Source: a virus. Taken from it: a stretch of 64,000 nt of DNA. Both the position numbers and the translations under genes were made by a program. Of this stretch, positions 1-64,000 are shown in pieces (the first letter of the stretch is position 1; each line of letters opens with the position of its first letter). The notes below the pieces were generated by a model that saw nothing but the letters and a program-made list of their open reading frames with translations, was not told where the DNA came from and made no database searches. The stretch is from positions 1 to 64,000 of the IMG/VR virus record IMGVR_UViG_3300035181_001045. One strand, given 5' to 3'.

Positions 1-184
1 ATGACTTCCAGTTGGGGTGGGACGACACCTTGTAATAAAGGTGTCGACCAACCGCAACAGCGTCCACGATCGTGTAGTTCTTGGCGTCGGGTGTCTTGGG
101 CACGGAGGAAGGGCTTTCGTAGGGCGAGACGTAGTCCCTGTGGCTGCTACAGCTCGGGTCGTTGGCGCTGTGTCGGCATGTCAT
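1..184 (-). CDS. Hypothetical protein, partial (C-terminus outside window)
   Basis: The minus-strand reading frame starts at ATG 184-182, overlapping the stop of the CinA-NadD gene (ATGA), and runs open off the left edge. It begins MTCRHSANDPSC and contains NYTIVDAVAVGRHLYYKVSS, which looks like real coding sequence. The ATGA coupling suggests translation with the upstream NAD gene. I recognise no family. Confidence 0.6.
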   Translation of the reverse strand, partial: MTCRHSANDPSCSSHRDYVSPYESPSSVPKTPDAKNYTIVDAVAVGRHLYYKVSSHPNWKS

Positions 185-1317
185 TTCTTTTCCTTGTTGC
201 GCAGCTCGGTCGAGCTGATATCCCACCGGCCCGGGACATCCTTGAACAGGAAGTCGAGGCTGTCATCGACATCCTTGTTGCCGTAGATGATGTCGCCCGA
301 CGTCTTGTACTCGCCCTTGACGAGCCGACCGAGGACGTAGAAGCGCGTGCTCAGGGCCGAGAACTCCTCCAGCAAGGGCGCGATCTCGATGCCCCACTTG
401 GGATCGAGCATCGTCGCCAGGGTGTCAGCCCCGAGCACGAATGCGGCTCCCGGAAAGGCCCGCGCCTTGTCGAGGAAGAGCGGATCGTTCTCCGAGAGGA
501 GGTAGTTCCGCCCCTGCATCCCAGCCACCCGCTGCATCAGCTCCGGGACCGAGAGAGTTGCCTTGTGGACCGGGTTGATGGTGGTCATGTGGACCAACGT
601 CTGGTGGTACTTGTAGGCCATGAACAGCGCCTCCTGACCACCCTTGTCGTGCCCGTCATGGAAGGGGTTGAAGCTTCCCGGGTAGATGAGAGTCTTCAGA
701 GGGTCAATGTCAGCAGCCGTCCCACGCTTGCCGTTCGCCTTGAAGTAGGGGTGAGCGAAGAGACGGGCCCTCGCCTTGTCCATGGCCTCGATGGGCTCGA
801 ACTTCACGCCGAGGATGTAGGGATCGACCTGGAGGCCCATCGCTCGCGAGAGGATGTTGAGCCCCATCGAGTCGGCGATCAGCCCGTCCACCCCACGCTG
901 CTCCCAGCCCACACCCTTGGGGATGACGGCGGAAGCGACGTAGCAGCCCCCATCACCGAAGGCCGCGACGAAGATCCGGTGGTCTCCCCGGTGCTCGCGG
1001 GTCGAAGCGACCGAAGCCGCGAGCCCGATCCCGATGGCCTTCGATCCAGACTTCACGGCCCGGAGGTACGCGGTCATGGCGAGGTCGAGCGCGATGTTCT
1101 CGTCGCAGTACTTCTCGGGGGTGAATCCCAGATGGCGGGCGGTGTCCTCGGGTTCGTACGGGAAGCCCGCGCCGATGAGGAAGTTGGAACAGCCCGGGAG
1201 AGCCCAGAGGCGGGACTGGATCCCCGCTCCGGCACCCGTGGCAAGGACGAAGACCCGCGGGGCGTCAGCACCGAGGTCTCGGATGATTTCGATGTTGCGT
1301 GTGGTGTTGGTGCTCAT
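181..1317 (-). CDS. CinA-like / NMN adenylyltransferase (NadD/NadM-like) fusion
   Basis: 378 aa. The N-terminal half resembles the CinA C-terminal (PncC, nicotinamide-nucleotide amidase) domain, with ATGAGAGIQ and ALPGCSNFLIG near residues 24-50. The C-terminal half is a nucleotidyltransferase: IYPGSFNPFHDGH carries the HxGH signature at about residue 210, and ISSTELRNK near the end is the ISSTxxR motif. Together these would deamidate NMN and adenylylate the product, an NAD+ salvage route. The start MSTNTTRN (1317) lies 9 nt after the TGTAGA of a class I promoter. The amidase call is weaker than the nucleotidyltransferase call. Confidence 0.8.
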   Translation of the reverse strand: MSTNTTRNIEIIRDLGADAPRVFVLATGAGAGIQSRLWALPGCSNFLIGAGFPYEPEDTARHLGFTPEKYCDENIALDLAMTAYLRAVKSGSKAIGIGLAASVASTREHRGDHRIFVAAFGDGGCYVASAVIPKGVGWEQRGVDGLIADSMGLNILSRAMGLQVDPYILGVKFEPIEAMDKARARLFAHPYFKANGKRGTAADIDPLKTLIYPGSFNPFHDGHDKGGQEALFMAYKYHQTLVHMTTINPVHKATLSVPELMQRVAGMQGRNYLLSENDPLFLDKARAFPGAAFVLGADTLATMLDPKWGIEIAPLLEEFSALSTRFYVLGRLVKGEYKTSGDIIYGNKDVDDSLDFLFKDVPGRWDISSTELRNKEKK

Positions 1318-1326
1318 GTTGCCGGC

Positions 1327-1354
1327 TCTACAGGGTGAGGAAGCCACGGATCAA
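1327..1354 (-). promoter_or_regulatory. Class I promoter for CinA-NadD
   Basis: On the minus strand TTGATC, 16 nt, TGTAGA; the start codon follows after 9 nt. Confidence 0.7.
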
Positions 1355-1551
1355 CCGTGTTCCTCTTCAGGGTTGTGGGTTCCCACAGAAAGCGGACCCG
1401 TGGCGTCGATGTAGATGACCTGGCGGCCATCTTCCAGCATCTCCAGGTAAGCTCGACGACGATCCGCCCAGTCACGGTAGGGTCCCATGAGGGTCGGCCG
1501 CCCACCGCGGATTTCCACGATGTAGTTCTGATCCAGAATTCCTTTAGCCAT
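1351..1551 (-). CDS. Small hypothetical protein
   Basis: 66 aa beginning MAKGILDQNYIVEIRG. Unlike most genes here it has a leader of about 30 nt after its class I -10; the leader contains a GCGGA/TCCGC hairpin. Its 3' end overlaps the promoter of the CinA-NadD gene. Family not recognised. Confidence 0.65.
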   Translation of the reverse strand: MAKGILDQNYIVEIRGGRPTLMGPYRDWADRRRAYLEMLEDGRQVIYIDATGPLSVGTHNPEEEHG

Positions 1552-1581
1552 GCGTCGCCTCTTGCGGATCTGTCCGCGGGT

Positions 1582-1609
1582 TCTACATGCCGAGGGAGAG
1601 CCGGATCAA
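1582..1609 (-). promoter_or_regulatory. Class I promoter
   Basis: Minus-strand TTGATC-N16-TGTAGA. It forms a divergent pair with the plus-strand promoter at 1642-1669. Confidence 0.65.
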
Positions 1610-1641
1610 CCCCCCAGCCACAAGCGGCGAGACATGACAGG

Positions 1642-1669
1642 TTGATCCGGCTCTCCACCTTTTTGTAGT
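1642..1669 (+). promoter_or_regulatory. Class I promoter
   Basis: TTGATC (1642-1647), 16 nt, TGTAGT (1664-1669), then ATG after 6 nt. Confidence 0.7.
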
Positions 1670-1675
1670 CAGAGC

Positions 1676-1966
1676 ATGAAGTCCAAGTTCGAACTCGGCC
1701 GTCTGCTTTGCACCCCTGGGTGCCAGGAGAAGTTCACCAAGGAAGAGATGCTCGCGTGCCTCAAGCGCCACGAGACCGGGGACTGGGGCGACGTGTATGC
1801 CCATGACCGTCGCGAGAACGATCGGGCCCTCAAAGAGGGTTCCCGCCTCCTGAGCGTCTACAAGCTCGGAGAGGAGCGATCCCTCTGGATCATCACGGAG
1901 GCGGACCGTTCGGTCACGACCTCTCCCATCGGAGTACTAGCCCTCATTTGCGACGGAAGACCTTGA
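1676..1966 (+). CDS. Conserved small protein of the GDWGD/ITEADRS type
   Basis: 96 aa. CTPGCQEKF, RHETGDWGDV, GSRLLSVYKL and WIITEADRSVTT match a widespread small plasmid and phage protein family without known function; members usually end with TT-hydrophobic-P-E-(D/E)-Y. Here the end after ADRSVTT diverges (SPIGVLALICDGRP), so a late frameshift or a replaced tail is possible. It starts 6 nt after a class I -10, so the message may be leaderless. It converges with and slightly overlaps the minus-strand gene at 1937. Confidence 0.8.
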   Translation: MKSKFELGRLLCTPGCQEKFTKEEMLACLKRHETGDWGDVYAHDRRENDRALKEGSRLLSVYKLGEERSLWIITEADRSVTTSPIGVLALICDGRP

Positions 1967-2161
1967 TCTCCCCTCGGTCTCTTCGACCTTCGCCAGCATT
2001 TTCAGGGCTTCTTGAGCGGTTCGGACCTTCTCCCGAGTGCTGTAGGAGAAGGCCCGATAGCGCACGTCAACCCAGCCTTCGGTATCCCCCGCCCACCAAT
2101 ATTTCCGGATCCAACTGATGTCGGATCCCGGTGCCACGTCACGACGGAGGATGTAGCCCAT
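1937..2161 (-). CDS. Small hypothetical protein (beta-rich plus C-terminal helix)
   Basis: 74 aa, MGYILRRDVAPGSDIS with a body rich in W and Y and a helical end with REKVRTAQEALKMLAKVEE. The shape resembles the small proteins at 33576, 33892 and 34893. Its ATG lies 3 nt beyond the TAG stop of the ADP-ribosylglycohydrolase, in the same frame, so read-through would fuse the two. Confidence 0.65.
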   Translation of the reverse strand: MGYILRRDVAPGSDISWIRKYWWAGDTEGWVDVRYRAFSYSTREKVRTAQEALKMLAKVEETEGRSRSSVANEG

Positions 2162-2164
2162 GAG

Positions 2165-2783
2165 CTACTTCGCGGCTTCTTCGTCGCGAACAGCCCAGCC
2201 GATGGCCGGACGCACGATGAGGCTCGTCTCGTTCTGCGCGACGCCGCCGAGCCTTCCTCGGCCTCCAGGGAGCGATGGGTGAGCACCGCATCCCTACGAG
2301 CCACAGCCATTCCCTCGTCGAGGGGCCGATGGCAGTAGTACATCCCGATCGGGGTGGCACGCATTGCCGTCCCATTTCCCTCGGAGCCGATGACCCCACA
2401 CGTCTCAGGGTCAAAATCCCGGGCGAAGGTCTCCAATGCCTTCTTCGTCGTCCCGCCAATGCCCCGACAGTTCGTGTATTGGAACCAATCGAGGTAGGAA
2501 TGGGCCACCGTGCGAGGGTCGAACCCCCGTCGCTTCACCAAAGCCCCTGCGAGCGCGAGCGACATCTGAGTGTCGTCCGTCCACTCCCCGGCTTCCTGGT
2601 CGTGGTAGCCCCCACGAGAGTCGCGGTACTCCCCTTCCAGGTGAGAAGGTCCTGGTCGACGATGTGGGACTTGCTGGAGGGCTTCTCGAACGGCGCTCCG
2701 AGAGCATCCCCAATGGCGAGCCCGACGAGCGGGGCGGGGTAGTGCTGCATGATGTCCGCCAATGCTTCTTTCGAAAGAGTCAT
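2165..2783 (-). CDS. ADP-ribosylglycohydrolase (DraG-like), frame broken twice
   Basis: The pieces assemble to about 206 aa. GLAIGDALGAPFE lies near residue 20, GEWTDDTQMSLA carries the TDDTQ metal-binding motif, then GNGTAMRATPIGM and NETSLIVRPAIGWAVRDE. These are signatures of the DraG fold, which removes ADP-ribose from proteins or nucleic acids using two Mg ions. The frame changes near 2640 and near 2262; restoring one base at each gives a length divisible by three, which points to homopolymer deletions rather than decay. The ATG overlaps the stop of the 2783-3187 gene (TAATG). It may reverse host ADP-ribosylation or act with the neighbouring NAD gene. Confidence 0.85.
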
Positions 2784-3187
2784 TACAATCCGATCTCCTG
2801 GGGGGTCTTGCGCACGCGGGCCTTGGTCATGCTGAGCGCAGCGTGACTCACGGTATCCTTGCCCAAGACCTTGAACTCGTGATCCACGATGAGCAACCCC
2901 ACCCGGTTGTCCCAGCCGATAGAAAAACGGTAGAGCCAGGCGTCATCGACCTTGAGGATGGTCTTCAGATGCGTCCAGGCCTGTGCGCTCGTGGCCAGAT
3001 CGAAAGCCCACAGGACAGCGCCCAGAGCGGTACATCGAACGGGGACATTCTTGTCCGGACCCGTCCAATCGAACATCGCTCCGCGGTCGAGCTGGATCCC
3101 TTGAGCTTCGGCCTTGTCGCACGACTCCCCGATGATCTGGAGGGCCGGCTTCCGAGGCGGAACATAGAGAACGTTCAGTTCAGTCAC
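2783..3187 (-). CDS. Hypothetical protein
   Basis: 134 aa from a GTG start that overlaps the end of the 3180-3857 gene. It contains AFDLATSAQAWTHLK and WDNRVGLLIVDHEF. It sits directly upstream of the ADP-ribosylglycohydrolase with overlapping stop and start, so the two are probably co-translated. No family recognised. Confidence 0.7.
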   Translation of the reverse strand: MTELNVLYVPPRKPALQIIGESCDKAEAQGIQLDRGAMFDWTGPDKNVPVRCTALGAVLWAFDLATSAQAWTHLKTILKVDDAWLYRFSIGWDNRVGLLIVDHEFKVLGKDTVSHAALSMTKARVRKTPQEIGL

Positions 3188-3857
3188 CTTTTGGGTTTAC
3201 ACCGAACTCGGGGGAATCGAGCTGATCCCAAAATGTGGGACGTCGATTGTACTCCGCTTCAGCTCGACGACGCAGTTTTTCGTCACGTCGCCGGAGCTGA
3301 GCGTCTGTGAGAGACGGGGTATTCGCAGCTTGAAGCTCGACACCGTCAACCCAAGGAGGACGGCGGTTAGCGTATTCTTCGAGAACGGTGCCGACCGCTT
3401 GAACCAAAGTAGCAACGTGGACATCGCGGTCAGGTCGTCCCTGCGCCCCAACGAAGCCCACCTCAAAGTCCTCTCCCTCCTCGGACTGGAAAATGCTGAA
3501 GGCATCATGGTACAACAAGATGCCTCCTGCGATAGAGGTACGTGGCCCTCCCATGATGTGGAGAGAGACACCCGTCAAGTTAGGATCTCTCGACTGACAG
3601 GTGAGGCCTTCTTGCCGCAGATGACGTAGAGCCCCTGCGATTGAAAGCCCCGTTCGAACGGGGCTTTCAATCGCAGGGGTCGTCACGACAGGCACCCAAC
3701 CGTGGGGCTTGCGAATCACTCGCGTACACACACCATTCATCTCTGAGAAGGTGTGGCTGCTTTGAATCGCCTCATGCTCATGCACAGAAGCGAGGGACGG
3801 GAGATCGACCCACCCAGCTCGGGACGCACGATACTGGACGCAGTAGAAGCGAGGCAT
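3180..3857 (-). CDS. Hypothetical protein with tail motif and internal 48-nt palindrome
   Basis: 225 aa beginning MPRFYCVQYRASRAGW. The region encoding TPAIESPVRTGLSIAG is a perfect 48-nt palindrome (3632-3679). Near the C-terminus RRPTFWDQLDSPEF matches the W-x-x-L acidic tail motif shared by many proteins of this window. It starts 8-9 nt after a class II -10. Function unknown. Confidence 0.75.
   Translation of the reverse strand: MPRFYCVQYRASRAGWVDLPSLASVHEHEAIQSSHTFSEMNGVCTRVIRKPHGWVPVVTTPAIESPVRTGLSIAGALRHLRQEGLTCQSRDPNLTGVSLHIMGGPRTSIAGGILLYHDAFSIFQSEEGEDFEVGFVGAQGRPDRDVHVATLVQAVGTVLEEYANRRPPWVDGVELQAANTPSLTDAQLRRRDEKLRRRAEAEYNRRPTFWDQLDSPEFGVNPKGD
3632..3679. repeat. Perfect 48-nt palindrome inside a coding region
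   Basis: The 24-nt arms meet with no loop, centred on GTTCGAAC at 3652-3659. The host reading frame continues through it. No T-run follows, so it is not a standard terminator. Confidence 0.9.
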
Positions 3858-3866
3858 CCCTCCCCT

Positions 3867-4040
3867 CTACACCGGATTCGGGGGCAGCTTCGTCTTGGGG
3901 GTGCCCACCATCTTGACGCCTCTCGCCGGGCTCGTCTTCCCGGCACACGAGGAGCACAAGGGAACCGTGGTGCCCCCTTTGGTGGTGTATGCGGGGGCTC
4001 CGCAGTTGAGGCACACGTCGGTCTTGATCTTGGTAGTCAT
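3867..4040 (-). CDS. Small zinc-knuckle protein
   Basis: 57 aa, MTTKIKTDVCLNCGAPA, with C-x2-C at CLNC and a second C-x2-C at CSSC, spaced as in a zinc ribbon. Its terminal Val-stop (GTG TAG) lies inside the class II -10 of the downstream gene. Role unknown. Confidence 0.8.
   Translation of the reverse strand: MTTKIKTDVCLNCGAPAYTTKGGTTVPLCSSCAGKTSPARGVKMVGTPKTKLPPNPV
3868..3873 (-). promoter_or_regulatory. Class II promoter (GGTGTA)
   Basis: CCGGTGTAG overlaps the stop codon of the zinc protein and precedes the 3857 start codon. Confidence 0.5.
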
Positions 4041-4064
4041 GTCAAGAGGTCTACCACAAATTCT

Positions 4065-4901
4065 TCAGGGAATGCTCAGATCCACCCCCGCGGCCAATGC
4101 GAGCCGGCGGAGAGTAGTCAGAACTTCCACACGGTACTTCGGGTTGAAGCTCTTCCGCATGGCATCCGCGTGGACTTGCCGAAGGTAGACCGGGCTCCCC
4201 GCCACCGCATTGGAAGCCTGGAAATCCGCGATCCCAGCCGTCATGAGGAGGTCGTAGTCGGGACTGACCCCGTAGACTTGCGTGATCTCGGGGAACTCTT
4301 TCAGCAGTTCCGTGTACATGCTCTCCAAGGTCAATCCCCAGGTGAGCTGGTACACCTTCCCCGTGGGAGGCACCACCAACAGGAAGTTGTGCTCCCTGTT
4401 GTAGGGAGGGCATTCCCCCTCCCAGCGATACCAGTCCGATTTGCCGCCCCACTCGTGCCAAGCTTCCTGGGTGCCCCATCGAGCGATCCACCCATAGCGA
4501 CACTTCCGGAGGTCGCCGATCACCTGGTATTTGGCGTCGAAGCCCTCGACGTTCTTGAGCCACTCCTCGGCTGCGATGTGGGCGTCACGTCCCCCGAAGA
4601 TATCGACCTCATTCAAGTCCTTGAGGTTCGTAGGGAGGCCGTTGTCGCAAGGCCCTTTTCGGAGAGCCTTGATCACCACCCCCAGCATGAATTGGAACGC
4701 CAGGCAATACTCCTTTGCCTCCTCGAAGGTTGCGAAGGGGAGCTGGGTATTGAGCGGGATCATGCCGAACCCGACGTCATAGCCTCCGGGTTCGGCATGG
4801 AGGTGTCCCTCGTAGTCGTTCCCCGAGGCTGTTCGCCCCTTGCACCGCCAGATGTGAATGTGACAGGACGCTTCTTCTTCGGGGGTCAAAGGGGCCGTCA
4901 C
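4065..4901 (-). CDS. Hypothetical protein
   Basis: 278 aa from a GTG start overlapping the TGA of the 4898-5089 gene (GTGA). It begins MTAPLTPEEEASCHIHIW and contains RWGTQEAWHEWGGKSDWYRW. The start at 4901 is chosen because of the stop/start overlap; longer in-frame starts exist up to 4943. No family recognised. Confidence 0.7.
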   Translation of the reverse strand: MTAPLTPEEEASCHIHIWRCKGRTASGNDYEGHLHAEPGGYDVGFGMIPLNTQLPFATFEEAKEYCLAFQFMLGVVIKALRKGPCDNGLPTNLKDLNEVDIFGGRDAHIAAEEWLKNVEGFDAKYQVIGDLRKCRYGWIARWGTQEAWHEWGGKSDWYRWEGECPPYNREHNFLLVVPPTGKVYQLTWGLTLESMYTELLKEFPEITQVYGVSPDYDLLMTAGIADFQASNAVAGSPVYLRQVHADAMRKSFNPKYRVEVLTTLRRLALAAGVDLSIP

Positions 4902-5089
4902 AGTTCTACTTCTTCTTTCCATTCTCGCGTGCAGAACATGCACAATCTAAGGGTCACTTGCACCTTAGCCCCCAAGGGTTGCCTCGACTCGATCCGACGC
5001 GAATCGATGTACCATCTGTGATACCCCCAACAGCATCGGATTGGAGTCCGAGGGACTTTTGGGGCTTCACGGTAGGGGGATTTAGGCAC
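4898..5089 (-). CDS. Small zinc-ribbon-like protein
   Basis: 63 aa from GTG (MPKSPYREAPKV). CCWGYHRWYID followed by RLCMFCTREW gives a C/H-rich pattern close to that of the 19282-19575 protein. The start lies 2 nt after the TAG of the upstream gene and the stop overlaps the downstream GTG, a tight operon layout. Confidence 0.7.
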   Translation of the reverse strand: MPKSPYREAPKVPRTPIRCCWGYHRWYIDSRRIESRQPLGAKVQVTLRLCMFCTREWKEEVEL

Positions 5090-5091
5090 TG

Positions 5092-5937
5092 CTACTGCGC
5101 TTCGATGGCCCAGCTCGTACCGGGGACGACGCGCTCGAACAGGTTGGTGTTCTGCCCCTCGTAGCCGAGACGAGAGAAGTTCCGGATGGGGAAGTACCAG
5201 TCCCCATTGCGCATGGAGCGCTGGGTCTTCATCCCTGCCACGCGGGTCGCGAGATAGGGTGTGACGTTCGAGCCCATACGCCAGTCCGTGTAGTGGACGG
5301 GGCTCGCTTGAGACATCGCTCGAAGCTCCGTTCCGACGATGAGAGCGTGGTCCGTGGTCACGTCGGCATTGAGGTTCGGCGCACGGCCATCGTGCCCATC
5401 CAGGCCCGGGAGGAAGAGGTTCTCGGTGTCCGTCGGCTTGTACCACCAGAGCAGGGGCTCCGCGTCCACAAGCCCGCTCCAGCAACACAGAGCGAACTGC
5501 GAGTTGGGGTAGAGCCGGGCGTAGGCGTCGAAGATGTCCCGGTTGATCTTCGGACGCTTGGCCATGGGCACGAACCCGAGCGCGGACGGGATGGCGCTCG
5601 CATCCTCCGCGAGCACGACCGTGTAGGACCCGCTGTCGAAGACCTGGATCCCCTTGGTGAGGCCGTCGACTCCCAACGAACGCGCGAAGCCTCGCGTCTT
5701 GGGTGTGATGGCTTCCACCATGTCCTTGAGGAAGTTCTTGGCCGAACGCGTGTCGATGATGTTCTCGGGGCCCATCGGGGTCTTCGAGGGGATCGGCAAG
5801 AGCATCGCATTCGGACCGACGCTCACGGCCGTGTTGCCGTAGCCGAGCGTGTGCAGCACACCGCCCTTGGGGTCAGGCAGCTCGGCAGCGTAGAGGATGG
5901 TCTTGGAGAGGGTGGCGGGAGCGAGGGTCATGCACAT
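5092..5937 (-). CDS. Conserved-looking phage protein of unknown function
   Basis: 281 aa. It contains GGVLHTLGYGNTAVSVGPNA, VVLAEDASAIPSALGFVPM, FALCCWSGLVDAEPLLWWY and DHALIVGTELRAMSQASPVH. No catalytic motif is evident. Start ATG 5937 or the second Met at 5931. Confidence 0.75.
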   Translation of the reverse strand: MCMTLAPATLSKTILYAAELPDPKGGVLHTLGYGNTAVSVGPNAMLLPIPSKTPMGPENIIDTRSAKNFLKDMVEAITPKTRGFARSLGVDGLTKGIQVFDSGSYTVVLAEDASAIPSALGFVPMAKRPKINRDIFDAYARLYPNSQFALCCWSGLVDAEPLLWWYKPTDTENLFLPGLDGHDGRAPNLNADVTTDHALIVGTELRAMSQASPVHYTDWRMGSNVTPYLATRVAGMKTQRSMRNGDWYFPIRNFSRLGYEGQNTNLFERVVPGTSWAIEAQ

Positions 5938-5959
5938 GAGATTCGATGCTTTCTGGGGT

Positions 5960-6745
5960 TCAGATGAGCCGAAGAGACGGAATCGTGCGCTCGTCCTGAG
6001 AGACGATGTTCTCTTCTTGAGCCTTCTTGAGGAAGTTCAACGTGGGAGTGAAAACCTTCTCCAGATCCCGACGATTGTTGTTCAGAGAGGTGATCTTGGA
6101 CAGAAGGTCGTTCTGGGTCGCGATGGTCACCGCGTCGACCTTGTACCCCTTCTGCGCTTCTTGAGCGAGGAGCCTGAAGCTGGCAGAGATCGCGCGATAC
6201 TCCCCAAGGTCTCGCCGAATCGCCTTGAAGTAGAAGTCGTTGCTGACGGCCGTCGCGATGAACGCCACGATCATGCTGACGATCACGATCCAGAGGCGGT
6301 AGTTCTCGGGGCCCCATCCGTGATGGGCGAGGATGCCGATGACGGGAACGAAGCTCACGAGCAGCCCGTAGAAGCCCCACATGCGAGTCTGCTTCTCCGA
6401 CTCGTGTTTCGTGAGCTGGTCATCGTACATCATCATCGACGCGGTCGCTTTGACTCCGCAGTCCGTCTCCATCTCGTAGCAGAACTGTTGGAAGGCCTCG
6501 CGGTCCTTCAGCTCCGGCGGGACCAACGCCAGAAGCTTGGCTTCCTCTGCGTCTCGCGCGGCCTTGTCCTGCTTCTTGGCGGCGGACTGTGAGGCGACCA
6601 GCTCGGCGTACCTATCGTCCGCCTCTTGCTTGACGCTGAGGGCAAGGTTCACGTCGAGGTCCTGGAGCAGCTTGAGGAAGCTGCTCCGCGCCTCTTGAAC
6701 CTGATTCATGCAACGTTCTTCGAGACTCTTGGGGGGTGTGGGCAT
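5960..6745 (-). CDS. Membrane protein with two TM helices and coiled coil
   Basis: 261 aa. An acidic helical N-terminal region rich in A/E/K (coiled coil likely) is followed by TM segments around GFYGLLVSFVPVIGILAHH and YRLWIVIVSMIVAFIATAVS, then a long helical C-terminal part. Class II GGTGTAAAGG lies 8 nt before the ATG. Function unknown; it could be an inner-membrane anchor. Confidence 0.8.
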   Translation of the reverse strand: MPTPPKSLEERCMNQVQEARSSFLKLLQDLDVNLALSVKQEADDRYAELVASQSAAKKQDKAARDAEEAKLLALVPPELKDREAFQQFCYEMETDCGVKATASMMMYDDQLTKHESEKQTRMWGFYGLLVSFVPVIGILAHHGWGPENYRLWIVIVSMIVAFIATAVSNDFYFKAIRRDLGEYRAISASFRLLAQEAQKGYKVDAVTIATQNDLLSKITSLNNNRRDLEKVFTPTLNFLKKAQEENIVSQDERTIPSLRLI

Positions 6746-6755
6746 GGGATACCTT

Positions 6756-6761
6756 TACACC
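6756..6761 (-). promoter_or_regulatory. Class II promoter (GGTGTA)
   Basis: TGGTGTAAAGG precedes the 6745 ATG. Confidence 0.5.
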
Positions 6762-6763
6762 AC

Positions 6764-6988
6764 TCAGCCACGATACTCGATCGCGTCCAGCTTGGGGATG
6801 CCTTCCCCGCGAAGGATGAGCCCCACCTCATCCTTCGGTCTCGGGTGTCGAGGAAAGTCGATCCCCACGAGCTGCCAGGATCGATCCCCTTGATGCAGGA
6901 AGTCCCCCACATTGATGGGCGTCTCCGGCAAGCCCTTGATGAGAACGATCATCCGGTCCTTCGTGTGGAAGATCGCGAAGATGTTCAA
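6764..6988 (-). CDS. Small beta-barrel-like protein
   Basis: 74 aa from a TTG start that overlaps the TGA of the upstream gene. MIVLIKGLPETPINVGDFL and KDEVGLILRGEGIPK have the rhythm of an EF-Tu domain-2-like beta barrel; that comparison is by eye only. Confidence 0.65.
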   Translation of the reverse strand: MNIFAIFHTKDRMIVLIKGLPETPINVGDFLHQGDRSWQLVGIDFPRHPRPKDEVGLILRGEGIPKLDAIEYRG

Positions 6989-7671
6989 AATTCATCCTCC
7001 CCCAAGAGCGCGCGGCCGAACGTCGAGAGATGGGGAACGACGGGCTTCGCCGGGGTCGCAACCTGCACAGGAGCTTCGATCGGACAGCACCCATGATCGA
7101 CCCTGTATTCCCCAGTCCTCGAAAAGACGTAGCAAAGCCGAGGGTGGCTGAGTTGTCGAAGCGCCCGCCGCAGTTCATGTTCTGATTGAGGCGCAAGGTG
7201 CATGTCCTCGAACGCGAAGACAAACAGGGGATTTTGATCCCGGACGCGCATCCCCGACGCGAGAAATTCCGGGGCTGTGTTCACGTATTCGTACCAGACC
7301 GTGTGGCTGTCTGTCGCAGCCCGCATCGACTGTTCGAGTTCGACGGCATAAGACTCGGGGTCGAGGTCTCTACGGACGCCACGGGTCGTATGCGACATGA
7401 CGTTCACGTACTGCCGCCAGGCGTCTCGCACGGACTCGGAATCGTCATTGAAACGGCGATTCCGAGTCCGACTCTCAACGACAGCATTCAACGCCGTCAT
7501 CAAGTAGAAGGGCAGGGAAGGAGTGTTCCGAGCAACCTCCCCCATCTCGAAATTATCCCAGACCCGCACGGGGATGATGTTCTCGTACGGCCGCTCGCTC
7601 AAAAGAGCGCCGATGTCACAGCCCTCGCGGAGGGTCAGGATGAGCGGTTGACCCCGCCCCCTCAGATCCAC
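6985..7671 (-). CDS. Hypothetical protein with C-terminal tail motif
   Basis: 228 aa from a GTG start. It ends STFGRALLGEDEF, a variant of the shared acidic tail. A perfect inverted repeat (7431-7470) lies in the region encoding NRRFNDDSESVRD. A 1-nt change upstream would link it to MTSIVPGREPQRQTS and an ATG at 7715, so the true start is uncertain. Confidence 0.7.
   Translation of the reverse strand: MDLRGRGQPLILTLREGCDIGALLSERPYENIIPVRVWDNFEMGEVARNTPSLPFYLMTALNAVVESRTRNRRFNDDSESVRDAWRQYVNVMSHTTRGVRRDLDPESYAVELEQSMRAATDSHTVWYEYVNTAPEFLASGMRVRDQNPLFVFAFEDMHLAPQSEHELRRALRQLSHPRLCYVFSRTGEYRVDHGCCPIEAPVQVATPAKPVVPHLSTFGRALLGEDEF
7431..7470. repeat. Intragenic inverted repeat, 14-nt arms, 12-nt loop
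   Basis: CGGACTCGGAATCG pairs perfectly with CGATTCCGAGTCCG. It lies within the 6985-7671 gene; no T-run. Confidence 0.85.
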
Positions 7672-7762
7672 GAAGTCTGTCTCTGCGGCTCTCTGCCAGG
7701 GACGATCGAGGTCATGAAGGTTCGCGTGCAGTTGTCGGGAGCTGATTTACACGAGGAATAGC

Positions 7763-8152
7763 TTACACCGGATCGTTGATCCCCAAAGCGGCACGCTCTG
7801 CCGAATCGAGCTTGGAGAGCGCTCTCTGACGCACCTGGTCCACGGACATGATGCGAGGCAGCACAACGACCGGCTCGCCGATCTTGATGATGTGCCCGAC
7901 CATCCCGTCATCCACCAAAACGCGAACCGGGCGAACAAATCCTTCACCCCCACCCACACCCTTCCCGCGAGCAAACTCGCGAGCGGTGACCTCGTCTTCG
8001 GTGACGCAGATGTGGTAGGTCCCCTGGGTTTCAGGGGTTTTGCATCCACGCACCTCGAAGGCGTCGATGATGCGGGTTGGCTGCGGCGGGGGCAGGATGG
8101 TCATGGGGGGCATAACCTCTGTGTTTCGGTCTGCGCTGGCTTCATCGAGCAT
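7763..8152 (-). CDS. Hypothetical protein
   Basis: 129 aa starting MLDEASADRNTEV, chosen because GTGTAGGGAGGAAGGG precedes this ATG. It contains GTYHICVTEDEVTAREFA and ends DSAERAALGINDPV. The sequence upstream in frame lacks coding character. Confidence 0.7.
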   Translation of the reverse strand: MLDEASADRNTEVMPPMTILPPPQPTRIIDAFEVRGCKTPETQGTYHICVTEDEVTAREFARGKGVGGGEGFVRPVRVLVDDGMVGHIIKIGEPVVVLPRIMSVDQVRQRALSKLDSAERAALGINDPV

Positions 8153-8170
8153 AAAATTACCCTTCCTCCC

Positions 8171-8176
8171 TACACC
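8171..8176 (-). promoter_or_regulatory. Class II promoter (GGTGTA)
   Basis: GGTGTAGGGAGGAAGG precedes the 8152 ATG and also offers a Shine-Dalgarno site. Confidence 0.5.
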
Positions 8177-8230
8177 CGAAGAAGGAAATTCAGGACGTCG
8201 ATTTTCAGACACAGCCAAAACCATGGGCAT

Positions 8231-8236
8231 GGTGTA
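8231..8236 (+). promoter_or_regulatory. Class II promoter (GGTGTA)
   Basis: GGTGTACAAGAGACGC precedes the ATG at 8247 and is the main reason for choosing that start. Confidence 0.45.
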
Positions 8237-8246
8237 CAAGAGACGC

Positions 8247-9008
8247 ATGCAAAGCAACGATGGCTACCGAGATCGATTTCGGGCGTACTACCACCTCAAA
8301 GACCGACCCCAAGTCGACGAAACCGTCTACCTCCGCAAGGTGTACGCCTGGTTGACTGTAGGCCTGATGCTCACAGCCGGCATGGCCTGGTACTCCTTGA
8401 CGGGCTTCGGAGAGAGGCTCCTGGTTCAGGGAGACAAGCAGGCGATGGTCCCGAACCTCGTCGCCGACATGGAGGCGCATCCCTTCATGGCCATCGGGAT
8501 GTTCTTTGCCCTCGGCCTCGGAGCGATGTTCTTCAGCCGTGTGAAGGGACTGAACGCGGTGCTCTTCTTCAGCTTCTCGGCGTTCTCGGGGGCCTTCATC
8601 GGGCCGTCGCTCTTCATTGCCCAGCTCTCCGCGAGCCACGGGCACACGCTCTCCCCGAACCCCATCCTCCACGCTGGGGTGCTCACGGTGAGTGCCTTCG
8701 TCGGGCTCACCGCCTACGTCTTGACGACGCGGAAGGACTTCTCCGCCTGGGGCGGCTTCCTGATGTCGGGGCTCTTCGTCCTCATCGCAGCCGGCGTTCT
8801 CGGGTTCTTCGTCCAGGCTGAGGTCTTCCACCTGGCAGTTGCGAGCGCGGGTGTCCTCGTCTTCCTCGGGTTCATCCTCTACGACACGTCGAAGATCCTG
8901 CTGAAGTCCGACTACAGCGATCCGATCGGGGACGCGCTGAACCTCTACCTGGACGTCCTCAACCTCTTCCTGAACTTGCTGCGGATCTTCGCCTCGTCCA
9001 AGGACTGA
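8247..9008 (+). CDS. BAX-inhibitor-1 (BI-1/YccA) family membrane protein
   Basis: 253 aa with about seven hydrophobic segments. The C-terminal FILYDTSKILL, DYSDPIGDALNLYLDVLN and LFLNLLRIF are the BI-1 signature. Known family members (YccA, YbhL, YetJ) are inner-membrane proteins that modulate FtsH proteolysis or conduct Ca2+/H+. In a phage it may protect the envelope or tune host proteolysis; that role is inference. The start MQSNDGYRD is chosen from the class II promoter, with an upstream ATG (8223) possible. Confidence 0.9.
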   Translation: MQSNDGYRDRFRAYYHLKDRPQVDETVYLRKVYAWLTVGLMLTAGMAWYSLTGFGERLLVQGDKQAMVPNLVADMEAHPFMAIGMFFALGLGAMFFSRVKGLNAVLFFSFSAFSGAFIGPSLFIAQLSASHGHTLSPNPILHAGVLTVSAFVGLTAYVLTTRKDFSAWGGFLMSGLFVLIAAGVLGFFVQAEVFHLAVASAGVLVFLGFILYDTSKILLKSDYSDPIGDALNLYLDVLNLFLNLLRIFASSKD

Positions 9009-9011
9009 GCC

Positions 9012-9506
9012 ATGGAAGACGACGTCGACCTGGACTCCGACTGGGCCATCTTGAAGGGAGAGCCGGATCGACTCTACCTCGTGGCTACTGGCGATTGGGA
9101 CAAGCCCAGTGCGATTTGGCTCGTCGAGTGTACAGGCAGCAACCGGGAGTCTTGGAACATCAAGAACCCCAAGCTGGTATGGGTTGAGTCCAGCGTTGTC
9201 TTGAATACCCCCAAGAACGCCGAGTACATTCGGGACTACAGTATTGCTAAATGTTGTGCCAAGTCCACAACCACGTTCTCTCTGACCGAAGCGCACACCA
9301 TGATCCGACGGAGCCGGATCGGGCATCTGAATCGGATCAAAGAAGAGATCAAGACAGTCGAGGTCGAGCAGAAAAGAGCAGCGCTCTTTCTGGAATGGGC
9401 ACGAACCCGTGCCCGAGAGATCGTCGATGAGCTTGAAGGCGCCCCGAAAGTAGATAAGGCAGAAGCTCCCCGCGATCACCTCAACTACATCTTTGAAAAT
9501 GTTTAG
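9012..9506 (+). CDS. Hypothetical protein
   Basis: 164 aa, acidic N-terminus MEDDVDLDSDWAILKGEP and a helical C-terminal half. It follows the BI-1 gene by 3 nt (TGA GCC ATG), so the two are probably co-expressed. It overlaps the convergent 9503 gene by 4 nt. No family recognised. Confidence 0.75.
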   Translation: MEDDVDLDSDWAILKGEPDRLYLVATGDWDKPSAIWLVECTGSNRESWNIKNPKLVWVESSVVLNTPKNAEYIRDYSIAKCCAKSTTTFSLTEAHTMIRRSRIGHLNRIKEEIKTVEVEQKRAALFLEWARTRAREIVDELEGAPKVDKAEAPRDHLNYIFENV

Positions 9507-10111
9507 TCGTACGACTGTCTAGACTTGACCCGCATGCTGGCTTCCCAGGCCAGATGAAGCGCCAAGAGGCCAATGTTCAACGCGAACATCAAGCCCAAGG
9601 CCGCCGGCCAATTCGCAAAGCAGTACCCCCCAAGCACCGCAGTCTCCGCCGACAGATATGCCATGAAGGCCTGTTCGGTGAGACCCAACCAGCACTTCCC
9701 TCTCCAGAGTGCCCGCCCGATATAGAACCAGCCCACACCCACGCTGACAGCCTGAACCACGGCGTAAACCCAGGAGCTCGCTGAGTAGGGATACCCAAAG
9801 GCAATCGCCGCGGTAACCCCCAGACAAGCTCCGATGGGAACCCAACTCCACTGCTTTCGGATTGTGCGTATGACCGCCACGCAGAGGCCGGCTGGGAGTG
9901 AGAGGAACGAGACCTCATCGAGGACGAACATCAGACCTCGATGAGGTCTCGTCATTTCGAGAAAGACCCGACCGAAGTCAACAAGGGCTACCCAGAGCGC
10001 ATAATACGCGAAGGGTCTATGAAACGTCGCCTTCTTGGCGTGACTGTACGCCAAGAAGGCGACGCCCCCTTGCATGGCATACCCCACCCAAGCAAGCCAC
10101 GAAAGAGGCAA
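9503..10111 (-). CDS. Polytopic membrane protein
   Basis: About 202 aa with roughly six hydrophobic stretches, for example GLCVAVIRTIRKQW and GLMFALNIGLLALHLAWEA. Only TTG (10111) or an internal ATG (10075) are plausible starts; TTG overlaps the upstream stop. The gene carries two perfect inverted repeats (9907-9952 and 10025-10064). Confidence 0.7.
   Translation of the reverse strand: MPLSWLAWVGYAMQGGVAFLAYSHAKKATFHRPFAYYALWVALVDFGRVFLEMTRPHRGLMFVLDEVSFLSLPAGLCVAVIRTIRKQWSWVPIGACLGVTAAIAFGYPYSASSWVYAVVQAVSVGVGWFYIGRALWRGKCWLGLTEQAFMAYLSAETAVLGGYCFANWPAALGLMFALNIGLLALHLAWEASMRVKSRQSYD
9907..9952. repeat. Intragenic inverted repeat, 17-nt arms, 12-nt loop
   Basis: ACGAGACCTCATCGAGG pairs perfectly with CCTCGATGAGGTCTCGT inside the membrane-protein gene. 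Confidence 0.88.
10025..10064. repeat. Intragenic inverted repeat, 17-nt arms, 6-nt loop
   Basis: CGTCGCCTTCTTGGCGT pairs perfectly with ACGCCAAGAAGGCGACG near the 5' end of the membrane-protein gene. Confidence 0.88.
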
Positions 10112-10116
10112 GGAGA

Positions 10117-10305
10117 TCAGGACTTGGGGTTGTACATCATCTCGATTGCCTTCTTTGCAATCGAGATCCACTTGACCTGTTCGTTGTAGTCGAGCTTCTC
10201 CCACACGAGGTCAGGAGAAATGTCGCGGGACTCGAACGTGATGGACACCTTCCAGAGTTCTGCGGCAATACGATCGGGCGGGGGCGGCGGTGATGTGAAA
10301 CCCAT
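10117..10305 (-). CDS. Small hypothetical protein
   Basis: 62 aa, MGFTSPPPPPDRIAAELWK, ending EQVKWISIAKKAIEMMYNP. AGGAGGAGACACCAC before the ATG gives a clear Shine-Dalgarno site with a real leader, unusual for this genome. Confidence 0.75.
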   Translation of the reverse strand: MGFTSPPPPPDRIAAELWKVSITFESRDISPDLVWEKLDYNEQVKWISIAKKAIEMMYNPKS

Positions 10306-10399
10306 GTGGTGTCTCCTCCTAAGAAGACGACTGGACGGAATAATAAGAGGAACTCTACGGGGAATCACTCATACCGTGGGGACGGAACTCACGCTGCGG

Positions 10400-10427
10400 T
10401 TGATCGTGGAGCTGTTGGGGGTGTACT
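10400..10427 (+). promoter_or_regulatory. Class I promoter with GGGTGTA
   Basis: TTGATC-N16-TGTACT, preceded by GG as in class II; ATG 7 nt downstream. Confidence 0.65.
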
Positions 10428-10434
10428 AGGAACC

Positions 10435-10752
10435 ATGCCCAACCACCTCGAAAACTGTATGAACGACGCCATCGCTTCCCTGCGGAATCTCGGCCGAGAC
10501 GCGAAGGAGACCCGGCCCATCCTCGCCCGTCAGGCAGGGTTGATCTCCTACATGCTGAAGGCAGCCGACTACCCGTTCAGCATGGCCGCTGCCATTCACT
10601 CCGGGCTGGACACCCTGGCGCCGTTCGAGAAGTTCCTCGAAGAGGACAAGGACGGGGTCAAGCTGGAGCGCCCGACCGAGCTGTCCAACACCGCTTGTCG
10701 AGCCGTCACCGCGCTCCTCCGCCTCGCAGACACCCTCACCCAGATCGATTGA
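10435..10752 (+). CDS. Small helical protein, paralog of the next gene
   Basis: 105 aa, all-helical in appearance, with RPILARQAGLISYMLKAADY and a C-terminal ACRAVTALLRLADTL. The following gene shares the RP-LAR-GLL pattern and the helical end, so the two look like a tandem duplication. Function unknown. Confidence 0.75.
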   Translation: MPNHLENCMNDAIASLRNLGRDAKETRPILARQAGLISYMLKAADYPFSMAAAIHSGLDTLAPFEKFLEEDKDGVKLERPTELSNTACRAVTALLRLADTLTQID

Positions 10753-10765
10753 ATCGGAGACCTCC

Positions 10766-11112
10766 ATGCTTCAACTGCACACCGAAAAGGCTCTTGCCGT
10801 TGCGCGTACAGAGCTGGGCAAACTCTTCGTCGAAGCGAAGAAAAGCGCCCGCCCCCTCTTCGCTCGACGGATCGGGCTCCTCGTGACCGACCTGGATCGT
10901 GCGGGAGACTTCCCTCACCCCCATGAGCTGCCCCCGATCGTCGATCGAGGGATCGATCTGATGGGCAGCTTGTCCATCACGGAAGACATGATCCATCTCC
11001 CCAAGAAGAGTTCGACCTCTTCGCCAGCCGCTTCGAGGATCGCATCGACGGGCAAACCTACCAGGCAGCCCGTGCTCTCATGCTCCTCGCCGACGAACTC
11101 ATCACGCTCTGA
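10766..11112 (+). CDS. Small helical protein, frameshifted paralog
   Basis: MLQLHTEKALAVARTELGK reads well until about 11000, then the coding signal moves to a frame giving QEEFDLFASRFEDR and QAARALMLLADELITL. One extra C in the CCCC near 11000 restores 115 aa, matching the paralog at 10435. A homopolymer deletion is the likely cause. Confidence 0.7.
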
Positions 11113-11118
11113 GGGATC

Positions 11119-11364
11119 ATGTACAGAACCCGTCTGACCCATGACCCCAAGCTGGAGTCGTGGAAGCTCCGCTGGCCCAATGCCCTCACCTGGACGGTCT
11201 TGCGTGGCTGGGTCTTCGCTCTCCTCACCATCGTGGGCGTCGAGCTTCTGTTCGGATGGCTCATCGGAAAGGCCGCGGGATGGTCTCCCACCCAATGCAT
11301 GGTGATGATCCTGACTGGGCCTCCTTGCTTGATTGTCGCCGTGTACCTCTGGTTCAAACCTTGA
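11119..11364 (+). CDS. Small membrane protein
   Basis: 81 aa with two hydrophobic segments, LRGWVFALLTIVGVELLFGW and MILTGPPCLIVAVYLWF. It starts 6 nt after the preceding stop. Function unknown. Confidence 0.7.
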   Translation: MYRTRLTHDPKLESWKLRWPNALTWTVLRGWVFALLTIVGVELLFGWLIGKAAGWSPTQCMVMILTGPPCLIVAVYLWFKP

Positions 11365-11382
11365 ACCAGTTCTGAGGAAATC

Positions 11383-11919
11383 ATGAAAGAAATCGCATAC
11401 AAAGTCTGGCACTGGGCTCGTACCCGAGCCGAGAAGATTCTGAACCCCTGCTCGGGAGGCTCTGGGGCTGGCCCTGGCTTGGCCAACGCGATGATGAACA
11501 TCTTCCTGTTCCCCATCACCTTCCCTCTCTCCCTCCCTTTCGAGCTGCTCTCAAAGGGTGCCTCGCTCTTCTTCGTCCGTGAGACCCGGGTCATCGTCCC
11601 GTCGAACGACTTCAACAGCTTCCTCATGGTGCCCGACGAAAGCGGACACTACAGCTTCCCGCTGGGGGATTCGGCGAAGGACCTGGGAACCGAGGGAGTC
11701 ACGACCCGGATCCAAGAGGCGTGGGATGGGAAGGCCTTCGTGACCTACCGGCTCATGATGAAAGGAGTCGAGCCCTCCCTCCAAGGGCAGAAGTACTTCT
11801 CGCGCCTCGAACTCGAAGGTCTCCCCATCGAGGTGCTCAAAGACCTGATGTCGGAGAAGTCTCGCTTCGAGGGGTGGAAGGGCATGAAGATCGAGATCCT
11901 CCCCCGCATCGAGGTGTAG
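11383..11919 (+). CDS. Membrane-associated hypothetical protein
   Basis: 178 aa. A hydrophobic region around residues 35-55 (MMNIFLFPITFPLSLPFELL) is followed by a soluble domain with FNSFLMVPDESGHYSF. AGGAAATC precedes the ATG. The stop GTG TAG forms the class II -10 of the next gene. Confidence 0.75.
   Translation: MKEIAYKVWHWARTRAEKILNPCSGGSGAGPGLANAMMNIFLFPITFPLSLPFELLSKGASLFFVRETRVIVPSNDFNSFLMVPDESGHYSFPLGDSAKDLGTEGVTTRIQEAWDGKAFVTYRLMMKGVEPSLQGQKYFSRLELEGLPIEVLKDLMSEKSRFEGWKGMKIEILPRIEV
11913..11918 (+). promoter_or_regulatory. Class II promoter (GGTGTA)
   Basis: GAGGTGTAGCTGGGGAGG overlaps the preceding stop codon; ATG at 11931. Confidence 0.5.
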
Positions 11920-11930
11920 CTGGGGAGGCC

Positions 11931-12236
11931 ATGCCCATCCGAAGCTACTCGGTCAAAGTCCGCCTCCAAGGGAAAGGGAGGGCACTGCTTGTCGGGCGTC
12001 TTCCTTGGAGGTCTGTGGGCCTCGACTATGGGGATCTGGTGGTGCCCCAGATGATGGGCCGCTTCAGCCTCCTCCTGGAGGCTCAGACTCTCGGCAATAC
12101 CCTGTGGTATCAGAGATGGGATCTCGGGCTTGTTGACGTTGCGGTCTTCCGCAAGGGACGCATCCTCTGGCGCCCCTTCGGAGAAGTGAAGCCTCCCACA
12201 GCGTGGGAAGTGCTCGACGAAGACGACGACTTCTAA
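11931..12236 (+). CDS. Beta-rich protein with canonical C-terminal tail motif
   Basis: 101 aa. The body is beta-rich (SYSVKVRLQGKGRALLVGRL) and the end is PPTAWEVLDEDDDF, one of the clearest copies of the shared tail. A strong convergent hairpin follows directly. Confidence 0.8.
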   Translation: MPIRSYSVKVRLQGKGRALLVGRLPWRSVGLDYGDLVVPQMMGRFSLLLEAQTLGNTLWYQRWDLGLVDVAVFRKGRILWRPFGEVKPPTAWEVLDEDDDF

Positions 12237-12655
12237 CGACGAAGGCGATCCCCCAAAGAGAACATCAGGGGGATCGCCTTCGTCGTTTTGCCTCTGTCCC
12301 CACGCGGCGGCTTCGCTGTGTACCCCGGAACGAGCTTCGCACGCTCTTGCCCCAGAATGCTCAAGAGGTTCCTGCGAACGTGCTCCTCGGAGTCCTCGGG
12401 GTGAACCACAAGCACGGGGATGTCGGGGTGCTTCTTCTTGAACTCTTGGGCTCGCTTCCAGCTCGACTTCACCTGAACATTCAAGATGCCGGCGTCGATG
12501 ACGACCACGAGGTCAATCCCTTGGTGGTCCTCTTCTTGTGTTGCACGCCGTACTGAAGTCACACAGGATGGCATCCTGTTGGGACACACCTCGAAGCAGA
12601 GCGACGCGAGAAGCTCTGCCGTCTCGCCCATGACCTGTCCCGCACGTCCTGTCAT
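12233..12655 (-). CDS. Possible PD-(D/E)XK-type nuclease
   Basis: 140 aa from MTGRAGQVMGETAELL, 9-10 nt after a class II -10. GIDLVVVIDAGILNVQVKSS has the D-x(n)-Q-V-K arrangement of restriction-endonuclease-fold enzymes, with an upstream E in the first helix. The fold call is by eye and the catalytic residues are unproven. Confidence 0.6.
   Translation of the reverse strand: MTGRAGQVMGETAELLASLCFEVCPNRMPSCVTSVRRATQEEDHQGIDLVVVIDAGILNVQVKSSWKRAQEFKKKHPDIPVLVVHPEDSEEHVRRNLLSILGQERAKLVPGYTAKPPRGDRGKTTKAIPLMFSLGDRLRR
12235..12287. terminator. Convergent hairpin terminator, 20-nt arms
   Basis: Perfect 20-nt arms at 12235-12254 and 12268-12287 with an 11-nt... 13-nt loop region between two convergent genes; the plus side ends in a T-run. 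Confidence 0.85.
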
Positions 12656-12666
12656 CCTCTTGCCCA

Positions 12667-12672
12667 TACACC
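12667..12672 (-). promoter_or_regulatory. Class II promoter (GGTGTA)
   Basis: CTGGTGTATGGGC precedes the 12655 ATG; it abuts the divergent class I promoter at 12675. Confidence 0.5.
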
Positions 12673-12674
12673 AG

Positions 12675-12702
12675 TTGATCCGCGGCCCTCCAACCTTGTA
12701 GA
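12675..12702 (+). promoter_or_regulatory. Class I promoter
   Basis: TTGATC-N16-TGTAGA; ATG 6 nt downstream. Confidence 0.7.
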
Positions 12703-12708
12703 AAAGCC

Positions 12709-13428
12709 ATGCCTTCCGATGAAGAGTACAGCCGTGAAGATTGGATGCGAGGCGTACCACCACCCGGAACGGTCCCCGAAGTGCCTCCTGTGATCACGTA
12801 CACGTATGGAGTTGGGCTCGGGGAAGAAAACCAGCTCATCCCCTTCTTGGTTCGCACGGGGAATCCGACCCCTATCGACGTGGTCGAGGTCCTCGAACAG
12901 CACGAGTCGATTGGGAAGGCATCGGAAGCTGCCGCCAAAAGGAACGTGCTCCTCAAGAAGTACCGCGGGGCACTCTCTGAAGTCCGACAAGACCAAGCTG
13001 ACAAGCACAAGTCCCGGGCAAGCCTGGCTCTGGAGCAACAGAGGTCTGAGGAGGCCCGGCGTCTGGAAGAAGAGCGCTGGCAGAAGCAGCAAGCCGAACG
13101 ACAGATCCAGCTCAGAGAAGCTCGGAAGCTGGAGATCGGCCGCGTTGCTGCGCACTCGGATGGGCAGTCGATCCACATGGCCATCTTGCTGGACGTCGAA
13201 GACGAGTGCCTCGCGCTCTTCCTGACATCACGGCCGGGCTGGGCTCGTCAGTACCGAGAGATGACGGCAGATGAGCGGGCACTCTGTGGGATGAGCGCCC
13301 GGAACAGGACCACCTATCTGGCCCCGGTCATTCGTCCTTGGGATACGTTCTCGATGACCCCCAAGCAGTTCCCCGAGTCGCGAATCATCGAGCTGCGCGA
13401 GGAGTTCAAGCGGGAGTACGCAGACTGA
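12709..13428 (+). CDS. Hypothetical protein with central coiled coil
   Basis: 239 aa: Pro-rich N-terminus, a long charged helical stretch (about residues 90-150, rich in E/R/Q), then a compact C-terminal domain with AILLDVEDECLALFL. Probably a leaderless message. No family recognised. Confidence 0.75.
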   Translation: MPSDEEYSREDWMRGVPPPGTVPEVPPVITYTYGVGLGEENQLIPFLVRTGNPTPIDVVEVLEQHESIGKASEAAAKRNVLLKKYRGALSEVRQDQADKHKSRASLALEQQRSEEARRLEEERWQKQQAERQIQLREARKLEIGRVAAHSDGQSIHMAILLDVEDECLALFLTSRPGWARQYREMTADERALCGMSARNRTTYLAPVIRPWDTFSMTPKQFPESRIIELREEFKREYAD

Positions 13429-13439
13429 TCGTTGCCGGG

Positions 13440-13466
13440 TTGATCCGCACCCCTCCCCTCTGTAGA
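13440..13466 (+). promoter_or_regulatory. Class I promoter, 15-nt spacer
   Basis: TTGATC, 15 nt (C-rich), TGTAGA. The one-base shorter spacer may be a homopolymer error. A 23-nt leader with TGGAGG follows. Confidence 0.6.
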
Positions 13467-13489
13467 AGGGGCTCACCTGGAGGATGAAC

Positions 13490-13782
13490 ATGGATTTCTT
13501 CGCTAGAACGTTCAATGAGTCCGAGTACTTCACCTGGAAGGACGTCGCGTCCTTCTGGGAGAGCATCAAACGCGGAGCGGTTTGGGCGCACCACGACGGG
13601 GAGAGGTTTGGGCGCACCACGACGGGGAGAGGATCCTCGTCATGACAGGCGTCTCGTCGCACCGCATGTCTCCGGTGTTCTTCGATATCCTCAAGAAGGA
13701 GGGTGTGATCGTCAAGGACTCGTGCCCGCTGGACGAGCATGTAGACATCTACGTGAGTACGCAGCGGGCGAAAGAGGACTGA
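13490..13782 (+). CDS. Small hypothetical protein broken by a 26-bp tandem duplication
   Basis: MDFFARTFNESEYFTWKD continues to GAVWAHHDGER and then, in another frame, ILVMTGVSSHRMSPVFFDI to the end. Removing one copy of the 26-bp repeat (13580-13631) gives an intact 88-aa protein. Start chosen for the TGGAGG spacing. Confidence 0.7.
13580..13631. repeat. 26-bp tandem duplication
   Basis: Two identical head-to-tail 26-bp units (13580-13605, 13606-13631) starting GTTTGGGCGC. The second copy shifts the reading frame. Confidence 0.95.
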
Positions 13783-14309
13783 TCAGCGACACTCGGGGGA
13801 GCCGAACGACCCGTCCGAGTTGCAGCACGACGTACAGGTCATGCCTTCAGGGCAGAAGATCTGATCGTCGTCCGCGCAGAAAGCCCCACCCTGGCACGTC
13901 GTGCTGTAGTAGTCCGAGCAGACCGGGGGGGGAGCTGGCCATCGTCCACGCAGGCGTAGAACTCGTCGTAGCAGGCGAGGATCATCGCCACCTTGCAGTC
14001 CGTGTCGGGGACTTGCTGGGGGCTCTGGCAGAAGGTCGAGCCGCACTCCGGCTGGGCACAGAAGCAGCTCACAGCGGCATCGTAGACCCCCTGCGAGGCC
14101 TCACAGAGAACCCGCGGCGGCATGTCGTCGTACCCGATGTTCCCGAGCACGTTCGCGCAGAAGTCGCACTCGACAGGGGCTCCCCCTGCCCCTCCCGTGC
14201 CGCCTGTACCTCCCGACCCGAGAGCCTGAGAGCGGACCCCCACAGGTTCGATCGAGCTGCAAGAGGCGAGGATCCCAACGAGAACTGAGATGAAAATGAG
14301 CTTGTTCAT
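13783..14309 (-). CDS. Cys-rich lipoprotein, frameshifted at a C8 run
   Basis: MNKLIFISVLVGILASCSS is a lipoprotein signal with a lipobox at LASC. A Gly/Thr linker follows, then a Cys-rich body (CDFCANVLG, CFCAQPECGSTF). The frame switches at a run of eight C near 13930; nine C would restore 175 aa ending CTSCCNSDGSFGSPECR. This architecture is typical of myxobacterial surface proteins and suggests the host group. It may coat or mark the infected cell. Confidence 0.8.
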
Positions 14310-14373
14310 ACCCCAAGCTCGGGATAAAAAGAACTGCGGCCCCCAGTAGGGCTCTTATGGATCTCTCTGAGTG

Positions 14374-15093
14374 ATGTACTCCTACGACCGACGGGCCAAC
14401 GTGAAGATGTCTCCCTGGATCTGGAAGCTCTTCGACAAGATCGCCCAAGTCAACAAGTCGAAGATCGACGAACGGGCGAAGGATGTGGCGTTGGAGACCT
14501 CGATAGGAGAGGACACCCTCAAGAAGTACCCCAACGCCTCCGACGACGAGTTGGTGAAGCATGCGCTGGCGGAGCTGGACTTCCGATGGACCGACGTCAT
14601 CGAACACGAACGACCCCGATTCGCAAAATGGGTCAATCATGTGATCACCTCACTGTCCATCTTTGATCTCTCACCCGAAGATGAGACTTTCTTCGACTTC
14701 GATATTGAGAATACCTCTATCGAAGTGAAGACCACCGCTTGGGGAGCGATGTACACCTACGACGACAACAACGATAACGGGCGAACAGAGGTGCCCGCCA
14801 CGCACGACCTCCATGAGGATGAGCTGGAGGCGACCTTCAAAAAGACCGGAGCCGTCGTTGATGTGGACTGGAAGTGGGAGAAAGACCCTCAAGGTTACTC
14901 GGCAGATGTGGTGACCTTCCCCATCAAGCTCAAATGGGCCTACAGTTCAAGCGAACTGAGTCAGAAGTATGGGGCTGCGGCGTTTGAGCATGCCTTCAGG
15001 GCCAAGCTGCCCGAATACAAGGCAGAGGTCGCGGCGAACCCGCCCCAAGCCATCACGGCTCCCGTCCCTGGCCGTCGCCCCAAGCGACGCTAG
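14374..15093 (+). CDS. Hypothetical protein
   Basis: About 239 aa, MYSYDRRANVKMSPWIWK, with an acidic middle (FFDFDIENTSIEVKTTAWG) and a beta-rich C-terminal half. No family recognised; weak ribosome site. Confidence 0.7.
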   Translation: MYSYDRRANVKMSPWIWKLFDKIAQVNKSKIDERAKDVALETSIGEDTLKKYPNASDDELVKHALAELDFRWTDVIEHERPRFAKWVNHVITSLSIFDLSPEDETFFDFDIENTSIEVKTTAWGAMYTYDDNNDNGRTEVPATHDLHEDELEATFKKTGAVVDVDWKWEKDPQGYSADVVTFPIKLKWAYSSSELSQKYGAAAFEHAFRAKLPEYKAEVAANPPQAITAPVPGRRPKRR

Positions 15094-15285
15094 GCCATCC
15101 CCTGAATCCCAAGAGCGTCCATGTGGTCGAGACGCTCCACAGCCGAGCGAGCTGTCCGCTTGACGATCTCGCTCGTGCTCGGGTCCGCGAGGATCTCCTT
15201 GAAGATGGCGCGTAGTCGGGCTCGACCCCGACGGCTCGCTTGAGCCGTCGGGGTCGAGCCGGCTGATATCCTCCCAGACAGTCAT
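15090..15285 (-). CDS. Small hypothetical protein, +1 frameshift at a hairpin
   Basis: MTVWEDISRLD (start overlapping the upstream TGA) and, in another frame, RLRAIFKEILADPSTSEIVK to LDHMDALGIQGMA. Removing one C from the CCCC in the hairpin at 15219-15260 joins them into 64 aa. See the finding on quasi-palindromes. Confidence 0.6.
15219..15260. repeat. Inverted repeat, 19-nt arms, 4-nt loop, at a frameshift
   Basis: GGCTCGACCCCGACGGCTC and its exact complement flank GCTT. The frame break in the overlapping gene falls within it. Confidence 0.88.
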
Positions 15286-15706
15286 CAGAACTTCTCCGGA
15301 CGAGGGTCCCAAGTGGGCCACTCGCTGTCATAGGGATGCTGGGGGGCTTCATGGCCCAGCTCCCATCGCCTCATTGCCTCTCGAAAGACCTCTTCGTCGA
15401 CCCCCTCTTCGGGGATCCAGAGCATACACTTGCGAAGACGATCTTGAGCTTCGTGGGACATCGACTTCCACTTCGCGGGAGTTCCTGCACACCCCAAGGG
15501 GGCAGACAGTCGATGGGATTCGGAGCCCCCCAAGTCAGCATCCCGGCGACCCACACGATATGCCGACGACAGTTGAGGCAGACGAAGAGATGCTTGGTCG
15601 TCCCCCGGTAGGGCTTCTCTCGCAAGAGTTGCCACTTGTGGGGGTCTCCGATCAGCTCCTCGGGCTTGTGCTCAGGCAGTCGGTCTTCGTCCAGATCGTC
15701 AGTCAT
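15285..15706 (-). CDS. Zinc-binding hypothetical protein, frameshifted
   Basis: MTDDLDEDRLPEHKPEEL leads to KHLFVCLNCRRHIVWVAG and then, after a C5 run near 15505, to GTPAKWKSMSHEAQDRLRKC and YDSEWPTWDPRPEKF. One added C restores 140 aa. CLNC..H suggests a zinc knuckle. ATGA-type overlaps link it to both neighbours. Confidence 0.7.
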
Positions 15707-15879
15707 GGGGTTGGCACGTAGATGAATCGTTTGAACTGCACACACCACTTGCAGACCCAGAGAGTGCCACTCTTGACCCAACCCTCTTTCGGTTGATGTC
15801 CCGGAGTCGTACGAGCCCCTGTGGGGGCAAAGCGACGCTTCTTCTTGCAGACAGGGCACTTCTTGCTGAACGAGCCCAT
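15703..15879 (-). CDS. Small zinc-knuckle protein
   Basis: 58 aa, MGSFSKKCPVCKKKRRF with a second knuckle CKWCVQF. Its stop overlaps the next start (ATGA). Confidence 0.8.
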   Translation of the reverse strand: MGSFSKKCPVCKKKRRFAPTGARTTPGHQPKEGWVKSGTLWVCKWCVQFKRFIYVPTP

Positions 15880-15880
15880 C

Positions 15881-16447
15881 TCAAGCCGTACGGGGCAAGC
15901 CGCTCGATGCGAGGACCTTGAAGGAGGGCTCCTTGCTCGGGTCCCCCCGAAGAACGAAACGGGGCCGGTACTTCCCGTCGGGCCACTTCACGATCTCGGT
16001 CCAGACGTCGACATGCCTGGCGAACACCTCGCTCGTCAGGTTCGTGTAGAGGACCACCTGACCCCCTTCGTCTCCCGTCCACTTGTGCAGAGGGAGCAGC
16101 ACGATGTAGACGCCTCCCTTGAAGTGGTCGTAGATCCCCGAGACCACTTGCTGGGTTCGGCGGTCCACAGCCCACCCCTCAGCACAGCAGATGAGAAGCC
16201 GGCGAATCTCCTCTTCGTTCTTGACGGGCGGGGGAGGCACGTACGTTTCCCAGTTGGGGTTCAGCCAACCAGCGAAAGTGCTGCCCTCCGCGGGGTATGC
16301 ACGACTTTCATCGTGCGCGGAAGACCACTCATCGAACATGCGGCCCACGGCCATGGTGATGCCGTTGTGTCCCATGATCTGTGTGTTCCCCTCATACCAG
16401 AGGTCGACGATGCGTTTCCAGACGTTGCGGATGCCGGGGGTTGCCAT
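15881..16447 (-). CDS. Hypothetical protein
   Basis: 188 aa, MATPGIRNVWKRIVDLWYEG, with GGVYIVLLPLHKWTGDEGGQ. It starts 2 nt after the stop of the 16449 gene, so it is part of the same operon. Family not recognised. Confidence 0.7.
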   Translation of the reverse strand: MATPGIRNVWKRIVDLWYEGNTQIMGHNGITMAVGRMFDEWSSAHDESRAYPAEGSTFAGWLNPNWETYVPPPPVKNEEEIRRLLICCAEGWAVDRRTQQVVSGIYDHFKGGVYIVLLPLHKWTGDEGGQVVLYTNLTSEVFARHVDVWTEIVKWPDGKYRPRFVLRGDPSKEPSFKVLASSGLPRTA

Positions 16448-16448
16448 A

Positions 16449-16652
16449 TCATTCCTTCGTGTCGGAGAGGTCCTTGTCGAGGCGCTCCCAGACAGTAGGA
16501 GCTTGATATTTGGGATTCTCGACCATCCCTAGACGCCGGTCGAGAATCTTCTTGGGGTTCTCCTCGCACCCATAGGAATACGAGGAGAACGAGTCGTGGG
16601 AGCAGCGATTGCAACCCCCATCGGCACCGTAATCGTGCGGTTTGATGGCCAT
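16449..16652 (-). CDS. Small Cys-containing protein with C-terminal tail motif
   Basis: 67 aa, MAIKPHDYGADGGCNRCSHD, ending APTVWERLDKDLSDTKE, a clear copy of the shared tail. Class II promoter with the ATG 8-9 nt after its -10. Confidence 0.8.
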   Translation of the reverse strand: MAIKPHDYGADGGCNRCSHDSFSSYSYGCEENPKKILDRRLGMVENPKYQAPTVWERLDKDLSDTKE

Positions 16653-16660
16653 GCGGCCTT

Positions 16661-16891
16661 CTACACCGTCACGGTCGCGGAGAAGTCCCGGCACTCGATG
16701 CGGGTCTCCGCCGGGTCGACCCCGTAGCCCTCGTGCTGCTTGCACTCGTGCTTGGGCTGAGGGTCGCAAAGCAGACCCTTCGTGGCATCCTGCCCTCGTT
16801 CGAGCTTGAGGCGCACGAACTCGGTCACCCGCCTCTTGCTGTCCGCGCGAAAGAAACACTTCCCGCAGAGCCCGTCTTCATCTCTGGCCAT
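16661..16891 (-). CDS. Small Cys-rich protein
   Basis: 76 aa. CGKCFFRADSKRR, then CDPQPKHECKQHEGYG and a last Cys: a probable zinc-binding fold. It starts about 8 nt after the class II -10 at 16902. Confidence 0.75.
   Translation of the reverse strand: MARDEDGLCGKCFFRADSKRRVTEFVRLKLERGQDATKGLLCDPQPKHECKQHEGYGVDPAETRIECRDFSATVTV
16662..16667 (-). promoter_or_regulatory. Class II promoter (GGTGTA)
   Basis: ACGGTGTAGAAGG, overlapping the end of the upstream gene, before the 16652 ATG. Confidence 0.5.
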
Positions 16892-16901
16892 GGGTCCAAT
16901 T

Positions 16902-16907
16902 TACACC
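16902..16907 (-). promoter_or_regulatory. Class II promoter (GGTGTA)
   Basis: TGGTGTAAATTGG before the 16891 ATG. Confidence 0.5.
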
Positions 16908-16938
16908 ATGCGGCTCTTGGGGTAGACGTTTCTTTCGG

Positions 16939-16966
16939 TTGATCCCGAACTCGGATTTCCTGTAGG
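16939..16966 (+). promoter_or_regulatory. Class I promoter
   Basis: TTGATC-N16-TGTAGG; ATG 6 nt downstream. Confidence 0.7.
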
Positions 16967-16972
16967 ACCCCC

Positions 16973-17437
16973 ATGACTCCCCCCGAAACCAAGAAATGGT
17001 GCGCCGTTCGCGACCCTCACCCGAATGCGGCGGGCTGCCACGAGATGCACGGCTACTACACGGGGGATCGCTGCGGCATCTGCTTCGAGGATGCCTACGA
17101 AGCTCGTCTCGCGGGCAACGATGACTACAGGAAACGGCTCGCCCTGGCTGGCTACAGCTTCCGGCCGACCACCGACTACTGGTACCCCTGCTTCGATCGT
17201 GGGCTCGTCGGGATCCACATCACGGAGCCCGTCTCCAAGAAGATGGCCGAAGCCATGGCGAAACACTCGGACAAGTACCAGGTGGGTTCCTGTGTGGTTT
17301 CGGTGTCGGGAGGGGATGACGACTTCTACGTCTACTGGGCCTCGTGCTACGAGGAGGCCGTCGCTGTCGTCAAGGGTCTCCCAAGCATCATCTCGAAGGA
17401 CGATCTCAGGGTTCGGGGCTTCAAGTTCCAAGGGTGA
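16973..17437 (+). CDS. Hypothetical protein with Cys/His-rich N-terminus
   Basis: 154 aa. CHEMHGYYTGDRCGICFED suggests a zinc site; the C-terminal half is alpha/beta (SGGDDDFYVYWASCYEEAVA). No family recognised. Confidence 0.75.
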   Translation: MTPPETKKWCAVRDPHPNAAGCHEMHGYYTGDRCGICFEDAYEARLAGNDDYRKRLALAGYSFRPTTDYWYPCFDRGLVGIHITEPVSKKMAEAMAKHSDKYQVGSCVVSVSGGDDDFYVYWASCYEEAVAVVKGLPSIISKDDLRVRGFKFQG

Positions 17438-17475
17438 TTCTGGACAGAGGGGCCTCCTTGGTATAGAGGCTCCCC

Positions 17476-17852
17476 ATGTCCACGAAAACGTTCTTCCTGA
17501 CCGCGCTGGTGACGCCAGCCCCGCAGAAGGAGAACGATCATGCACCACAAGCGACGACGCCCCCTACATCGAGTTCACGAGCTTCATTCCTGACGCGAGC
17601 GTGGCATCTGACCCCGACATGCCCTCGGGCAGCATCTCCGGGCAGAGCAGCGAGCGTGACATCTACAAGCACACCCTGGGGCTTGTGGTGGACCTCATGG
17701 AACCTTCCGTGGCCGAAGCTCCCGACGACACGGGGGACCTCGCCATTTGGGGGTTCTGCAAGCTGGTAGCGAAAGCAGTGACTCCGGAGCAGATGGCCGA
17801 GCTTCGCAGGGAGATCGACGAACCGGAGTTCCGCTCGGTCGACGCGGGCTGA
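17476..17852 (+). CDS. Hypothetical protein, frameshifted early
   Basis: MSTKTFFLTALVTPAPQKEN joins, after one added A near 17545, to SDDAPYIEFTSFIPDAS and a helical end (EQMAELRREIDEPEF), restoring 125 aa. The variant -10 GGTATAGAGG precedes it. Confidence 0.6.
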
Positions 17853-17856
17853 CATC

Positions 17857-17862
17857 GGTGTA
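17857..17862 (+). promoter_or_regulatory. Class II promoter (GGTGTA)
   Basis: ATCGGTGTAGAGC; ATG 7 nt after the hexamer. Confidence 0.5.
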
Positions 17863-17871
17863 GAGCGGGGG

Positions 17872-18309
17872 ATGAAAAGCTCCAACATCATCGAATCCTC
17901 GTACTTCCACATTCACAATGGAGGTTTGACCCTCAACATCGTCGAGCAAACCCATACTTGGGAGTCGCCCGTCCTGGCGAAGAAGGACGGGTCAACTACC
18001 TCCCACATTTCCAAGAAATGGGAGTTCGAGGCTGTCCTGTCCAGCTTCGGCCACTCTGTGCGGGCAAGCTTCCCGCTCGGGGGCCCCGTCGTCGAATGGA
18101 CCATCGGCGCTCTCCAGCGGATCCTCGCTCGAATGGTGAAGCCCTCTCCCCTCGCCACGGATGGTGTGGAGTTCTCGTTCTCCGGGCTTAGGTACGCAGA
18201 TGTTTCGCGTATCAACGGTGAGAACGCCCCCCCGCACCCCGAGAAGCTGCGGCAGTTCGACGGCAAGGCGCACACGAACGCTCCCATCTCCGAAGACATC
18301 AAGCGATAA
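17872..18309 (+). CDS. Hypothetical protein
   Basis: 145 aa, MKSSNIIESSYFHIHNGGLT; beta-rich centre (EFEAVLSSFGHSVRASFPL). No family recognised. Confidence 0.75.
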   Translation: MKSSNIIESSYFHIHNGGLTLNIVEQTHTWESPVLAKKDGSTTSHISKKWEFEAVLSSFGHSVRASFPLGGPVVEWTIGALQRILARMVKPSPLATDGVEFSFSGLRYADVSRINGENAPPHPEKLRQFDGKAHTNAPISEDIKR

Positions 18310-18332
18310 ACCTCTCGGGTGCAACCTTGGTT

Positions 18333-19256
18333 ATGGATGATCTACGCCCGAAGGGAACTGTCGAGGTCAAGTGCTCGCACCCCGGCTGCAACACCTACTG
18401 GTGGATTGACCCTCTCGATCCACGGCTTCCTGGCGGACCGTTCCTGTGTGGCTCAACCCACGAAGATGACCGCCAGAAGCAGATCGACAGCCTTCTCCCC
18501 ATCTTTGGCCTCCGTTGGGGGACCCGATGCTACCGGGGAGCCCGCTCCGATGGTCTGCCCAGCGTGGGTGGCTATGGCGGAGAACCCGCCGGAACCGTGC
18601 TATTCCACAACAAGTGGTGGAATAAAATGGGTAGCCTGTATTACGAGGACATCGCGAGCCTCGATAATCCGCTGAAGATCCCTGAGAGCATCAACTGGGA
18701 TGTTCTCAGCCCTCATCTGACGGGGGGAATGCACGAGGACCCCGGGCCTACACCTCGCATGGGAGGGAAGAACTACGTCGAACAAGACGACGGGTCCCTC
18801 AAGGCGGTCAATCTCGTCGTACACACATGTACGCATTGCGGGCGAACTGTGGGTCTTCATGAGACCCACCCGCGGGCGTTCTCTGGGCCCGCGTCCTGCG
18901 CAGATGAGACGGGCTGGCAAGAGAACTGGAATCCCTGTCCGACCAAGGATGGGATTGCGCTGGCTCTCGATGACCTGCTGACGGCGTACCATGGCAAAGA
19001 GGCGATTTGGACCATGTGGACGGGCGGCGACATGAGCGCCCGGAATGCCGTCAACTACTACGATCAGGGTGCCATCCTGATCCGGAAGCTCGTCGAGCCC
19101 TTCCCTGTCTTCGCGCTTCTCCACTACTCCAGCCCATACGAGATTCTCACCCTCGTCAAGAGCCTGAAGTTCACGCGGCTCGTCGAGATCCCCATGCTCG
19201 CATCCACGCCCCCCGAGTTCTCTAGCCGGGCCCTGACGGCGCTTTCCTTCGTCTGA
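18333..19256 (+). CDS. Zinc-site-containing hypothetical protein
   Basis: 307 aa. CSHPGCNTYWWIDP near the start and HTCTHCGRTVGLHETH in the middle look like separate metal sites. The C-terminal part is helical with FPVFALLHYSSPYEILTLV. The start is the first ATG of the frame. Function unknown. Confidence 0.7.
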   Translation: MDDLRPKGTVEVKCSHPGCNTYWWIDPLDPRLPGGPFLCGSTHEDDRQKQIDSLLPIFGLRWGTRCYRGARSDGLPSVGGYGGEPAGTVLFHNKWWNKMGSLYYEDIASLDNPLKIPESINWDVLSPHLTGGMHEDPGPTPRMGGKNYVEQDDGSLKAVNLVVHTCTHCGRTVGLHETHPRAFSGPASCADETGWQENWNPCPTKDGIALALDDLLTAYHGKEAIWTMWTGGDMSARNAVNYYDQGAILIRKLVEPFPVFALLHYSSPYEILTLVKSLKFTRLVEIPMLASTPPEFSSRALTALSFV

Positions 19257-19281
19257 GCTTTTGGGGGTTGCTGGTGTAAGG

Positions 19282-19575
19282 TTGGGGGTCACGCCTGAAA
19301 CGACCCCCACAACCTGCACACACGACTGGAAGATCCAGCCGGACGCCTCCAACCGCAAGGTGACCCGATACCTCTGTGCGACATGCCAGCGCTGGGGGTA
19401 TCGGATGTGGACTGTGGGCAAGACAGGGATGATTCAGCTCTACGCTTCGCCCAACCCCGTCCACGCCTGGTACGACCTCCCGGAGACTCGACGGCCCGCC
19501 AAGAAAAGGGTCAACCCTGAAGAGGTCGTCGAGTCCTTCGTCCCCGAGTCCAACCGCTGGCGAGATCCGAGTTGA
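19282..19575 (+). CDS. Small zinc-ribbon-like protein
   Basis: About 97 aa. CTHDWKIQPDASNRK then YLCATCQRWGYRMW, the same C-x-H...C-x2-C layout as 4898-5089. TTG start chosen because GGTGTAAGG lies just upstream; the start is uncertain. Confidence 0.6.
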   Translation: MGVTPETTPTTCTHDWKIQPDASNRKVTRYLCATCQRWGYRMWTVGKTGMIQLYASPNPVHAWYDLPETRRPAKKRVNPEEVVESFVPESNRWRDPS

Positions 19576-19599
19576 TCCGGCTGGTCCTCGGCTTGTATG
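19572..19599 (+). promoter_or_regulatory. Class I promoter
   Basis: TTGATC-N16-TGTATG; ATG 6 nt downstream. Confidence 0.7.
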
Positions 19600-19605
19600 T
19601 CAAGG

Positions 19606-19932
19606 ATGAAGTCCCTCACCTACACGACCACCGCCCAAGAACCTGCCAGCAACATCGGCAACGTCTGCGAAGCCCACGCCCCCAGAGGTGGCGGATTCGT
19701 CGGACAGGACCCGACGAGCTTCGTCGGCAAGTACGTCAAGATGAACTTCGTCGGCAAGACCGACGGCGGCGTCTCCAGGAACGAGCACATGTGGGTGCTC
19801 GTCCTGTGCCTGGAAGGCGGCCTCTTGACGGGCACGCTCAACAACGACCCCATCTACGACCACGGCGGCCTGAAGGACGGGTCGATCGTCAAGGGGATCA
19901 CGGTCGCGCAGATCGAGGAAGTCTATGACTGA
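19606..19932 (+). CDS. DUF2314-family protein
   Basis: 108 aa. KYVKMNFVGKTDGG, NEHMWVLVLCLEGG and LTGTLNNDPIYDH match DUF2314 (YegJ-like), a small fold that recurs in bacterial proteins, including putative immunity contexts. Biochemical role unknown. Confidence 0.75.
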   Translation: MKSLTYTTTAQEPASNIGNVCEAHAPRGGGFVGQDPTSFVGKYVKMNFVGKTDGGVSRNEHMWVLVLCLEGGLLTGTLNNDPIYDHGGLKDGSIVKGITVAQIEEVYD

Positions 19933-20211
19933 GCATCAATGGGAGCAGGTCGACTACCGAGAAATCTGGGAGAAGCAGGCCTACACCCTGGTCACAAACG
20001 CCCGCACGATCCCCAAGGGGGGCGCAGTCGATTCATAGGCGCTCATGTCCACGAGTGGTGCAATCAGTGCGGCTGCCTTCGGCACCAAATCCTGATGGGC
20101 CCCGAGATGAAGCCCGTGACCACCTCGTTCCGTGTGCCGGGGAATCCGGGGACAAAGAACACGCATTCGTGTGTTGATCACAAGCTCCGCTCGGCTGTAG
20201 TAGCTGCATGA
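19925..20211 (+). CDS. Small Cys/His protein, frameshifted
   Basis: MTEHQWEQVDYREIWEKQ, overlapping the previous stop, continues after one added G in a G6 run (about 20022) into HVHEWCNQCGCLRHQIL and NTHSCVDHKLRSAVV, restoring 95 aa. Likely metal binding. Its 3' end carries the next class I promoter. Confidence 0.6.
20174..20201 (+). promoter_or_regulatory. Class I promoter
   Basis: TTGATC-N16-TGTAGT; ATG 6 nt downstream. Confidence 0.7.
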
Positions 20212-20483
20212 AACCGATTCGAGCCCAGAAGAAACGCAAGGAGAAGAAAGTCCAGGTCCAGGTCTACTTCGACATGCACCACTTCCAAACGGACGAGAAC
20301 GGCACTCTGACCGTGTCGGTCGTGAAGGATGCGAAGAACCTCTGGCGCGTCACCGTGTGGGGCAACGACGATGCGGGCATGGAACGAGCGGGTACGCTCG
20401 ACGAAAGCCTGACCGTCTTCGACGCCGTCTTTGATGGCGTCGAACGGAAAACGCTGATCGCTCAGGGATTTGTGCAAGCGTGA
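20208..20483 (+). CDS. Small hypothetical protein
   Basis: 91 aa with a basic N-terminus (KKRKEKKVQVQVYFD) and beta-rich remainder (LWRVTVWGNDD). Likely leaderless. Confidence 0.7.
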   Translation: MKPIRAQKKRKEKKVQVQVYFDMHHFQTDENGTLTVSVVKDAKNLWRVTVWGNDDAGMERAGTLDESLTVFDAVFDGVERKTLIAQGFVQA

Positions 20484-20650
20484 AGCCTTCGATCATCGAG
20501 GTCGTCCAGGACGACCCGCCCCGCAGAACGCTCGCCATCCCACCTCGGGGGGCGTTCTGCGACCATCGGAAGATGAAGGAGTGTCACCCCGGATGCGGCC
20601 ACTTCTCTTGCCCTTGCGGCATCTCTTGGGATGAGGGCGCCGAGAAGTAA
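20480..20650 (+). CDS. Small Cys/His-rich protein
   Basis: 56 aa from a GTG that overlaps the preceding TGA. AFCDHRKMKECHPGCGHFSC followed by PCG forms a dense C/H cluster. Confidence 0.7.
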   Translation: MKPSIIEVVQDDPPRRTLAIPPRGAFCDHRKMKECHPGCGHFSCPCGISWDEGAEK

Positions 20651-20719
20651 CAACCGCGTCGAGAAACTTTTGCTTGCGTGAAGTTGTAGTCCCTGGTACG
20701 CTCGGAGCAAGGTGAATCA

Positions 20720-21307
20720 GTGGAAGTACAGGAAGGCTACATTTCAGGCCAACTTCTCGTTTTGACGAGAGGTCCTGACAAGCTCTACACACACGCTGGG
20801 TACGTTCAAAAGCACCCCACATGGGACGTGCTTTGCGCCTGCGGTAAAGTGTACAACGTCATCGGATTTCGGCTGAAAGGCAAGAAGGCGCTGATGTCGT
20901 GTCGTGAGTGCGCCAATCGGGCGAAGCAACTCAACGGCCAGCTCTCCCACCACTATCTGAGGCGCTTGCAAATATCCGCTAGCAAGCGCGGAATCTACTT
21001 CGATCTGGGGGTCACCAAAGAGTACCTCCTGGGACTGCTGTCAGCGCAGAACAAGCGCTGTGCGATGTCTGGGCTTGATATCGGCTTCGCCGCAAGCGTT
21101 CACGGTGAGAAGCACGGAGAATCTACTGCGTCCCTGGATCGTGTGGACAATGCCAAGGGATACGAGGTAGGCAACGTTCAGTGGCTACACAAAGATGTCA
21201 ACAGGCTCAAGGGCACATTCGATCAGGCTAGAGTAATTGAACTGGCGCGAGCCATCACCCAAGCGTCGGTTGATCGGTATGACCCTACGTTTGTAGGAGG
21301 ATCATGA
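20720..21307 (+). CDS. HNH-type endonuclease (homing-like)
   Basis: 195 aa. Two C-x2-C pairs (CACGKVY, SCRECANR), then QNKRCAMSGLDI, STASLDRVDNAKGYEVGNV and QWLHKDVNRLKGTFD, the His-Me (HNH) core of phage free-standing endonucleases. GTG start. Its 3' end contains the class I promoter of the next gene. Confidence 0.85.
   Translation: MEVQEGYISGQLLVLTRGPDKLYTHAGYVQKHPTWDVLCACGKVYNVIGFRLKGKKALMSCRECANRAKQLNGQLSHHYLRRLQISASKRGIYFDLGVTKEYLLGLLSAQNKRCAMSGLDIGFAASVHGEKHGESTASLDRVDNAKGYEVGNVQWLHKDVNRLKGTFDQARVIELARAITQASVDRYDPTFVGGS
21270..21297 (+). promoter_or_regulatory. Class I promoter
   Basis: TTGATC-N16-TGTAGG inside the HNH gene end; ATG 6 nt downstream. Confidence 0.7.
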
Positions 21308-21558
21308 AATCAGAGCGAAATCTCCGTCTCATTCTCGACGTTCTCACTGTCGAGCCCATGCTCACATACGATATCCAAAAGGCTCTCGACGAGAGTACGG
21401 AGGACTGGGAGAAAATGTACGAGAACGAGACGGAGTATGCTCTGGAACAGGCGGTAGAGCGCGGCTTTGCCGTGAAAGGTGGTCGGGAGGAAGACCCGAC
21501 CTACTCCCGAATTTATTCGGTTGATCCCATCCGACCGACCTCTGTAGGAGAGGCATGA
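21304..21558 (+). CDS. Small hypothetical protein, possibly winged-helix
   Basis: 84 aa. LILDVLTVEPMLTYDIQKAL and EYALEQAVERGFAVKGG resemble a winged helix with a wing region. DNA binding is only a suggestion. Confidence 0.6.
   Translation: MKSERNLRLILDVLTVEPMLTYDIQKALDESTEDWEKMYENETEYALEQAVERGFAVKGGREEDPTYSRIYSVDPIRPTSVGEA
21521..21548 (+). promoter_or_regulatory. Class I promoter
   Basis: TTGATC-N16-TGTAGG; ATG 6 nt downstream. Confidence 0.7.
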
Positions 21559-22061
21559 AGTTCTCCGAGATCCCCCAGTTCCCCAAAGCACACTACCAGG
21601 TCCACGTCTCTTGGCGCTATCTGGAAGACCAGATCAACAAGGACAAGGAGCTACCGCTCAACCTGGAGCCGGACTATCAGCGCGGCCACGTCTGGACGCC
21701 GGAGCAGAAGACGGCCTTCGTCGAATACGCCCTCATGGGTGGCGAATCCTCGATGAACATCACGACCAACTGTCCCGGATGGATGGGCGACTACAGAGGC
21801 CCCTACGAGCTTGTGGACGGCCTCCAGCGCGTGTCTGCGGCCCTCGGCTTCATGCGGAACGAGGTCCCGGCGTTCGGGAAGCTCTACTCGGAGTTCGAGG
21901 GCAAGCTCAACTACACTTCAGGGCCGTCGTTCAACTGGCGCGTGATGAACCTTGCGACGCGTGCCGAAGTCCTCAAGCTGTACCTCCTCATCAACGCGGG
22001 TGGGGTGGTTCATTCGGCGGAAGAGATCGCTCGCGTCAAGAAGCTCCTGGAGACGGCCTAA
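21555..22061 (+). CDS. DUF262 (ParB-superfamily) protein
   Basis: 168 aa. LNLEPDYQRGHVWTPEQKTA, YELVDGLQRVSAAL and YLLINAGGVVHSAEEIARV match the DUF262 domain, whose D-G-x-x-R site binds nucleotides in GmrS-type enzymes. Only the single domain is present, without a DUF1524 nuclease part. It may regulate or counter nucleic-acid targeting systems. Confidence 0.85.
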   Translation: MKFSEIPQFPKAHYQVHVSWRYLEDQINKDKELPLNLEPDYQRGHVWTPEQKTAFVEYALMGGESSMNITTNCPGWMGDYRGPYELVDGLQRVSAALGFMRNEVPAFGKLYSEFEGKLNYTSGPSFNWRVMNLATRAEVLKLYLLINAGGVVHSAEEIARVKKLLETA

Positions 22062-22065
22062 TCGG

Positions 22066-22093
22066 TTGATCCGAGAAGCGCTCGATCTGTAGG
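22066..22093 (+). promoter_or_regulatory. Class I promoter
   Basis: TTGATC-N16-TGTAGG; ATG 9 nt downstream. Confidence 0.7.
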
Positions 22094-22102
22094 GAGGGGA
22101 CC

Positions 22103-22351
22103 ATGTATATCGCAATCGAAGCTGGTCGGCTGGTCATCGAGTTCGGAGAGGATTCGATGGGGACGTTCGCTCTCGACGACGTGGAGGGAGCGGCAACGTT
22201 CCTGGCTGCGCTCAAGAATCGCGACGACGGGGGAGCAACCTACTCTTCGTCGTGCGACGCTCCCGAGCTGTTCGGAGCCCCCAAGGGCTGGAAGTTCGAG
22301 CCCCACATGGATCGCGTGATCGCGCGGGCCATGGTCCTCATCGAGGGCTGA
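22103..22351 (+). CDS. Small hypothetical protein
   Basis: 82 aa, MYIAIEAGRLVIEFGEDS, acidic. First of three closely spaced genes. Confidence 0.7.
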   Translation: MYIAIEAGRLVIEFGEDSMGTFALDDVEGAATFLAALKNRDDGGATYSSSCDAPELFGAPKGWKFEPHMDRVIARAMVLIEG

Positions 22352-22352
22352 C

Positions 22353-22607
22353 ATGCACCCCCTCAACATCGCCCCGCTGTGGACGCTCAACGAGCACCTG
22401 ACGATCGCCCGCCGAAGCGACAAGCCCAAGGCGGGCCAGATCATCCTGGTTGGGGACCTGGACGGGACCGATCGCGTCATCGACGGGTTCAAGATCAAGA
22501 AGGTCCTGCACGAGGGCTCGATCTGCATCGTCATGATGCCGGATGGCTCGGAGCAGTACCGATGGACCACCTATATCACGGCTCGCGGCCGGGTCTGCGG
22601 AGGTTGA
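22353..22607 (+). CDS. Small hypothetical protein
   Basis: 84 aa, beta-rich, with GQIILVGDLDGTDRVIDG. It starts 1 nt after the previous stop. Confidence 0.7.
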   Translation: MHPLNIAPLWTLNEHLTIARRSDKPKAGQIILVGDLDGTDRVIDGFKIKKVLHEGSICIVMMPDGSEQYRWTTYITARGRVCGG

Positions 22608-22609
22608 AG

Positions 22610-22813
22610 ATGTCCGACAGACAACGTAGGAACGCTCACCGTTCCGTCCTCGAAGTGGCGCATCTCGCTCTGGAAGCCTTGGTCGACCCCGTCGATGAGT
22701 CCGATGTTGACCTTCTCGACCCTGATGTGCGGGAACTCTACCAGGGCATCAAGAACGACCTGAATGCCCTGGAGGTCAAAGCTCGCGAGAGCATCGAGAA
22801 ATATCAAGGTTGA
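22610..22813 (+). CDS. Small acidic helical protein
   Basis: 67 aa, MSDRQRRNAHRSVLEVAHLA, with a long amphipathic helix at the C-terminus. It ends Gly-stop at the next TTGATC box. Confidence 0.7.
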   Translation: MSDRQRRNAHRSVLEVAHLALEALVDPVDESDVDLLDPDVRELYQGIKNDLNALEVKARESIEKYQG

Positions 22814-22837
22814 TCGGTACGCCCCTCGCGCTGTAGT
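22810..22837 (+). promoter_or_regulatory. Class I promoter
   Basis: TTGATC-N16-TGTAGT; ATG 6 nt downstream. Confidence 0.7.
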
Positions 22838-22843
22838 CCCATC

Positions 22844-23098
22844 ATGGATGCCAACTACCGAAACACTCTCATCGCGGAATGCCTCGAAGGGGCCCGCAAG
22901 CACATCGCCGAGTTCAACGCAGGCGGTGGGCACATCTCCTTCTCGGGTATACGCGGAGCCGTCACCTCCTGGGGTGTCGGCCTGAGTCAAGAGGACCGTG
23001 ACGTCATCGCGAACACGCTCGGCAAAGAACTCGTGGCTTCTGGCTTCGATCTTCGCGAACGAGCCCTGAGCAACAAGCCCTGGACTCCCAAGAGCTGA
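22844..23098 (+). CDS. Small hypothetical protein
   Basis: 84 aa, MDANYRNTLIAECLEGARKH. Probably leaderless. No family recognised. Confidence 0.7.
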   Translation: MDANYRNTLIAECLEGARKHIAEFNAGGGHISFSGIRGAVTSWGVGLSQEDRDVIANTLGKELVASGFDLRERALSNKPWTPKS

Positions 23099-23110
23099 AA
23101 GGACTGCATC

Positions 23111-23311
23111 ATGCCTCTCTCGAACCCGATGAAGCGCCAACTCTGTGAGTACATCTTGGCCGAGGAGGGCCCCTGTGGGGCCCTCCTCAACGTCCCCGGC
23201 ACGAGCCTGATCGCCAACGCCTACGCGAAGGGTGAGATCACCCGCGAGGACATCGAGGACGTGATCGTGGAAGCCCGGAAGATCCTCCTCGCCCGCTTCG
23301 AGGGACCGTGA
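23111..23311 (+). CDS. Small hypothetical protein with internal hairpin
   Basis: 66 aa, MPLSNPMKRQLCEYILAEEG. The codons for EEGPCGALL form a GC-rich hairpin (23162-23188). Confidence 0.7.
   Translation: MPLSNPMKRQLCEYILAEEGPCGALLNVPGTSLIANAYAKGEITREDIEDVIVEARKILLARFEGP
23162..23188. repeat. Intragenic inverted repeat, 12-nt arms, 3-nt loop
   Basis: GAGGAGGGCCCC and its exact complement flank TGT. Confidence 0.85.
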
Positions 23312-23664
23312 AGCTCCGCACCTGGCACTTCGAGAACGCCGTCGTCGTGGCCGTCCTGCTCCTCGTGTGGGTCGTGACGGGCATGAAGCCCATCGAGCTG
23401 TTCGGTTCTGTGGCCGTCTTCTGTGGTCACGTCTGCACGTCGATGGGCGACCGGATGACCGAGAAAGACGCCGCTCGGGAGAAGCCCTCGGTCCCCTGCG
23501 CTCGGCACTACTGGTACTTCTTCGTGGTGAAGGAGCTGTGCTGGCTCACGTACTTCGCTCTGAAGGGAGCCTGGAGCGCTATTGCTGGAGTGGGGATCGC
23601 GCTGGGTTACATCGCCTGGAGGAAGCTCTGGCGGAGCTACCACCCCATGAGCGTCGAGCCCTAG
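23308..23664 (+). CDS. Small membrane protein
   Basis: 118 aa from GTG overlapping the preceding TGA. Hydrophobic segments include VVVAVLLLVWVVTGMKPIEL and AIAGVGIALGYIAWRKLW. Function unknown. Confidence 0.7.
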   Translation: MKLRTWHFENAVVVAVLLLVWVVTGMKPIELFGSVAVFCGHVCTSMGDRMTEKDAAREKPSVPCARHYWYFFVVKELCWLTYFALKGAWSAIAGVGIALGYIAWRKLWRSYHPMSVEP

Positions 23665-23687
23665 ACTTTCTGTGAGAGGTCTTGGGT

Positions 23688-23948
23688 ATGAAAGTCCAAG
23701 ACCTTCTCGCTCTGCTCGTCGGAGTAGACCCCACGATCGACGTCTGCCTCAGCACGGGACCTGGAGGAGGTGACACGTACACCGTGGCCTACTTCTCGGC
23801 GATCAAGCTCCAGACGCCCGTCAAGGATGTCCAGTCCGATGCCACCTGGCGCCGAGTCGAATGCTTCATCCTCGCGGCTACCCAAGGCGAGCTGCTCCCG
23901 GTCTACGTCCCCGCACCTCTGATCCAATCGAACCCCTGCGACTGTTGA
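23688..23948 (+). CDS. Small hypothetical protein
   Basis: 86 aa, MKVQDLLALLVGVDPTIDVC. Its terminal CDC-stop sits on the next TTGATC box. Confidence 0.7.
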   Translation: MKVQDLLALLVGVDPTIDVCLSTGPGGGDTYTVAYFSAIKLQTPVKDVQSDATWRRVECFILAATQGELLPVYVPAPLIQSNPCDC

Positions 23949-23972
23949 TCGGCGAGGCCTTCAGCCTGTAGG
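23945..23972 (+). promoter_or_regulatory. Class I promoter
   Basis: TTGATC-N16-TGTAGG; ATG 6 nt downstream. Confidence 0.7.
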
Positions 23973-23978
23973 AGAGAC

Positions 23979-24164
23979 ATGAGTATCGGAATCCCCTACG
24001 CGATGCGCTCCATCAACAAGAAGAAGCAAGTGGTCGCTACCTGCCCCGTGTGCAAGAAGCGCATCGTGCTTCACACTCCCAAGGATGCAGAGAGCATGTC
24101 GGGTGTGGAGTACGCGAAGCACTGGGAAGAGAAGCACGCCAAGTCTGAGGACCCCAAGTGCTGA
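23979..24164 (+). CDS. Small C2H2-like zinc protein
   Basis: 61 aa. CPVCKKRIVLHTPKD then YAKHWEEKHAK gives C-x2-C...H-x4-H, a zinc-finger-like arrangement. Confidence 0.8.
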   Translation: MSIGIPYAMRSINKKKQVVATCPVCKKRIVLHTPKDAESMSGVEYAKHWEEKHAKSEDPKC

Positions 24165-24556
24165 TCCAGAGCGAAGGCACCATCGAAATCAGCATCTCGC
24201 TCGACGGGACGTCTCGCTTGGTGTTGCTTGTAGACCCCGAGATCACCGCCCTGGCAAGGGCTCTGACGCCCAAAAGTATCAGGCTCAACAAGCAGAGGTT
24301 CGCGCCCCATATCACGGTCGTGCGGGCCGAAGGGGCGTTCTCGTTTCGCTCCATGTCCCTGGCAGGGAAGACCATCCCATTCGAGTACGACCCCGAGGTG
24401 CAAGTCGGAGAGGTCTACTACTGGCTCAACGTCTACTCCCCTCAGCTCCAAGGGATCCGAGTATGGCTGGGACTCAGCCCTTCGGACTGGTACACGAAGC
24501 CTCCGGATGGGGCGGAGTGCTTCCACACCACGATCGGAAACCTGAAAAATGCCTGA
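24158..24556 (+). CDS. 2H phosphoesterase (possible Acb1-type anti-CBASS protein)
   Basis: 132 aa. RFAPHITVVRAE (near residue 50) and CFHTTIGNLKNA (near residue 125) carry the two H-x-T motifs that define 2H phosphoesterases. Length and motif spacing of about 74 residues are close to T4 Acb1 (152 aa), which cleaves cyclic nucleotides of the CBASS and Thoeris type. A 2'-5' RNA ligase-like or cyclic phosphodiesterase role is equally possible. GTG start overlapping the preceding gene. Confidence 0.75.
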   Translation: MLIQSEGTIEISISLDGTSRLVLLVDPEITALARALTPKSIRLNKQRFAPHITVVRAEGAFSFRSMSLAGKTIPFEYDPEVQVGEVYYWLNVYSPQLQGIRVWLGLSPSDWYTKPPDGAECFHTTIGNLKNA

Positions 24557-24788
24557 AGACAAGCTCATCCCGACCGAAGGGGAAGTGAAGGACGAAGTTC
24601 TTCTGCTCATGTCCAAGCTGCGAGGGTGGCCCCCCGAGCATGTCGCGCTCTTCATCGAAGAGCTGCTCGACCATGTCTGCATCGGATGCGGGTACGTCGA
24701 CCTTCCCAAGTACGGGAACTGCCCCAGCTGCCTCAACCCCGAAGGCTGTCGGATGGGGCAAGAGATCCACGGGTTGTCCGAAGGTTGA
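24549..24788 (+). CDS. Small zinc-ribbon protein
   Basis: 79 aa. HVCIGCGYVDLPKYGNCPSC is a classic C-x2-C...C-x2-C ribbon. It overlaps the previous stop (ATGCCTGA). Confidence 0.8.
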   Translation: MPEDKLIPTEGEVKDEVLLLMSKLRGWPPEHVALFIEELLDHVCIGCGYVDLPKYGNCPSCLNPEGCRMGQEIHGLSEG

Positions 24789-24812
24789 TCCGAGAGGGTC
24801 GGCTCTTGTAGG
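24785..24812 (+). promoter_or_regulatory. Class I promoter
   Basis: TTGATC-N16-TGTAGG; ATG 6 nt downstream. Confidence 0.7.
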
Positions 24813-24818
24813 AGAGCC

Positions 24819-24899
24819 ATGGCCATCTACGCCCAGACGTTCACGCGGACCAACTCCTACCCGACCCCACACCCCAAAAAAGAATCTCAGGACCCCTAA
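24819..24899 (+). CDS. Short peptide gene (26 aa)
   Basis: MAIYAQTFTRTNSYPTPHPK, then six more residues. It has its own class I promoter but is very short; a frameshift in the A6 run would extend or change it. Confidence 0.45.
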   Translation: MAIYAQTFTRTNSYPTPHPKKESQDP

Positions 24900-24924
24900 A
24901 TGTATTTCCGTCTTGGGGGTTGTT

Positions 24925-24930
24925 GGTGTA
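24925..24930 (+). promoter_or_regulatory. Class II promoter (GGTGTA)
   Basis: GTTGGTGTACTATGG; ATG at 24942. Confidence 0.5.
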
Positions 24931-24941
24931 CTATGGAAACT

Positions 24942-25369
24942 ATGAAGAACGTCATCCTCTCGGTTGCCGGCCTCCTCAGTCTCTTGGGGGTTGGTTGTGA
25001 GTACAACTACTACCAGTCCGAGGGGGCTGGTTTGAAGATCGAAGGTGTGGGCGGGGGGTGTGCCGAAGAAGCACAGTCGAGCGCTTCGGTGGGGAGCAGC
25101 TCGACTTCAAGCTCTTCGTCCAGCTCGACTTCCAGTGGTGGGCCCTCTGGTGCGAGTGACCCTACCTGCTTCCTCGCCAGTTGGATCGTGGTGCCTGCTC
25201 CATCTGGTGGCACCTTCTGTGACGACATGAAAGGAGTGGAGTGGAGTGGGTGTGTCTTGATGGGCTGGAAGGCCCCCACAAGCCCTCGTCCGAGCCGGAC
25301 TGTCAGAATATGGGTCAGGGGGACGCTGTTGTGATCAAGCACACGACCCACTGGTGCTGCTTCAACTGA
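24942..25369 (+). CDS. Secreted Ser-rich lipoprotein, frameshifted near the end
   Basis: MKNVILSVAGLLSLLGVGC is a lipoprotein signal with lipobox LGVGC. A long Ser/Thr linker follows, then a Cys-containing domain (DPTCFLASWIVVPAPSGGTF). One added G near 25245 restores 142 aa ending HTTHWCCFN. Second lipoprotein of myxobacterial style in the window. Confidence 0.75.
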
Positions 25370-25535
25370 CGCGCCTGATGGCGTCCTGCCGAGCCTTGTC
25401 GAGAGCGGCGAGGTCCGGCAGAGGGGTGATGACCAGCTCGGGATGCCTCCCTTGAGCAGCTTCAACGAGCTTTCCCCCGAGAGAGAAGAGCCCGTCCAAG
25501 AACTTCAAGAGCGTCATCACATCGGAGAGGCTCAC
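25362..25535 (-). CDS. Small hypothetical protein
   Basis: 57 aa from GTG overlapping the upstream TGA: MSLSDVMTLLKFLDGLFSLG. It ends on the lipoprotein stop in the opposite direction. Confidence 0.6.
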   Translation of the reverse strand: MSLSDVMTLLKFLDGLFSLGGKLVEAAQGRHPELVITPLPDLAALDKARQDAIRRVS

Positions 25536-25708
25536 TTGGAGTCCTCTTCGTTCTTCTTGGTACGACGCTCTTCGCGCCACCTCTGGATCTCCCCAACCCC
25601 GAGCTGGGCGATCCCCTGAGCCACTGCAATCAGAGCAGCACTGAGAACCGCGAGGCCGATGCCCCTCGCCTCTTCCCTGGAGATGTTCGTCTCGAAGTCG
25701 TTGTTCAC
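25532..25708 (-). CDS. Small single-TM protein
   Basis: 58 aa: MNNDFETNISREEARGIG, a hydrophobic helix (LAVLSAALIAVAQGIAQLGV) and a basic tail. Three overlapping GTG genes with the neighbours; the layout would suit a lysis cassette but no lysin is nearby. Confidence 0.65.
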   Translation of the reverse strand: MNNDFETNISREEARGIGLAVLSAALIAVAQGIAQLGVGEIQRWREERRTKKNEEDSK

Positions 25709-25905
25709 TGGGGGTTCTCCGGAGCAGGGGGCTTCCGATAAGAGGAGCCACCCTGCTCAGCATCACGCGACTTTTGCACAAGCTCGTGCAACGCCTCAAA
25801 AAGTCTTTGGGTCTCTTCCACATGCTTCAGGTGAAGCCGCCTACAGCTCTCGTCCCATGCCTGTAGTTGCTTGTACTTCTCGACAAAGAACTGAAGAATC
25901 TTCAC
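25705..25905 (-). CDS. Small helical protein
   Basis: 66 aa from GTG, MKILQFFVEKYKQLQAWDES, probably coiled coil. TAAGGAGACATCC precedes it. First gene of the overlapping trio. Confidence 0.65.
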   Translation of the reverse strand: MKILQFFVEKYKQLQAWDESCRRLHLKHVEETQRLFEALHELVQKSRDAEQGGSSYRKPPAPENPQ

Positions 25906-25939
25906 TTGGATGTCTCCTTAATCGGGCGGAACTTGACAA

Positions 25940-26083
25940 TCAGTGTCGTATCCCCCGGAAATCGATCTTCTCGGCGCAGATAACGTGGACTTTCCCGTCT
26001 CGAATCTCGGAGACTACACCCGCAAGAATGAGGGCAGCGATCTTCGGGTCGATTTCAACTGGGGCACTTTTCGAGGGAGACAT
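25940..26083 (-). CDS. Small hypothetical protein
   Basis: 47 aa, MSPSKSAPVEIDPKIAALIL. Divergent from the 26118 gene. Confidence 0.55.
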   Translation of the reverse strand: MSPSKSAPVEIDPKIAALILAGVVSEIRDGKVHVICAEKIDFRGIRH

Positions 26084-26117
26084 GATAACCTGTTCGTCGG
26101 AGGTTTCAGATATCAAT

Positions 26118-26294
26118 ATGACACAGAAACAAGTGGATTTTGCAAAGAGGGTGTACGGGATTTGGACCGAAGTCTTTGGGGATGCCAACACGCCGAGCTT
26201 CGACCGTCTCTCGGCCACGGACCAGCGCAAGTGGTTGGACTTCGGGTCCAAGGTGCTCGTCACCTTCCCTGACGGTCCTCCCGACCCGGGCTGA
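26118..26294 (+). CDS. Small hypothetical protein
   Basis: 58 aa, MTQKQVDFAKRVYGIWTEVF. A compact helical protein of unknown role. Confidence 0.6.
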   Translation: MTQKQVDFAKRVYGIWTEVFGDANTPSFDRLSATDQRKWLDFGSKVLVTFPDGPPDPG

Positions 26295-26297
26295 CTC

Positions 26298-26885
26298 GTG
26301 ATCGCTCTGATCATCATCAGGGCCGTGGCAGCCCTCTTGTGCCTTCGTAGAGGGTTCAAGAGGGCTGCGGCGTTTCTGGTCGCCGGAGTCCTCTATGAAC
26401 TCGGGAGGATGCCCTTCCAGGCGTGGAGAAGCCTCTACCCGAAGCCCTACGTGGGGCACGGGTTCCTGCTCTGGCTCCCCGAGCCTGCACTCATGTTGCT
26501 TCTCCCAGCGGTCCTTCTCGGGGCCGTCTCGAAGTGGTCAACAGGGCTGGCTCTTTGGGTCGTCTCGTTCGCCTTCGTGGCGTGGAGCTACCCGAGCTTG
26601 AGGGGAGACAACCTCATCGTCTTCTACGAGGCTGTCTATCTGTCGTGGTATTTGGTGGGAGCGGGCTTGATAGTTGCCCGCTCGATAGGTAGGAAGCTGG
26701 CTCTTGAGGAAGGGCTGCTCTTGCTTTACGCCTTGCTGGGGTGCGCGGGCGTCCTCTTGGTGGTTAGGTTCGGTCCCCAAAACTGGATATCCGTTCGGAT
26801 ACCAAATGGAGCTGCTCTAGCAGCCTCGATCGGCTTCTGTCTATTTGGCCCTCGGCAAGGATCAGCTTCGCCTCGAAGCGCTTGA
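26298..26885 (+). CDS. Polytopic membrane protein
   Basis: 195 aa from GTG with about six hydrophobic segments (GFLLWLPEPALMLLLPAVLL, LLLLYALLGCAGVLLVV). Its last third overlaps the convergent gene at 26764-26991. Confidence 0.7.
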   Translation: MIALIIIRAVAALLCLRRGFKRAAAFLVAGVLYELGRMPFQAWRSLYPKPYVGHGFLLWLPEPALMLLLPAVLLGAVSKWSTGLALWVVSFAFVAWSYPSLRGDNLIVFYEAVYLSWYLVGAGLIVARSIGRKLALEEGLLLLYALLGCAGVLLVVRFGPQNWISVRIPNGAALAASIGFCLFGPRQGSASPRSA

Positions 26886-26991
26886 GACGCTTGCTGATCC
26901 TCCAAAGGCCCGCACAGACATAGACCGCAAACCCCAAAGAGGTCGCAATGCAACTGAAACAGATTGCACAACAAGCGACCTCACAGTCCAT
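26764..26991 (-). CDS. Small single-TM plus coiled-coil protein
   Basis: 75 aa. A Cys-rich hydrophobic start (CCAICFSCIATSLGFAVYVC) and a charged helical tail (LKRFEAKLILAEGQIDRSRS). It overlaps the 3' end of the membrane-protein gene by about 120 nt in the opposite direction; both frames look coding. Confidence 0.5.
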   Translation of the reverse strand: MDCEVACCAICFSCIATSLGFAVYVCAGLWRISKRLKRFEAKLILAEGQIDRSRSRLLEQLHLVSERISSFGDRT

Positions 26992-26993
26992 TT

Positions 26994-27680
26994 CTACCCC
27001 CCGCCAGGACCAGCGGGAGATGCCTTCTTGGACAGCGGGAGAGCCACCCCAAAGCTGACGCTCACGGGGGTGTTCCTTACCGTCGTGGTCACGACCTCCA
27101 CGAATTCGGGGAAAGCCGCGAGGATGCTCGGGATGATGTCCGAGTTCAGAACGAGGGTATCGACGTCACGGTTCTTGTTCGTGGACGTGGGGGACCGAAC
27201 CACCGCAACGTGAACCGTTGAAGGTCCGTTGGCCGCCGGGAAGGCGAACGCCTTCTGTACAGCCGTCGAGGACTTCTCAGCCGCTTCCACGATGCTGGGC
27301 CAGTTGACTCCGTTGGGCGGGTTCTGATTGCGACCGAGAACCCGAGTCCTCAGACCTTCGTAGTCTTCTGCGTCAACACCACCCGTGAGGCCACCGTCCC
27401 CAACCAGCGCCGTGGGCGTGACATAGGGGGGCGGGCTCACCCAACGAAGGACCGTGCCTTCTGCGAGGTTGGTGCTCGCTCCTGTATCCGTCGACAGGAT
27501 GGGGATGTTGTCTCCAGGGGTGTAGCTACCCCCAACTCCAACTTCGTAGGTGAGCCCGGTCGGGTCGATGAGCTGAGCACCTCCAGGAATGAGGATGGCC
27601 GAAGTCACCGAAGTCACCGAAGCCGTGAGAACGATGGGGCCGCTTGAAGGCCCAGCCGACCGTGAAGGCCAGAGCGACAT
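26994..27680 (-). CDS. Baseplate J-like (Mu gp47 family) protein fragment
   Basis: 228 aa. AILIPGGAQLIDPTGLTYEV, STNLAEGTVLRWVSPPPYV, GGLTGGVDAEDYEGLRTRVL and AANGPSTVHVAVVRSP match the core of baseplate J proteins. The usual N-terminal ~130 residues and the C-terminal domain are absent. It may be a truncated copy, a decayed gene or a reused domain. ATG overlaps the TAA of the small gene upstream. Confidence 0.75.
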   Translation of the reverse strand: MSLWPSRSAGPSSGPIVLTASVTSVTSAILIPGGAQLIDPTGLTYEVGVGGSYTPGDNIPILSTDTGASTNLAEGTVLRWVSPPPYVTPTALVGDGGLTGGVDAEDYEGLRTRVLGRNQNPPNGVNWPSIVEAAEKSSTAVQKAFAFPAANGPSTVHVAVVRSPTSTNKNRDVDTLVLNSDIIPSILAAFPEFVEVVTTTVRNTPVSVSFGVALPLSKKASPAGPGGG

Positions 27681-27810
27681 TACCTCGGCAGATCCCGTTC
27701 AGCCTCAGTTTGGGGTCTTTCCAACGGACCCATTCGCCGGGATGTTTCTGAACGACATCGTACACGGTGTCGAACCACGCCCGCATTGAAACAAGTACCT
27801 GAATGTCCAC
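27680..27810 (-). CDS. Small hypothetical protein, frameshifted
   Basis: MDIQVLVSMRAWFDTVYDVV continues to EWVRWKDP and, with one added C, to QTEAERDLPR with a TAA that overlaps the next ATG. 43 aa after correction. Class II promoter upstream. Confidence 0.55.
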
Positions 27811-27820
27811 CCCCAGAGCC

Positions 27821-27826
27821 TACACC
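27821..27826 (-). promoter_or_regulatory. Class II promoter (GGTGTA)
   Basis: CGGTGTAGGCTCTGGGG before the GTG start at 27810. Confidence 0.45.
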
Positions 27827-27831
27827 GATCT

Positions 27832-27837
27832 GGTGTA
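27832..27837 (+). promoter_or_regulatory. Class II promoter (GGTGTA)
   Basis: CTGGTGTAGGTTGGGCGC; ATG at 27848. It forms a divergent pair with 27821. Confidence 0.5.
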
Positions 27838-27847
27838 GGTTGGGCGC

Positions 27848-29101
27848 ATGCGGATCAAGACTCTCCTCCCTTCCTGGCAAAAAGCGCTCTCCACGTTTCG
27901 ATTCGCGTCGGAGATTCTGACGAAGGTCCCTCGGAAAGAGGACTCAGTCTTCGAGATCCTCGTCAAGGCGCTCGCGATCTTCGACTCGGTCCACAAGCAC
28001 TACGGGACCGGGAACGCTCGCTCAAACCGCCTACGGGAGATCACCACGGAGAGGCAGCTCCAGCGACGACAAGGCCAAGTCTTCGTCAAGCTCTTCTTCG
28101 GGACGAGTCTCGGACGCGCGTACCCCTTGGAGCGTACCCACATCGATGAGCACTTGGACCTCATGGAGATCGCCAGCTCGGATGGGGAAGTCGTCCTGTT
28201 CCAGGAAGAGAACTGGGGGGATGGCCCTCGGGTGACAGGCGATCTGTATCACTCCCAAGGGTTCGACTTCGCAAAGGCCGTCGACTCGCTGTGGGGCGAA
28301 TACACAGAGGGTATCTACCTCTCGATGGTGAAGCAGGGGTGGCGCGAAGAGATGACCTTCACCCCCATCCCGGCAAGGATCCCCGGATACGTTTCGCCGA
28401 AGTCTGTCGTGATGCTCAAGGAGCTGATTGACGGACACCGCCCTTTGGTGGAAGCCGGAGAGAGCATCTCGTACCTATTCTTGGGGCCGAAGGGCACGGG
28501 GAAAACGCTCGCCACGTCGCGACTGGCGGCTGAGTTCGGCGGGAAATGCCTCAACATCGATGCTGCCGTTCTGCCGAGACTGGCGATCGATGAGCTGGGC
28601 TTCCTCCTCGACACACTGCGCCCCAACTTCCTCATCATCGATGACTTCGATCGCGCTCCGGTCGAAGACACCAACGCTCGAATTCTGTTCATGGCGGAGT
28701 ACGTCAAGCGGGCTCACCCGAAGACGACGCTCATCGTGACAGCCAACGACGCGAGCAAGATCGACTCTGCGATGCTGAAGCCGGACAGGCTTGATGAGCC
28801 CGTCTTCTTCCCGCCTCCGGATGCGGAAGAACGTCGGGAAATCTTCCTCGGTCTGCTCGCCTGGTACGATATGAAGATCGAGAACGATGTCTTGGATCGT
28901 TTGGTCGAGGCAACGGACCAACTGACCCATACCTACCTCGCCTACATCGTGAGACGGCTCCGTCACATCCAGCCGGCCCGCGTCCTCGAAAGCGTGAACC
29001 GGATGCGGCTGCTTTCCGTGAAGGAAGTGGCTACCCCCAAAGACCCGGGAAGCCCCCCTCCCGACCCCAAAAACATTCCACGGCCGACGTGGTTGGTGTA
29101 A
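27848..29101 (+). CDS. AAA+ ATPase
   Basis: 417 aa. An N-terminal substrate or adaptor region of about 200 residues is followed by the AAA module: Walker A LFLGPKGTGKTLA (near residue 212), Walker B NFLIIDDFDRAP, sensor-1 TLIVTANDAS and an arginine-finger region MLKPDRLDEPVFF. The order and the N-domain recall BCS1-like remodelers. Possible role: remodeling phage or host complexes. It ends LV-stop inside the next class II -10. Confidence 0.88.
   Translation: MRIKTLLPSWQKALSTFRFASEILTKVPRKEDSVFEILVKALAIFDSVHKHYGTGNARSNRLREITTERQLQRRQGQVFVKLFFGTSLGRAYPLERTHIDEHLDLMEIASSDGEVVLFQEENWGDGPRVTGDLYHSQGFDFAKAVDSLWGEYTEGIYLSMVKQGWREEMTFTPIPARIPGYVSPKSVVMLKELIDGHRPLVEAGESISYLFLGPKGTGKTLATSRLAAEFGGKCLNIDAAVLPRLAIDELGFLLDTLRPNFLIIDDFDRAPVEDTNARILFMAEYVKRAHPKTTLIVTANDASKIDSAMLKPDRLDEPVFFPPPDAEERREIFLGLLAWYDMKIENDVLDRLVEATDQLTHTYLAYIVRRLRHIQPARVLESVNRMRLLSVKEVATPKDPGSPPPDPKNIPRPTWLV
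29095..29100 (+). promoter_or_regulatory. Class II promoter (GGTGTA)
   Basis: GGTTGGTGTAAGG overlaps the AAA stop; ATG at 29111. Confidence 0.5.
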
Positions 29102-29110
29102 GGATCCCCC

Positions 29111-29413
29111 ATGCCGACCCCCAACTTCGCTCACAGCCCGCTTCATCGTGACCAGGCCATCACTCTCATGAAGCTCTCCGGCGCGTCCCACAAGCTGGCC
29201 TTCGGACTCGGCGACCACCACGAGCTTCGCGCGGAGTTCCTGACCGCCCTGAACGAGGCGAATGCGGTCGCCCGCCAGATGGGCGAGGCTTGCGCCAAGC
29301 CCTGCAAGGCCCTCCCAAACGACCTCAGCCAGGCGGACCTCGACACATACATCGCGTCGATCGCCGATGTGGAAGACACGAGCGAATCGACGATCTGCGC
29401 TTCCCAGGGTTGA
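29111..29413 (+). CDS. Helical hypothetical protein
   Basis: 100 aa, MPTPNFAHSPLHRDQAITLM; it ends CASQG with the stop in the next TTGATC box. Unknown. Confidence 0.7.
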   Translation: MPTPNFAHSPLHRDQAITLMKLSGASHKLAFGLGDHHELRAEFLTALNEANAVARQMGEACAKPCKALPNDLSQADLDTYIASIADVEDTSESTICASQG

Positions 29414-29437
29414 TCCGAGACGGGAGCGAGCTGTAGG
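29410..29437 (+). promoter_or_regulatory. Class I promoter
   Basis: TTGATC-N16-TGTAGG; ATG 9 nt downstream. Confidence 0.7.
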
Positions 29438-29446
29438 AAGGGAAAC

Positions 29447-29803
29447 ATGACCATCACCCCCAAAAATCTACTCGAATCCGGCTACAAGAAGTACCCCGAC
29501 CCGTTCAAACGAGCGGAAGTCACGGGCTGCTACCAGAAGGCCGTCCGCTCGGCCGATGGGGAGCACTACGCGGCCAACCGCTCGGACCTGGCGACGGCCC
29601 CGGAGGAGACCCTCCAGAAGATCCAGGCTCGACACAACAGCAAGGGCTACGGGAGGTGTTCCGACCTCGAAGACCGTCGCTCGACCCTTTCCTCGCCCTT
29701 CTTCAAAAAGTTCGGCAAGCATGGCGGAAACCGGCTCGCTCGTCGCCAGGGTGACACCACCCAGAAGGCGGCCCGCAACCCCAAGAACCTCATCGAGGGC
29801 TGA
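29447..29803 (+). CDS. Hypothetical protein, LLESGYKKY type
   Basis: 118 aa. LLESGYKKYPDPFKRAEV resembles KLEAGYYKNPEPTYIRGEVV of the 36055 gene, so both may share an N-terminal module. The second half is basic. Late frameshift not excluded. Confidence 0.65.
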   Translation: MTITPKNLLESGYKKYPDPFKRAEVTGCYQKAVRSADGEHYAANRSDLATAPEETLQKIQARHNSKGYGRCSDLEDRRSTLSSPFFKKFGKHGGNRLARRQGDTTQKAARNPKNLIEG

Positions 29804-29806
29804 TCC

Positions 29807-30022
29807 ATGGTCTCCCACATCATCCCCGTCAAGCATGTCTCGGAGATGTACGAACGCATCGACTCCGACCGGAGGGCCAAGCTGGAGCGCATCCTCGGCA
29901 CCGATCGCCGGATCGTTGCGACTTGCCTGAAAGAGGTGCTGGCGCTTCTGCACTCGGGCAAGGCGGATGAGGCTACCTTGCTGCTTTCCTGCGCCGTCGA
30001 AGACCTGGATCAGCTCGTATGA
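29807..30022 (+). CDS. Small helical protein
   Basis: 71 aa, MVSHIIPVKHVSEMYERIDS. It overlaps the next start (ATGA). Confidence 0.65.
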   Translation: MVSHIIPVKHVSEMYERIDSDRRAKLERILGTDRRIVATCLKEVLALLHSGKADEATLLLSCAVEDLDQLV

Positions 30023-30345
30023 ACACCCCGACCCAAGAAGAGTTCGAAGCCGCGGGCTTCGTCACCCTGAGTCCCATCCCGGGAGCCAACATCCTCGGGC
30101 ACTACGTGAAGTACTTCCTGGCGAATGACGAGACCAAGTTCGGTCTGCACGGCATCGTCAAGAAGAACTACACGACCTACGAGGCCAAGTTCCACAAGCT
30201 CTACAGCCCGGACTACACGGTGAAGCTCGAAGACCCCAACCTGCCCGACCTGGCGGCCATTGTGCAATGGTTCACCGACGCCTACGAGAGCCAAGGGTGC
30301 TGTACCGAGGAAGCTCAACTGCGGCACTTCGCGAGTTGGGGTTGA
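30019..30345 (+). CDS. Hypothetical protein
   Basis: 108 aa, MNTPTQEEFEAAGFVTLSPI. It converges with the oxygenase gene and overlaps it by 31 nt. Confidence 0.7.
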   Translation: MNTPTQEEFEAAGFVTLSPIPGANILGHYVKYFLANDETKFGLHGIVKKNYTTYEAKFHKLYSPDYTVKLEDPNLPDLAAIVQWFTDAYESQGCCTEEAQLRHFASWG

Positions 30346-30998
30346 TCCGAACCCGCCCAAGCTACCGGCTGGCGAACCCGATGCAAGAGAGGCTTCACAA
30401 GCCCGTCCGTCACCCGCCCCAAGATGTCCCCCGCGTAACAGAGCATGTGCCCCGGAGGCGCCTCGACCGGAGCCCACTCGCCCCCAGCGATGGACATCTC
30501 CAAGCCAGAGCCCTCGATCAGCGGGTAGATGGCCAGCGTCCCCCAATCCCGATGCGCAGGGAAGAGCAGCCGGCCCGCCTCCCCAGAGTACGGATAGTGG
30601 ACCGCGTTCAAGACCCACTCCTGTGGAGCCAAGAGGTCCTCCATCATGGGGAAGAGCAGATCGCACTCTTGGCCGAGATGGAACAGAATCTCCTCAGCCA
30701 CATCCGCCACGCGCACACGGAGAGACTTCATCTCCTTGCGGACAGCCGTGACCTCAGCAGGCTCGGGTGAAGAGATGTCCGGCTCCCGAGTGAGGAAGCA
30801 CTGGATCACCTTCCGAGAAGCTCCCGGCACGCTGGAGAGCGCCTCGGGGAACATCGTCCGCTTCTCCAGAGGTGGACACGCAGACAAGCCCGAGAGCACG
30901 CCCTGAGCAAGAGCAAGCACCCGAGCTGCCTCCTCGATGAGCCCCTCCCCAGGGATGAACCCCACGCCACGCTCCAAGAGATCGTCGATGATGGACAT
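30315..30998 (-). CDS. 2-oxoglutarate/Fe(II)-dependent oxygenase-like protein
   Basis: 227 aa. LLFPAHRDWGTLAIYPLIEG carries H-x-D, and PLLHRVRQPVAW supplies the distal His and the R of the 2OG site, on a double-stranded beta-helix scaffold of the isopenicillin-N-synthase type. The substrate could be a small molecule, a nucleic-acid base or a protein. Class II promoter before ATG 30998. Confidence 0.8.
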   Translation of the reverse strand: MSIIDDLLERGVGFIPGEGLIEEAARVLALAQGVLSGLSACPPLEKRTMFPEALSSVPGASRKVIQCFLTREPDISSPEPAEVTAVRKEMKSLRVRVADVAEEILFHLGQECDLLFPMMEDLLAPQEWVLNAVHYPYSGEAGRLLFPAHRDWGTLAIYPLIEGSGLEMSIAGGEWAPVEAPPGHMLCYAGDILGRVTDGLVKPLLHRVRQPVAWAGSDQPQLAKCRS

Positions 30999-31008
30999 GG
31001 GGAGAGAG

Positions 31009-31014
31009 TACACC
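31009..31014 (-). promoter_or_regulatory. Class II promoter (GGTGTA)
   Basis: CTCGGTGTACTCTCTCCCC before the 30998 ATG. The following 31015-31160 holds no gene I can support. Confidence 0.45.
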
Positions 31015-31166
31015 GAGAGGCAGCTCAGAGACCAGCAAGGGATGGGCTCACCCCGGGATCCCAAGCCCTGGCTGGCACGGCGTTCGAAACCGGCCGCGCA
31101 CGTATATGGATCGGATTCTTGCCAACATGTCTGAAAACTCCGGACAGCTTGGCACGGAATTATGGG

Positions 31167-31194
31167 TTGATCCCAAGAGGGGTCGAGCTGTAGG
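31167..31194 (+). promoter_or_regulatory. Class I promoter
   Basis: TTGATC-N16-TGTAGG; ATG 6 nt downstream. Confidence 0.7.
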
Positions 31195-31200
31195 AGAGGC

Positions 31201-31386
31201 ATGATGGACATCTTTCGGAAGGCGCAGAAAGCGCAGTGCGGGGACGGCTCCAAGAACAAGCGGGGTCGTTACGGCTGCGCCTGTTGCCGTGACATCGCCA
31301 CGCTCGGGGTCTTCAAGAAGGTCTCGCGTCGCCTGGCTCGGGTCCGCCTGAGCCGGCTCGATCAGAAGACGAACTTCGAGAGCTGA
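31201..31386 (+). CDS. Small basic Cys-containing protein
   Basis: 61 aa with GDGSKNKRGRYGCACCRD; likely metal or nucleic-acid binding. Confidence 0.65.
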   Translation: MMDIFRKAQKAQCGDGSKNKRGRYGCACCRDIATLGVFKKVSRRLARVRLSRLDQKTNFES

Positions 31387-31395
31387 GGACGACCC

Positions 31396-31536
31396 ATGAT
31401 TCTGCGAGGATTCAAGCACAGCAAGAACCAGGAGAAGATCCGACGCCGGGTCTACCGACGGGTGTCTCTACGTGGTCGGAACGCGGTGGCTGTGCCCCGT
31501 CGTATCCGCCGCGAGAACTTCATCGAACGCGGTTGA
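31396..31536 (+). CDS. Small very basic protein
   Basis: 46 aa, MILRGFKHSKNQEKIRRRVY, Arg-rich throughout and ending RERG. Its stop is the TGA of the next TTGATC box. Confidence 0.6.
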   Translation: MILRGFKHSKNQEKIRRRVYRRVSLRGRNAVAVPRRIRRENFIERG

Positions 31537-31560
31537 TCGCAGGGGCTTCGGCTCTGTAGG
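31533..31560 (+). promoter_or_regulatory. Class I promoter
   Basis: TTGATC-N16-TGTAGG; ATG 9 nt downstream. Confidence 0.7.
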
Positions 31561-31569
31561 AGAAGGACC

Positions 31570-31812
31570 ATGTGCAACCCTTACGCTGAACATGACGCCC
31601 GCTGGGACGACCACTTCTCCGACGCTGTCTCGGAGCGATACGCTGGAGAGATCATCGACGGCACGCTCGAAGCCATGGCCGATGCCGGCTGGCAGGGCAC
31701 CAAGGCGGAGTTCCTCGCCGACCTGGCTCGCAAGGATGCGGCCTACGAGGCGGCTGAGAACGCTCGCCGGACTCTACTTCCCGCCCCTGTGGACGACGGT
31801 CTGCTGTTCTGA
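31570..31812 (+). CDS. Small acidic protein
   Basis: 80 aa, MCNPYAEHDARWDDHFSDAV, helical. Unknown. Confidence 0.7.
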   Translation: MCNPYAEHDARWDDHFSDAVSERYAGEIIDGTLEAMADAGWQGTKAEFLADLARKDAAYEAAENARRTLLPAPVDDGLLF

Positions 31813-31848
31813 TCCCCACCAAGAGAACCCCATGCCCAAGCCCCCCCC

Positions 31849-32106
31849 ATGACCATCGAAGAGGCCGCTGCCCACATCGAAGCGGCCTCGACGCCCCAGA
31901 ATCACTTCGACCTTCTGCGCCTCTTTCAGCTCTCGATCCTGAGAGGGCTGACGCTCACAGGCGACCGCGGGCGGACCCTGCTCATCCTGCTCGACATTCA
32001 GCAGGGAGGCACAGGCGACCCGAAGAAGGCCCTGAGCGCCTTGGGGCTCCCGCTGGAGTTCAACGAGATGAGCGGCATCCGGTTCCTCGACAAGGAGAAG
32101 CCGTGA
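31849..32106 (+). CDS. Small hypothetical protein
   Basis: 85 aa, MTIEEAAAHIEAASTPQNHF. It overlaps the next GTG start. Confidence 0.65.
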   Translation: MTIEEAAAHIEAASTPQNHFDLLRLFQLSILRGLTLTGDRGRTLLILLDIQQGGTGDPKKALSALGLPLEFNEMSGIRFLDKEKP

Positions 32107-32312
32107 GCAAGCTCGTCTGGGAAGAGATCGAAGGCTCGAAGGACTGCGCCCCGCTCTCGTGCAGCGGGCACTACGTGATCTCGCACCGCTTCGAGTGGCA
32201 CACGGTCTCCTACCGGCCGCCGGGGCAACGCCACCATGTCGGCTCGTACGCGACGCCCGAGCTGGCGACCGATGCAGCCGAGGAGCACTACGCCGACCTC
32301 ATCTTGGTGTAA
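32103..32312 (+). CDS. Small hypothetical protein
   Basis: 69 aa, MSKLVWEEIEGSKDCAPLSC, with the strand-helix ending YATPELATDAAEEHYADLI. It ends LV-stop within a class II -10. Confidence 0.65.
   Translation: MSKLVWEEIEGSKDCAPLSCSGHYVISHRFEWHTVSYRPPGQRHHVGSYATPELATDAAEEHYADLILV
32306..32311 (+). promoter_or_regulatory. Class II promoter (GGTGTA)
   Basis: CTTGGTGTAAGC overlaps the preceding stop; ATG at 32322. Confidence 0.5.
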
Positions 32313-32321
32313 GCTCTTCCC

Positions 32322-32516
32322 ATGGCCCAAGCAGGCGCACCCCAAAACTGGTCGTTCCGAGCCCCCAGCCACAAGGCCCTCAAGGGGAGGCGGGGAGCGA
32401 AGCGAAACATCGCCCGCTGCTACCACCACGGGCGGCCCGATCAGGAAGAGCGAGCCATCGAGCGCACTGTGAGGCAGGCAGGGAAGAGGCTCATCCGTGA
32501 GGCCCTTCGAGGATAA
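32322..32516 (+). CDS. Small basic protein
   Basis: 64 aa, MAQAGAPQNWSFRAPSHKAL, Arg/Lys-rich. Its last base overlaps the next ATG. Confidence 0.6.
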   Translation: MAQAGAPQNWSFRAPSHKALKGRRGAKRNIARCYHHGRPDQEERAIERTVRQAGKRLIREALRG

Positions 32517-32806
32517 TGGCCAACGTCTGCTGTACCCTCGATGTCCCGGCCCGAGTCTTCCGTGTGGAGTTCGAGACGCAGCCCGAGTCGCCCCTCACAC
32601 AGGCCCAGCTCGAAGCCGAAGTTGAAGACCTCAACCGTGTGGCCCTCGGCTACGTCGCCAACCTCTGCGCCTACAACAGCTCCATGGCCCGGCTCTACGA
32701 CAGTGATCAGGCCCTCATCTACGTCGTCATGCCCGGGGGCTTCCAGAAACAACGAGCTGTCCCAGCCTCCGCCTGGAAGCGCCTCCTCAAGGAAGACGAC
32801 CTCTAG
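32516..32806 (+). CDS. Hypothetical protein with C-terminal tail motif
   Basis: 96 aa, beta/alpha body (QALIYVVMPGGFQKQR) ending ASAWKRLLKEDDL, a copy of the shared tail. Confidence 0.7.
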   Translation: MANVCCTLDVPARVFRVEFETQPESPLTQAQLEAEVEDLNRVALGYVANLCAYNSSMARLYDSDQALIYVVMPGGFQKQRAVPASAWKRLLKEDDL

Positions 32807-32808
32807 CC

Positions 32809-32814
32809 GGTGTA
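32809..32814 (+). promoter_or_regulatory. Class II promoter (GGTGTA)
   Basis: GCCGGTGTAGCC; ATG at 32825. Confidence 0.5.
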
Positions 32815-32824
32815 GCCCGAGCCC

Positions 32825-33037
32825 ATGAACCAAGAAGAACTCGACAAGCTCGAAGCCCTCCAGACGCCCGAAGGAGAGGTGCTCCTCGTGGTGGGCCGCA
32901 CGCCCGGAGGCATCGTCTTCGCACGGCTCAGCACGAACACTGTCGAGCTTTCGGAGCACGCACTGAAGAGCGCACCCAACTGGATCCCGCTCCCGACGGC
33001 CATCGCGATCCAGGCAGTCCAGATCCGCTCCAAGTAG
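32825..33037 (+). CDS. Small hypothetical protein
   Basis: 70 aa, MNQEELDKLEALQTPEGEVL; beta-rich end. Followed by hairpins. Confidence 0.65.
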   Translation: MNQEELDKLEALQTPEGEVLLVVGRTPGGIVFARLSTNTVELSEHALKSAPNWIPLPTAIAIQAVQIRSK

Positions 33038-33044
33038 AACCGCT

Positions 33045-33082
33045 CCATTAACTCCCCTGGCACACCCCAGGGGAGTTAATGG
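33045..33082. repeat. Intergenic inverted repeat, 16-nt arms
   Basis: CCATTAACTCCCCTGG and its exact complement flank CACACC just after the 32825 gene. No T-run follows, so it may stabilise a 3' end rather than terminate. Confidence 0.8.
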
Positions 33083-33139
33083 ACGTATCCAGTCCGCACG
33101 ATCTCAGTGATCGTCAAGTTCCGCTGACGCGGTAAATCA

Positions 33140-33175
33140 TGACCCGGTGGCATCTTTTTGCCCCGGGTCATTTTT
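33140..33175 (+). terminator. Rho-independent terminator
   Basis: TGACCCGG and CCGGGTCA pair across a 15-nt loop and TTTTT follows. The rest of 33083-33237 is T/G-rich with no gene seen. Confidence 0.7.
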
Positions 33176-33237
33176 CGTTTGGGGGATTTTTTTGGGGGCG
33201 GTGATTTTGGCCCGGGAGTGATATTTCCCGGGGCCTC

Positions 33238-33492
33238 TCAACAGCCGAGGAGGTGACGAACCTTCTCGGGGGTCAGCTCAGCACTGCGAGCCTTGAGGCC
33301 CGCGAGGAAGGCTTCGAGGACTTCCTTGGACATGGGGACGGGACGGACGGCGAACTTGGCCGCCCACTTCGCCGATTCGACTTCGGCCTTCTTGAGGGCG
33401 ACCAGGCGAGCCGCGAAGCGGGCTTCCACTTCAGCGCAGTGCTTGAGGTGGTCCGCTCGGTGTGCTTCGGACTTGAAGGGAAATTCGCTCAT
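33238..33492 (-). CDS. Small helical protein
   Basis: 84 aa, MSEFPFKSEAHRADHLKHCA, alpha-helical with ELTPEKVRHLLG at the end. Divergent from the 33576 gene with an identical TGTAGGAGAGGGACC leader. Confidence 0.7.
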   Translation of the reverse strand: MSEFPFKSEAHRADHLKHCAEVEARFAARLVALKKAEVESAKWAAKFAVRPVPMSKEVLEAFLAGLKARSAELTPEKVRHLLGC

Positions 33493-33501
33493 GGTCCCTC
33501 T

Positions 33502-33529
33502 CCTACAGAAGGGGAGGCTTTGGGATCAA
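33502..33529 (-). promoter_or_regulatory. Class I promoter
   Basis: Minus-strand TTGATC-N16-TGTAGG, 9 nt before the 33492 ATG. Confidence 0.7.
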
Positions 33530-33538
33530 CCTTCCCGG

Positions 33539-33566
33539 TTGATCTTGGTGTGGCTTGGACTGTAGG
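33539..33566 (+). promoter_or_regulatory. Class I promoter
   Basis: TTGATC-N16-TGTAGG; ATG 9 nt downstream. Back-to-back with 33502-33529. Confidence 0.7.
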
Positions 33567-33575
33567 AGAGGGACC

Positions 33576-33886
33576 ATGAGCAAAGACTTGATGTGGGTAT
33601 CTTCGGAGGACCCGGACTTCACCGGGAAGATGACGAAGGAAGTCTTCGTGTCGACCAAGGGCGAATACACGCTGGTCATTCACGAGGCGACTGACGGGTT
33701 GATGACCCTGAGCGTCCGCACGGAGAAGATATACCGGCAGTGGGTCTGGGTTGTCGAGAAGAGCCTCAAGCTGGAAGATGCGAAGGCTCTCTGCGAAGCG
33801 AAGCGAAGGCGGCCGAGCTGAAAGCGCAGGAGAAGTTTCAGACGCTCCACACCAAGGCCATCGTAGCCCTCACGGCAAGAGGTTGA
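33576..33886 (+). CDS. Small beta-plus-helix protein, frameshifted by a 5-bp repeat
   Basis: MSKDLMWVSSEDPDFTGKMT to LKLEDAKALCEAK, then AAELKAQEKFQTLH in another frame. Removing one GCGAA of three (33793-33807) restores 101 aa. Same layout as 33892 and 34893 (strands, then S-x-E-x-A helix). Confidence 0.65.
33793..33807. repeat. 5-bp tandem repeat, three copies
   Basis: GCGAA three times; a two-copy version keeps the gene in frame. Confidence 0.85.
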
Positions 33887-33891
33887 TCCCC

Positions 33892-34194
33892 ATGGCTACC
33901 TGGATCGAAGTTACCAAAGACACCCACGCCGAGTTCTTCGGTTTCAACACCGTCGCCGTGTACCTGGCTTTCGATGGGCAGTACACGATGTCCGTCACGG
34001 TCGACGCCTGGCAGACGGGCGATTACGTGCAGACCGAGGTCTTCGTCGGGTCTCGGACCGAATGGTATCTCCCTCGCGAGCTTCGCAAGAAGACTTCGGC
34101 GGAAGAGGCCAAGCGTCTCTGCGAGCTGAAGCTCCAGGAGCTTCAGGCTCGGGACAGCTTCAACGGCGCCCTGCTGTTGGGGGAGATGATCTAG
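33892..34194 (+). CDS. Small beta-plus-helix protein
   Basis: 100 aa, MATWIEVTKDTHAEFFGFNT, ending SAEEAKRLCELKLQELQARD. Paralog-like to 33576. It starts 5 nt after the corrected end of that gene. Confidence 0.7.
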   Translation: MATWIEVTKDTHAEFFGFNTVAVYLAFDGQYTMSVTVDAWQTGDYVQTEVFVGSRTEWYLPRELRKKTSAEEAKRLCELKLQELQARDSFNGALLLGEMI

Positions 34195-34337
34195 AGCTGG
34201 TCCCAGAGGAGCTGGAGGCGCTTCGTCTCATCGCGGATCGTCCCCATGATCTTGTCCAGCTCGGGCTTCATGTGCTTGAGACAGATGGCCTTGTACTTGT
34301 CGTGCCAGGCCTTGCGCTCTTGGTGGGTGAGATTCTC
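34191..34337 (-). other. In-frame extension beyond a TGA stop (48 codons)
   Basis: Directly after the TGA ending the 34338-34871 gene the same frame continues ENLTHQERKAWHDKYKAICL and ends RLQLLWDQL-stop. It reads as coding and its end matches the shared tail motif, but no start codon precedes MKPEL. Stop-codon read-through by the UCA tRNA, a point mutation, or a sequencing error would explain it. Confidence 0.55.
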
Positions 34338-34871
34338 TCAGATGCCCATCGTGTTCCTCACGTCATCATTGACGGCCTGGAGGATCTCCGACGGCATGTC
34401 GAAGAGGAGCGAGGATTGATCGGCTTCCTTGCTGATCCGGATCCCCCAGCAATCGGTGGCTGCCCAGCGCTGTCTCTTGGGCAGCTTGTTGGCGGCCGTC
34501 ACGTTGGGGACGAGGATGATGGGCATGGCGTCGTACCCGTCGTAGAGGGTGTACGGCATGTGGCGGGGGAGGATGTTCGGGGTGATCTCGTTCTTGGTGA
34601 ACTTCGCCTTGCGCACCCCGACCTGGATCGCCATCCATCGGAGGACGGCGTAGATGTACTCACGTTCCCCGCCGCTGAGGGGCCCGTAGTCGAACCCGAT
34701 CCGGTTCTTGGCAGCGCCGTAGGACAGGTCGTCCGTGGGACCCCTGGCGTAGGCGTGGCTTTTCCCGTCGTTGTTGACGTCGGGCCACCTCCTGTAGTTC
34801 GTCTCCAGGAAGCTCAGCATCTTCGCTTGGAGCTTGGGGGATCGCGTCGGAACCGAGATGCTGTAACCCAT
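34338..34871 (-). CDS. Hypothetical protein interrupted by in-frame TGA
   Basis: 177 aa, MGYSISVPTRSPKLQAKMLS, with GFDYGPLSGGEREYIYAVLR. It stops at NTMGI-TGA, yet the frame continues for 48 codons to a natural end (225 aa in total with read-through). Class II promoter 8-9 nt before the ATG. Confidence 0.75.
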   Translation of the reverse strand: MGYSISVPTRSPKLQAKMLSFLETNYRRWPDVNNDGKSHAYARGPTDDLSYGAAKNRIGFDYGPLSGGEREYIYAVLRWMAIQVGVRKAKFTKNEITPNILPRHMPYTLYDGYDAMPIILVPNVTAANKLPKRQRWAATDCWGIRISKEADQSSLLFDMPSEILQAVNDDVRNTMGI

Positions 34872-34882
34872 GGGGACAAGGT

Positions 34883-34888
34883 TACACC
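34883..34888 (-). promoter_or_regulatory. Class II promoter (GGTGTA)
   Basis: CCCGGTGTAACCTTGTCCCC before the 34871 ATG. Confidence 0.5.
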
Positions 34889-34892
34889 GGGG

Positions 34893-35168
34893 TCACCGAT
34901 CGTTGCTGAGGTACTTGAGAGCTTGGGCTTCGAGGAGAGCTTGGGCTTCCTCGACGGAAGCCTTGAGCGCGATGTTGTGGGGAATGTCGTAAATGCTCAC
35001 GGGGTCGTCCTTGAAGATGTGGCCCCCGACCATGTCCCTGTAGACATACACGGCCAGCGTGTACGGACCCATCGTCGAGAAGAACGAGGTCTTGGCATAC
35101 CACAGGTCATGCCGGAATAACTTCGGCTGTGACTTCGCGTTGCCTGGAGACCAGATGCAGCGTTCCAT
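34893..35168 (-). CDS. Small beta-plus-helix protein
   Basis: 91 aa, MERCIWSPGNAKSQPKLFRH, ending SVEEAQALLEAQALKYLS. CAAGGAGAAGTGATC puts the Shine-Dalgarno 8 nt before this ATG; a GTG two codons upstream is possible. Paralog-like to 33576 and 33892. Confidence 0.7.
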   Translation of the reverse strand: MERCIWSPGNAKSQPKLFRHDLWYAKTSFFSTMGPYTLAVYVYRDMVGGHIFKDDPVSIYDIPHNIALKASVEEAQALLEAQALKYLSNDR

Positions 35169-35170
35169 GA

Positions 35171-35377
35171 TCACTTCTCCTTGGGGAGCCGGACGTTGAT
35201 GAGCCCCGTCGGACCGAAGTCTTCCTTGTTCCGGAGCCGGTGAAGGATGGACTCTGCCGAGGCGTTGTACCAGTCGTCCCGGAGGCTGGATTTCCAGGTG
35301 CGTCCGTGCTCCTTGGCGTAGGCGACGAGGGCGGATTTCTCCTCGGGATTCAGCGTATCGAATGGGTTCTTCGGCAT
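35171..35377 (-). CDS. Small hypothetical protein
   Basis: 68 aa, MPKNPFDTLNPEEKSALVAY; helical. First gene of a two-gene minus operon. Confidence 0.7.
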   Translation of the reverse strand: MPKNPFDTLNPEEKSALVAYAKEHGRTWKSSLRDDWYNASAESILHRLRNKEDFGPTGLINVRLPKEK

Positions 35378-35383
35378 GGTGTA

Positions 35384-35411
35384 CCTACAGGAGCGAGGCC
35401 TTGGGGATCAA
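35384..35411 (-). promoter_or_regulatory. Class I promoter
   Basis: Minus-strand TTGATC-N16-TGTAGG, 6 nt before the 35377 ATG. Confidence 0.7.
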
Positions 35412-35425
35412 CCAGGAGGTTGGGG

Positions 35426-35453
35426 TTGATTTCCAAGTGGCTCAGACTGTAGG
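35426..35453 (+). promoter_or_regulatory. Class I promoter (TTGATT variant)
   Basis: TTGATT-N16-TGTAGG; ATG 6 nt downstream; divergent partner of 35384-35411. Confidence 0.6.
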
Positions 35454-35459
35454 ACCCCC

Positions 35460-35665
35460 ATGGACCCCAAGAAGCTCGAACGGAGGACGATGTGTGCAAC
35501 ATCGACTTCCCCTCGATCGTGAGGCGGTCCGAGTTGACCCCCAAGGAAGTGAAGCTCCTCGTGAAGTCCACGGTGCTCGCTCGCCTGGTTGGTGCCGACC
35601 GCGTCTCCTTCATCAAGGGCGTGAAGCGCTCGGACAAGGGTGCCATCCGTCTCCGTAGGAAGTGA
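35460..35665 (+). CDS. Small basic protein, frameshifted
   Basis: MDPKKLER, then after one added base DDVCNIDFPSIVRRSELTPK and DRVSFIKGVKRSDKG: 68 aa once corrected. Unknown role. 35666-35736 shows nothing I can name. Confidence 0.55.
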
Positions 35666-35736
35666 TCTCCGGGGGTGCCTTACCAGAAATGGGGGCGGCT
35701 TACTCCGTGGGGTGAACTACAAATTCTCCTACGAGA

Positions 35737-35764
35737 TTGATCCAGAAGGACCTCGTCTTGTAGG
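35737..35764 (+). promoter_or_regulatory. Class I promoter
   Basis: TTGATC-N16-TGTAGG; ATG 9 nt downstream. Confidence 0.7.
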
Positions 35765-35773
35765 AGAATCGCC

Positions 35774-36058
35774 ATGAACACCATCCTCCTGATCATCCCG
35801 AAGTCCGAAGCCATCACGCGGATCGCCGTCGCGATCTTGGTGTACATCCCGGGCGGCCCCAAGAATGGGGAGGTCAAGGATGTCCCCCTGGAGCGCGTGG
35901 CCCATCAGGCGAAGCTCAACCTCGGGATCGTCCGGGTCCTGGCGGATAGCAAGCTGTTGGCACAGCGCATCGGGGCGAAGCGAACGAGTGTTCTCAAGGG
36001 CAAGACCCAGAAGGACCAGGGCGCAATCCGCGTCGTGGGATGGGACAACGAAGAATGA
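35774..36058 (+). CDS. Small hypothetical protein
   Basis: 94 aa, MNTILLIIPKSEAITRIAVA. It ends WDNEE, overlapping the next ATG (ATGA). Confidence 0.7.
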   Translation: MNTILLIIPKSEAITRIAVAILVYIPGGPKNGEVKDVPLERVAHQAKLNLGIVRVLADSKLLAQRIGAKRTSVLKGKTQKDQGAIRVVGWDNEE

Positions 36059-36366
36059 CGATCCAACTTTGGGACGGGGTGAGTCCGATGACGATCTACG
36101 ACAAGCTCGAAGCTGGGTACTACAAGAACCCGGAGCCGACCTACATCAGGGGCGAGGTCGTGAACAACGCCAGGAAGCAGACGGCCTGGAAAGCTCGCGA
36201 GGAACAGCTCAACGCGGAGTTCAAGCGCGACCTCTTCGCGGAGTTCGGCGTCTCGGAGCACCCCAAGGCGAACGATGCGTTCGATCTCGCCGTGGAGTTC
36301 TCGGGTGGCGAGCCGGAAGAGGTGACCCTCAACGTCTTCCGGAAGCTCGTGAAGCTCTTCAGTTGA
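36055..36366 (+). CDS. Hypothetical protein, LEAGYYKNPEP type
   Basis: 103 aa. YDKLEAGYYKNPEPTYIRGE is similar to the N-terminus of the 29447 protein. Coupled to the previous gene. Confidence 0.7.
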   Translation: MTIQLWDGVSPMTIYDKLEAGYYKNPEPTYIRGEVVNNARKQTAWKAREEQLNAEFKRDLFAEFGVSEHPKANDAFDLAVEFSGGEPEEVTLNVFRKLVKLFS

Positions 36367-36390
36367 TCGCGAACCCCGCGATCCTGTAGA
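36363..36390 (+). promoter_or_regulatory. Class I promoter
   Basis: TTGATC-N16-TGTAGA; ATG 6 nt downstream. Confidence 0.7.
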
Positions 36391-36396
36391 ACCCCC

Positions 36397-36894
36397 ATGA
36401 TTAGCGACCAGGAACGGAAAGCCCGAGACTTCGCCTGCGAGGCCCATGCGAAGCAGTTGTATGGGGACCTCCCCTACAGCCACCACCTCGCTGCGGTTCG
36501 TCAGATCCTCTGGGATGCCGGCTATGGGGATATCTTCCTCACCGCGGCCTGGCTGCACGACTGGTACGAGGATGTCGAGGGTGCGGACCTCCGAGTTCTC
36601 GAACAGGAGTTCGGAGCTGATGTAGCTCTCCTGGTCTTCGCTGTCTCGGGTGTCGGCAAGAACCGCAAGGAGCGCAACGCTTCGGCCTACGCGAAGATCC
36701 GGCTGATCCAGAAGGCAGCGATCCTCAAGCTGGCGGACCGGATCGCGAACGGCGAGCACAGCCGGCAGTCTGCGGATCAGTCCAAGTTCAAGATGTACCT
36801 CAAGGAACTCCCTGGCTTCCTTGAGCTGATGAAGGATGCGGGGGTCGAAGACTACACCCTGCTTTCCCGTCTGAAGGCAGCCTTTCACACCTGA
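36397..36894 (+). CDS. HD-domain hydrolase, RelA/SpoT (MESH1)-like
   Basis: 165 aa. QLYGDLPYSHHLAAV, TAAWLHDWYEDVE (HD motif) and SGVGKNRKERN, ILKLADRIANGEHSRQS match small (p)ppGpp hydrolases of the SpoT/MESH1 type. It would remove the stringent-response alarmone or a similar nucleotide in the infected cell. TGATG coupling to the DUF84 gene downstream. Confidence 0.85.
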   Translation: MISDQERKARDFACEAHAKQLYGDLPYSHHLAAVRQILWDAGYGDIFLTAAWLHDWYEDVEGADLRVLEQEFGADVALLVFAVSGVGKNRKERNASAYAKIRLIQKAAILKLADRIANGEHSRQSADQSKFKMYLKELPGFLELMKDAGVEDYTLLSRLKAAFHT

Positions 36895-36905
36895 TGGAGA
36901 TGAGC

Positions 36906-37427
36906 ATGAAGATCGTTTTGGGTACGACGAGCAAGATCAAGATTCAAGCTGTTCAGGAGGCCTGCGGGCGGGTCGGCTTCAAGGGTGTCGAGGTCGTCGG
37001 GGTGAAGGTCGCTTCGGCGGTCAACGAGCAGCCCTACGGGTTCGAGGAGACCATGAAGGGTGCCTTGCACCGTGCCACCCAGGCGCAGCTCGACGGGCCC
37101 GAGGATGGGGACCTCTACATCGGCATCGAGTCCGGCGTCGTCGGGCCCTACGGTGGGGACGTCATCCTGGATCTCGCGGTGATCGCGATCGTCTACCACG
37201 GCAACAAGACCTGCTTCGCGACGTCGACCGGGATCACCTTCCCCGGGGACGCGTTCTCGGATGCCTTCGGGCTCGGATTCAAGACGACCACGGTCGGCTC
37301 GATCATCGCGAAGAACCTCGGTGGTGATGGCGCGGACCCCCACAGCACCCTCACCCAGGGGAAGCTCACGCGCAATCAGACGCTCGTCGATGGGGTCGCT
37401 GCGGCCCTCGCGCAGGTTCGTTTCTAG
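36906..37427 (+). CDS. DUF84 non-canonical purine NTP phosphatase (YjjX-like)
   Basis: 173 aa. VLGTTSKIKIQAVQEACGR, SAVNEQPYGFEETMKGALH and GDLYIGIESGVVGPYG match the DUF84 / YjjX inosine-xanthosine triphosphatase family, which sanitises nucleotide pools. Start at 36906 is chosen because GGAGATGAGC precedes it; ATG 36894 overlaps the HD stop. Confidence 0.85.
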   Translation: MKIVLGTTSKIKIQAVQEACGRVGFKGVEVVGVKVASAVNEQPYGFEETMKGALHRATQAQLDGPEDGDLYIGIESGVVGPYGGDVILDLAVIAIVYHGNKTCFATSTGITFPGDAFSDAFGLGFKTTTVGSIIAKNLGGDGADPHSTLTQGKLTRNQTLVDGVAAALAQVRF

Positions 37428-37455
37428 TTGATCGCGACATGCCCCAATCTGTAAA
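37428..37455 (+). promoter_or_regulatory. Class I promoter within a palindrome
   Basis: TTGATC-N16-TGTAAA; ATG 6 nt downstream. The -10 lies in the loop of CGACATGCCCCA...TGGGGCATGTCG (37435-37467), which could be an operator. Confidence 0.65.
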
Positions 37456-37461
37456 TGGGGC

Positions 37462-37713
37462 ATGTCGTACGACAACGCAGAGAAATCCCACTTCGTTGCC
37501 GAGGACGCGGCGAAGTCTCTCCCTGAAACCCCCGTCGAGAGCATGGCCACCACGGCGCTCATGGCGGAGTTCGTATCCTACCTTGGACCGGACTCCAAGG
37601 AGCGGACCGCCCTGCTCGATGGGTGGAAGGGTGTGGATCGCAGTGCGGCTTTCAAAGCCCGGCGCAACGCCGTAGCTCAGGAGATCGATCGCCGAATCCC
37701 TATGGGGGTCTAG
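37462..37713 (+). CDS. Small hypothetical protein
   Basis: 83 aa, MSYDNAEKSHFVAEDAAKSL; helical. Predicted leaderless. Confidence 0.7.
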   Translation: MSYDNAEKSHFVAEDAAKSLPETPVESMATTALMAEFVSYLGPDSKERTALLDGWKGVDRSAAFKARRNAVAQEIDRRIPMGV

Positions 37714-37719
37714 GCGATT

Positions 37720-37725
37720 GGTGTA
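37720..37725 (+). promoter_or_regulatory. Class II promoter (GGTGTA)
   Basis: GATTGGTGTAACATGG, about 30 nt before the 37756 ATG. Confidence 0.45.
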
Positions 37726-37755
37726 ACATGGACCCCTACAGGACTTCCCCCCCAA

Positions 37756-38088
37756 ATGAACGAATCAACCACGACCCGGCGGATTGGTGGTGTGGCTTTC
37801 GGGCTGAGCATCAGCTTGATGCTCATCTCTTTTCTGGCGTACTTCAGCGCCAGCTCGGACAACGAGAAGCTGAAAGAGCAAATCGGGGCAATACCCAAAG
37901 ACCCGCCGGCCTGCCAGGAGAGCATGCTTCGCTACTTCGAGGACGATTCGTTCCCGATCGACTGTGCTCCGGGCACGAAGATCGAGATCAAGTTCTACAT
38001 TCCGACAGAGCGAGCTGGCGGGCGGCAAGGTTCGCAGAAGGTCGAAGATGGCTTGATCGTTCTCTGCAAGTGCCCTGAGAAGCGATGA
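37756..38088 (+). CDS. Single-TM anchored protein
   Basis: 110 aa: a short cytoplasmic start, a TM helix (GGVAFGLSISLMLISFLAYF) and a periplasmic-type domain with three Cys (ACQESML, FPIDCAPG, VLCKCPEKR). Unknown. Confidence 0.7.
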   Translation: MNESTTTRRIGGVAFGLSISLMLISFLAYFSASSDNEKLKEQIGAIPKDPPACQESMLRYFEDDSFPIDCAPGTKIEIKFYIPTERAGGRQGSQKVEDGLIVLCKCPEKR

Positions 38089-38816
38089 ACGCCCGAACGA
38101 TCCGCAAGCTCCTGATGAGGGTGCGCACAGGGACGTTCTTCGGACGGAGGGCGCTCCTCACCGTTCGCTTCCCCAAGAGCGTTCTGCCTGTGGCTCGTCC
38201 GGCGTTCACGCCCCCGGGGAAGTCCACAGGGATGGAGGGGTATTGGGAGAGCGAGGAAGGGGACTCGAAGGTCCTGTACAACATCAGCCTTCTGCACTCC
38301 AGCAAATCACCCCATCGCAAGCGAAAGCCCTCGAAGCTTCGGCATGGCTTGGTGCCGACCATACACTTCCCCAAGTGCGACGTTCGTGAGCCGTTTGAAG
38401 ACGGGAGCATCGACGAGAGATGGACGTGGTGGGAGGGACTCAAGGTGACGACGAGCCCGGATGGGACTCGGGTCTTCGAGAACATCCCTGACGACGTGGT
38501 TCAGGACTACGTCGCTTTTCGGACCTGGCACAGCCAATACCTGAATCGGTCGTGGAACGAAGGCCCCGTGCCCGATACGGGCTTGCCCTGGCTCGATACG
38601 GGCTTGCCCTGGCTCGACGCGCTTCATGCTGTCGCTGGGTACGCCAAGCGATTCGAGTCGATCTCCTACACGAACGACATCGCGTTCGCCTACTTCCTTC
38701 GTCTGCGGGAACCGCGAGGGAGGCTCCGTTTTTGCGCGGCCTTGAGCCGGGCGATCAAGCTCGCGAAGAAGCAGGGTGTCGAAGTCTACGTCATGCCCCC
38801 GCCGCGGAAAAGGTAA
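38085..38816 (+). CDS. Hypothetical protein with in-frame 21-bp duplication
   Basis: 243 aa, MNARTIRKLLMRVRTGTFFG. DTGLPWL occurs twice in a row because of a 21-bp tandem repeat (38574-38615). ATGA overlap with the previous gene. Confidence 0.7.
   Translation: MNARTIRKLLMRVRTGTFFGRRALLTVRFPKSVLPVARPAFTPPGKSTGMEGYWESEEGDSKVLYNISLLHSSKSPHRKRKPSKLRHGLVPTIHFPKCDVREPFEDGSIDERWTWWEGLKVTTSPDGTRVFENIPDDVVQDYVAFRTWHSQYLNRSWNEGPVPDTGLPWLDTGLPWLDALHAVAGYAKRFESISYTNDIAFAYFLRLREPRGRLRFCAALSRAIKLAKKQGVEVYVMPPPRKR
38574..38615. repeat. 21-bp tandem duplication (in frame)
   Basis: Two identical units starting GATACGGGCTTGCC (38574-38594, 38595-38615). Confidence 0.95.
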
Positions 38817-38818
38817 TC

Positions 38819-39175
38819 ATGTCGCAAGGTTGCTCACATATCACGATGGGTTCTCCGGAGCTGGCTCAGCTCTGCGAGAAGATGATCGAGGTCATCAAGG
38901 AAGCCCGCATCAAGTCCAAGAAGGACATCATCGCAGCCGAGAGGAAGAAGATCGAAGAGGACTACATCTTCCGGCTCAAGCGGCGGTACTTCGGGGCAAC
39001 TCTCCCGTCAGACAAGGAGATCGAGTACGTGGCGTCGCTCGAAGTCTTCTGTCTCGAACCCGAGTGTATTCGGGACTACGTGGGTCAGGAGCTTCTCTGC
39101 CAAAGACTCCTGGCGGCGACCAAGCACGCAACCACCGTGGCGATCTCGATCGAGGACCTCTCCAGGGTCACCTGA
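38819..39175 (+). CDS. Helical hypothetical protein
   Basis: 118 aa, MSQGCSHITMGSPELAQLCE, Lys/Glu-rich helices. The 39176-39304 gap holds no supported gene. Confidence 0.7.
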   Translation: MSQGCSHITMGSPELAQLCEKMIEVIKEARIKSKKDIIAAERKKIEEDYIFRLKRRYFGATLPSDKEIEYVASLEVFCLEPECIRDYVGQELLCQRLLAATKHATTVAISIEDLSRVT

Positions 39176-39304
39176 ACGCAAAAAACCCCGGGTTCATCAC
39201 CAAGCAGCGCGTTGTAAAGAGCAGCGCGTGCCTGGGAGAGGAGTGGCCCGGGGACAGTGAGGAAGCTCTACACTTGGCGAGCCTAGCTGGCAAGGAGACT
39301 TTGA

Positions 39305-39703
39305 ATGTATCTCGTCATTGTGTTGGGGGTGTTCCTTCTGGGATGGTTTGGCACCTGGGCATACGGGCGCTACGAGGATATCGCCCGGGTGAAACAGCGT
39401 GCTGAATACTACAAGCACACTCGAAGAGATGGGTGGCAGTGCCACGAATGTACTGTCGGGTTGGCCGCCAAACACGAGAATGTGAAGTGGTGGCCCCGTG
39501 TCCAGCCCCACTACTGCGCCATCCCTGCCCCGCCGGTTCTGGAGACTCCCACAGAACCTCTCGATGAGAGGTTGGAGGACTTTGACCGTAGAGCGGAGAA
39601 CCTTCAGGCCCGACTCGATGAGATTGCGGTGCGGACGGACAAGATCAAAGCGGAACTCAACGGCCCGCGAGCTGCCTGGGACCGCCTCGACGACGAGCTG
39701 TGA
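39305..39703 (+). CDS. Membrane-anchored protein with coiled coil and tail motif
   Basis: 132 aa. An N-terminal TM helix (MYLVIVLGVFLLGWFGTWAY), Cys/His residues (WQCHECTVG) and a C-terminal coiled coil ending RAAWDRLDDEL, a copy of the shared tail. Confidence 0.7.
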   Translation: MYLVIVLGVFLLGWFGTWAYGRYEDIARVKQRAEYYKHTRRDGWQCHECTVGLAAKHENVKWWPRVQPHYCAIPAPPVLETPTEPLDERLEDFDRRAENLQARLDEIAVRTDKIKAELNGPRAAWDRLDDEL

Positions 39704-39747
39704 TTCGAATCGCCTCGGACGATTTCTGTTCAAGTTCAGATGTCCGT

Positions 39748-39753
39748 GGTGTA
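39748..39753 (+). promoter_or_regulatory. Class II promoter (GGTGTA)
   Basis: CGTGGTGTACTAGATAG, 8 nt before the minigene ATG at 39762. Confidence 0.45.
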
Positions 39754-39761
39754 CTAGATAG

Positions 39762-39803
39762 ATGAAGGGACGACCCCCGGCAGCTCGATGTCCCCCCATC
39801 TGA
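39762..39803 (+). CDS. Possible leader minigene (13 aa)
   Basis: ATG AAG GGA CGA ... TGA directly behind a class II -10 and 46 nt before the 39849 gene. A leader peptide or a mis-set start are both possible. Confidence 0.35.
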   Translation: MKGRPPAARCPPI

Positions 39804-39848
39804 GCGCCCAACGGATCGTCCTTTCGCTATTTTGTTCAGGTAATCCCC

Positions 39849-40052
39849 ATGAAAAAGTACACGTTCCCCTGTGGCTGTATCATCGAGCAACGCGGCAAGG
39901 GCGCGTCTGCCTGTATCTTCAAGAAGTCCTGCGCCAAAGGGAAAGCCGGGATGCACCAGATGATGTGGGTGATGGCCGTCTTGCCGGCGTTCACCTCTTC
40001 CATGAGGGTGCGCGAGGAATTCCGCTACACGGAAGAGAACCTCCCGGTGTAA
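39849..40052 (+). CDS. Small Cys-rich protein
   Basis: 67 aa, MKKYTFPCGCIIEQRGKGAS, with ACIFKKSCAKGK. Ends LPV-stop within the next class II -10. Confidence 0.7.
   Translation: MKKYTFPCGCIIEQRGKGASACIFKKSCAKGKAGMHQMMWVMAVLPAFTSSMRVREEFRYTEENLPV
40045..40050 (+). promoter_or_regulatory. Class II promoter (GGTGTA)
   Basis: CCCGGTGTAAACTGG overlaps the preceding stop; ATG at 40062. Confidence 0.5.
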
Positions 40053-40061
40053 ACTGGCGGG

Positions 40062-40283
40062 ATGAACCGTCCCCTGATTCTCCTGTTCGTTTTCACCGTG
40101 GGCTTGGTCGTAGCCGTCTATCACTACGGCTACGCGGGCCTGGAGTGGCTCGCCGGGATCTCGTTCAAGCACTTCCTCTGGAAGTGCTTGAACGAGATCA
40201 ACGACGAACGAGAAGCCCGCATACACGAACGCGCGGAAGCTCGGAGAAAAGCGAGGTTGCCTCCCGAGAACGGTTGGTCCTGA
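40062..40283 (+). CDS. Small single-TM protein
   Basis: 73 aa: TM helix (LILLFVFTVGLVVAVYHYG) then a charged helix. It contains the 20-nt-arm hairpin at 40157-40199. Confidence 0.7.
   Translation: MNRPLILLFVFTVGLVVAVYHYGYAGLEWLAGISFKHFLWKCLNEINDEREARIHERAEARRKARLPPENGWS
40157..40199. repeat. Intragenic inverted repeat, 20-nt arms, 3-nt loop
   Basis: GATCTCGTTCAAGCACTTCC and its exact complement flank TCT. Confidence 0.9.
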
Positions 40284-40307
40284 TATACTTGGAGTTGTAG
40301 GAGGGGC

Positions 40308-40343
40308 ATGGATACCCCGACCCTCTCCCAGGACCATATCTAA
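40308..40343 (+). CDS. Possible leader minigene (11 aa)
   Basis: MDTPTLSQDHI-stop follows TTGTAGGAGGGGC; its TAA overlaps the ATG of the next gene (TAAATG), so ribosomes could be delivered to it. Confidence 0.4.
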   Translation: MDTPTLSQDHI

Positions 40344-40601
40344 ATGCTCGATGATTGCCGCGTCGAGTGGGAGTCCTTCCGAGCCATCACCCTGACGCTG
40401 AATACCTTCCGTACGCAGGGTGACGTCACGGCATTCACGGATGACACGTCCAACGGCTTCCTGGTCTTTCTAGGCCAGACCCCGACGGATGAGAGTTCGT
40501 TCCTGGGGTCTCTTGGAGTGGCGACGTTGAACGAGCGTCTCATTGCTCGTTTTCGCGGTGTTTCGGTGTGGGCCATCCCGACCGATAAGATCCACCAGTG
40601 A
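40344..40601 (+). CDS. Small hypothetical protein
   Basis: 85 aa, MLDDCRVEWESFRAITLTLN; beta-rich. Confidence 0.65.
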   Translation: MLDDCRVEWESFRAITLTLNTFRTQGDVTAFTDDTSNGFLVFLGQTPTDESSFLGSLGVATLNERLIARFRGVSVWAIPTDKIHQ

Positions 40602-40621
40602 CCCCCAATTTGGGGGTCACT

Positions 40622-40627
40622 GGTGTA
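40622..40627 (+). promoter_or_regulatory. Class II promoter (GGTGTA)
   Basis: CACTGGTGTACTAGATGG; start chosen at ATG 40638. Confidence 0.5.
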
Positions 40628-40637
40628 CTAGATGGTC

Positions 40638-42278
40638 ATGGGATCATTCGACTACACATGCTGCGTCTCGGGGTTGCCGATCGGTGCCGGAGACCCCGTC
40701 CGCTATATCCTGCTCCAAGCGAGCCCCTTCAGCGAGAGAGGGGACTACGCCAATGGGGCGGAGGAGTGGTACATCCGTACTCCGCCTATCCGTGCGGAGT
40801 ACAACGACTACGGCTCGATCGAGGACTGTAAAGACCCCTCGATCCAACGGCTGTGGCTCGATGCGTTCAAGCTTGACCTGGTCGAGAAGGGCCTCGGGGA
40901 CAACACCGTTCACGATGTCCCCGCCAGGAAGGGAATGGCCTTCGACGAGCTGCTCGATGCAACGCAAGAGTGCCACATCGAGGTCCGAGACCTCGAACGG
41001 AAGCGCCCCAAGTTCAGCTTCATGCCCAAGAGCGTGATTCCCAAGGGCATCCCGACGCTGCGACGTGTGGAGAACATCATCCGTACGGCGGGGCTGACGA
41101 TCACGATGGCCGATGCGACCCTCCTGAAAAAACACGAGGATCTTCGCGAGGCTCGGAATCGGAAGCGTCAGGGCAACGGTCTGCATACCAAGGATCGGAC
41201 CGAAGAGGAAGAAGCTGCGGACTTCGCTGAAGATGAAGCTGCGGATGCTGCCATGGAGAGCGACACGGGAGTTGTCCCGCTGAAGCTCGGCAACGTGCAG
41301 TACGGCTTCATCGTCGACCAGATCCGCCACGGTGAGATCCGGGTCCGCTGCGGCGGGTACATGCGAGGCGAGGAGACGAAGAAGATGCTCCAGGTCCTCG
41401 CGAAGAAGCTCCGTCGTCGATACGCGGTGATGCTCGCGTGTGGGACGGATCGTGCCATGGTGGACGGGGAACTCAACATCCGTCCGAAGATGGGAACGAA
41501 GACGCAACAGGGGCACGACTTCTCCCTGATGTCGGAGTCCAAGCGCCCCAAGACGTTTCCGATCCTCCAGGCCATGATCCGGGAGGATGTCTGGCAAGCT
41601 CTCACCGGCACGAAGGTCGAGACCTACGGGCCGGGGTACAAGAGGGTCATGTCCGACGTCGAGGCCTACCACAATGCCGCTCGGGAGGCGTGGGACTTCT
41701 GCAAGAAGGCTCAAGCGGAAGCGGACGAATCGAATGCCCGGCGTCAGGCGGAGATCGCTGAGCTGGAGGCCAAGGGCGATGAAGCCGACAAGTCGAAGCT
41801 GGAGGGCATGCGCGAGAGTGCGGCGTACTGGCTGACGAGCCGCATCTTCATGGAGGATGCTCTGGAGTGCAAGTTCAACCCGATCTCCTACATGATCAGC
41901 AAGAACCCCTCGATTTCCTGCGCGGGGCTGAACACGCACTGGCAGCTCATGCTCAAGCAGACGCTCACGGAGGAAGAGGTGACCGACTACCTCAACTCCA
42001 TGGGTGAGCTGGCACTCATCCAGAGTGTCCTGTCCGAGGTGCGGTACATCTGGCATCCCAGCTCCTACAAGGGGCCTCAGTGTGGGGAGTGGGAGGCGCA
42101 CCGGAAGTTCTTGGGGAAGCTCTACAAGCTGACGATGGGGCCCGTCAAGGAGCGTCGGGAGCGGGACAAGGTGGACCGGGCGGAGTCCCGCGAATGGGAT
42201 CGGAAGGAAAAAGAGAAGGAAGCCAAGAAGCTGGGGAAGAAGAAGCCCAAGAAGCCCAAGAAGCCCGCAGAAGGTTGA
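40638..42278 (+). CDS. Large hypothetical protein
   Basis: 546 aa, the longest gene here. MGSFDYTCCVSGLPIGAGDP at the start, an acidic linker (TEEEEAADFAEDEAADAAME), charged helices in the second half and a Lys-rich tail. The N-terminal Cys pair may bind metal. It ends Gly-stop in the next TTGATC box. No family recognised; possibly a virion or nucleoid-associated protein. Confidence 0.75.
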   Translation: MGSFDYTCCVSGLPIGAGDPVRYILLQASPFSERGDYANGAEEWYIRTPPIRAEYNDYGSIEDCKDPSIQRLWLDAFKLDLVEKGLGDNTVHDVPARKGMAFDELLDATQECHIEVRDLERKRPKFSFMPKSVIPKGIPTLRRVENIIRTAGLTITMADATLLKKHEDLREARNRKRQGNGLHTKDRTEEEEAADFAEDEAADAAMESDTGVVPLKLGNVQYGFIVDQIRHGEIRVRCGGYMRGEETKKMLQVLAKKLRRRYAVMLACGTDRAMVDGELNIRPKMGTKTQQGHDFSLMSESKRPKTFPILQAMIREDVWQALTGTKVETYGPGYKRVMSDVEAYHNAAREAWDFCKKAQAEADESNARRQAEIAELEAKGDEADKSKLEGMRESAAYWLTSRIFMEDALECKFNPISYMISKNPSISCAGLNTHWQLMLKQTLTEEEVTDYLNSMGELALIQSVLSEVRYIWHPSSYKGPQCGEWEAHRKFLGKLYKLTMGPVKERRERDKVDRAESREWDRKEKEKEAKKLGKKKPKKPKKPAEG

Positions 42279-42302
42279 TCGCCTTCGGGGTCGGCCTGTA
42301 TA
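42275..42302 (+). promoter_or_regulatory. Class I promoter
   Basis: TTGATC-N16-TGTATA; ATG 7 nt downstream. Confidence 0.7.
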
Positions 42303-42309
42303 GCCTGGG

Positions 42310-42528
42310 ATGAGAGAAGCCAGCCCGTTTCAAGTAGGCGATCGTGTCGTCGCGCACCAAGATTGTCTTGGAACCCCAAATCCCCTCGTGATCATCGGGG
42401 TTCCGATCTTGGCGGGCCGGGAAGGGTGTGTGGAGAAAGTCCAGATGCTCTTCGACTGCAACATGGTCGTCCGCTTCGAGGGCCGCTCTCTCTGGGTCCG
42501 ATCCCGCAACTTCAGGAGTATCCCGTGA
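42310..42528 (+). CDS. Small KOW/SH3-like protein
   Basis: 72 aa. FQVGDRVVAHQDCLG, GREGCVEKVQMLFDCNMVV and GRSLWVRSRNFRSI have the pattern of a small beta-barrel binding module. Overlaps the NUDIX start (GTGA). Confidence 0.65.
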   Translation: MREASPFQVGDRVVAHQDCLGTPNPLVIIGVPILAGREGCVEKVQMLFDCNMVVRFEGRSLWVRSRNFRSIP

Positions 42529-42912
42529 GACCTGTATCCGCCGTCACCGCTCTGATCCTGGACGCGCAAGACCGCGTCCTGAGCGTATCCCGCAAGACCG
42601 ACCCCACGGACCTCGGCTTGCCTGGGGGGCGCGGTCGAGCCCACAGACCTGAGCCCCTACGACGCCATGGTCCGGGAAGTCGAGGAAGAGACTGGGCTCA
42701 AGGTGCTGGAGGCCAAAGAGGTCTTCCGCCGTATCGACGTCAAGGGCTGCCACGTCATCTCGTACCTCGTGTACAGGTACGAAGGCGTTCCGGAGCAGCG
42801 GGAGGCCGGGAAGGTCACCTGGCAGAGCCGTCGCAACTTCCTGAAGAAGTGCTGCACGTTCCGCACCTACAACCGGAAGCTGTTCGAGGAGAGGGCATGG
42901 TCAACGACGTGA
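42525..42912 (+). CDS. NUDIX hydrolase, +1 frameshift at G6
   Basis: SAVTALILDAQDRVLSVSRK and GLPGG are followed, after removal of one G from GGGGGG near 42628, by AVEPTDLSPYDAMVREVEEE and TGLKVLEAKEVF: the NUDIX box (G-x5-E-x7-R-E-x2-E-E-x-G). 128 aa when corrected. Likely a nucleotide pool or cap/ADP-ribose hydrolase. Confidence 0.85.
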
Positions 42913-43313
42913 AAAAGTCCTTCCGGGAATACCCCCCGAAGCACGACTCGATCCCGGAGCTGCCTCGACACTCCCCCAACTGCAATGCGTGCGGGGCACC
43001 GAAGGAGATCACCTTCAGCTTGAACCCCAGGATCCGAGACTTCGAGAACATCTGGTGTGCGAAGTGTGCGGGGAATTCCGCCGGCATCCCTGGCATCGAT
43101 GAGCCGAAGATCGGGGAGCTGTGGCAGGAGAGGGTGAAGGGACCGATCCGGATCACGCAGGAATACCAGGGTGGGACCTTCGGAGGCTTGGCCCAAGGGG
43201 TCAATCTCAAAACCGGGCAGACGTTTGGGCTGCGGCGAGGCTCGGTCGAGAGGGGCCTTTGGACGAAGATCCAACCCACAGCCTGGGAAGCCCTTCTTGT
43301 GGAGGATCTGTGA
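42897..43313 (+). CDS. Zinc-ribbon protein with canonical C-terminal tail motif
   Basis: 138 aa. CNACGAPKEITF and WCAKCAGNSAGIPG form a zinc ribbon; a beta-rich region follows and the end is QPTAWEALLVEDL. It overlaps the NUDIX end and the next GTG. Confidence 0.75.
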   Translation: MVNDVKKSFREYPPKHDSIPELPRHSPNCNACGAPKEITFSLNPRIRDFENIWCAKCAGNSAGIPGIDEPKIGELWQERVKGPIRITQEYQGGTFGGLAQGVNLKTGQTFGLRRGSVERGLWTKIQPTAWEALLVEDL

Positions 43314-43486
43314 AAGAGACCTACTGGTTCGTCCAGCGCTCTCATGTGTCGAGCAACTCCTACGCCGAGTATGAGGTCGAGGTGAACGAGCACGGCAAGG
43401 AGCGCTACACGGGGAAGTCTCGCGTCGTCTTGAATACCGCGGTCACCCACCACAACTCCTACCCCGCAGCCGAGTGCCCGAAATGA
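43310..43486 (+). CDS. Small hypothetical protein
   Basis: 58 aa from GTG overlapping the previous TGA: MKETYWFVQRSHVSSNSYAE. It ends AAECPK. Confidence 0.65.
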   Translation: MKETYWFVQRSHVSSNSYAEYEVEVNEHGKERYTGKSRVVLNTAVTHHNSYPAAECPK

Positions 43487-43902
43487 TGGACGAAGACGAC
43501 ATTCTTCTCGACCCGAAGGACCCTGAAGATCCGGCGCAGCTCTCGGAGTTCTGGGACGATCACAAGCCGGCCATACAGTGGGCCCCGATGAGCGACGACG
43601 ACCTCCGGAGCTTCATCAACGGAGTGGTCGACGGTCGGACCTTCACGTCGGCTCAGGTACAGGATCCGAACATGATCGGGCATATCTTCCTGCCCTTGGT
43701 CTTCGGTGCGCTGAACTCGTACAACATCGAGAGCCTCAAGACCATCGGTGTCTTCTACGAGAACTACGATCAGGCGCTCCCTCGGGGCGTCAACGGCTAC
43801 CCCATGTTCACCTCGATGAAGATGATGAACGTCACCAACTGGGAGCGAGCCAAGAAGGCCATCATTGCTGAACAGGAACGTAGGAAGTCAATTCCGATTT
43901 GA
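43483..43902 (+). CDS. Hypothetical protein
   Basis: 139 aa, acidic start MMDEDDILLDPKDPEDPAQL, alpha-helical remainder. ATGA overlap with the previous gene. Confidence 0.7.
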   Translation: MMDEDDILLDPKDPEDPAQLSEFWDDHKPAIQWAPMSDDDLRSFINGVVDGRTFTSAQVQDPNMIGHIFLPLVFGALNSYNIESLKTIGVFYENYDQALPRGVNGYPMFTSMKMMNVTNWERAKKAIIAEQERRKSIPI

Positions 43903-43909
43903 GGTTGCC

Positions 43910-44158
43910 ATGCCCAAAGACGAGATCAAGCCCAAGACTGTCTACAAGAGCCCCGACGGCAAGTTGTATTACGTGCTGACGGTCAATGGCTCCTCGGCAC
44001 AGGTCGTGGAATGCACGATCAAAGGAGGCAAGGTCAAACGAGTCTTCGGTGCGGGTACGGTATTCGAAGCGGATCTCCCCCAAACCGACACTTGGCGATC
44101 CACTGCTAAGCCGCCGAGGAAGACCCTGCTCGACCAGCTCGACGTGGACTTCGAGTAG
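43910..44158 (+). CDS. Small beta-rich protein with C-terminal tail motif
   Basis: 82 aa, MPKDEIKPKTVYKSPDGKLY, ending RKTLLDQLDVDFE, a diverged copy of the shared tail. Confidence 0.7.
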   Translation: MPKDEIKPKTVYKSPDGKLYYVLTVNGSSAQVVECTIKGGKVKRVFGAGTVFEADLPQTDTWRSTAKPPRKTLLDQLDVDFE

Positions 44159-44159
44159 C

Positions 44160-45566
44160 TCAGCCGAAGTCGTCATCCTCCAGGGCTTCAAAGGCCGTGC
44201 GACGGACGATCTTCCGCCAGTTACCGCCAGGTGCGAACTCTCGCATCTTCAGGGCGGAGCGACGTTTCGTGTCTTTCTCGTAGACCGAGACGGTCTCCTT
44301 CTTGTGGTCGATGTGCAGGATCTCGACCACGACCCGATTATGGTTCTGAATCCATTCGTCGCCGAGCTGTAGACCGAGGTCCAAGTAGGGCATCTCGGTC
44401 TTTCCGTCGTTGTGCCAGACGCGATGCAGCGTGACGAAGTCATCATAGCCAAGACGCGAGTGAGGTTCTCGGATATTCGATTCAGCCACCAGAACGGCTC
44501 TGAACTGAATGATCTGTTGTGTGCCTTCGGCAAACGATAGGCCCGTCACCTCGATGAGCACCCCAGTCCCACGGTTGACCCATGTGGACCCCATCGTAGG
44601 GATCCCCATCTGTTCTTCCAACCTGACTGTCTTCTCGGGAGGGGGCATAGGGGTCGGCTGAGGGAGGGCTCGAATGGTGCGTTGCTCCTGAACCCAGGTC
44701 AGGAGCGGGTTATTGCCCGTGATCTCTGGAGAGCGGTTCGGGACGCTGCCGAGCCGCGACACAGGAAGAGCCGCCGAGCGAATCGCGTCCCGAGTCTGCA
44801 ACGTCACCATTGCGCGCCGAGTGTCTGGAGATAGAAAGTCCAGGACTCGCCGGGCAGGAATCCCGTACAACATGAAAGTGGCTTCGTTGTGTGCATCATA
44901 CAGCAAAGTCCACACAGTCGCCGACACCTCGACATGGGTCGGGTGTCGGCCGCCCCGTTCCATGGCTTCCACGAGGAGCCGCACTCGGGAGCTGTACCAT
45001 GTGGCGAGTTCACGCGATGTAAGCGGTACAGCCCTGTCGCGCGTGTTCTCTTCGAGAACGATCCCCCAGACGTTGTTGCACCGCTGGCAGAACCACATCT
45101 CGATGTCGTCCCGACCAATGAGAACGTTCGCATCCTGGACGGGGTTGTCACCCTCACAGGCGGCGCAGATGATGATCGGGGTTTCGAGAGTGGGAGGGTC
45201 TTGGTTGGGACGCGGCACGAGGTCGAGCGTGGCTCGGGTTCCAACGGGCATGTGCCGAGCGCAGACCCATTCGGGGGTTATCCCTCGCTCGAAACGTAGA
45301 AGCCCCGGGAGGCGGCACCCACGACGCGAGCAGGACATCAGATTGGGGGGAGGGCTCTGCACGAAATGCCAGCCGGCCATGCGGATCGCCGGGATGCGCG
45401 TACGGTTCCCTGCCAGGCTCACGAACGTGATGGCGTTCGGAGCTACATCACCGACAACACAACGGATTGTCGATCCTCGCAGGGCATCGGATGTCTCCCA
45501 AATCTCACAGAGTTGGGGGTTACCTTCGGGCATCGTGATCTTTCGGGTGGTCGTTTTGTGGTTCAA
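44160..45566 (-). CDS. Multidomain zinc protein with C-terminal tail motif
   Basis: 468 aa from TTG 7-8 nt after the class II -10 (ATG 45533 possible). Cys pairs at CSRRGCRLPG, CAACEGDNPV and CQRCNNVWG indicate zinc ribbons in the first third; the C-terminal part is beta-rich and ends RRTAFEALEDDDFG. Possible nucleic-acid or protein adaptor. Confidence 0.7.
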   Translation of the reverse strand: MNHKTTTRKITMPEGNPQLCEIWETSDALRGSTIRCVVGDVAPNAITFVSLAGNRTRIPAIRMAGWHFVQSPPPNLMSCSRRGCRLPGLLRFERGITPEWVCARHMPVGTRATLDLVPRPNQDPPTLETPIIICAACEGDNPVQDANVLIGRDDIEMWFCQRCNNVWGIVLEENTRDRAVPLTSRELATWYSSRVRLLVEAMERGGRHPTHVEVSATVWTLLYDAHNEATFMLYGIPARRVLDFLSPDTRRAMVTLQTRDAIRSAALPVSRLGSVPNRSPEITGNNPLLTWVQEQRTIRALPQPTPMPPPEKTVRLEEQMGIPTMGSTWVNRGTGVLIEVTGLSFAEGTQQIIQFRAVLVAESNIREPHSRLGYDDFVTLHRVWHNDGKTEMPYLDLGLQLGDEWIQNHNRVVVEILHIDHKKETVSVYEKDTKRRSALKMREFAPGGNWRKIVRRTAFEALEDDDFG

Positions 45567-45573
45567 CCGCCTC

Positions 45574-45579
45574 TACACC
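45574..45579 (-). promoter_or_regulatory. Class II promoter (GGTGTA), divergent
   Basis: CTTGGTGTAGAGGCGG toward the 45566 start. Confidence 0.5.
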
Positions 45580-45588
45580 AAGGGCTTT

Positions 45589-45594
45589 GGTGTA
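45589..45594 (+). promoter_or_regulatory. Class II promoter (GGTGTA), divergent
   Basis: CTTTGGTGTACTCTAC; ATG at 45605. With 45574 it forms the near-palindrome TACACCAAGGGCTTTGGTGT. Confidence 0.5.
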
Positions 45595-45604
45595 CTCTAC
45601 TAGC

Positions 45605-45916
45605 ATGAGCAACGACGAGAAAAAGTGCCCGATGGAAGATGTGGTCATGCTCGGCCCGGATCTCGGGAACGGCATGCGTCCTGCGATTCGGCACACCTCC
45701 GGCTGCGAGGTGTCCTTCGGGACGGTGGTCGACGTCAAAGATGGACAGCCCATCCCGGAAGGCGCCACCATGATGACCCTGGAGGCCCGCGAGAACGGCC
45801 CCGGCTTCAAGGTCGTCGATGAGTACCGTCACGGCCCGGCGCAGGTCGCCACCCCGGCATACCGGCAGAACTACGACAGGATCTTCGGCGGGTCCCAGAC
45901 CGTCGGTTCTGCGTGA
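45605..45916 (+). CDS. Hypothetical protein
   Basis: 103 aa, MSNDEKKCPMEDVVMLGPDL. Overlaps the wHTH gene start. Confidence 0.7.
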   Translation: MSNDEKKCPMEDVVMLGPDLGNGMRPAIRHTSGCEVSFGTVVDVKDGQPIPEGATMMTLEARENGPGFKVVDEYRHGPAQVATPAYRQNYDRIFGGSQTVGSA

Positions 45917-46185
45917 GCATCCGGACCGACATCCTGGCTTCTGTGGCAGTCCATGAAGGTTGGACCGCCACAGAGATCGCAAGGCACATCGGCGGGAACG
46001 TCGCGTCCGTGTCTTCATGTCTCAGGCTCCTTTGCCAAAGCAAGGAGCTTCAACGGCTTCCTGGAGGTGGACCCCGAGGGGGTTTCGTTTACCTCCTCCC
46101 GAGAAGAGGTAAGCCCAAGAAGCCACTCAAGAAGTCTACGACGGCTTGGGCTGTAATCTTGAAAGAGGATGAGATCGGTGCCTAA
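45913..46185 (+). CDS. Winged-helix DNA-binding protein with tail motif
   Basis: 90 aa from GTG. GWTATEIARHIGGNVASVSS and CLRLLCQSKELQRLP form a helix-turn-helix, followed by a wing (GGFVYLLPRRGK). The end STTAWAVILKEDEIGA is a copy of the shared tail. A phage regulator candidate. Confidence 0.75.
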   Translation: MSIRTDILASVAVHEGWTATEIARHIGGNVASVSSCLRLLCQSKELQRLPGGGPRGGFVYLLPRRGKPKKPLKKSTTAWAVILKEDEIGA

Positions 46186-46423
46186 CCAGAATGACCGCAT
46201 TCCGGGCGGTGCCTCGATCTTGTACGACACCTCAATGGTGGTCCGTCTACATCGAGACACCCCCATGCCGTCCTCCAGCACGATGAGCTTCTTCGTCAGC
46301 AAGCAGCGGGACAAGCAGGGCTTCCAGCCCATTCACCTCGACCTCAAGCTTTTGTGGGAGTGGGACAGAACCCACAGGCCGACCGCTTGGACAGTCCTAC
46401 TCGAAGACGATATCTTTTCTTGA
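46169..46423 (+). CDS. Small protein with canonical C-terminal tail motif
   Basis: 84 aa, MRSVPNQNDRIPGGASILYD, ending RPTAWTVLLEDDIFS. It overlaps the previous gene by 17 nt. Confidence 0.7.
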   Translation: MRSVPNQNDRIPGGASILYDTSMVVRLHRDTPMPSSSTMSFFVSKQRDKQGFQPIHLDLKLLWEWDRTHRPTAWTVLLEDDIFS

Positions 46424-46554
46424 CAGCCCCCAAAAACTCCGTAAGGTAGGTCCACCATGAAGTTCTACGAAGCCTGAATACACCAAGTCGCTCGCGCCCC
46501 GCCCTTTCCTGGTTCGTGTCCGGTCACTTCCGAACAAATTACAGGAGAGAGATC

Positions 46555-47084
46555 ATGAAGAACATGAATGCGGCGGCGTTGAAGCAGGACATCAAGAACC
46601 AGAACGAAGTCATCCGGGGCATCCGGAACGACATCAACAGCCTCAAGTGGAAGGCTGGCGGGATCGAGGAGCTGGCGAAGGTCCGTCAGGGTCGGGAATT
46701 GACCCGCGGGACGAACTACCCTTCTCCCGGTAAGAAGGACCTGAAGCCCTTCCACCGGCCGGAAACGGGCCCGGCGCGGTACGCGCTCTGGGACAACAAG
46801 CGGCTCGAAGGCGACACGGCTCGTTACCTCATGCTGGCGTACGTGGCTCTTCGGGGTCGGACGTACCAGAGCATGGAGGCGCTCTGTGTGGCCCCGAGAA
46901 CGGCCCCTCGGTCACGAACATCCTCCAGGCCATCGAGGAGTATGCCAGCCTCGCGGCTGGCTCCTGGACGCGGGCAGCGGTCACCGCGTGGCTTGCTGGC
47001 GGCCCCGCCCCCATGACCTGGCATCTGGCCCGGCTCGTGATGAAGGCGGCGGAGACGCAGGCTATCGAGGAGGCTCGGGTCTGA
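46555..47084 (+). CDS. Conserved-looking protein, frameshifted
   Basis: MKNMNAAALKQDIKNQNEVI runs to GRTYQSMEALC, then one added G near 46888 leads to GPENGPSVTNILQAIEEYAS and to QAIEEARV, 176 aa. Good AGGAGAG site with a real leader. Function unknown. Confidence 0.7.
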
Positions 47085-47365
47085 TGGAAGAAGTCCGGAC
47101 GACCGCGGACATCATCCGGGACCTCCTCGAAATCGCCGTCGAGCACGAGTGGGTCGACGTGCGGGTTCCTTGTGGGCGTGGGTGCTGCTCCGATTCGATC
47201 GTGCAGTGTTCCTCGTGCGACGGCCTTCAGCCTGGTTCCACGAACGAGAGCCGTCGCAGCAAGCTCACGTTCGGCCACGCCGAAGACTGCAAGCTCAAGG
47301 CGCTGATCACGGAAGCAGAGGCCTTCCTCCGTGCCGAGGACTCGGTTGCTGAGGCGGCTGCGTAG
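47084..47365 (+). CDS. Zinc-site protein
   Basis: 93 aa. VPCGRGCCSDSIVQCSSCDG then FGHAEDCKLKALITEAEAFL: a Cys cluster plus H/C. TGATG coupling with the previous gene. Confidence 0.75.
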   Translation: MEEVRTTADIIRDLLEIAVEHEWVDVRVPCGRGCCSDSIVQCSSCDGLQPGSTNESRRSKLTFGHAEDCKLKALITEAEAFLRAEDSVAEAAA

Positions 47366-47564
47366 CTATGGCTTCTTCCCAGCGGCAGCATTCATCGCCG
47401 AACCGCCTTGAGGGTGGGTGGTCAGGTTGTGCGTGGGGAGCTGAGGGTCGCGAGCACACGATCACGGTCACTCCGGGGCGAGCCTTGTGCTTGCGCATAG
47501 CTCGCCGAACACGGCGGTTGGGTGTCTCGTTTTCGACTTCGTATTCGGTCCACGTTGAGGGCAT
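47307..47564 (-). CDS. Small basic hypothetical protein (uncertain)
   Basis: MPSTWTEYEVENETPNRRVR and KARPGVTVIVCSRP look coding; the 3' third overlaps a convergent gene and reads poorly, so a frameshift may hide the true end. TGTAGGGAGG lies about 60 nt upstream. Confidence 0.4.
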   Translation of the reverse strand: MPSTWTEYEVENETPNRRVRRAMRKHKARPGVTVIVCSRPSAPHAQPDHPPSRRFGDECCRWEEAIATQPPQQPSPRHGGRPLLP

Positions 47565-47631
47565 GTCCAGAGGATAGCGCTCTCCAGCGGGCCGCCAAGA
47601 GGAAGCCTTCTTCCTCCCTACAGGTGTTCAG

Positions 47632-47949
47632 GTGAATCAGAAGCTCTTCCTCGTCACACGCAGCGACCTTCCCGCCGGGCAACAGGCCATTCAAGCGGCT
47701 CACGCTTTCCGGGAGTTCGTCGACCAACATCCCGAGATCGATCGGGAGTGGTACAAGACCTCGAACTACCTCATCCTCAAGGCCGTGCCGGATGAGATGG
47801 CGCTCAGGAAGCTGGTACAAAAGGCAGAAGACCGAGACATCAAGTGCTCGGTCTTCCATGAACCCGATCGGCAGAATGAGATGACGGCCATTGCCATCGA
47901 GCCGAATGGCAGGAAGCTCCTTCAGAGACTTCCTCTCGCGCTGGTCTAG
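47632..47949 (+). CDS. Peptidyl-tRNA hydrolase (Pth2-like)
   Basis: 105 aa from GTG. KLFLVTRSDLPAGQQAIQAA followed by HA, a W-x-K strand and DRQNEMTAIAIEPNG match the Pth2 fold, with the conserved N-terminal strand, D and T residues. It would recycle peptidyl-tRNA; a tRNA gene lies 300 nt away. Confidence 0.8.
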   Translation: MNQKLFLVTRSDLPAGQQAIQAAHAFREFVDQHPEIDREWYKTSNYLILKAVPDEMALRKLVQKAEDRDIKCSVFHEPDRQNEMTAIAIEPNGRKLLQRLPLALV

Positions 47950-48233
47950 CCCCGCTGCTTCCGATAGACCGTGACCTTCACGGCGCGAACGTTCTTGAAG
48001 CCTTTGGATCGCAGGATCTCCTTGGCTTCGAGGATATCTGAGGGTTGGTACATCCCGAGTCTGTTCTCAACGATGGGATCAGAGCCATGGTCGTGTACCG
48101 CAGGATTGATATCCGTGTAGTCCCCCCAGTTAGGGCCGAACACCACCCCCTCGGCCTTCACGTACCAGTAGATCGAGAAGACCTTTCGGAGAGGTGCCTT
48201 TTTTCGATCTTCGTCGTCCGTCGTTGCGCTCAT
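47946..48233 (-). CDS. Hypothetical protein downstream of the tRNA
   Basis: 95 aa, MSATTDDEDRKKAPLRKVFS. It starts 14 nt after the tRNA on the same strand and may share its transcript. Confidence 0.7.
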   Translation of the reverse strand: MSATTDDEDRKKAPLRKVFSIYWYVKAEGVVFGPNWGDYTDINPAVHDHGSDPIVENRLGMYQPSDILEAKEILRSKGFKNVRAVKVTVYRKQRG

Positions 48234-48246
48234 TGTCTTCTCCGAA

Positions 48247-48319
48247 TGCTCCCGAGGGGACTCGAACCCCTATACAACAGATTTGAAATCCGCTGCTCAG
48301 CCAATTGAGCTACGGGAGC
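48247..48319 (-). tRNA. tRNA with anticodon UCA (decodes UGA)
   Basis: A complete 73-nt cloverleaf: acceptor GCTCCCG/CGGGAGC with discriminator A, D-arm GCTC/GAGC, anticodon stem GCGGA/TCTGT with loop TTTCAAA, a 5-nt variable loop, and T-arm AGGGG-TTCGAGT-CCCCT. No CCA is encoded. Positions 34-36 read TCA. There is no long variable arm, so it is not a typical tRNA-Sec; an opal suppressor or Trp-type UGA reader is implied. A class I promoter lies 10 nt upstream. Confidence 0.9.
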
Positions 48320-48329
48320 GTTACTTCTA

Positions 48330-48357
48330 CGTACACCAAGAGGGGTGGGAGGATCAA
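48330..48357 (-). promoter_or_regulatory. Class I promoter for the tRNA
   Basis: Minus-strand TTGATC-N16-TGTACG ending 10 nt before the tRNA 5' end. Confidence 0.65.
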
Positions 48358-48377
48358 CCTCCGCACCCCTCTTCCGT

Positions 48378-49313
48378 TCACTTGCTCAGAACTCCCGAGA
48401 GAGCGTCCTTCACGTCCTTGGGGAGGTGAAGGGGGAAGTTCTCTCCGAGCGAGAGCTTGAGGCCGAGGATGATCCCCTCGACTTGCGTGCTACCCGGGAG
48501 AGCCTCCAGAGCCGCGATGAGCTTCCGGACCTTGGCGGGATGCGGGCGCTCCGTCTTGCCATCCGCCTTGTTCTGGGCCCGCGTGGCGCCCTTCCCGGTC
48601 TTCACCCCAGCGGAGAGCAGCTCGTCGAGCTTCTTCCCCTGCTCGTTCCGCGAGGCATCGAGCACCGCGGAGAGGAGCCCGACCGGAGCCGAGCCGTTGT
48701 CGAACCGGATCTGAACCTCCGGGAGGAGGTTGCCGAAGCGGAGGAGAGCGTCGATCTCCCGGGGCCCGATGCCCTTGGGGGCGACCGCGACCATCTCCGA
48801 AACGGACACACCCAGCAGGTCGAGCTGAATGAAGGTGGCGGAGAGCACGCTGAGGCTGTCGGCCACCTTCAGCGGGTCGGTGTTGCTCCGGAGACGCTCC
48901 AGGAGGCACTCCGCATCGCTCCCCGTGACGAACACCACCTTGACGCGGAGGACGTTGCCAGCCTTCGCGAGGAGCCCGCGCTCCACAAGGATGGCCTGAG
49001 CCGCCTTGCCGTTGATGGTCCGCTGAGCGCCGTCAACCAAGGTCAGGATCCGCTTGCCGTTCGAGTCGTTCCCGTCGTCGCGAACCTTGATCGGCTTCTG
49101 CACGCCGTTCTTGACGATGTCGTCGCGAAGGGCCTCGTTGATCGGGTAGTGCTCGCGGGGGTGGGCCAGAGCCGAACCCTTGGGGGCGAACGTTATGTCG
49201 TTCACCGGGACGTTCACGATCGAACCCGCCGTCGCGTCGATCTTGCTGTCGGTCATCCGCTGCGTCGCGGAGCGGCCGGAGGTCTTGGTCTTCTTCGTGG
49301 TCGGCTTCGTCAT
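48378..49313 (-). CDS. ParB-like (ParB/Srx superfamily) protein
   Basis: 311 aa. Basic N-terminus, then VNVPVNDITFAPKG, LRDDIVKNGVQKPIKVRDDG and LTLVDGAQRTINGKAAQAIL, the ParB/sulfiredoxin core with an N-G-V-x-x-P and D-G-x-x-R site that binds CTP or ATP in relatives. The C-terminal part is helical (HTH likely). Possible roles are segregation, DNA organisation or regulation. A 27-nt leader with AGGAG. Confidence 0.88.
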   Translation of the reverse strand: MTKPTTKKTKTSGRSATQRMTDSKIDATAGSIVNVPVNDITFAPKGSALAHPREHYPINEALRDDIVKNGVQKPIKVRDDGNDSNGKRILTLVDGAQRTINGKAAQAILVERGLLAKAGNVLRVKVVFVTGSDAECLLERLRSNTDPLKVADSLSVLSATFIQLDLLGVSVSEMVAVAPKGIGPREIDALLRFGNLLPEVQIRFDNGSAPVGLLSAVLDASRNEQGKKLDELLSAGVKTGKGATRAQNKADGKTERPHPAKVRKLIAALEALPGSTQVEGIILGLKLSLGENFPLHLPKDVKDALSGVLSK

Positions 49314-49340
49314 TTTCGTATCCTCGTCTTTCTTGTCTCC

Positions 49341-49368
49341 TGTACACTTTGTGGGTCGTCCCGATCAA
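49341..49368 (-). promoter_or_regulatory. Class I promoter
   Basis: Minus-strand TTGATC-N16-TGTACA upstream of the ParB-like gene. Confidence 0.65.
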
Positions 49369-49412
49369 CTCACTCGCGATACTTTTCGAAAGTCTGCGGC
49401 GGACCCTTGGAA

Positions 49413-49456
49413 ATGAAGAAAGCCGGGAGATCCCACGATCTCCCGGCTTTCTTCAT
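49413..49456. terminator. Strong hairpin, 20-nt arms, 4-nt loop
   Basis: ATGAAGAAAGCCGGGAGATC and its exact complement flank CCAC, between the 49568 gene end and the ParB promoter. T-rich edges fit termination of the minus-strand 49568 gene. Confidence 0.8.
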
Positions 49457-49567
49457 CGTCGGGCCTACATGTGCGCCGCACGTAGGTTCCGGGGTTGTCA
49501 GCCCTTTCAGCCCCGTTTTCAGCGCGGGGCAAACTGTAGTAGAGCGAGCATTCGCGTCCTCTTTCTT

Positions 49568-49864
49568 TCAGTAGTCGGCGTCGTCCGAATCGCCGTCCGG
49601 ACCGCAGAGGTCGTCTTCGCTGGCCCTATCGATCAGGGCCTCTTCGGCGTCCTTCTTCTCGTCCGCGTCCAGCTCGAAGGGCTGGCCATCAACGGTCGCC
49701 GAGTAGTCCTGGACTTCCGGGTCCTCGGAGGGGTAGCAGTTCTCGGGGGCGCCCGTGTAACGGCCTGCAACCCCGGGGGAAACCTCGCCCTTCAGCGTGA
49801 CTTCCACTTCTTCACCATCACGGTCAACGAGGATGGTGGTCTCGACATGTAGGTTGCGGCTCAT
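49568..49864 (-). CDS. Small acidic protein
   Basis: 98 aa, MSRNLHVETTILVDRDGEEV, beta-rich then strongly acidic (CGPDGDSDDADY). Possible DNA-mimic character is speculative. 6 nt after a class I -10. Confidence 0.7.
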   Translation of the reverse strand: MSRNLHVETTILVDRDGEEVEVTLKGEVSPGVAGRYTGAPENCYPSEDPEVQDYSATVDGQPFELDADEKKDAEEALIDRASEDDLCGPDGDSDDADY

Positions 49865-49870
49865 GGGTTC

Positions 49871-49898
49871 TCTACAGAGCGAGGCTGCCACCGATCAA
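49871..49898 (-). promoter_or_regulatory. Class I promoter
   Basis: Minus-strand TTGATC-N16-TGTAGA. Confidence 0.7.
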
Positions 49899-49917
49899 CC
49901 TCGCTCTGAGAATTTCG

Positions 49918-50288
49918 TCAGCCGATCTTGAAGCCCGTCAACATCCGGCGGGTGACGATCGCCACCTTCTCGTAGCTGCGGATATTCCCGCCTTTTTCGC
50001 GGAGGTAGCGCACGACCTCGACAGGGACCTCGACTTCGATCGGCTCGCCGGCCGGAGTTTCGTACTCATCCGGCACGTAGGACAGCTTGTTCTTGTTGAG
50101 TGCCGCGAGATACTCTTTCCGATGGGCTGCGGTGAGATGCAGGGAGATGCAGGGAGATGCAGGGAGAACCCATCAGGCCGCCTCCCCCAGCCACGCTCGC
50201 TCTCCTCCCAGCTCTGGTAGAGCACCGTCTGAAACACGGGCTCCGTCGGTACCTCGGGAGGGTCGTTGCACGTTTTATCGGGTTTCAT
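49918..50288 (-). CDS. Hypothetical protein broken by a 10-bp triplication
   Basis: MKPDKTCNDPPEVPTEPVFQ to RPDGFSLHL, then in another frame TAAHRKEYLAALNKNKLSYV to RRMLTGFKIG. Removing 20 bp of the 10-bp triplet repeat (50136-50165) restores 116 aa exactly. ATGA overlap with the upstream small membrane protein. Confidence 0.7.
50136..50165. repeat. 10-bp tandem repeat, three copies
   Basis: GATGCAGGGA three times in a row; one copy keeps the gene in frame. Confidence 0.95.
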
Positions 50289-50425
50289 TTCGCGCTCGTC
50301 TTGATGTCCCCGAAGGCCTTCAAGACCCCTGCGAGGACTTTGTTGATGAGGTAGTAGGCAACCGCCCCCGTGAGGAGGGATCCGATGACCCCTCCGATCA
50401 CACCCGAAAGAACGTACATCAGCAT
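50285..50425 (-). CDS. Small single-TM protein
   Basis: 46 aa, MLMYVLSGVIGGVIGSLLTG continuing AVAYYLINKVL, a glycine-zipper-like TM helix. Its ATG overlaps the stop of the GHKL-HExxH gene (TGATG). Confidence 0.65.
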   Translation of the reverse strand: MLMYVLSGVIGGVIGSLLTGAVAYYLINKVLAGVLKAFGDIKTSAK

Positions 50426-51753
50426 CAGACGTTACCCACCAGGTTGCGGAGCTGGCCAGTGATCCCGGCCCAGATGCGCTCGATCTCGGAGACGTGACCC
50501 TTCTCGCCGTCGCCTCCCGAACGGTGCGCGACTTCGTGAACGAGAACCCGAAGCGTCAGATCCCGATCCGCCAGGATGCTCTTCGAGAGCAGGATCTTCC
50601 CGTCGCGGTAGAGGCCGCGGAGACCCGGATCGCGGAAGTCCGTGATGTCGATGTCCCCGAGAGTGACCTCCTCTTCCTTGGTCACGAGGGCGATGGCCTG
50701 CTCCAGGTGCGTCTTCTCGACCACACCCAGCTCCGACCAGCCGTAGAGCCGCTGCGCCTCCGAGCGGAACCGCTCTTTGACTTGCTCGACCGTCCCGAGC
50801 ACGGACTCCAGGATCGCCTTGAGGGGCATGGGGACGATGCGACCCGTGCGGCCGAGGTGCTCGACTTCGGCGCTCTCCAGAAGCGACCGAACCGGGACGG
50901 CGTCCTTGCCGTGCTTCTCCGTGAAGTCGGCCGCCACGGCAGTCTTCACTTCATCCGAGAAGGCGTAGGTGCTGTAGGCGTCGATACCCTCGACGTCCGG
51001 AGCTTGCTCGTTGAGGAGCACGATGAACTTCTTCACGAGGTCCGGCCGCGTGGCCAGAGCCTCTTGCCAGACGCGACGGCAGTGGAGCTGGAGGTCGTAG
51101 CTGGCGACCATCTTCCGATCACGATCCGTCTCGATGTCCGAGAAGTCGTAGCCCATGGTGAGCTTGGGGTCGTTGCAGACCCAGATGCCCTGCGCGTAGA
51201 TGTTGCCAGCATAGCGCTTGTCGAGCAGGAGCGTACCCATGGACGTCTTCACGCGGTCGCTGGTCGTCTCCTTCGACAAGAACAGGAAGTGCTCCGGAAG
51301 GGCCTTGTAGGTCTCTTCCGAGATGTTGCCGATCTCGATGGCAACCCGGTTCTCGTCCTTGTGCCCCTTCGAGATGTTGAAGACCAGAACGTCCGCTCCC
51401 GCTTGCTCGTGAGCTTCGATGCTGGGGACCCAGACTTCGGACCCCGAGCGGATCTTCACCGAATGCCCCGCTCGGAGGAGCGAGAGCACGCCTTGGGGGA
51501 GACCCTCGCCGTACTGGCCGCGAAGACCCTTCTTGCCACGCTTCGTGGTGAAGCCCGTGAGAAGAGCCTTGAGCGGGATCACGGTCCCGTCGTTCTTGAT
51601 GACGAGCTTGGCCGTTTCCTTGCGGTAGCTCACGTTGAGGGGAGCGGAGAACTCCGTTTCGGCGTCGACCCCGTTCTGGAGAAGCTTGCGGATACCCTCA
51701 CGGGCACCCCAGTTGGGAAGGTTGGTACAGTCGAGGGAGAGGGGGAATCGCAT
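50425..51753 (-). CDS. GHKL ATPase fused to HExxH metallopeptidase
   Basis: 442 aa. The N-terminus has the Bergerat fold: N-box LLQNGVDAETEF (residues 24-35), G1 IKNDGTVIPL and G2 GLRGQYGEGLPQGVL. The C-terminus has TLRVLVHEVAHRSGGDGEKG with HEVAH and a downstream E (HVSEIERIW), a zincin site. A middle region of about 250 residues links them. ATP-driven clamp plus protease in one chain is unusual; substrate unknown. Start 7 nt after a class I -10. Confidence 0.8.
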   Translation of the reverse strand: MRFPLSLDCTNLPNWGAREGIRKLLQNGVDAETEFSAPLNVSYRKETAKLVIKNDGTVIPLKALLTGFTTKRGKKGLRGQYGEGLPQGVLSLLRAGHSVKIRSGSEVWVPSIEAHEQAGADVLVFNISKGHKDENRVAIEIGNISEETYKALPEHFLFLSKETTSDRVKTSMGTLLLDKRYAGNIYAQGIWVCNDPKLTMGYDFSDIETDRDRKMVASYDLQLHCRRVWQEALATRPDLVKKFIVLLNEQAPDVEGIDAYSTYAFSDEVKTAVAADFTEKHGKDAVPVRSLLESAEVEHLGRTGRIVPMPLKAILESVLGTVEQVKERFRSEAQRLYGWSELGVVEKTHLEQAIALVTKEEEVTLGDIDITDFRDPGLRGLYRDGKILLSKSILADRDLTLRVLVHEVAHRSGGDGEKGHVSEIERIWAGITGQLRNLVGNV

Positions 51754-51760
51754 GTTCGTC

Positions 51761-51788
51761 TCTACAGGAGTAGGAGGTTTCGGATCAA
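51761..51788 (-). promoter_or_regulatory. Class I promoter
   Basis: Minus-strand TTGATC-N16-TGTAGA for the GHKL-HExxH gene. Confidence 0.7.
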
Positions 51789-52058
51789 CCGACCGCGGGC
51801 TGAATCGCGCGCGGGCTGAATCGCGCGGATGCAGCTCTCGCCGATGACGACTTCAGGCCCACCGTCATCCGGCTGGACGTGGATCTCGTACTTGGTCGGA
51901 GCCGTGGGGTGGTCGCCGTAGATGTGCGTCACCTTGCCCACGACGGTGATGAAGTCGCCAATCACCTTGGGTTGGGCTCCAGCGATGGAGTACGTGCCCA
52001 GCTCCTTTGCTCTGAAGACTTCGGCCCGAATGCGGGTGCCTTTGACAATGTCGTACAT
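51762..52058 (-). CDS. Small beta-barrel-like protein extended by a 16-bp duplication
   Basis: 98 aa as read, MYDIVKGTRIRAEVFRAKEL, OB-like beta pattern (GDFITVVGKVTHIYGD). Removing one 16-bp unit (51794-51825) gives an end IQPAVG-stop at the TGA of the next TTGATC box, as in many genes here; the present tail runs through the promoter. Confidence 0.65.
   Translation of the reverse strand: MYDIVKGTRIRAEVFRAKELGTYSIAGAQPKVIGDFITVVGKVTHIYGDHPTAPTKYEIHVQPDDGGPEVVIGESCIRAIQPARDSARGRLIRNLLLL
51794..51825. repeat. 16-bp tandem duplication
   Basis: CGCGGGCTGAATCGCG twice (51794-51809, 51810-51825). Confidence 0.95.
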
Positions 52059-52060
52059 GG

Positions 52061-52468
52061 TCAGTCTCCTACAGATCGAGAGGGATTCCGATCAACCGAT
52101 CGTACAGCGTCAAACAACTCCGTCTGGGACATTTCCGACGGGTACGTAAGAACACGCGCAAGCACCAGATGAAGAATCTGTGTTGCCCCCTCCCTGACTT
52201 CAGGTTGTTCTCCTCGAAGAAGCAGAAACGGGCCCTCGTAAAACTCGTCTTCTTCATTCGCGACGGCGGAGAACTCGTCGAGAGAAGCTGAAACCTCCTT
52301 TCCCCCAAGGAAGAAGTATTCCCCCGCCGCAGTAAAAGTAAGCACTTCGCACGAAACACGATCCCAGTGTATTACTCCCTTGCGGGTGGGGGTCTCCACA
52401 CGAGTGAACTCGAATTCACCTGAACCGATCTTGAAACTCCCAGACTTCGCTACGAGGGTACCAAACAC
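52061..52468 (-). CDS. Hypothetical protein
   Basis: 135 aa from GTG, MFGTLVAKSGSFKIGSGEFE; beta-rich with an acidic loop (NEEDEFYEGPF). Base use looks slightly less GC-rich than in neighbours. Confidence 0.65.
   Translation of the reverse strand: MFGTLVAKSGSFKIGSGEFEFTRVETPTRKGVIHWDRVSCEVLTFTAAGEYFFLGGKEVSASLDEFSAVANEEDEFYEGPFLLLRGEQPEVREGATQILHLVLARVLTYPSEMSQTELFDAVRSVDRNPSRSVGD
52068..52095 (-). promoter_or_regulatory. Class I promoter
   Basis: Minus-strand TTGATC-N16-TGTAGG, 9 nt before the 52058 ATG. Confidence 0.7.
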
Positions 52469-52477
52469 ACATACTCC

Positions 52478-52741
52478 TTAGAGCTGTTCCCAAGCCGTCT
52501 TCGGGGCCCACAGGAACAGATGCAAGTTCCACAGGAACTCCCACTTGCCATCGAAGAGCGTGGCCCGGCACTGCATCTCCAGGAAGTGATCTTCGAGCTT
52601 GATGATGGCTAGCTCAGGCCCTTCGGGCTGGCCCGCGTAGGAGGTTCCGTCCCAGACGTGACACCTTCTACACTTGACCGCCTTCCAGGACACCGATCCG
52701 TCTCGGACGGATTGCCATGGCACGACGCGCATCTTGTCCAT
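52478..52741 (-). CDS. Small protein ending in the AWEQL tail
   Basis: 87 aa, MDKMRVVPWQSVRDGSVSWK, Cys pair KCRRCHVW, ending FLWAPKTAWEQL, the short form of the shared tail. Confidence 0.7.
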   Translation of the reverse strand: MDKMRVVPWQSVRDGSVSWKAVKCRRCHVWDGTSYAGQPEGPELAIIKLEDHFLEMQCRATLFDGKWEFLWNLHLFLWAPKTAWEQL

Positions 52742-52752
52742 CTTGGGGATCT

Positions 52753-52758
52753 TACACC
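52753..52758 (-). promoter_or_regulatory. Class II promoter (GGTGTA)
   Basis: TCGGTGTAAGATCCCC before the 52741 ATG. Confidence 0.5.
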
Positions 52759-52771
52759 GATCCCCCAAGAC

Positions 52772-52987
52772 TCAGCCGTGATGCTGACGACGTCGGCCGT
52801 CGTTGAACCCGCTCCGACGCATGCGTGCCAGGAAATTGTCTATGGATCGATGATCGCTCGGGGTTCCCGACGTGATCACGATCTCGGCCCCCTTCGTTGG
52901 GGGTGTGAATTTCCAGTGTCCCCCAGATGTCTTCTCTACCTTGAAATTCTGGGTTTTTGCCCGGGCGGTGATCTGTTGAAAGGTCAT
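52772..52987 (-). CDS. HicA-like mRNA interferase fold protein
   Basis: 71 aa. GGHWKFTPPTKGAEIVITSG with the catalytic-type His, then TPSDHRSIDNFLARMRRSGF, matches HicA. No HicB partner is adjacent, so it may be an orphan toxin or a repurposed dsRBD-like fold. 6 nt after a class I -10. Confidence 0.75.
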   Translation of the reverse strand: MTFQQITARAKTQNFKVEKTSGGHWKFTPPTKGAEIVITSGTPSDHRSIDNFLARMRRSGFNDGRRRQHHG

Positions 52988-52993
52988 CCCCTC

Positions 52994-53021
52994 ACTACAA
53001 ATAGATCGAGCAGGGGATCAA
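52994..53021 (-). promoter_or_regulatory. Class I promoter
   Basis: Minus-strand TTGATC-N16-TGTAGT; its -35 forms the palindrome GATCAACTGGTTGATC with the plus promoter. Confidence 0.7.
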
Positions 53022-53025
53022 CTGG

Positions 53026-53053
53026 TTGATCGTGGAAGGCGTCCCGGTGTAGA
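53026..53053 (+). promoter_or_regulatory. Class I promoter with GGTGTA
   Basis: TTGATC-N16-TGTAGA; GTG start 7 nt downstream. Confidence 0.7.
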
Positions 53054-53060
53054 ATGCTCC

Positions 53061-53429
53061 GTGACGAAACAACGCCAAACTACCGGAAAGAAACACCTTA
53101 CTCCCCAGGGGATCCTCGATTTCCGTTTTGGGATCGATCGGGTCGAGCGCCGCGATGGGAAGGCCTACGTGGTCGATGGGGCTGGGCTCTATGCCCCCGT
53201 CGAGGTGGCAGGCGACTACATGACCGCCGAGTTCACCGCCAACATCGCGAAGCTCACCGAGCTGCAAGCAGCGACGATGTTCGAGGCTGTCCGGCTCTCC
53301 CCCTACATCTCCCGCGAGGGGAAGCAAGAGAGAATGACCGCGCTCCTCACGAGCGGGAAGGTCAAGCTCGGGTTCCACGTCGTGGCCAAGAAGCAGCGCG
53401 GGCAACAGAGCGAAGAGGCCCTCGGCTAG
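53061..53429 (+). CDS. Hypothetical protein
   Basis: 122 aa from GTG. LDFRFGIDRVERRDGKAYVV and a helical second half. No family recognised. Confidence 0.7.
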   Translation: MTKQRQTTGKKHLTPQGILDFRFGIDRVERRDGKAYVVDGAGLYAPVEVAGDYMTAEFTANIAKLTELQAATMFEAVRLSPYISREGKQERMTALLTSGKVKLGFHVVAKKQRGQQSEEALG

Positions 53430-53435
53430 ATTTCT

Positions 53436-53441
53436 GGTGTA
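53436..53441 (+). promoter_or_regulatory. Class II promoter (GGTGTA)
   Basis: TTCTGGTGTAGC; ATG at 53451. Confidence 0.5.
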
Positions 53442-53450
53442 GCTCCGCCC

Positions 53451-54414
53451 ATGCCTTTGGTGTGGGATCTGAGCTGCCCCCGGAAGTCGCGTTCCATTTC
53501 AAGACGGGGTCGCTTCTCTCCGCCTGGATCCAAACACCCGGCGAGTCGACAACCTGAAGCCTTCGGCGAACCTCTTCCGTGCCAAGGTCTACTTCTGGAG
53601 TGAAGCGGGGCCCAAAGACCGGAACCTTCTCAGCACCCTCGAAGAATTCGGGCCCGGAACGAACAACGGGGCCTACCGCCGAGGGAATCCCCCAGCTCCG
53701 ATCCGTGTTCCCGATATGCCTCCGGGAATTGTGTCGCTGATAGCTATGGACTTCGAGACAGCGGCTCGAAGTCTCTCGATGGGATGCACAGTCCCATTCC
53801 GGATGCTCTCGGACAGCGCTGTTGCGGTGGGAACCCAACTACATCAGTCCCTTCGAGAGAGCATCATCTCCAACTTCATGAACTCGGCAGAGGGGCGAAG
53901 TAGCCTAGCCAGATCGATGGCCGCGCCCATCTTCCGAGCGCGTGACTATCAGGGGATTGCTCGACGCATCTTCCAGGTTGAGCAGTTGCCCAATGGGGCG
54001 CTCCCGATCTTTTCCCGTGAGCTTGCTACAAGTGTGGGATCCGAACTGCGTATTCGAGGCCGAACCGAGCACGCGGTCTACTACGACGACGAGATCAACT
54101 TCCGCGACATCTCCTTCGTTCGTGAGGGTGGGCATCCTCTCATTCATGTCCCGAAGCCGCCTCTCCCTATCCCCGAGTGGTGCAAGCCTGGGGTGTGGGC
54201 TTTCCGCCGGGACAAGAACAGGGAGCGGATCTACGCTCAAGTAGCTTCCGTTTGGGAGGGGACTCGGGCCATCGTTCGACATTGGAACATGTGGGTCACG
54301 AGCAGACGAGGGATCACCATTCAAGGCCGCGATCTCCATGAGAAGTGGATCCCTTGTTCGGGCCCCCAGCTTCCTCGTAAGTCGTGGTGGGAATACCTCG
54401 ACGAGAGCTTCTAG
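53451..54414 (+). CDS. Hypothetical protein with tail motif, two frameshifts
   Basis: MPLVWDLSC joins PEVAFHFKTGSLLSAWIQTP (one C added near 53480), which joins RRVDNLKPSANLFRAKVYFW (one C added near 53540). The rest is open to PRKSWWEYLDESF, a copy of the shared tail. 321 aa once corrected. Similar in outline to the 44160 protein. Confidence 0.65.
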
Positions 54415-54419
54415 CTCTT

Positions 54420-54425
54420 GGTGTA
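54420..54425 (+). promoter_or_regulatory. Class II promoter (GGTGTA)
   Basis: CTTGGTGTAAATGGGGG; ATG at 54434. Confidence 0.5.
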
Positions 54426-54433
54426 AATGGGGG

Positions 54434-55588
54434 ATGAGCTTCGACTGGAACATCTACAAGGGCAACCTCGGCTGGCTTCCTCAGCGGACCCTGTTCATCA
54501 CTCGGCACGGGAGCCAGGCCTACGGCACCAACTTGCCGACGAGTGACCTGGACTTGCGTGGGGTCTGCATTGCCCCGAAGGTGAACTACCTCGGCTTCCA
54601 GCCCCACAACCGTTTCGAGCAAGCGGAGCAACACGAGCCGGATTTCACGATCTTCGACATCCGGAAGTTCTTCCTCCTCGCGTGCGACTGCAACCCCAAC
54701 GTTTTGGAGCTGCTCTACACGGACCCGAGCGATCACCTGGTCCTGAGCCCCGAGTGGGAGCGCATCCGGGAGAAGCGTGACAGCTTCCTCTCGCGGAAGG
54801 CCAAACACACGTTCTCAGGGTACGCGACCGCTCAGCTCAAGAGGATCAACATACACTACAAGTGGCTCAAGGATCCCCCGAAGGCTCAGCCCTTGCGATC
54901 CGAGTTCGGGCTTCCCGAGCGAACGGTCATCCCCGCCGACCAGCTCGCAGCGGCAACCTCTGCCATCACCAAGGTCCTCGATTCTTGGCGGTGGCGGGAC
55001 ATGGAGGAGTTCGACGAGCCGGCCCGGATCCGCATGCGGGAGCTGTTCACCGAGCGTCTCTTGGAGGTCACCAAGTGGTCCTGGGATGACGTCGAAGTGA
55101 ACACCTGGCAAGCGGCTGCTCGAAGTGTCGGGTACGACACGAACTTCATCGAGCTGCTCGACAAGGAGCGGAGGTACACGGCGGCCCATCGGACCTGGTC
55201 TCAGTACCAGGAGTGGAAGAAGAACCGGAACCCGGCAAGGGCCGCTCTGGAAGAGAAGTTTGGGTACGACACCAAACACGCCATGCACTTGGTCAGGCTT
55301 CTCCGGATGTGCCGTGAAATCCTGTCAGGAAAAGGCGTACTCGTTCGTAAGCCGGATGCTGCTGAGCTTCTGGAGATCCGAGCTGGGATGTGGACCTACG
55401 ACGAACTCGTGTCGTGGGCTGTGGCTCAGGATGCGGAGCTGTCGGAGCTGATGAGGACCAGCCTCCTCCCGCAGCAACCGGACCGTGCGGGCCTGGAAGA
55501 GGTCTGTGTGCAGCTCATCGAGGAGTCCATGGCCCCTTCGTGGGCGGCAGCTCCGCGGCCCGCCCTCACGGTGTGGGAGCAGCTATGA
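54434..55588 (+). CDS. RlaP-like nucleotidyltransferase (pol-beta superfamily)
   Basis: 384 aa. ITRHGSQAYGTNLPTSDLDL followed by RGV is the GS...D-x-D core of COG3541 nucleotidyltransferases that accompany RNA ligases in repair. The C-terminal part is helical and ends PALTVWEQL, the short form of the shared tail. Possible role: RNA or tRNA end modification. No ligase is in the window. Confidence 0.82.
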   Translation: MSFDWNIYKGNLGWLPQRTLFITRHGSQAYGTNLPTSDLDLRGVCIAPKVNYLGFQPHNRFEQAEQHEPDFTIFDIRKFFLLACDCNPNVLELLYTDPSDHLVLSPEWERIREKRDSFLSRKAKHTFSGYATAQLKRINIHYKWLKDPPKAQPLRSEFGLPERTVIPADQLAAATSAITKVLDSWRWRDMEEFDEPARIRMRELFTERLLEVTKWSWDDVEVNTWQAAARSVGYDTNFIELLDKERRYTAAHRTWSQYQEWKKNRNPARAALEEKFGYDTKHAMHLVRLLRMCREILSGKGVLVRKPDAAELLEIRAGMWTYDELVSWAVAQDAELSELMRTSLLPQQPDRAGLEEVCVQLIEESMAPSWAAAPRPALTVWEQL

Positions 55589-55797
55589 TGCGAGACGGAC
55601 GGAAGAATTGCCCTCCCGTCCGCTGCCCCGTTTGCAACGGGCGGATCATGTTCCGCTCGTGTCCCTGCGTCGAGTACGAGTACGCCAGTGGAAACATCAC
55701 GAAGGAAGAAGCGAAAGAATTCCAGATCGGGATGCTCCAAGAGCTGGCGGACAAGAGACCGACCGGCTGGGAGCATCTCCTCGACGATCTTGAGTAG
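55585..55797 (+). CDS. Small zinc protein with C-terminal tail motif
   Basis: 70 aa. VRCPVCNGRIMFRSCPCVEY then RPTGWEHLLDDLE. ATGATG overlap with the previous stop. Confidence 0.75.
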   Translation: MMRDGRKNCPPVRCPVCNGRIMFRSCPCVEYEYASGNITKEEAKEFQIGMLQELADKRPTGWEHLLDDLE

Positions 55798-55834
55798 ATT
55801 TCCGTGGTTTCCTTTTGTGACCCGTCTTCGGCAG

Positions 55835-56371
55835 ATGAGAATCGGCCGACTTACTGTAATCGCGGGCCCCATGTTCGCTGGGAAGACCACGGCGCTTCTT
55901 GCTGTGGTTCACCAGATGGAAAAACTGGGCAAGAGCGTCGAAGTCTACAAGCCGATCACAGATACCCGGCATGCTGAGGCCGAGGTGATTTCGCACGAGG
56001 GGATCCGGTGCCACGCGAATTGGCTCTCCCCTGATGCCTTCCCTCTACCCACAAGTGCCGACATCATAGCTATCGACGAAGCCCAGTTTCTCTCTGCCGA
56101 AGCAGTCCCGGCTGTCCTGAATGTGATCCTATCAGGGGTTTCCGTAGTCCTTGCAGGGCTCGACCTGACCTGGAAGGGGGTGCCTTTCGGACATCTCCCT
56201 ACATTCATGGCTCACGCGGATGAGGTTCGAAAGTTGCGATCCCGCTGTGCGGTCTGCGGAAATTCCGCATGTCGCTCTTATCGCCTCATCCAGAGTGAGG
56301 CAACGGTCCTCGTCGGTGGTGCTGAGGCGTACGAGCCTCGATGTCTCCGCTGCTTCCAACCGGGTGGGTAA
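55835..56371 (+). CDS. tdk: Thymidine kinase (type II)
   Basis: 178 aa. P-loop TVIAGPMFAGKTTALL, DEAQFLSAEAVPAV (Walker B), GLDLTWKGVPFGHLPTFMAH, and the zinc pairs RCAVCGNSAC and RCLRC are diagnostic. It phosphorylates thymidine for phage DNA synthesis. The ATG at 55835 has no strong ribosome site; an upstream start is possible. Confidence 0.93.
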   Translation: MRIGRLTVIAGPMFAGKTTALLAVVHQMEKLGKSVEVYKPITDTRHAEAEVISHEGIRCHANWLSPDAFPLPTSADIIAIDEAQFLSAEAVPAVLNVILSGVSVVLAGLDLTWKGVPFGHLPTFMAHADEVRKLRSRCAVCGNSACRSYRLIQSEATVLVGGAEAYEPRCLRCFQPGG

Positions 56372-56376
56372 CGGCT

Positions 56377-56904
56377 ATGTCGGACACGGTAGAACTCGTC
56401 AAAAGCATTGTGACCGGCCTGTTGGCTGGAGGCACGGCCGCGGGCACGACGTTTTTTGGGACTCAGGCGGACCTCAAGAAGAGGGTCTCGGACATGGAGA
56501 AACGTCTTGGGGTTGAAACCGACCCTCGGACGGGGATGTCTCTTGCCCTCTACACGGTGGAAGAGCTGGTCCGACGTCTCCGGAAGGACTTTGACGCCTT
56601 CGAGGATGCCCCTCCGACGTGGGTCTCCAAGCTCCTGACTCGGAGCCGTACGCAATCTGGCTTGAACCTCGAAGTCGTCGAGGAGCTGGAGAACAAGATC
56701 CGGACCGTGGCCGAGAGGACGAAGCGCGTTGAGGATGGCCTCGACGATGACTACGTGTCTCGTGCGGACTACGATACGGACATGAAAGAGCGCGCCAAGG
56801 AAATCATCCGGCTCCGAGAGGAGATCATTGCCGTCAACGCAATGCTCCGGGGCGTGATGGCTGCCCTGGATATCCCTCAGCCTCGACTTCCGCCGCGTCC
56901 GTAA
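56377..56904 (+). CDS. Coiled-coil protein, possibly membrane-associated
   Basis: 175 aa, SIVTGLLAGGTAAGTTFFGT near the start (possible membrane segment) and a long heptad-rich C-terminus. It follows the kinase by 5 nt. Confidence 0.7.
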   Translation: MSDTVELVKSIVTGLLAGGTAAGTTFFGTQADLKKRVSDMEKRLGVETDPRTGMSLALYTVEELVRRLRKDFDAFEDAPPTWVSKLLTRSRTQSGLNLEVVEELENKIRTVAERTKRVEDGLDDDYVSRADYDTDMKERAKEIIRLREEIIAVNAMLRGVMAALDIPQPRLPPRP

Positions 56905-56925
56905 ACCCTTACAACAGGCGAGACT

Positions 56926-57117
56926 GTGAGTAAACCCATGTGCATTAGCCGTGAAGAACAAGACTCGATGGAGGCTTTGGCTGCAACGACCGCTGCAACC
57001 AAGATGCTGACGGAGGCCCTCTACACGGAGGTCATCCGGAGGTCTTCAACACCTCCGGAACCCAAGCCTCAGCCTCAAGTCCAGTTCCAGCCTCGGAAGT
57101 TGGCTGCTACGGGTTGA
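56926..57117 (+). CDS. Small hypothetical protein
   Basis: 63 aa from GTG, MSKPMCISREEQDSMEALAA, with a Pro/Gln-rich tail. It converges with the phosphatase gene. Confidence 0.6.
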   Translation: MSKPMCISREEQDSMEALAATTAATKMLTEALYTEVIRRSSTPPEPKPQPQVQFQPRKLAATG

Positions 57118-57877
57118 AGGTCCCGGGGGGGACTTCACGGTACGCTCGCCGGGCTTTCACCTGGACGAGGGTGATTCGCGCCGATTCCCCTTTGGGTTTG
57201 TCGACAACCGCAGCGGTCAGGTGCCCCCCAAAAACACAGCCCGTATCGATTCCGATCGTCTCGTACCCATGTGCGGTTGTGACGAGCTTCGGCACCTCCA
57301 GGCTGTGTACTGCGTGCCCATAGATGACGTGGTGGTTCCCATCCCAGGCGCCCATCCATTCGCGGGCTCCTTCGGGAGCCGCCATGGTGTCTTCCTGGAG
57401 CGGGACCATCTTCCCGGCGGCATCGACCCAGCGAAGACGCAGGATCTTGTCTGCCGGCTGCTCGACGATCGACAGACCAGGAAGAAAGCCCGCGTGAACC
57501 GCGACGATATCGTTCCCGAGATCCAGGGTGAGCGGCAGACTTCGCAGCCAGGCGTCATCTTCCTCTGAGAGGCCGGACCACTGCTCTCGCAGTTCATCCG
57601 AGATTTCTCTCATCGGGTTCTTGTACTTCGGGTCCTTGAGGCAGCGAGCCTCATGACGACGCCACCGGAGTGCTGACTCCTCGTGGTTGCCGAGGATACA
57701 CTCCGCCTTGAGCAGGCGAGCGAGCTTGACCACGCCAACGGGATCCGGCCCCTTGTCGATCAAGTCGCCGAGGAAAACGAGACGATCCTCCCCTTGGGTG
57801 TACCCCAATTTGAGGAGGAGGTCTTGCAGCTCGTGGAGACACCCGTGGACGTCTCCGATTACCAGGGTTCGTTTCAT
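57107..57877 (-). CDS. Calcineurin-like metallophosphatase (ApaH/PrpA-like)
   Basis: 256 aa. LVIGDVHGCLHELQDLL, FLGDLIDKGPDPVGVV, ILGNHEESALRWRRHE, VAVHAGFL, VIYGHAVHS and IGIDTGCVFGGHL give the full metallophosphoesterase motif set. Relatives cleave Ap4A or protein phosphates. TGACATG spacing links it to the upstream gene. Confidence 0.9.
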   Translation of the reverse strand: MKRTLVIGDVHGCLHELQDLLLKLGYTQGEDRLVFLGDLIDKGPDPVGVVKLARLLKAECILGNHEESALRWRRHEARCLKDPKYKNPMREISDELREQWSGLSEEDDAWLRSLPLTLDLGNDIVAVHAGFLPGLSIVEQPADKILRLRWVDAAGKMVPLQEDTMAAPEGAREWMGAWDGNHHVIYGHAVHSLEVPKLVTTAHGYETIGIDTGCVFGGHLTAAVVDKPKGESARITLVQVKARRAYREVPPGTFNP

Positions 57878-57878
57878 G

Positions 57879-58091
57879 TCAGTCCCCTTCGCCAACCAAG
57901 GGTCGCGAAGACCGATCTTCGGCAGCCTTGACTCCCTCTTCGTAGCCTTCTTCGTGTGCCTCTTGGGCCACGAAGTCGACGTAGTCTTTCAACTGCTGAA
58001 GCTCGGATGGGAGCAGAGCCTTCAGCACCGTCGCGATTTTGACGGGGAGAACCCGCGAGCCGCCTAGAATGTTCGTGTGTTCCGTTGCCAT
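57879..58091 (-). CDS. Small helical protein
   Basis: 70 aa, MATEHTNILGGSRVLPVKIA, then a charged helix. Operon with the phosphatase. Confidence 0.7.
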   Translation of the reverse strand: MATEHTNILGGSRVLPVKIATVLKALLPSELQQLKDYVDFVAQEAHEEGYEEGVKAAEDRSSRPLVGEGD

Positions 58092-58096
58092 TTTCT

Positions 58097-58249
58097 TCAC
58101 GCCTCCGACAGGTACTTGGCCTGCTTGTTCTTGGCACCGCCCCGGGGGGCGTTCTTGTGCTTCATCGTGCCGCCCTTGCGGGTGAGGATCATGCCGAGGA
58201 CGATGAGCGACCGGGCACCCTTCTGGGTGCGATTCTTGGGAGCCTTCAT
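58097..58249 (-). CDS. Small basic protein
   Basis: 50 aa, MKAPKNRTQKGARSLIVLGM, Lys/Arg-rich; nucleic-acid binding plausible. 9 nt after a class I -10. Confidence 0.7.
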   Translation of the reverse strand: MKAPKNRTQKGARSLIVLGMILTRKGGTMKHKNAPRGGAKNKQAKYLSEA

Positions 58250-58258
58250 AGTGAGGGT

Positions 58259-58286
58259 AATACACGGGGGGTCGGCCCCCGATCAA
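58259..58286 (-). promoter_or_regulatory. Class I promoter
   Basis: Minus-strand TTGATC-N16-TGTATT. Confidence 0.65.
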
Positions 58287-58291
58287 CCAGA

Positions 58292-58579
58292 TCAGCGATC
58301 TTCGTGCGGATTGATCCGCTGGAGAACTTCCAGCTCTTTTTCGAGAGCCGCGAGGTGCTTCACCATCTCGCCAACCCGGCCGATGACGACCTCATCAGCG
58401 AGGCCTTTCATGGCCTCTTGGTCGTGCGAGGAGAAGCTTTCCGCCGCGTCCAGGTAGGTCTTGGCGTCTTGGCGGAGCTTGGTCGCCATGTCGTGAAATT
58501 GCGGAAGCGCTCGAAGGACTTCTGAGAGAGCCTTCGAGACGCGTCCGGTGTCGGAGGATGTGCGGTTGTAGGAGTACAT
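58292..58579 (-). CDS. Helical hypothetical protein
   Basis: 95 aa, MYSYNRTSSDTGRVSKALSE; alpha-helical, ending RINPHEDR-stop just upstream of a TTGATC box. Confidence 0.7.
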   Translation of the reverse strand: MYSYNRTSSDTGRVSKALSEVLRALPQFHDMATKLRQDAKTYLDAAESFSSHDQEAMKGLADEVVIGRVGEMVKHLAALEKELEVLQRINPHEDR

Positions 58580-58580
58580 C

Positions 58581-59153
58581 TCAATACACGGCGCAGTAAG
58601 AACGATATCCGACAGTGAGGGCGTCCATCGCCTTCAGTACGTCATGGTAGGACATCGTGGGGATCGCCGCCTCGTTCTTGACGACCCAGGCATAGAAAAG
58701 CGGGGCCGCCTTCTTGTTGGTGGGGATCGAGGTCGGGTCGTTGTTCTGGTCGTCCCGGTTACGAACCAGGAAGTCCAGACCGTTGGCTTTCATGTAGACG
58801 TGCTCGCCGATGATCTCGAAGCTCTTGAGGTTGCCGGGGATCACGTCGATGCCGCGCAGCTCCTCTTGGTACGTCTGGCAGCCGATTTCCACGGCCTCCT
58901 GGACAGCCTGGAGCATGCGCTCCAGCGGGCAGTTTCGGAGCGCGTGGAGCTTGAACTCCAGCGCGAGCGACTCCATACCCACCTCGTCACGACGACCCGA
59001 GACCGAGATTTCGAGGCACTTCTTGCCACGCTTCCCGGCGTTGACGAGGTGCGTGATCTTGATGGACCCGTAGAAACGGTGAATCCGGTACGTATCGTTC
59101 GCGAACGTGGTGCCGACGTTGAAACCTTCTTCGCTGTGGTCGATGCTGTCCAT
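58581..59153 (-). CDS. Hypothetical protein
   Basis: 190 aa, MDSIDHSEEGFNVGTTFAND, with SFEIIGEHVYMKANGLDFLV. No family recognised. First gene of the minus operon down to 57107. Confidence 0.7.
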   Translation of the reverse strand: MDSIDHSEEGFNVGTTFANDTYRIHRFYGSIKITHLVNAGKRGKKCLEISVSGRRDEVGMESLALEFKLHALRNCPLERMLQAVQEAVEIGCQTYQEELRGIDVIPGNLKSFEIIGEHVYMKANGLDFLVRNRDDQNNDPTSIPTNKKAAPLFYAWVVKNEAAIPTMSYHDVLKAMDALTVGYRSYCAVY

Positions 59154-59159
59154 GGGGGT

Positions 59160-59187
59160 CCTACAGAGAATGAAGGGTCAGGATCAA
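59160..59187 (-). promoter_or_regulatory. Class I promoter
   Basis: Minus-strand TTGATC-N16-TGTAGG, 6 nt before the 59153 ATG. Confidence 0.7.
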
Positions 59188-59201
59188 CAAGAAAAATCAG
59201 G

Positions 59202-59229
59202 TTGATCCTGACCCTTGGGGTCTTGTACC
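59202..59229 (+). promoter_or_regulatory. Class I promoter
   Basis: TTGATC-N16-TGTACC; ATG 6 nt downstream; divergent partner of 59160-59187. Confidence 0.7.
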
Positions 59230-59235
59230 TCGGGC

Positions 59236-59556
59236 ATGAATGACGTTGCCCCCAAAGCCGAGGTTGTTTCCGCTGCGCTTGGCACGTTCTGCGATGAGCT
59301 GCTCGAAGACGACCGTACCAGTTTCCGCTTCGCGGAGGCGGAGGCTTTGGCCTTCGAGCTGGGTTACTCGATCGCGACCCCTGTGATCCAGGGCCTCAAG
59401 AAGCTCGGGCTCAACATGATCGAGCGCTTGCCCCCGCGGAAGGTTCGCGGTGTCCGGACCAGCTCGAACGACCGCTACTTCGGCCCGGGTTCGAGCAAGT
59501 GCCACGGCGGCTCGGGACACGAGCAGATCAGCGGATTCGCGGGGCAACGAGGCTGA
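59236..59556 (+). CDS. Hypothetical protein
   Basis: 106 aa, MNDVAPKAEVVSAALGTFCD; helical first half, then KVRGVRTSSNDRYFGPGSSK. Confidence 0.7.
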   Translation: MNDVAPKAEVVSAALGTFCDELLEDDRTSFRFAEAEALAFELGYSIATPVIQGLKKLGLNMIERLPPRKVRGVRTSSNDRYFGPGSSKCHGGSGHEQISGFAGQRG

Positions 59557-59560
59557 TTCC

Positions 59561-59566
59561 GGTGTA
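59561..59566 (+). promoter_or_regulatory. Class II promoter (GGTGTA)
   Basis: TTCCGGTGTATTAGG; ATG at 59577. Confidence 0.5.
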
Positions 59567-59576
59567 TTAGGGGGTC

Positions 59577-60062
59577 ATGCCCAATCTGGACGATGACCCC
59601 CTGGAGGAATTTTGGGACAAGCCTCAGAAGCCGGCCCCCAAAGCCACGACTACGCCCCAGCAAACGGGTAGAGTCCCCCTCACGACTCAGGAGCTTCAAG
59701 CCCTGACCCAAGCGGCGGCCGTGGCGCAGAAGCTCAAAGAGCAGGCACAGGCTGACAAGAAGCGGGCTGCGGCACTCAAGCGTGTCGACACGATCATCGC
59801 CAAGTCCGCCGAGACCGCACGGAAGAAGGCTGCGAAGGGAGAGAAGCAATCCCTGGTCATGCACCTCGTCTACGGGGACGACTTCAAGGCGTGGCCAACC
59901 AAGGTCTCGGGTTCCCCTTGGACCATGCTGGATCCCACCACTCTCACGGGTATCGGCCGGGCGGTCTTCGACAAACTCAAGGAGTCCGGGCTCTCTGTGA
60001 AGATCGCCAGGAACGCCCAAGACTACCAGGGCAGAGACTACAGCATCGTGCTCACCTGGTAG
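59577..60062 (+). CDS. Hypothetical protein with helical middle
   Basis: 161 aa. Acidic start MPNLDDDPLEEFWDKPQ, an Ala/Lys/Gln-rich helix (about residues 45-90) and a small C-terminal domain with SGSPWTMLDPTTLTGIG. Confidence 0.7.
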   Translation: MPNLDDDPLEEFWDKPQKPAPKATTTPQQTGRVPLTTQELQALTQAAAVAQKLKEQAQADKKRAAALKRVDTIIAKSAETARKKAAKGEKQSLVMHLVYGDDFKAWPTKVSGSPWTMLDPTTLTGIGRAVFDKLKESGLSVKIARNAQDYQGRDYSIVLTW

Positions 60063-60067
60063 TTTCT

Positions 60068-60073
60068 GGTGTA
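60068..60073 (+). promoter_or_regulatory. Class II promoter (GGTGTA)
   Basis: TTTCTGGTGTAGTGG; ATG at 60084. Confidence 0.5.
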
Positions 60074-60083
60074 GTGGCCCCGG

Positions 60084-60707
60084 ATGATGAACTCAGGGAT
60101 TCTATCCGGGGACGCAATCAGCGGGGAAGTCGAGGAGGGGGGTATTCAGATCGACCCCTACAACAAGGACCAGCTCAACCCGGCGAGCTATGACCTCACC
60201 CTGGGGGACGAAGTCGCCGTCTACACGTCGGTGGTCTACCACAATGAAGTGTCGCCGTATTCCACTGAGGATGGGCGATGCTTCATCTACGGAGGGAGAA
60301 CCGGGATTCTCGACGCGAAGACACCTCAAGAGGTCGCGAAGTACAAGATGGACCCTATCGCGGGCTGGGTCCTCAAGCCGGGTATCGGCTATCTGATGCA
60401 CACCCGGGAGCGGGTGCATACCAACAACTTCGTTCCGGTCCTCGACGGGAAGTCCTCGATTGGACGCCTCTTCATCAAGGTCCACGAGACGGCGGGCTAC
60501 GGGGATCCTGGCTTCAACGGCCAATACACCCTGGAGGTCACCTGCGTGCATCCGGTCCAGGTCTACCCGGGCATGAGGATCTGTCAGATCCGGTTCCACA
60601 CGATCTCGGGGCACGTCGGGAAGACCTACGACAAGGTCGGACACTACACGAACGAAAACGCCAAGGGGGCTGTTGCCAGCCAGGCTTGGCGTCAGTTCGA
60701 GAAGTGA
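60084..60707 (+). CDS. dcd: dCTP deaminase (dUTPase superfamily)
   Basis: 207 aa. LNPASYDLTLGDEVAVYTSV, VLDGKSSIGRLFIKVHETAG and GYGDPGFNGQYTLEVT carry the substrate-binding signatures of Dcd, including the S-S-x-x-R and A-G-x-x-D-P-G-F-x-G motifs. It supplies dUMP precursors for dTMP, which fits with the nearby thymidine kinase. Confidence 0.9.
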   Translation: MMNSGILSGDAISGEVEEGGIQIDPYNKDQLNPASYDLTLGDEVAVYTSVVYHNEVSPYSTEDGRCFIYGGRTGILDAKTPQEVAKYKMDPIAGWVLKPGIGYLMHTRERVHTNNFVPVLDGKSSIGRLFIKVHETAGYGDPGFNGQYTLEVTCVHPVQVYPGMRICQIRFHTISGHVGKTYDKVGHYTNENAKGAVASQAWRQFEK

Positions 60708-60953
60708 TCAGCGCGTGGGGCGGCGGCGGCGGCGGTGTCGTCCACCCCACGCTCGAATACAAGCAGCGCAGGGGCTTCCCCAGGGAAGGTATGGGATTTC
60801 AGCTTCCACAAGCTTCCTGGAGTAGGGGCCATACACGGGCTGGCGGGGAGTGTGTACGCTCCCCCCACACCCTGGACATGCCCAACGCATCTCGTGGGCG
60901 TGCTTCATGTTCGCCCACCGTCTCTTCTTCGTACCGCCGTTCGCTTTGCTCAC
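60708..60953 (-). CDS. Small zinc protein
   Basis: 81 aa from GTG. MRWACPGCGGSVHTP and GSPCAACIRAWGG are two C-x2-C pairs; basic ends. It converges with dcd. Confidence 0.65.
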   Translation of the reverse strand: MSKANGGTKKRRWANMKHAHEMRWACPGCGGSVHTPRQPVYGPYSRKLVEAEIPYLPWGSPCAACIRAWGGRHRRRRRPTR

Positions 60954-60960
60954 GGCATCC

Positions 60961-61173
60961 TCAGCGAGTTCCGGGCAGGTCGGCGATGTTCACGATCGTG
61001 TAGGTCGCCTTGGGGCCGAGGTGCCTATCCGCCCAAGTCTGGGCTTCCGCCTTGGTGTCGAAGTGCCCTCGGCTGAGGGTGCTGAAGGTGCCCGTGGGTG
61101 CCTTGGGATGCCAGACGGTGCGGATGCAGACGTCGGGCTCCCAGGGGATGATAATCGTACAAGGCTGGTCCAT
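60961..61173 (-). CDS. Small hypothetical protein
   Basis: 70 aa, MDQPCTIIIPWEPDVCIRTV, with FDTKAEAQTWADRHLGPKAT, a strand-helix-strand DUF-like fold. Confidence 0.65.
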   Translation of the reverse strand: MDQPCTIIIPWEPDVCIRTVWHPKAPTGTFSTLSRGHFDTKAEAQTWADRHLGPKATYTIVNIADLPGTR

Positions 61174-61250
61174 ATCGATCTCCGAGTGGCATGGGTGGGA
61201 ATCAGAATCAGAAGGATGGCTTCACCGAGGGGTTGGTGATCGAGGCATCC

Positions 61251-61409
61251 CGAAAAAGGCACTGAGAGAGGGAATCGAACCCTCGTAGCTGGCCTGTCCT
61301 CTGTCCCCCTCCGAGGTCAGACAATCTCGTCACCGACGCGGGCAACTCCAAAGTCTTCCGAGGAAAGTCGCAGGCTCCAGGGCGTTCCAGCTACCTCCGC
61401 CGTCTCAGC
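61251..61409 (-). ncRNA. tRNA-like / tmRNA-like structured RNA
   Basis: From a perfect class I promoter the predicted start (61409, 7 nt after TGTAGT) is the first base of GCTGAGA (61403-61409), which pairs with TCTCAGT (61261-61267). Immediately inside the 3' strand lies a canonical T-arm GAGGG-TTCGATT-CCCTC (61268-61284), and immediately inside that CCAGCTAC (61285-61292), which pairs with GTAGCTGG (61387-61394) near the 5' end. GCC and TTTTT follow the 3' end. P1, P2 and T-arm are stacked in tmRNA order, with a 94-nt loop in place of an anticodon. No G3-U70 pair is seen. Confidence 0.75.
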
Positions 61410-61415
61410 AAGGAG

Positions 61416-61443
61416 ACTACAGACTGGGGTAGCTGTCGATCAA
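61416..61443 (-). promoter_or_regulatory. Class I promoter for the tRNA-like RNA
   Basis: Minus-strand TTGATC-N16-TGTAGT, with the RNA 5' helix beginning 7 nt downstream. Confidence 0.75.
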
Positions 61444-61450
61444 CCGGAAA

Positions 61451-61488
61451 TGAAGAAGGGAGCCTGATTTCTCAGACTCCCTTCTTTC
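61451..61488 (-). terminator. Hairpin terminator of the ArdC-like gene
   Basis: GAAGGGAG...CTCCCTTC arms (one mismatch) directly after the stop, with a T-rich 3' side. Confidence 0.7.
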
Positions 61489-62371
61489 ACGCCGCCTTGT
61501 CTTCGAGGATGTCGTCGTCGAGGTGCTCTTGCCAGGTCTTCGGCTTCACGAGGGAGCCGAGGATGGTCTTCGCAGCCCGCTGGACACGCTCGGCGACCTC
61601 CTTGACGATCTTGGCGTCACCCTTGGACCAGCCGGCCACGTACCCGAAGGAGTAGGACTCCGCGCTGAACCCGAGGGAGTGGAGCACCACGAAGGCCGTG
61701 GATTCGGCCTCGACTTCGCGGTACACCTGGTCATGGCAGTCGGCCAGCTTCTCGTGCAGGATCGAGTGGGCGATCTCGTGAGCCAGCGTCTTGAGCGCCT
61801 GGAGCCCACTGATGGTGCTCGACACCACGATGAAGCCCTCGCGGCTGTAGTACCCGTTGGTGCCGGCCGGGAGCACTTCCCGACGGACGGGCACCTTGTT
61901 GATCTCCGTGGAGAACTTGACGAGAGAGGCGTAGACCGCCTCGATCTCCTCGCTCGTTCCCTGGAGCTGCGACACGATCTCGGGGAGGGCCGGGCCGTCC
62001 GTCTGCGAGATGTCGAAGGTTGATGCGACGCGGAACCCACGGATTCCGAATACGTTTTCCTTGGTGCCGTCCTTCACGACCTCGCGCTTGTAGCGAAGGG
62101 GGGCGAGCACCTGGAACGCCTTCTCGCCCTTGCGGACCTGGCGCTTCGCGTCACGCCAAGTGTTGAACCCGGCGAACTGGCTGATCTCGATCCCTCGGCG
62201 CATGGCCTGAGCCATCAGCCAGAAGGTGTTGCAGAGCGAGTAGTTGTGGAATTTCGCTTGAAATTCCAGGTACTTCTTCCAGTCGGCACCAGCGACTAGC
62301 GCGGCGATTCCGTCCTGGAGAACCTTCTGAGCCTCTTCGACGCGGGGGTCAATCGTGCTGGTCTTCATCAT
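61487..62371 (-). CDS. ArdC-like antirestriction protein with zincin domain
   Basis: 294 aa. FQAKFHNYSLCNTFWLMAQA, FAGFNTWRDAKRQVRKGEKA and FQVLAPLRYKR form the ArdC N-terminal ssDNA-binding domain. KTLAHEIAHSILHEKLAD gives HEIAH of an M78-type zincin. The C-terminus KPKTWQEHLDDDILEDKAA carries the shared tail. It probably shields incoming DNA from restriction. Start 62371, 8 nt after the class I -10. Confidence 0.85.
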   Translation of the reverse strand: MMKTSTIDPRVEEAQKVLQDGIAALVAGADWKKYLEFQAKFHNYSLCNTFWLMAQAMRRGIEISQFAGFNTWRDAKRQVRKGEKAFQVLAPLRYKREVVKDGTKENVFGIRGFRVASTFDISQTDGPALPEIVSQLQGTSEEIEAVYASLVKFSTEINKVPVRREVLPAGTNGYYSREGFIVVSSTISGLQALKTLAHEIAHSILHEKLADCHDQVYREVEAESTAFVVLHSLGFSAESYSFGYVAGWSKGDAKIVKEVAERVQRAAKTILGSLVKPKTWQEHLDDDILEDKAA

Positions 62372-62379
62372 GGGGGTCA

Positions 62380-62407
62380 TCTACATTTTGGGGGTCCCCT
62401 GGATCAA
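62380..62407 (-). promoter_or_regulatory. Class I promoter
   Basis: Minus-strand TTGATC-N16-TGTAGA for the ArdC-like gene. Confidence 0.7.
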
Positions 62408-62431
62408 CCAGATTTTGTTGGTTGTGTTCGG

Positions 62432-62459
62432 TTGATCGCTCGGGTCTCCAATTTGTAGG
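62432..62459 (+). promoter_or_regulatory. Class I promoter
   Basis: TTGATC-N16-TGTAGG; ATG 6 nt downstream. Confidence 0.7.
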
Positions 62460-62465
62460 ACCGCC

Positions 62466-62579
62466 ATGTTCACCCTTCCCATTGTTCTGACCGTCCTTTT
62501 GGTGTCGGCCCTCTTTGGGGCGGACATTGCTCTCAAGGCGATTCCGACGTCCGAGAAGTCTGACGACGTTCTCGGTTGA
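62466..62579 (+). CDS. Small hydrophobic peptide
   Basis: 37 aa, MFTLPIVLTVLLVSALFGAD and an acidic tail; one TM or signal-like segment. Stop is inside GGTTGATC. Confidence 0.6.
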   Translation: MFTLPIVLTVLLVSALFGADIALKAIPTSEKSDDVLG

Positions 62580-62609
62580 TCTGGAAATCACGAAAACCAA
62601 GGACCCCCC

Positions 62610-63110
62610 ATGAAGTTCGAGATCCGCAATCTGAAGGTTTCCGCGTTCGCCTCGAAAGAGACCACTTGCTTCGAGGGGGCCATCTACCTCGACGGCAAGA
62701 AGCTCGGCACGGCCCACAACGACGGGCACGGCGGGGCCACGCACATCGAGCCCCGGGAGTGCCGTGAGCAGCTCAATGCCCACGCGGCGACCCTCCCCAA
62801 GCTCGTCTCCAACATCAAGGACGGGTCAGAACCCGGGGGCTTCTTCACCTTCCAGCCGACGGGTGAGACTTTCGTGGGCTCCCTCGTGACGGAGAGCATC
62901 GTGGAGCGGGACTTCAAGAAGGCCCCGAGCAAGCGCATCCTCTTCACCAAGGAAGGCAAGGCGGGCATCTTCCAGACCAAGACCTACAAGGCCGAGGAGC
63001 TGAAAGATATGCTCGCCTACCCCACCCTCGCGCAGACCCTCAAGGCGCTGAAGATCCTCAATCTTCTCCCGCTGGCTGAAGCTCTGGCCATCTACAAGGT
63101 CAACATCTGA
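62610..63110 (+). CDS. Conserved phage-type protein of unknown function
   Basis: 166 aa. MKFEIRNLKVSAFASKETTC, IYLDGKKLGTAHNDGHGGAT and a helical end. Proteins with this N-terminal pattern recur in large phages, by recollection; function unknown. Confidence 0.75.
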   Translation: MKFEIRNLKVSAFASKETTCFEGAIYLDGKKLGTAHNDGHGGATHIEPRECREQLNAHAATLPKLVSNIKDGSEPGGFFTFQPTGETFVGSLVTESIVERDFKKAPSKRILFTKEGKAGIFQTKTYKAEELKDMLAYPTLAQTLKALKILNLLPLAEALAIYKVNI

Positions 63111-63118
63111 GAATCAGG

Positions 63119-63146
63119 TTGATCGGGACCGGGCGACATCTGTAGG
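63119..63146 (+). promoter_or_regulatory. Class I promoter
   Basis: TTGATC-N16-TGTAGG; ATG 6 nt downstream. Confidence 0.7.
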
Positions 63147-63152
63147 ACCCTC

Positions 63153-64000
63153 ATGAAAACGCTAACCCCCAAGATGACCGCCCTCCTGGAGAAAATCCGC
63201 AAGGGTGCGACTGCTTCGGTCTCGATCAAGCAGCTCATCAGCGCCCTGGAGTTCCTGGGTGGCTGGAAGGCCGAGAAGTTCGTCGGCCTGATCAAGATGT
63301 ACGGCCACCTCAGCTCGCCCGAGGCCAAGGAAATCCTCGGCGAACGCGATGAGAGCGTCGCTCGCTCGATGTACGAGACCCTCAAGAGGGAAGAACTCTC
63401 GGAGCTTCCCGCGGAGCCGGTGGCTGGCACCAAGTACTTCATGGAAGTCGAGGACTTCCGCTCGTGGACGCCGGGTTTCTCGACGACCCCGCTCTTCGGG
63501 ACGGAATACAAAGTGTGGCAGGCGGCGGAAGCCTACCGCTTCACGGCGCCCAACGGCAAAGTGTTCGAGCTGTTGCAGAGCCGCTACGGCAACAACGGTG
63601 TCTTCGCCCTCAAGTACCTCCGGATCTACGAGGTCATGCCCTGGCTCGTCGCCAACACGGACCTCATCAAGCAGGTCAGTGACGCCCTCGGGATGAAGAC
63701 CCCGGACGAAGACCCCGGACGAAGAGAAGGCGGACAAGAAGCCCCGAACGCGCGATAACACGGGCACATGCTCGTGCTGCTTCGCGAACCACAAGCTTCG
63801 GCTTCTCGCGGGCAAGACGGTGCCCCAGATGATGCTTCACGGCTACCAGCGCCCCGGTTGGGGCTACGTGGTCGGCCAGTGCTTCGGCCTGAAGTACCCG
63901 CCCTTCGAGCTGAGCTGCGAGGGCACGAAGGCCCTCAAAGTCTTCCTGGAAGAGCGCGTTGTGTCCGAGACGGAGTACCTGCGCAAGCTCGAAGCGGGCG
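63153..64000 (+). CDS. Conserved phage-type protein, broken by a 13-bp duplication, partial
   Basis: MKTLTPKMTALLEKIRKGAT continues to ALGMKTPDE; after removal of one 13-bp unit (63699-63724) it goes on to NTGTCSCCFANHKLRLLAGK, MMLHGYQRPGWGYVVGQCFG and LKVFLEERVVSETEYLRKLE, then leaves the window. Cys pairs in the second half suggest a zinc site. Function unknown. Confidence 0.75.
63699..63724. repeat. 13-bp tandem duplication
   Basis: ACCCCGGACGAAG twice (63699-63711, 63712-63724); it shifts the frame. Confidence 0.95.

Follow-up and report, generated by a model that had tools for sequence, protein, structure and literature searches.

Near the start of the window (the whole 64,000-base stretch analysed here, bases 1-64000 of a 234,659-base IMG/VR record, G000), an intact gene encodes a CinA-like domain joined to a NadD-type adenylyltransferase (Table 1), and we favour, with moderate confidence, the view that this fusion supplies the NMN/NaMN adenylyltransferase in an NAD-salvage module built on NadV and including NrtR, comparable to the NARP2-type counter-defence. 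In this module, NadV would make NMN from nicotinamide and PRPP, and the fusion would use ATP to turn NMN or NaMN into NAD+ or NaAD, NMN to NAD+ being the simplest reading; NrtR, as an ADP-ribose-sensing regulator, would control the module. The CinA-fold domain most likely binds nicotinamide or nicotinate mononucleotide via the phosphate, without the known Ser/Lys deamidation, and probably serves to capture the substrate, to form oligomers or to regulate. The module may hold NAD+ available in infection in the manner of NARP2. Rebuilding NAD+ lets phages weaken defences that deplete NAD, and, if our reading is right, the fusion would represent a third phage NMNAT architecture beside NadM-Nudix and NadR-kinase, with a phage NrtR that could turn the pathway on in response to a build-up of ADP-ribose, which NADases produce. 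What deserves attention here is the nrtR-nadV-fusion unit rather than the fusion together with the neighbouring draG, an eye-catching glycohydrolase gene that proves to be a deletion remnant and so counsels caution in reading function from motifs.

Outside the window, proteins of G000 match a terminase large subunit, a portal, a head protease and a major head protein in PHROG scans, which implies that the phage is tailed, and its genome is jumbo-sized; with the terminase of a related record (G003) as query no terminase was found in G000, G001 or G002, and the direct PHROG scans found it. The same phage is represented by a second record, G001 (350,469 bases), which is 100% identical to the window at 52-9317 and 60001-64000 and, at two places compared within the window, colinear with it in reversed orientation; if colinearity, checked within the window only, holds throughout, the remaining ~116 kb of G001 would lie beyond the far end of G000. 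A megablast search of window positions 1-8000 against phage records gave zero matches. The DNA comparisons below use L003, a stretch from a 275-kb relative that is 82-91% identical to the window over the matching segments.

Table 1. Features of the fusion gene and the adjacent draG locus, in window coordinates
Feature	Position	Strand	Evidence
CinA-like/NMNAT fusion, 378 aa, intact	181..1317	-	ORF, starts of relatives, AlphaFold2 model and Foldseek
NadD-type adenylyltransferase C-domain, aa 209-378	184..693	-	PF01467, TIGR00482, profile match to 1kam
CinA/PncC-fold N-domain, aa 21-160	838..1257	-	Foldseek, Pfam in relatives, residue table
draG (ADP-ribosylglycohydrolase) remnant, 5' half only	2238..2783	-	PF03747, intact L003 homologue
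draG frameshift, GGGG against GGGGG in L003 (one G lost)	2631..2634	-	Pairwise DNA alignment
Junction of ~4.4-kb deletion relative to L003 (2854 joined to 7263)	2238..2245		blastn segments, alignments
Last codons of DUF4419 gene, fused to draG remnant	2165..2245	-	DUF4419 gene of L003 ends with the same peptide

On the minus strand, the reading frame of the fusion is open over 181-1347, and an earlier note on this DNA had placed its start at the GTG at 1347; the ATG at 1317 is the likely start, judging from the relatives, which begin there and match over the full length. That note's description of the protein as a CinA-NadD fusion stands: the ORF is intact, and a CinA/PncC-fold N-domain precedes a NadD-type C-domain with HxGH (660-649) and ISSTxxR (present as ISSTELR, 219-199). 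The C-domain scores above the cut-off of Pfam CTP_transf_like (PF01467), matches TIGR00482 weakly and, in a profile search of PDB sequences, resembles B. subtilis NadD (1kam, E 8e-5); a PDB search with the fusion as a single sequence returned nothing meaningful. For the AlphaFold2 model of the fusion (pLDDT 87, pTM 0.86), Foldseek matches the N-domain to CinA structures (6mr3, E 3e-6; 2a9s, E 1.7e-5); a match of the model to the NaMN adenylyltransferase 5llt is weaker (E 6e-3). The C-domain thus has the NadD-type combination of (H/T)xGH and ISSTxxR in a HIGH-superfamily domain and shares a GADxxxxxxxxxW stretch with NadD, but differs from NadD in sitting behind a CinA-fold domain, and the sequence similarity is weak (about 20-25 bits).

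A single-protein search retrieved relatives of the fusion from six viral contigs and an alignment search from 15; these are 38-100% identical, except two divergent ones at 23%, and several of the records span 266-485 kb. The phage record LR745208 holds a further relative (38% identical), and full-length two-domain homologues with 25-29% identity occur in Planctomycetes bacteria (Thermoguttaceae, Planctomycetales). All 13 close phage sequences retain the adenylyltransferase motifs, with minor changes in L028, and the planctomycete homologues largely do so as well. The plant protein At2g01220 is a possible relative, for which we found no literature; a search for publications naming CinA, phage and adenylyltransferase together gave only one paper, on pneumococcal competence. 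In each of G000, G001 and G002, the fusion is the sole CTP_transf_like match.

NAPRTase, NAD synthase and NADAR were not found in G000, and of this phage's two records only the longer, G001, yielded NadV. There it matches NF006629 with 595.9 bits and contains NAMPT_N, and a gene for an NrtR-like protein (NUDIX plus NrtR_WHD) lies directly upstream, the pair occupying about 25.6-27.7 kb of G001 (7603-9716 of L058, which is G001 18000-34000). G002 also has an nrtR-nadV pair. In two relatives, all three genes form a tandem on one strand: L032, which belongs to record G008, has an NrtR-like gene at 3715-4533, nadV at 4545-5957 and the fusion at 5959-7092, and L027 has them at 3598-4305, 4307-5737 and 6019-7119, so that 1 to about 280 bases separate nadV from the fusion. 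The NadV and NrtR_WHD identities are family matches in G008 for L032 and come from sequence reading only for L027. No additional tandem of this kind emerged when L032, L028 and NadV served as queries in wider viral scans.

A different arrangement is seen in G003 and G004, where NadM/Nudix, NadV, NadE and DraG genes stand in a strand-consistent row (5354-11724 of L060, which is G003 84000-100000; 4632-11288 of L061, which is G004 89000-105000), with a NADAR gene immediately before DraG in G004; in both records the fusion gene is ~70 kb away from the row. NadE occurs in five related records; searches for it in G000-G002 and G008 found none. As a separate observation, NadE lies near a P-loop-like gene and a gene for a ~420-aa protein in L063 (5045-8393) and L064 (2456-6613), and the ~420-aa protein is the second CTP_transf_like match in G005 and in G006.

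NARP2 consists of NadV/NAMPT and an NMNAT. The phage represented by G001 likewise encodes NadV and an adenylyltransferase, with a predicted route from nicotinamide through NMN to NAD+, but differs in that the adenylyltransferase is a CinA-like/NadD-type fusion and is paired with a phage NrtR. Both NARP1 and NARP2 have been described as counter-defences (PMC11984713, PMC12774641). Surveys of phage NAD synthesis report NadV together with NadM-Nudix or NadR-kinase enzymes (PMC9503650, PMC7824862); CinA is absent from both, NadE is absent from PMC9503650, and in the passages of the latter that were consulted NrtR appears only for host systems and in the references.

A simpler account, which we regard as rather unlikely as a full explanation, would be housekeeping: an NAD+-dependent DNA ligase would free NMN in replication, and the fusion would recycle it to NAD+ without acting specifically against defences. 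Such a ligase is indeed encoded in the same record (G000 117030-119036, or 13030-15036 of L088, a stretch of G000; phrog_3869, E 9e-150), but the account leaves NadV and NrtR unexplained, and these two imply synthesis from nicotinamide. Recycling of this kind is compatible with the proposed module and does not exclude it.

The role of the N-domain bears on which substrate the fusion would use. Pfam CinA matches four of the seven viral relatives (best E 1.5e-4) and does not match the window's fusion protein taken alone; hhalign aligned the N-domain with five PncC/CinA sequences at E 2.6e-5 and a probability of 75%. One of these five, a sequence taken as that of E. coli PncC, itself gave matches to CinA structures when used as a query, the best at 2.4e-38. 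By fold, therefore, the domain belongs with the PncC/CinA NMN deamidases. In A. tumefaciens CinA, activity is lost in the S31A, K63A, Y58A and R145A variants, and catalysis by a Ser/Lys dyad is favoured (PMC5384747). S31-G46-S48-Y58-K63 of that enzyme align gap-free to T27-G42-S44-Y54-T59 of the window protein, and the phosphate-binding G42, S44 and Y54 (equivalent to G46, S48 and Y58) are invariant; R141, kept in nearly all rows, is probably the counterpart of R145, an assignment made by alignment position only and hence less certain, and H113, R114 and K134 are also kept in nearly all rows. The catalytic residues, in contrast, are not shared. Position 59, equivalent to K63, is Thr or Gln and never Lys in 19 of 19 relatives, and position 27, equivalent to S31, is Thr in the window phage and most phages and Ser in no phage row (four of the five Planctomycetes have Ser, whereas L032 has Ala and L036 has Val). 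The hhalign alignment places the gaps in the S31 region differently, and the window protein has no Ser there in either alignment; the region of the TGxAGPxGG loop, too, has changed, to ASVAS..HRGxHR.

Judged by these residues, the phosphate pocket appears to be kept and the known catalytic dyad is absent, so that the N-domain probably still binds a mononucleotide, and canonical NMN deamidation by it is unlikely. The earlier note had proposed such deamidation and had itself named missing catalytic residues in an alignment as the finding that would refute it; with the Ser31/Lys63 dyad absent, this step is unsupported. Its broader suggestion, that the phage may restore NAD+, survives in part: the phage can probably make NAD+, given NadV and NrtR in G001 and the tandem in L027 and L032, though probably not by the deamidation route.

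It is doubtful, though worth stating, that the N-domain is catalytic in a way new to the PncC family, using a non-Ser/Lys site (Thr27, His113, Arg114, Lys134) to act on NMN or on a related nucleotide derived from ADP-ribose; were this true, the fusion would be bifunctional, under a phage-borne NrtR, and would form an NAD-salvage route undescribed in phages. In the corresponding pathway, which we likewise hold to be improbable, the CinA-like domain would convert NMN to NaMN via the changed site (Thr27 or a conserved His or Lys), the NadD domain would convert NaMN to NaAD, and a host or phage NadE would complete NAD+. The Thr or Ser that most rows have opposite S31, the conservation of Y54, H113, R114, K134 and R141, the NadD-like C-domain and the presence of NadE in the five related records all fit this pathway, but the general base Lys63 is missing from all 19 relatives, the K63A and S31A variants of A. 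tumefaciens CinA are inactive (PMC5384747), L032 has Ala at position 27 despite its nrtR-nadV-fusion tandem, and G001, G002 and G008 have no NadE.

The same data also weigh on the module that we favour, in which the fusion serves NadV-based salvage. NadD enzymes often favour NaMN over NMN, so that, with a NadD-like NMNAT, the product of NadV would go unused without a deamidase; the five NadE-bearing relatives count in the same direction, NadE being the NaAD-using enzyme, and the conserved H113, R114, K134 and R141 make N-domain catalysis by another route possible. In addition, nadV and the fusion are ~320 kb apart in the window's own phage, and all records may be incomplete.

The glycohydrolase gene, by which the phage was earlier supposed to erase host ADP-ribosylation, offers no basis for that activity here. 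TDDTQM is there (2580-2563), and with it the N-terminal metal ligands (TDDT) and the N-terminal half that the remnant shares with DraG, but the gene is frameshifted and its C-terminal half is deleted: PF03747 matches with 115.8 bits over profile positions 27-166 only, of 287, with the coding split over two frames, and the C-terminal metal ligands (GGDTDT) do not occur in one open frame with it. L003, from a relative ~90% identical to the window, has an intact 326-aa draG at 2307-3287 with both TDDTQM and GGDTDT. The 4.4 kb absent from the window comprise draG from its middle onwards (the 3' half), an endonuclease VII-like and a T5orf172/MUG113-type gene, and the larger part of a DUF4419 gene (L003 6252-7343). 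L003 has complete copies of both draG and the DUF4419 gene, of which the window retains only parts, and it follows that the segment was lost from the window and not gained by L003. The window locus is a chimera of a draG head and a DUF4419 tail. G001 carries the same lesions, and no second PF03747 match was found in G000 or G001; draG is a pseudogene remnant without part in this phage. A programmed frameshift was ruled out, the C-terminal half being absent downstream. Elsewhere, a second broken glycohydrolase lies at 5541-6489 of L078 (G005 400000-412000), with the N-terminal half and the GGDTDT half in separate reading frames.

That the draG frameshift, as distinct from the deletion, is an assembly error is a possibility that we consider on the unlikely side. 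It is a one-base homopolymer loss, and a second such loss is seen in the neighbouring ORF; G001, however, has the identical sequence, though the two assemblies may not be independent. The outcome for draG is the same in either case, since the 4.4-kb deletion alone removes GGDTDT and leaves the gene broken even if the frameshift were an artefact.

The 0.8-kb spacing between the fusion and draG is itself a product of this deletion, and where other records keep an intact glycohydrolase, its distance from the fusion ranges from several kb to tens of kb, so that the cluster seen in the earlier note is not supported as a conserved one. A working two-gene unit that would deamidate and adenylylate to make NAD+ and also remove ADP-ribosylation from the host is accordingly very improbable, for although both motif sets lie within 2.6 kb and relatives have intact glycohydrolases (close to NadV and NadE in G003 and G004), draG is frameshifted and halved in both records of the phage, the deamidase dyad is missing and the spacing is deletion-made; its glycohydrolase half is refuted unless the genome has an intact second copy in a part that has not been sequenced.

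Other genes of the window include one for a Bax inhibitor-1 family membrane protein (8040-9008; PF01027, E 5.5e-45), an RlaP-type RNA-repair nucleotidyltransferase (54338-55588) and an ArdC-like anti-restriction protein (61487-62380). ARAGORN further predicts a tRNA with anticodon TCA (tRNA-SeC type) at 48247-48319, which possibly reads TGA.
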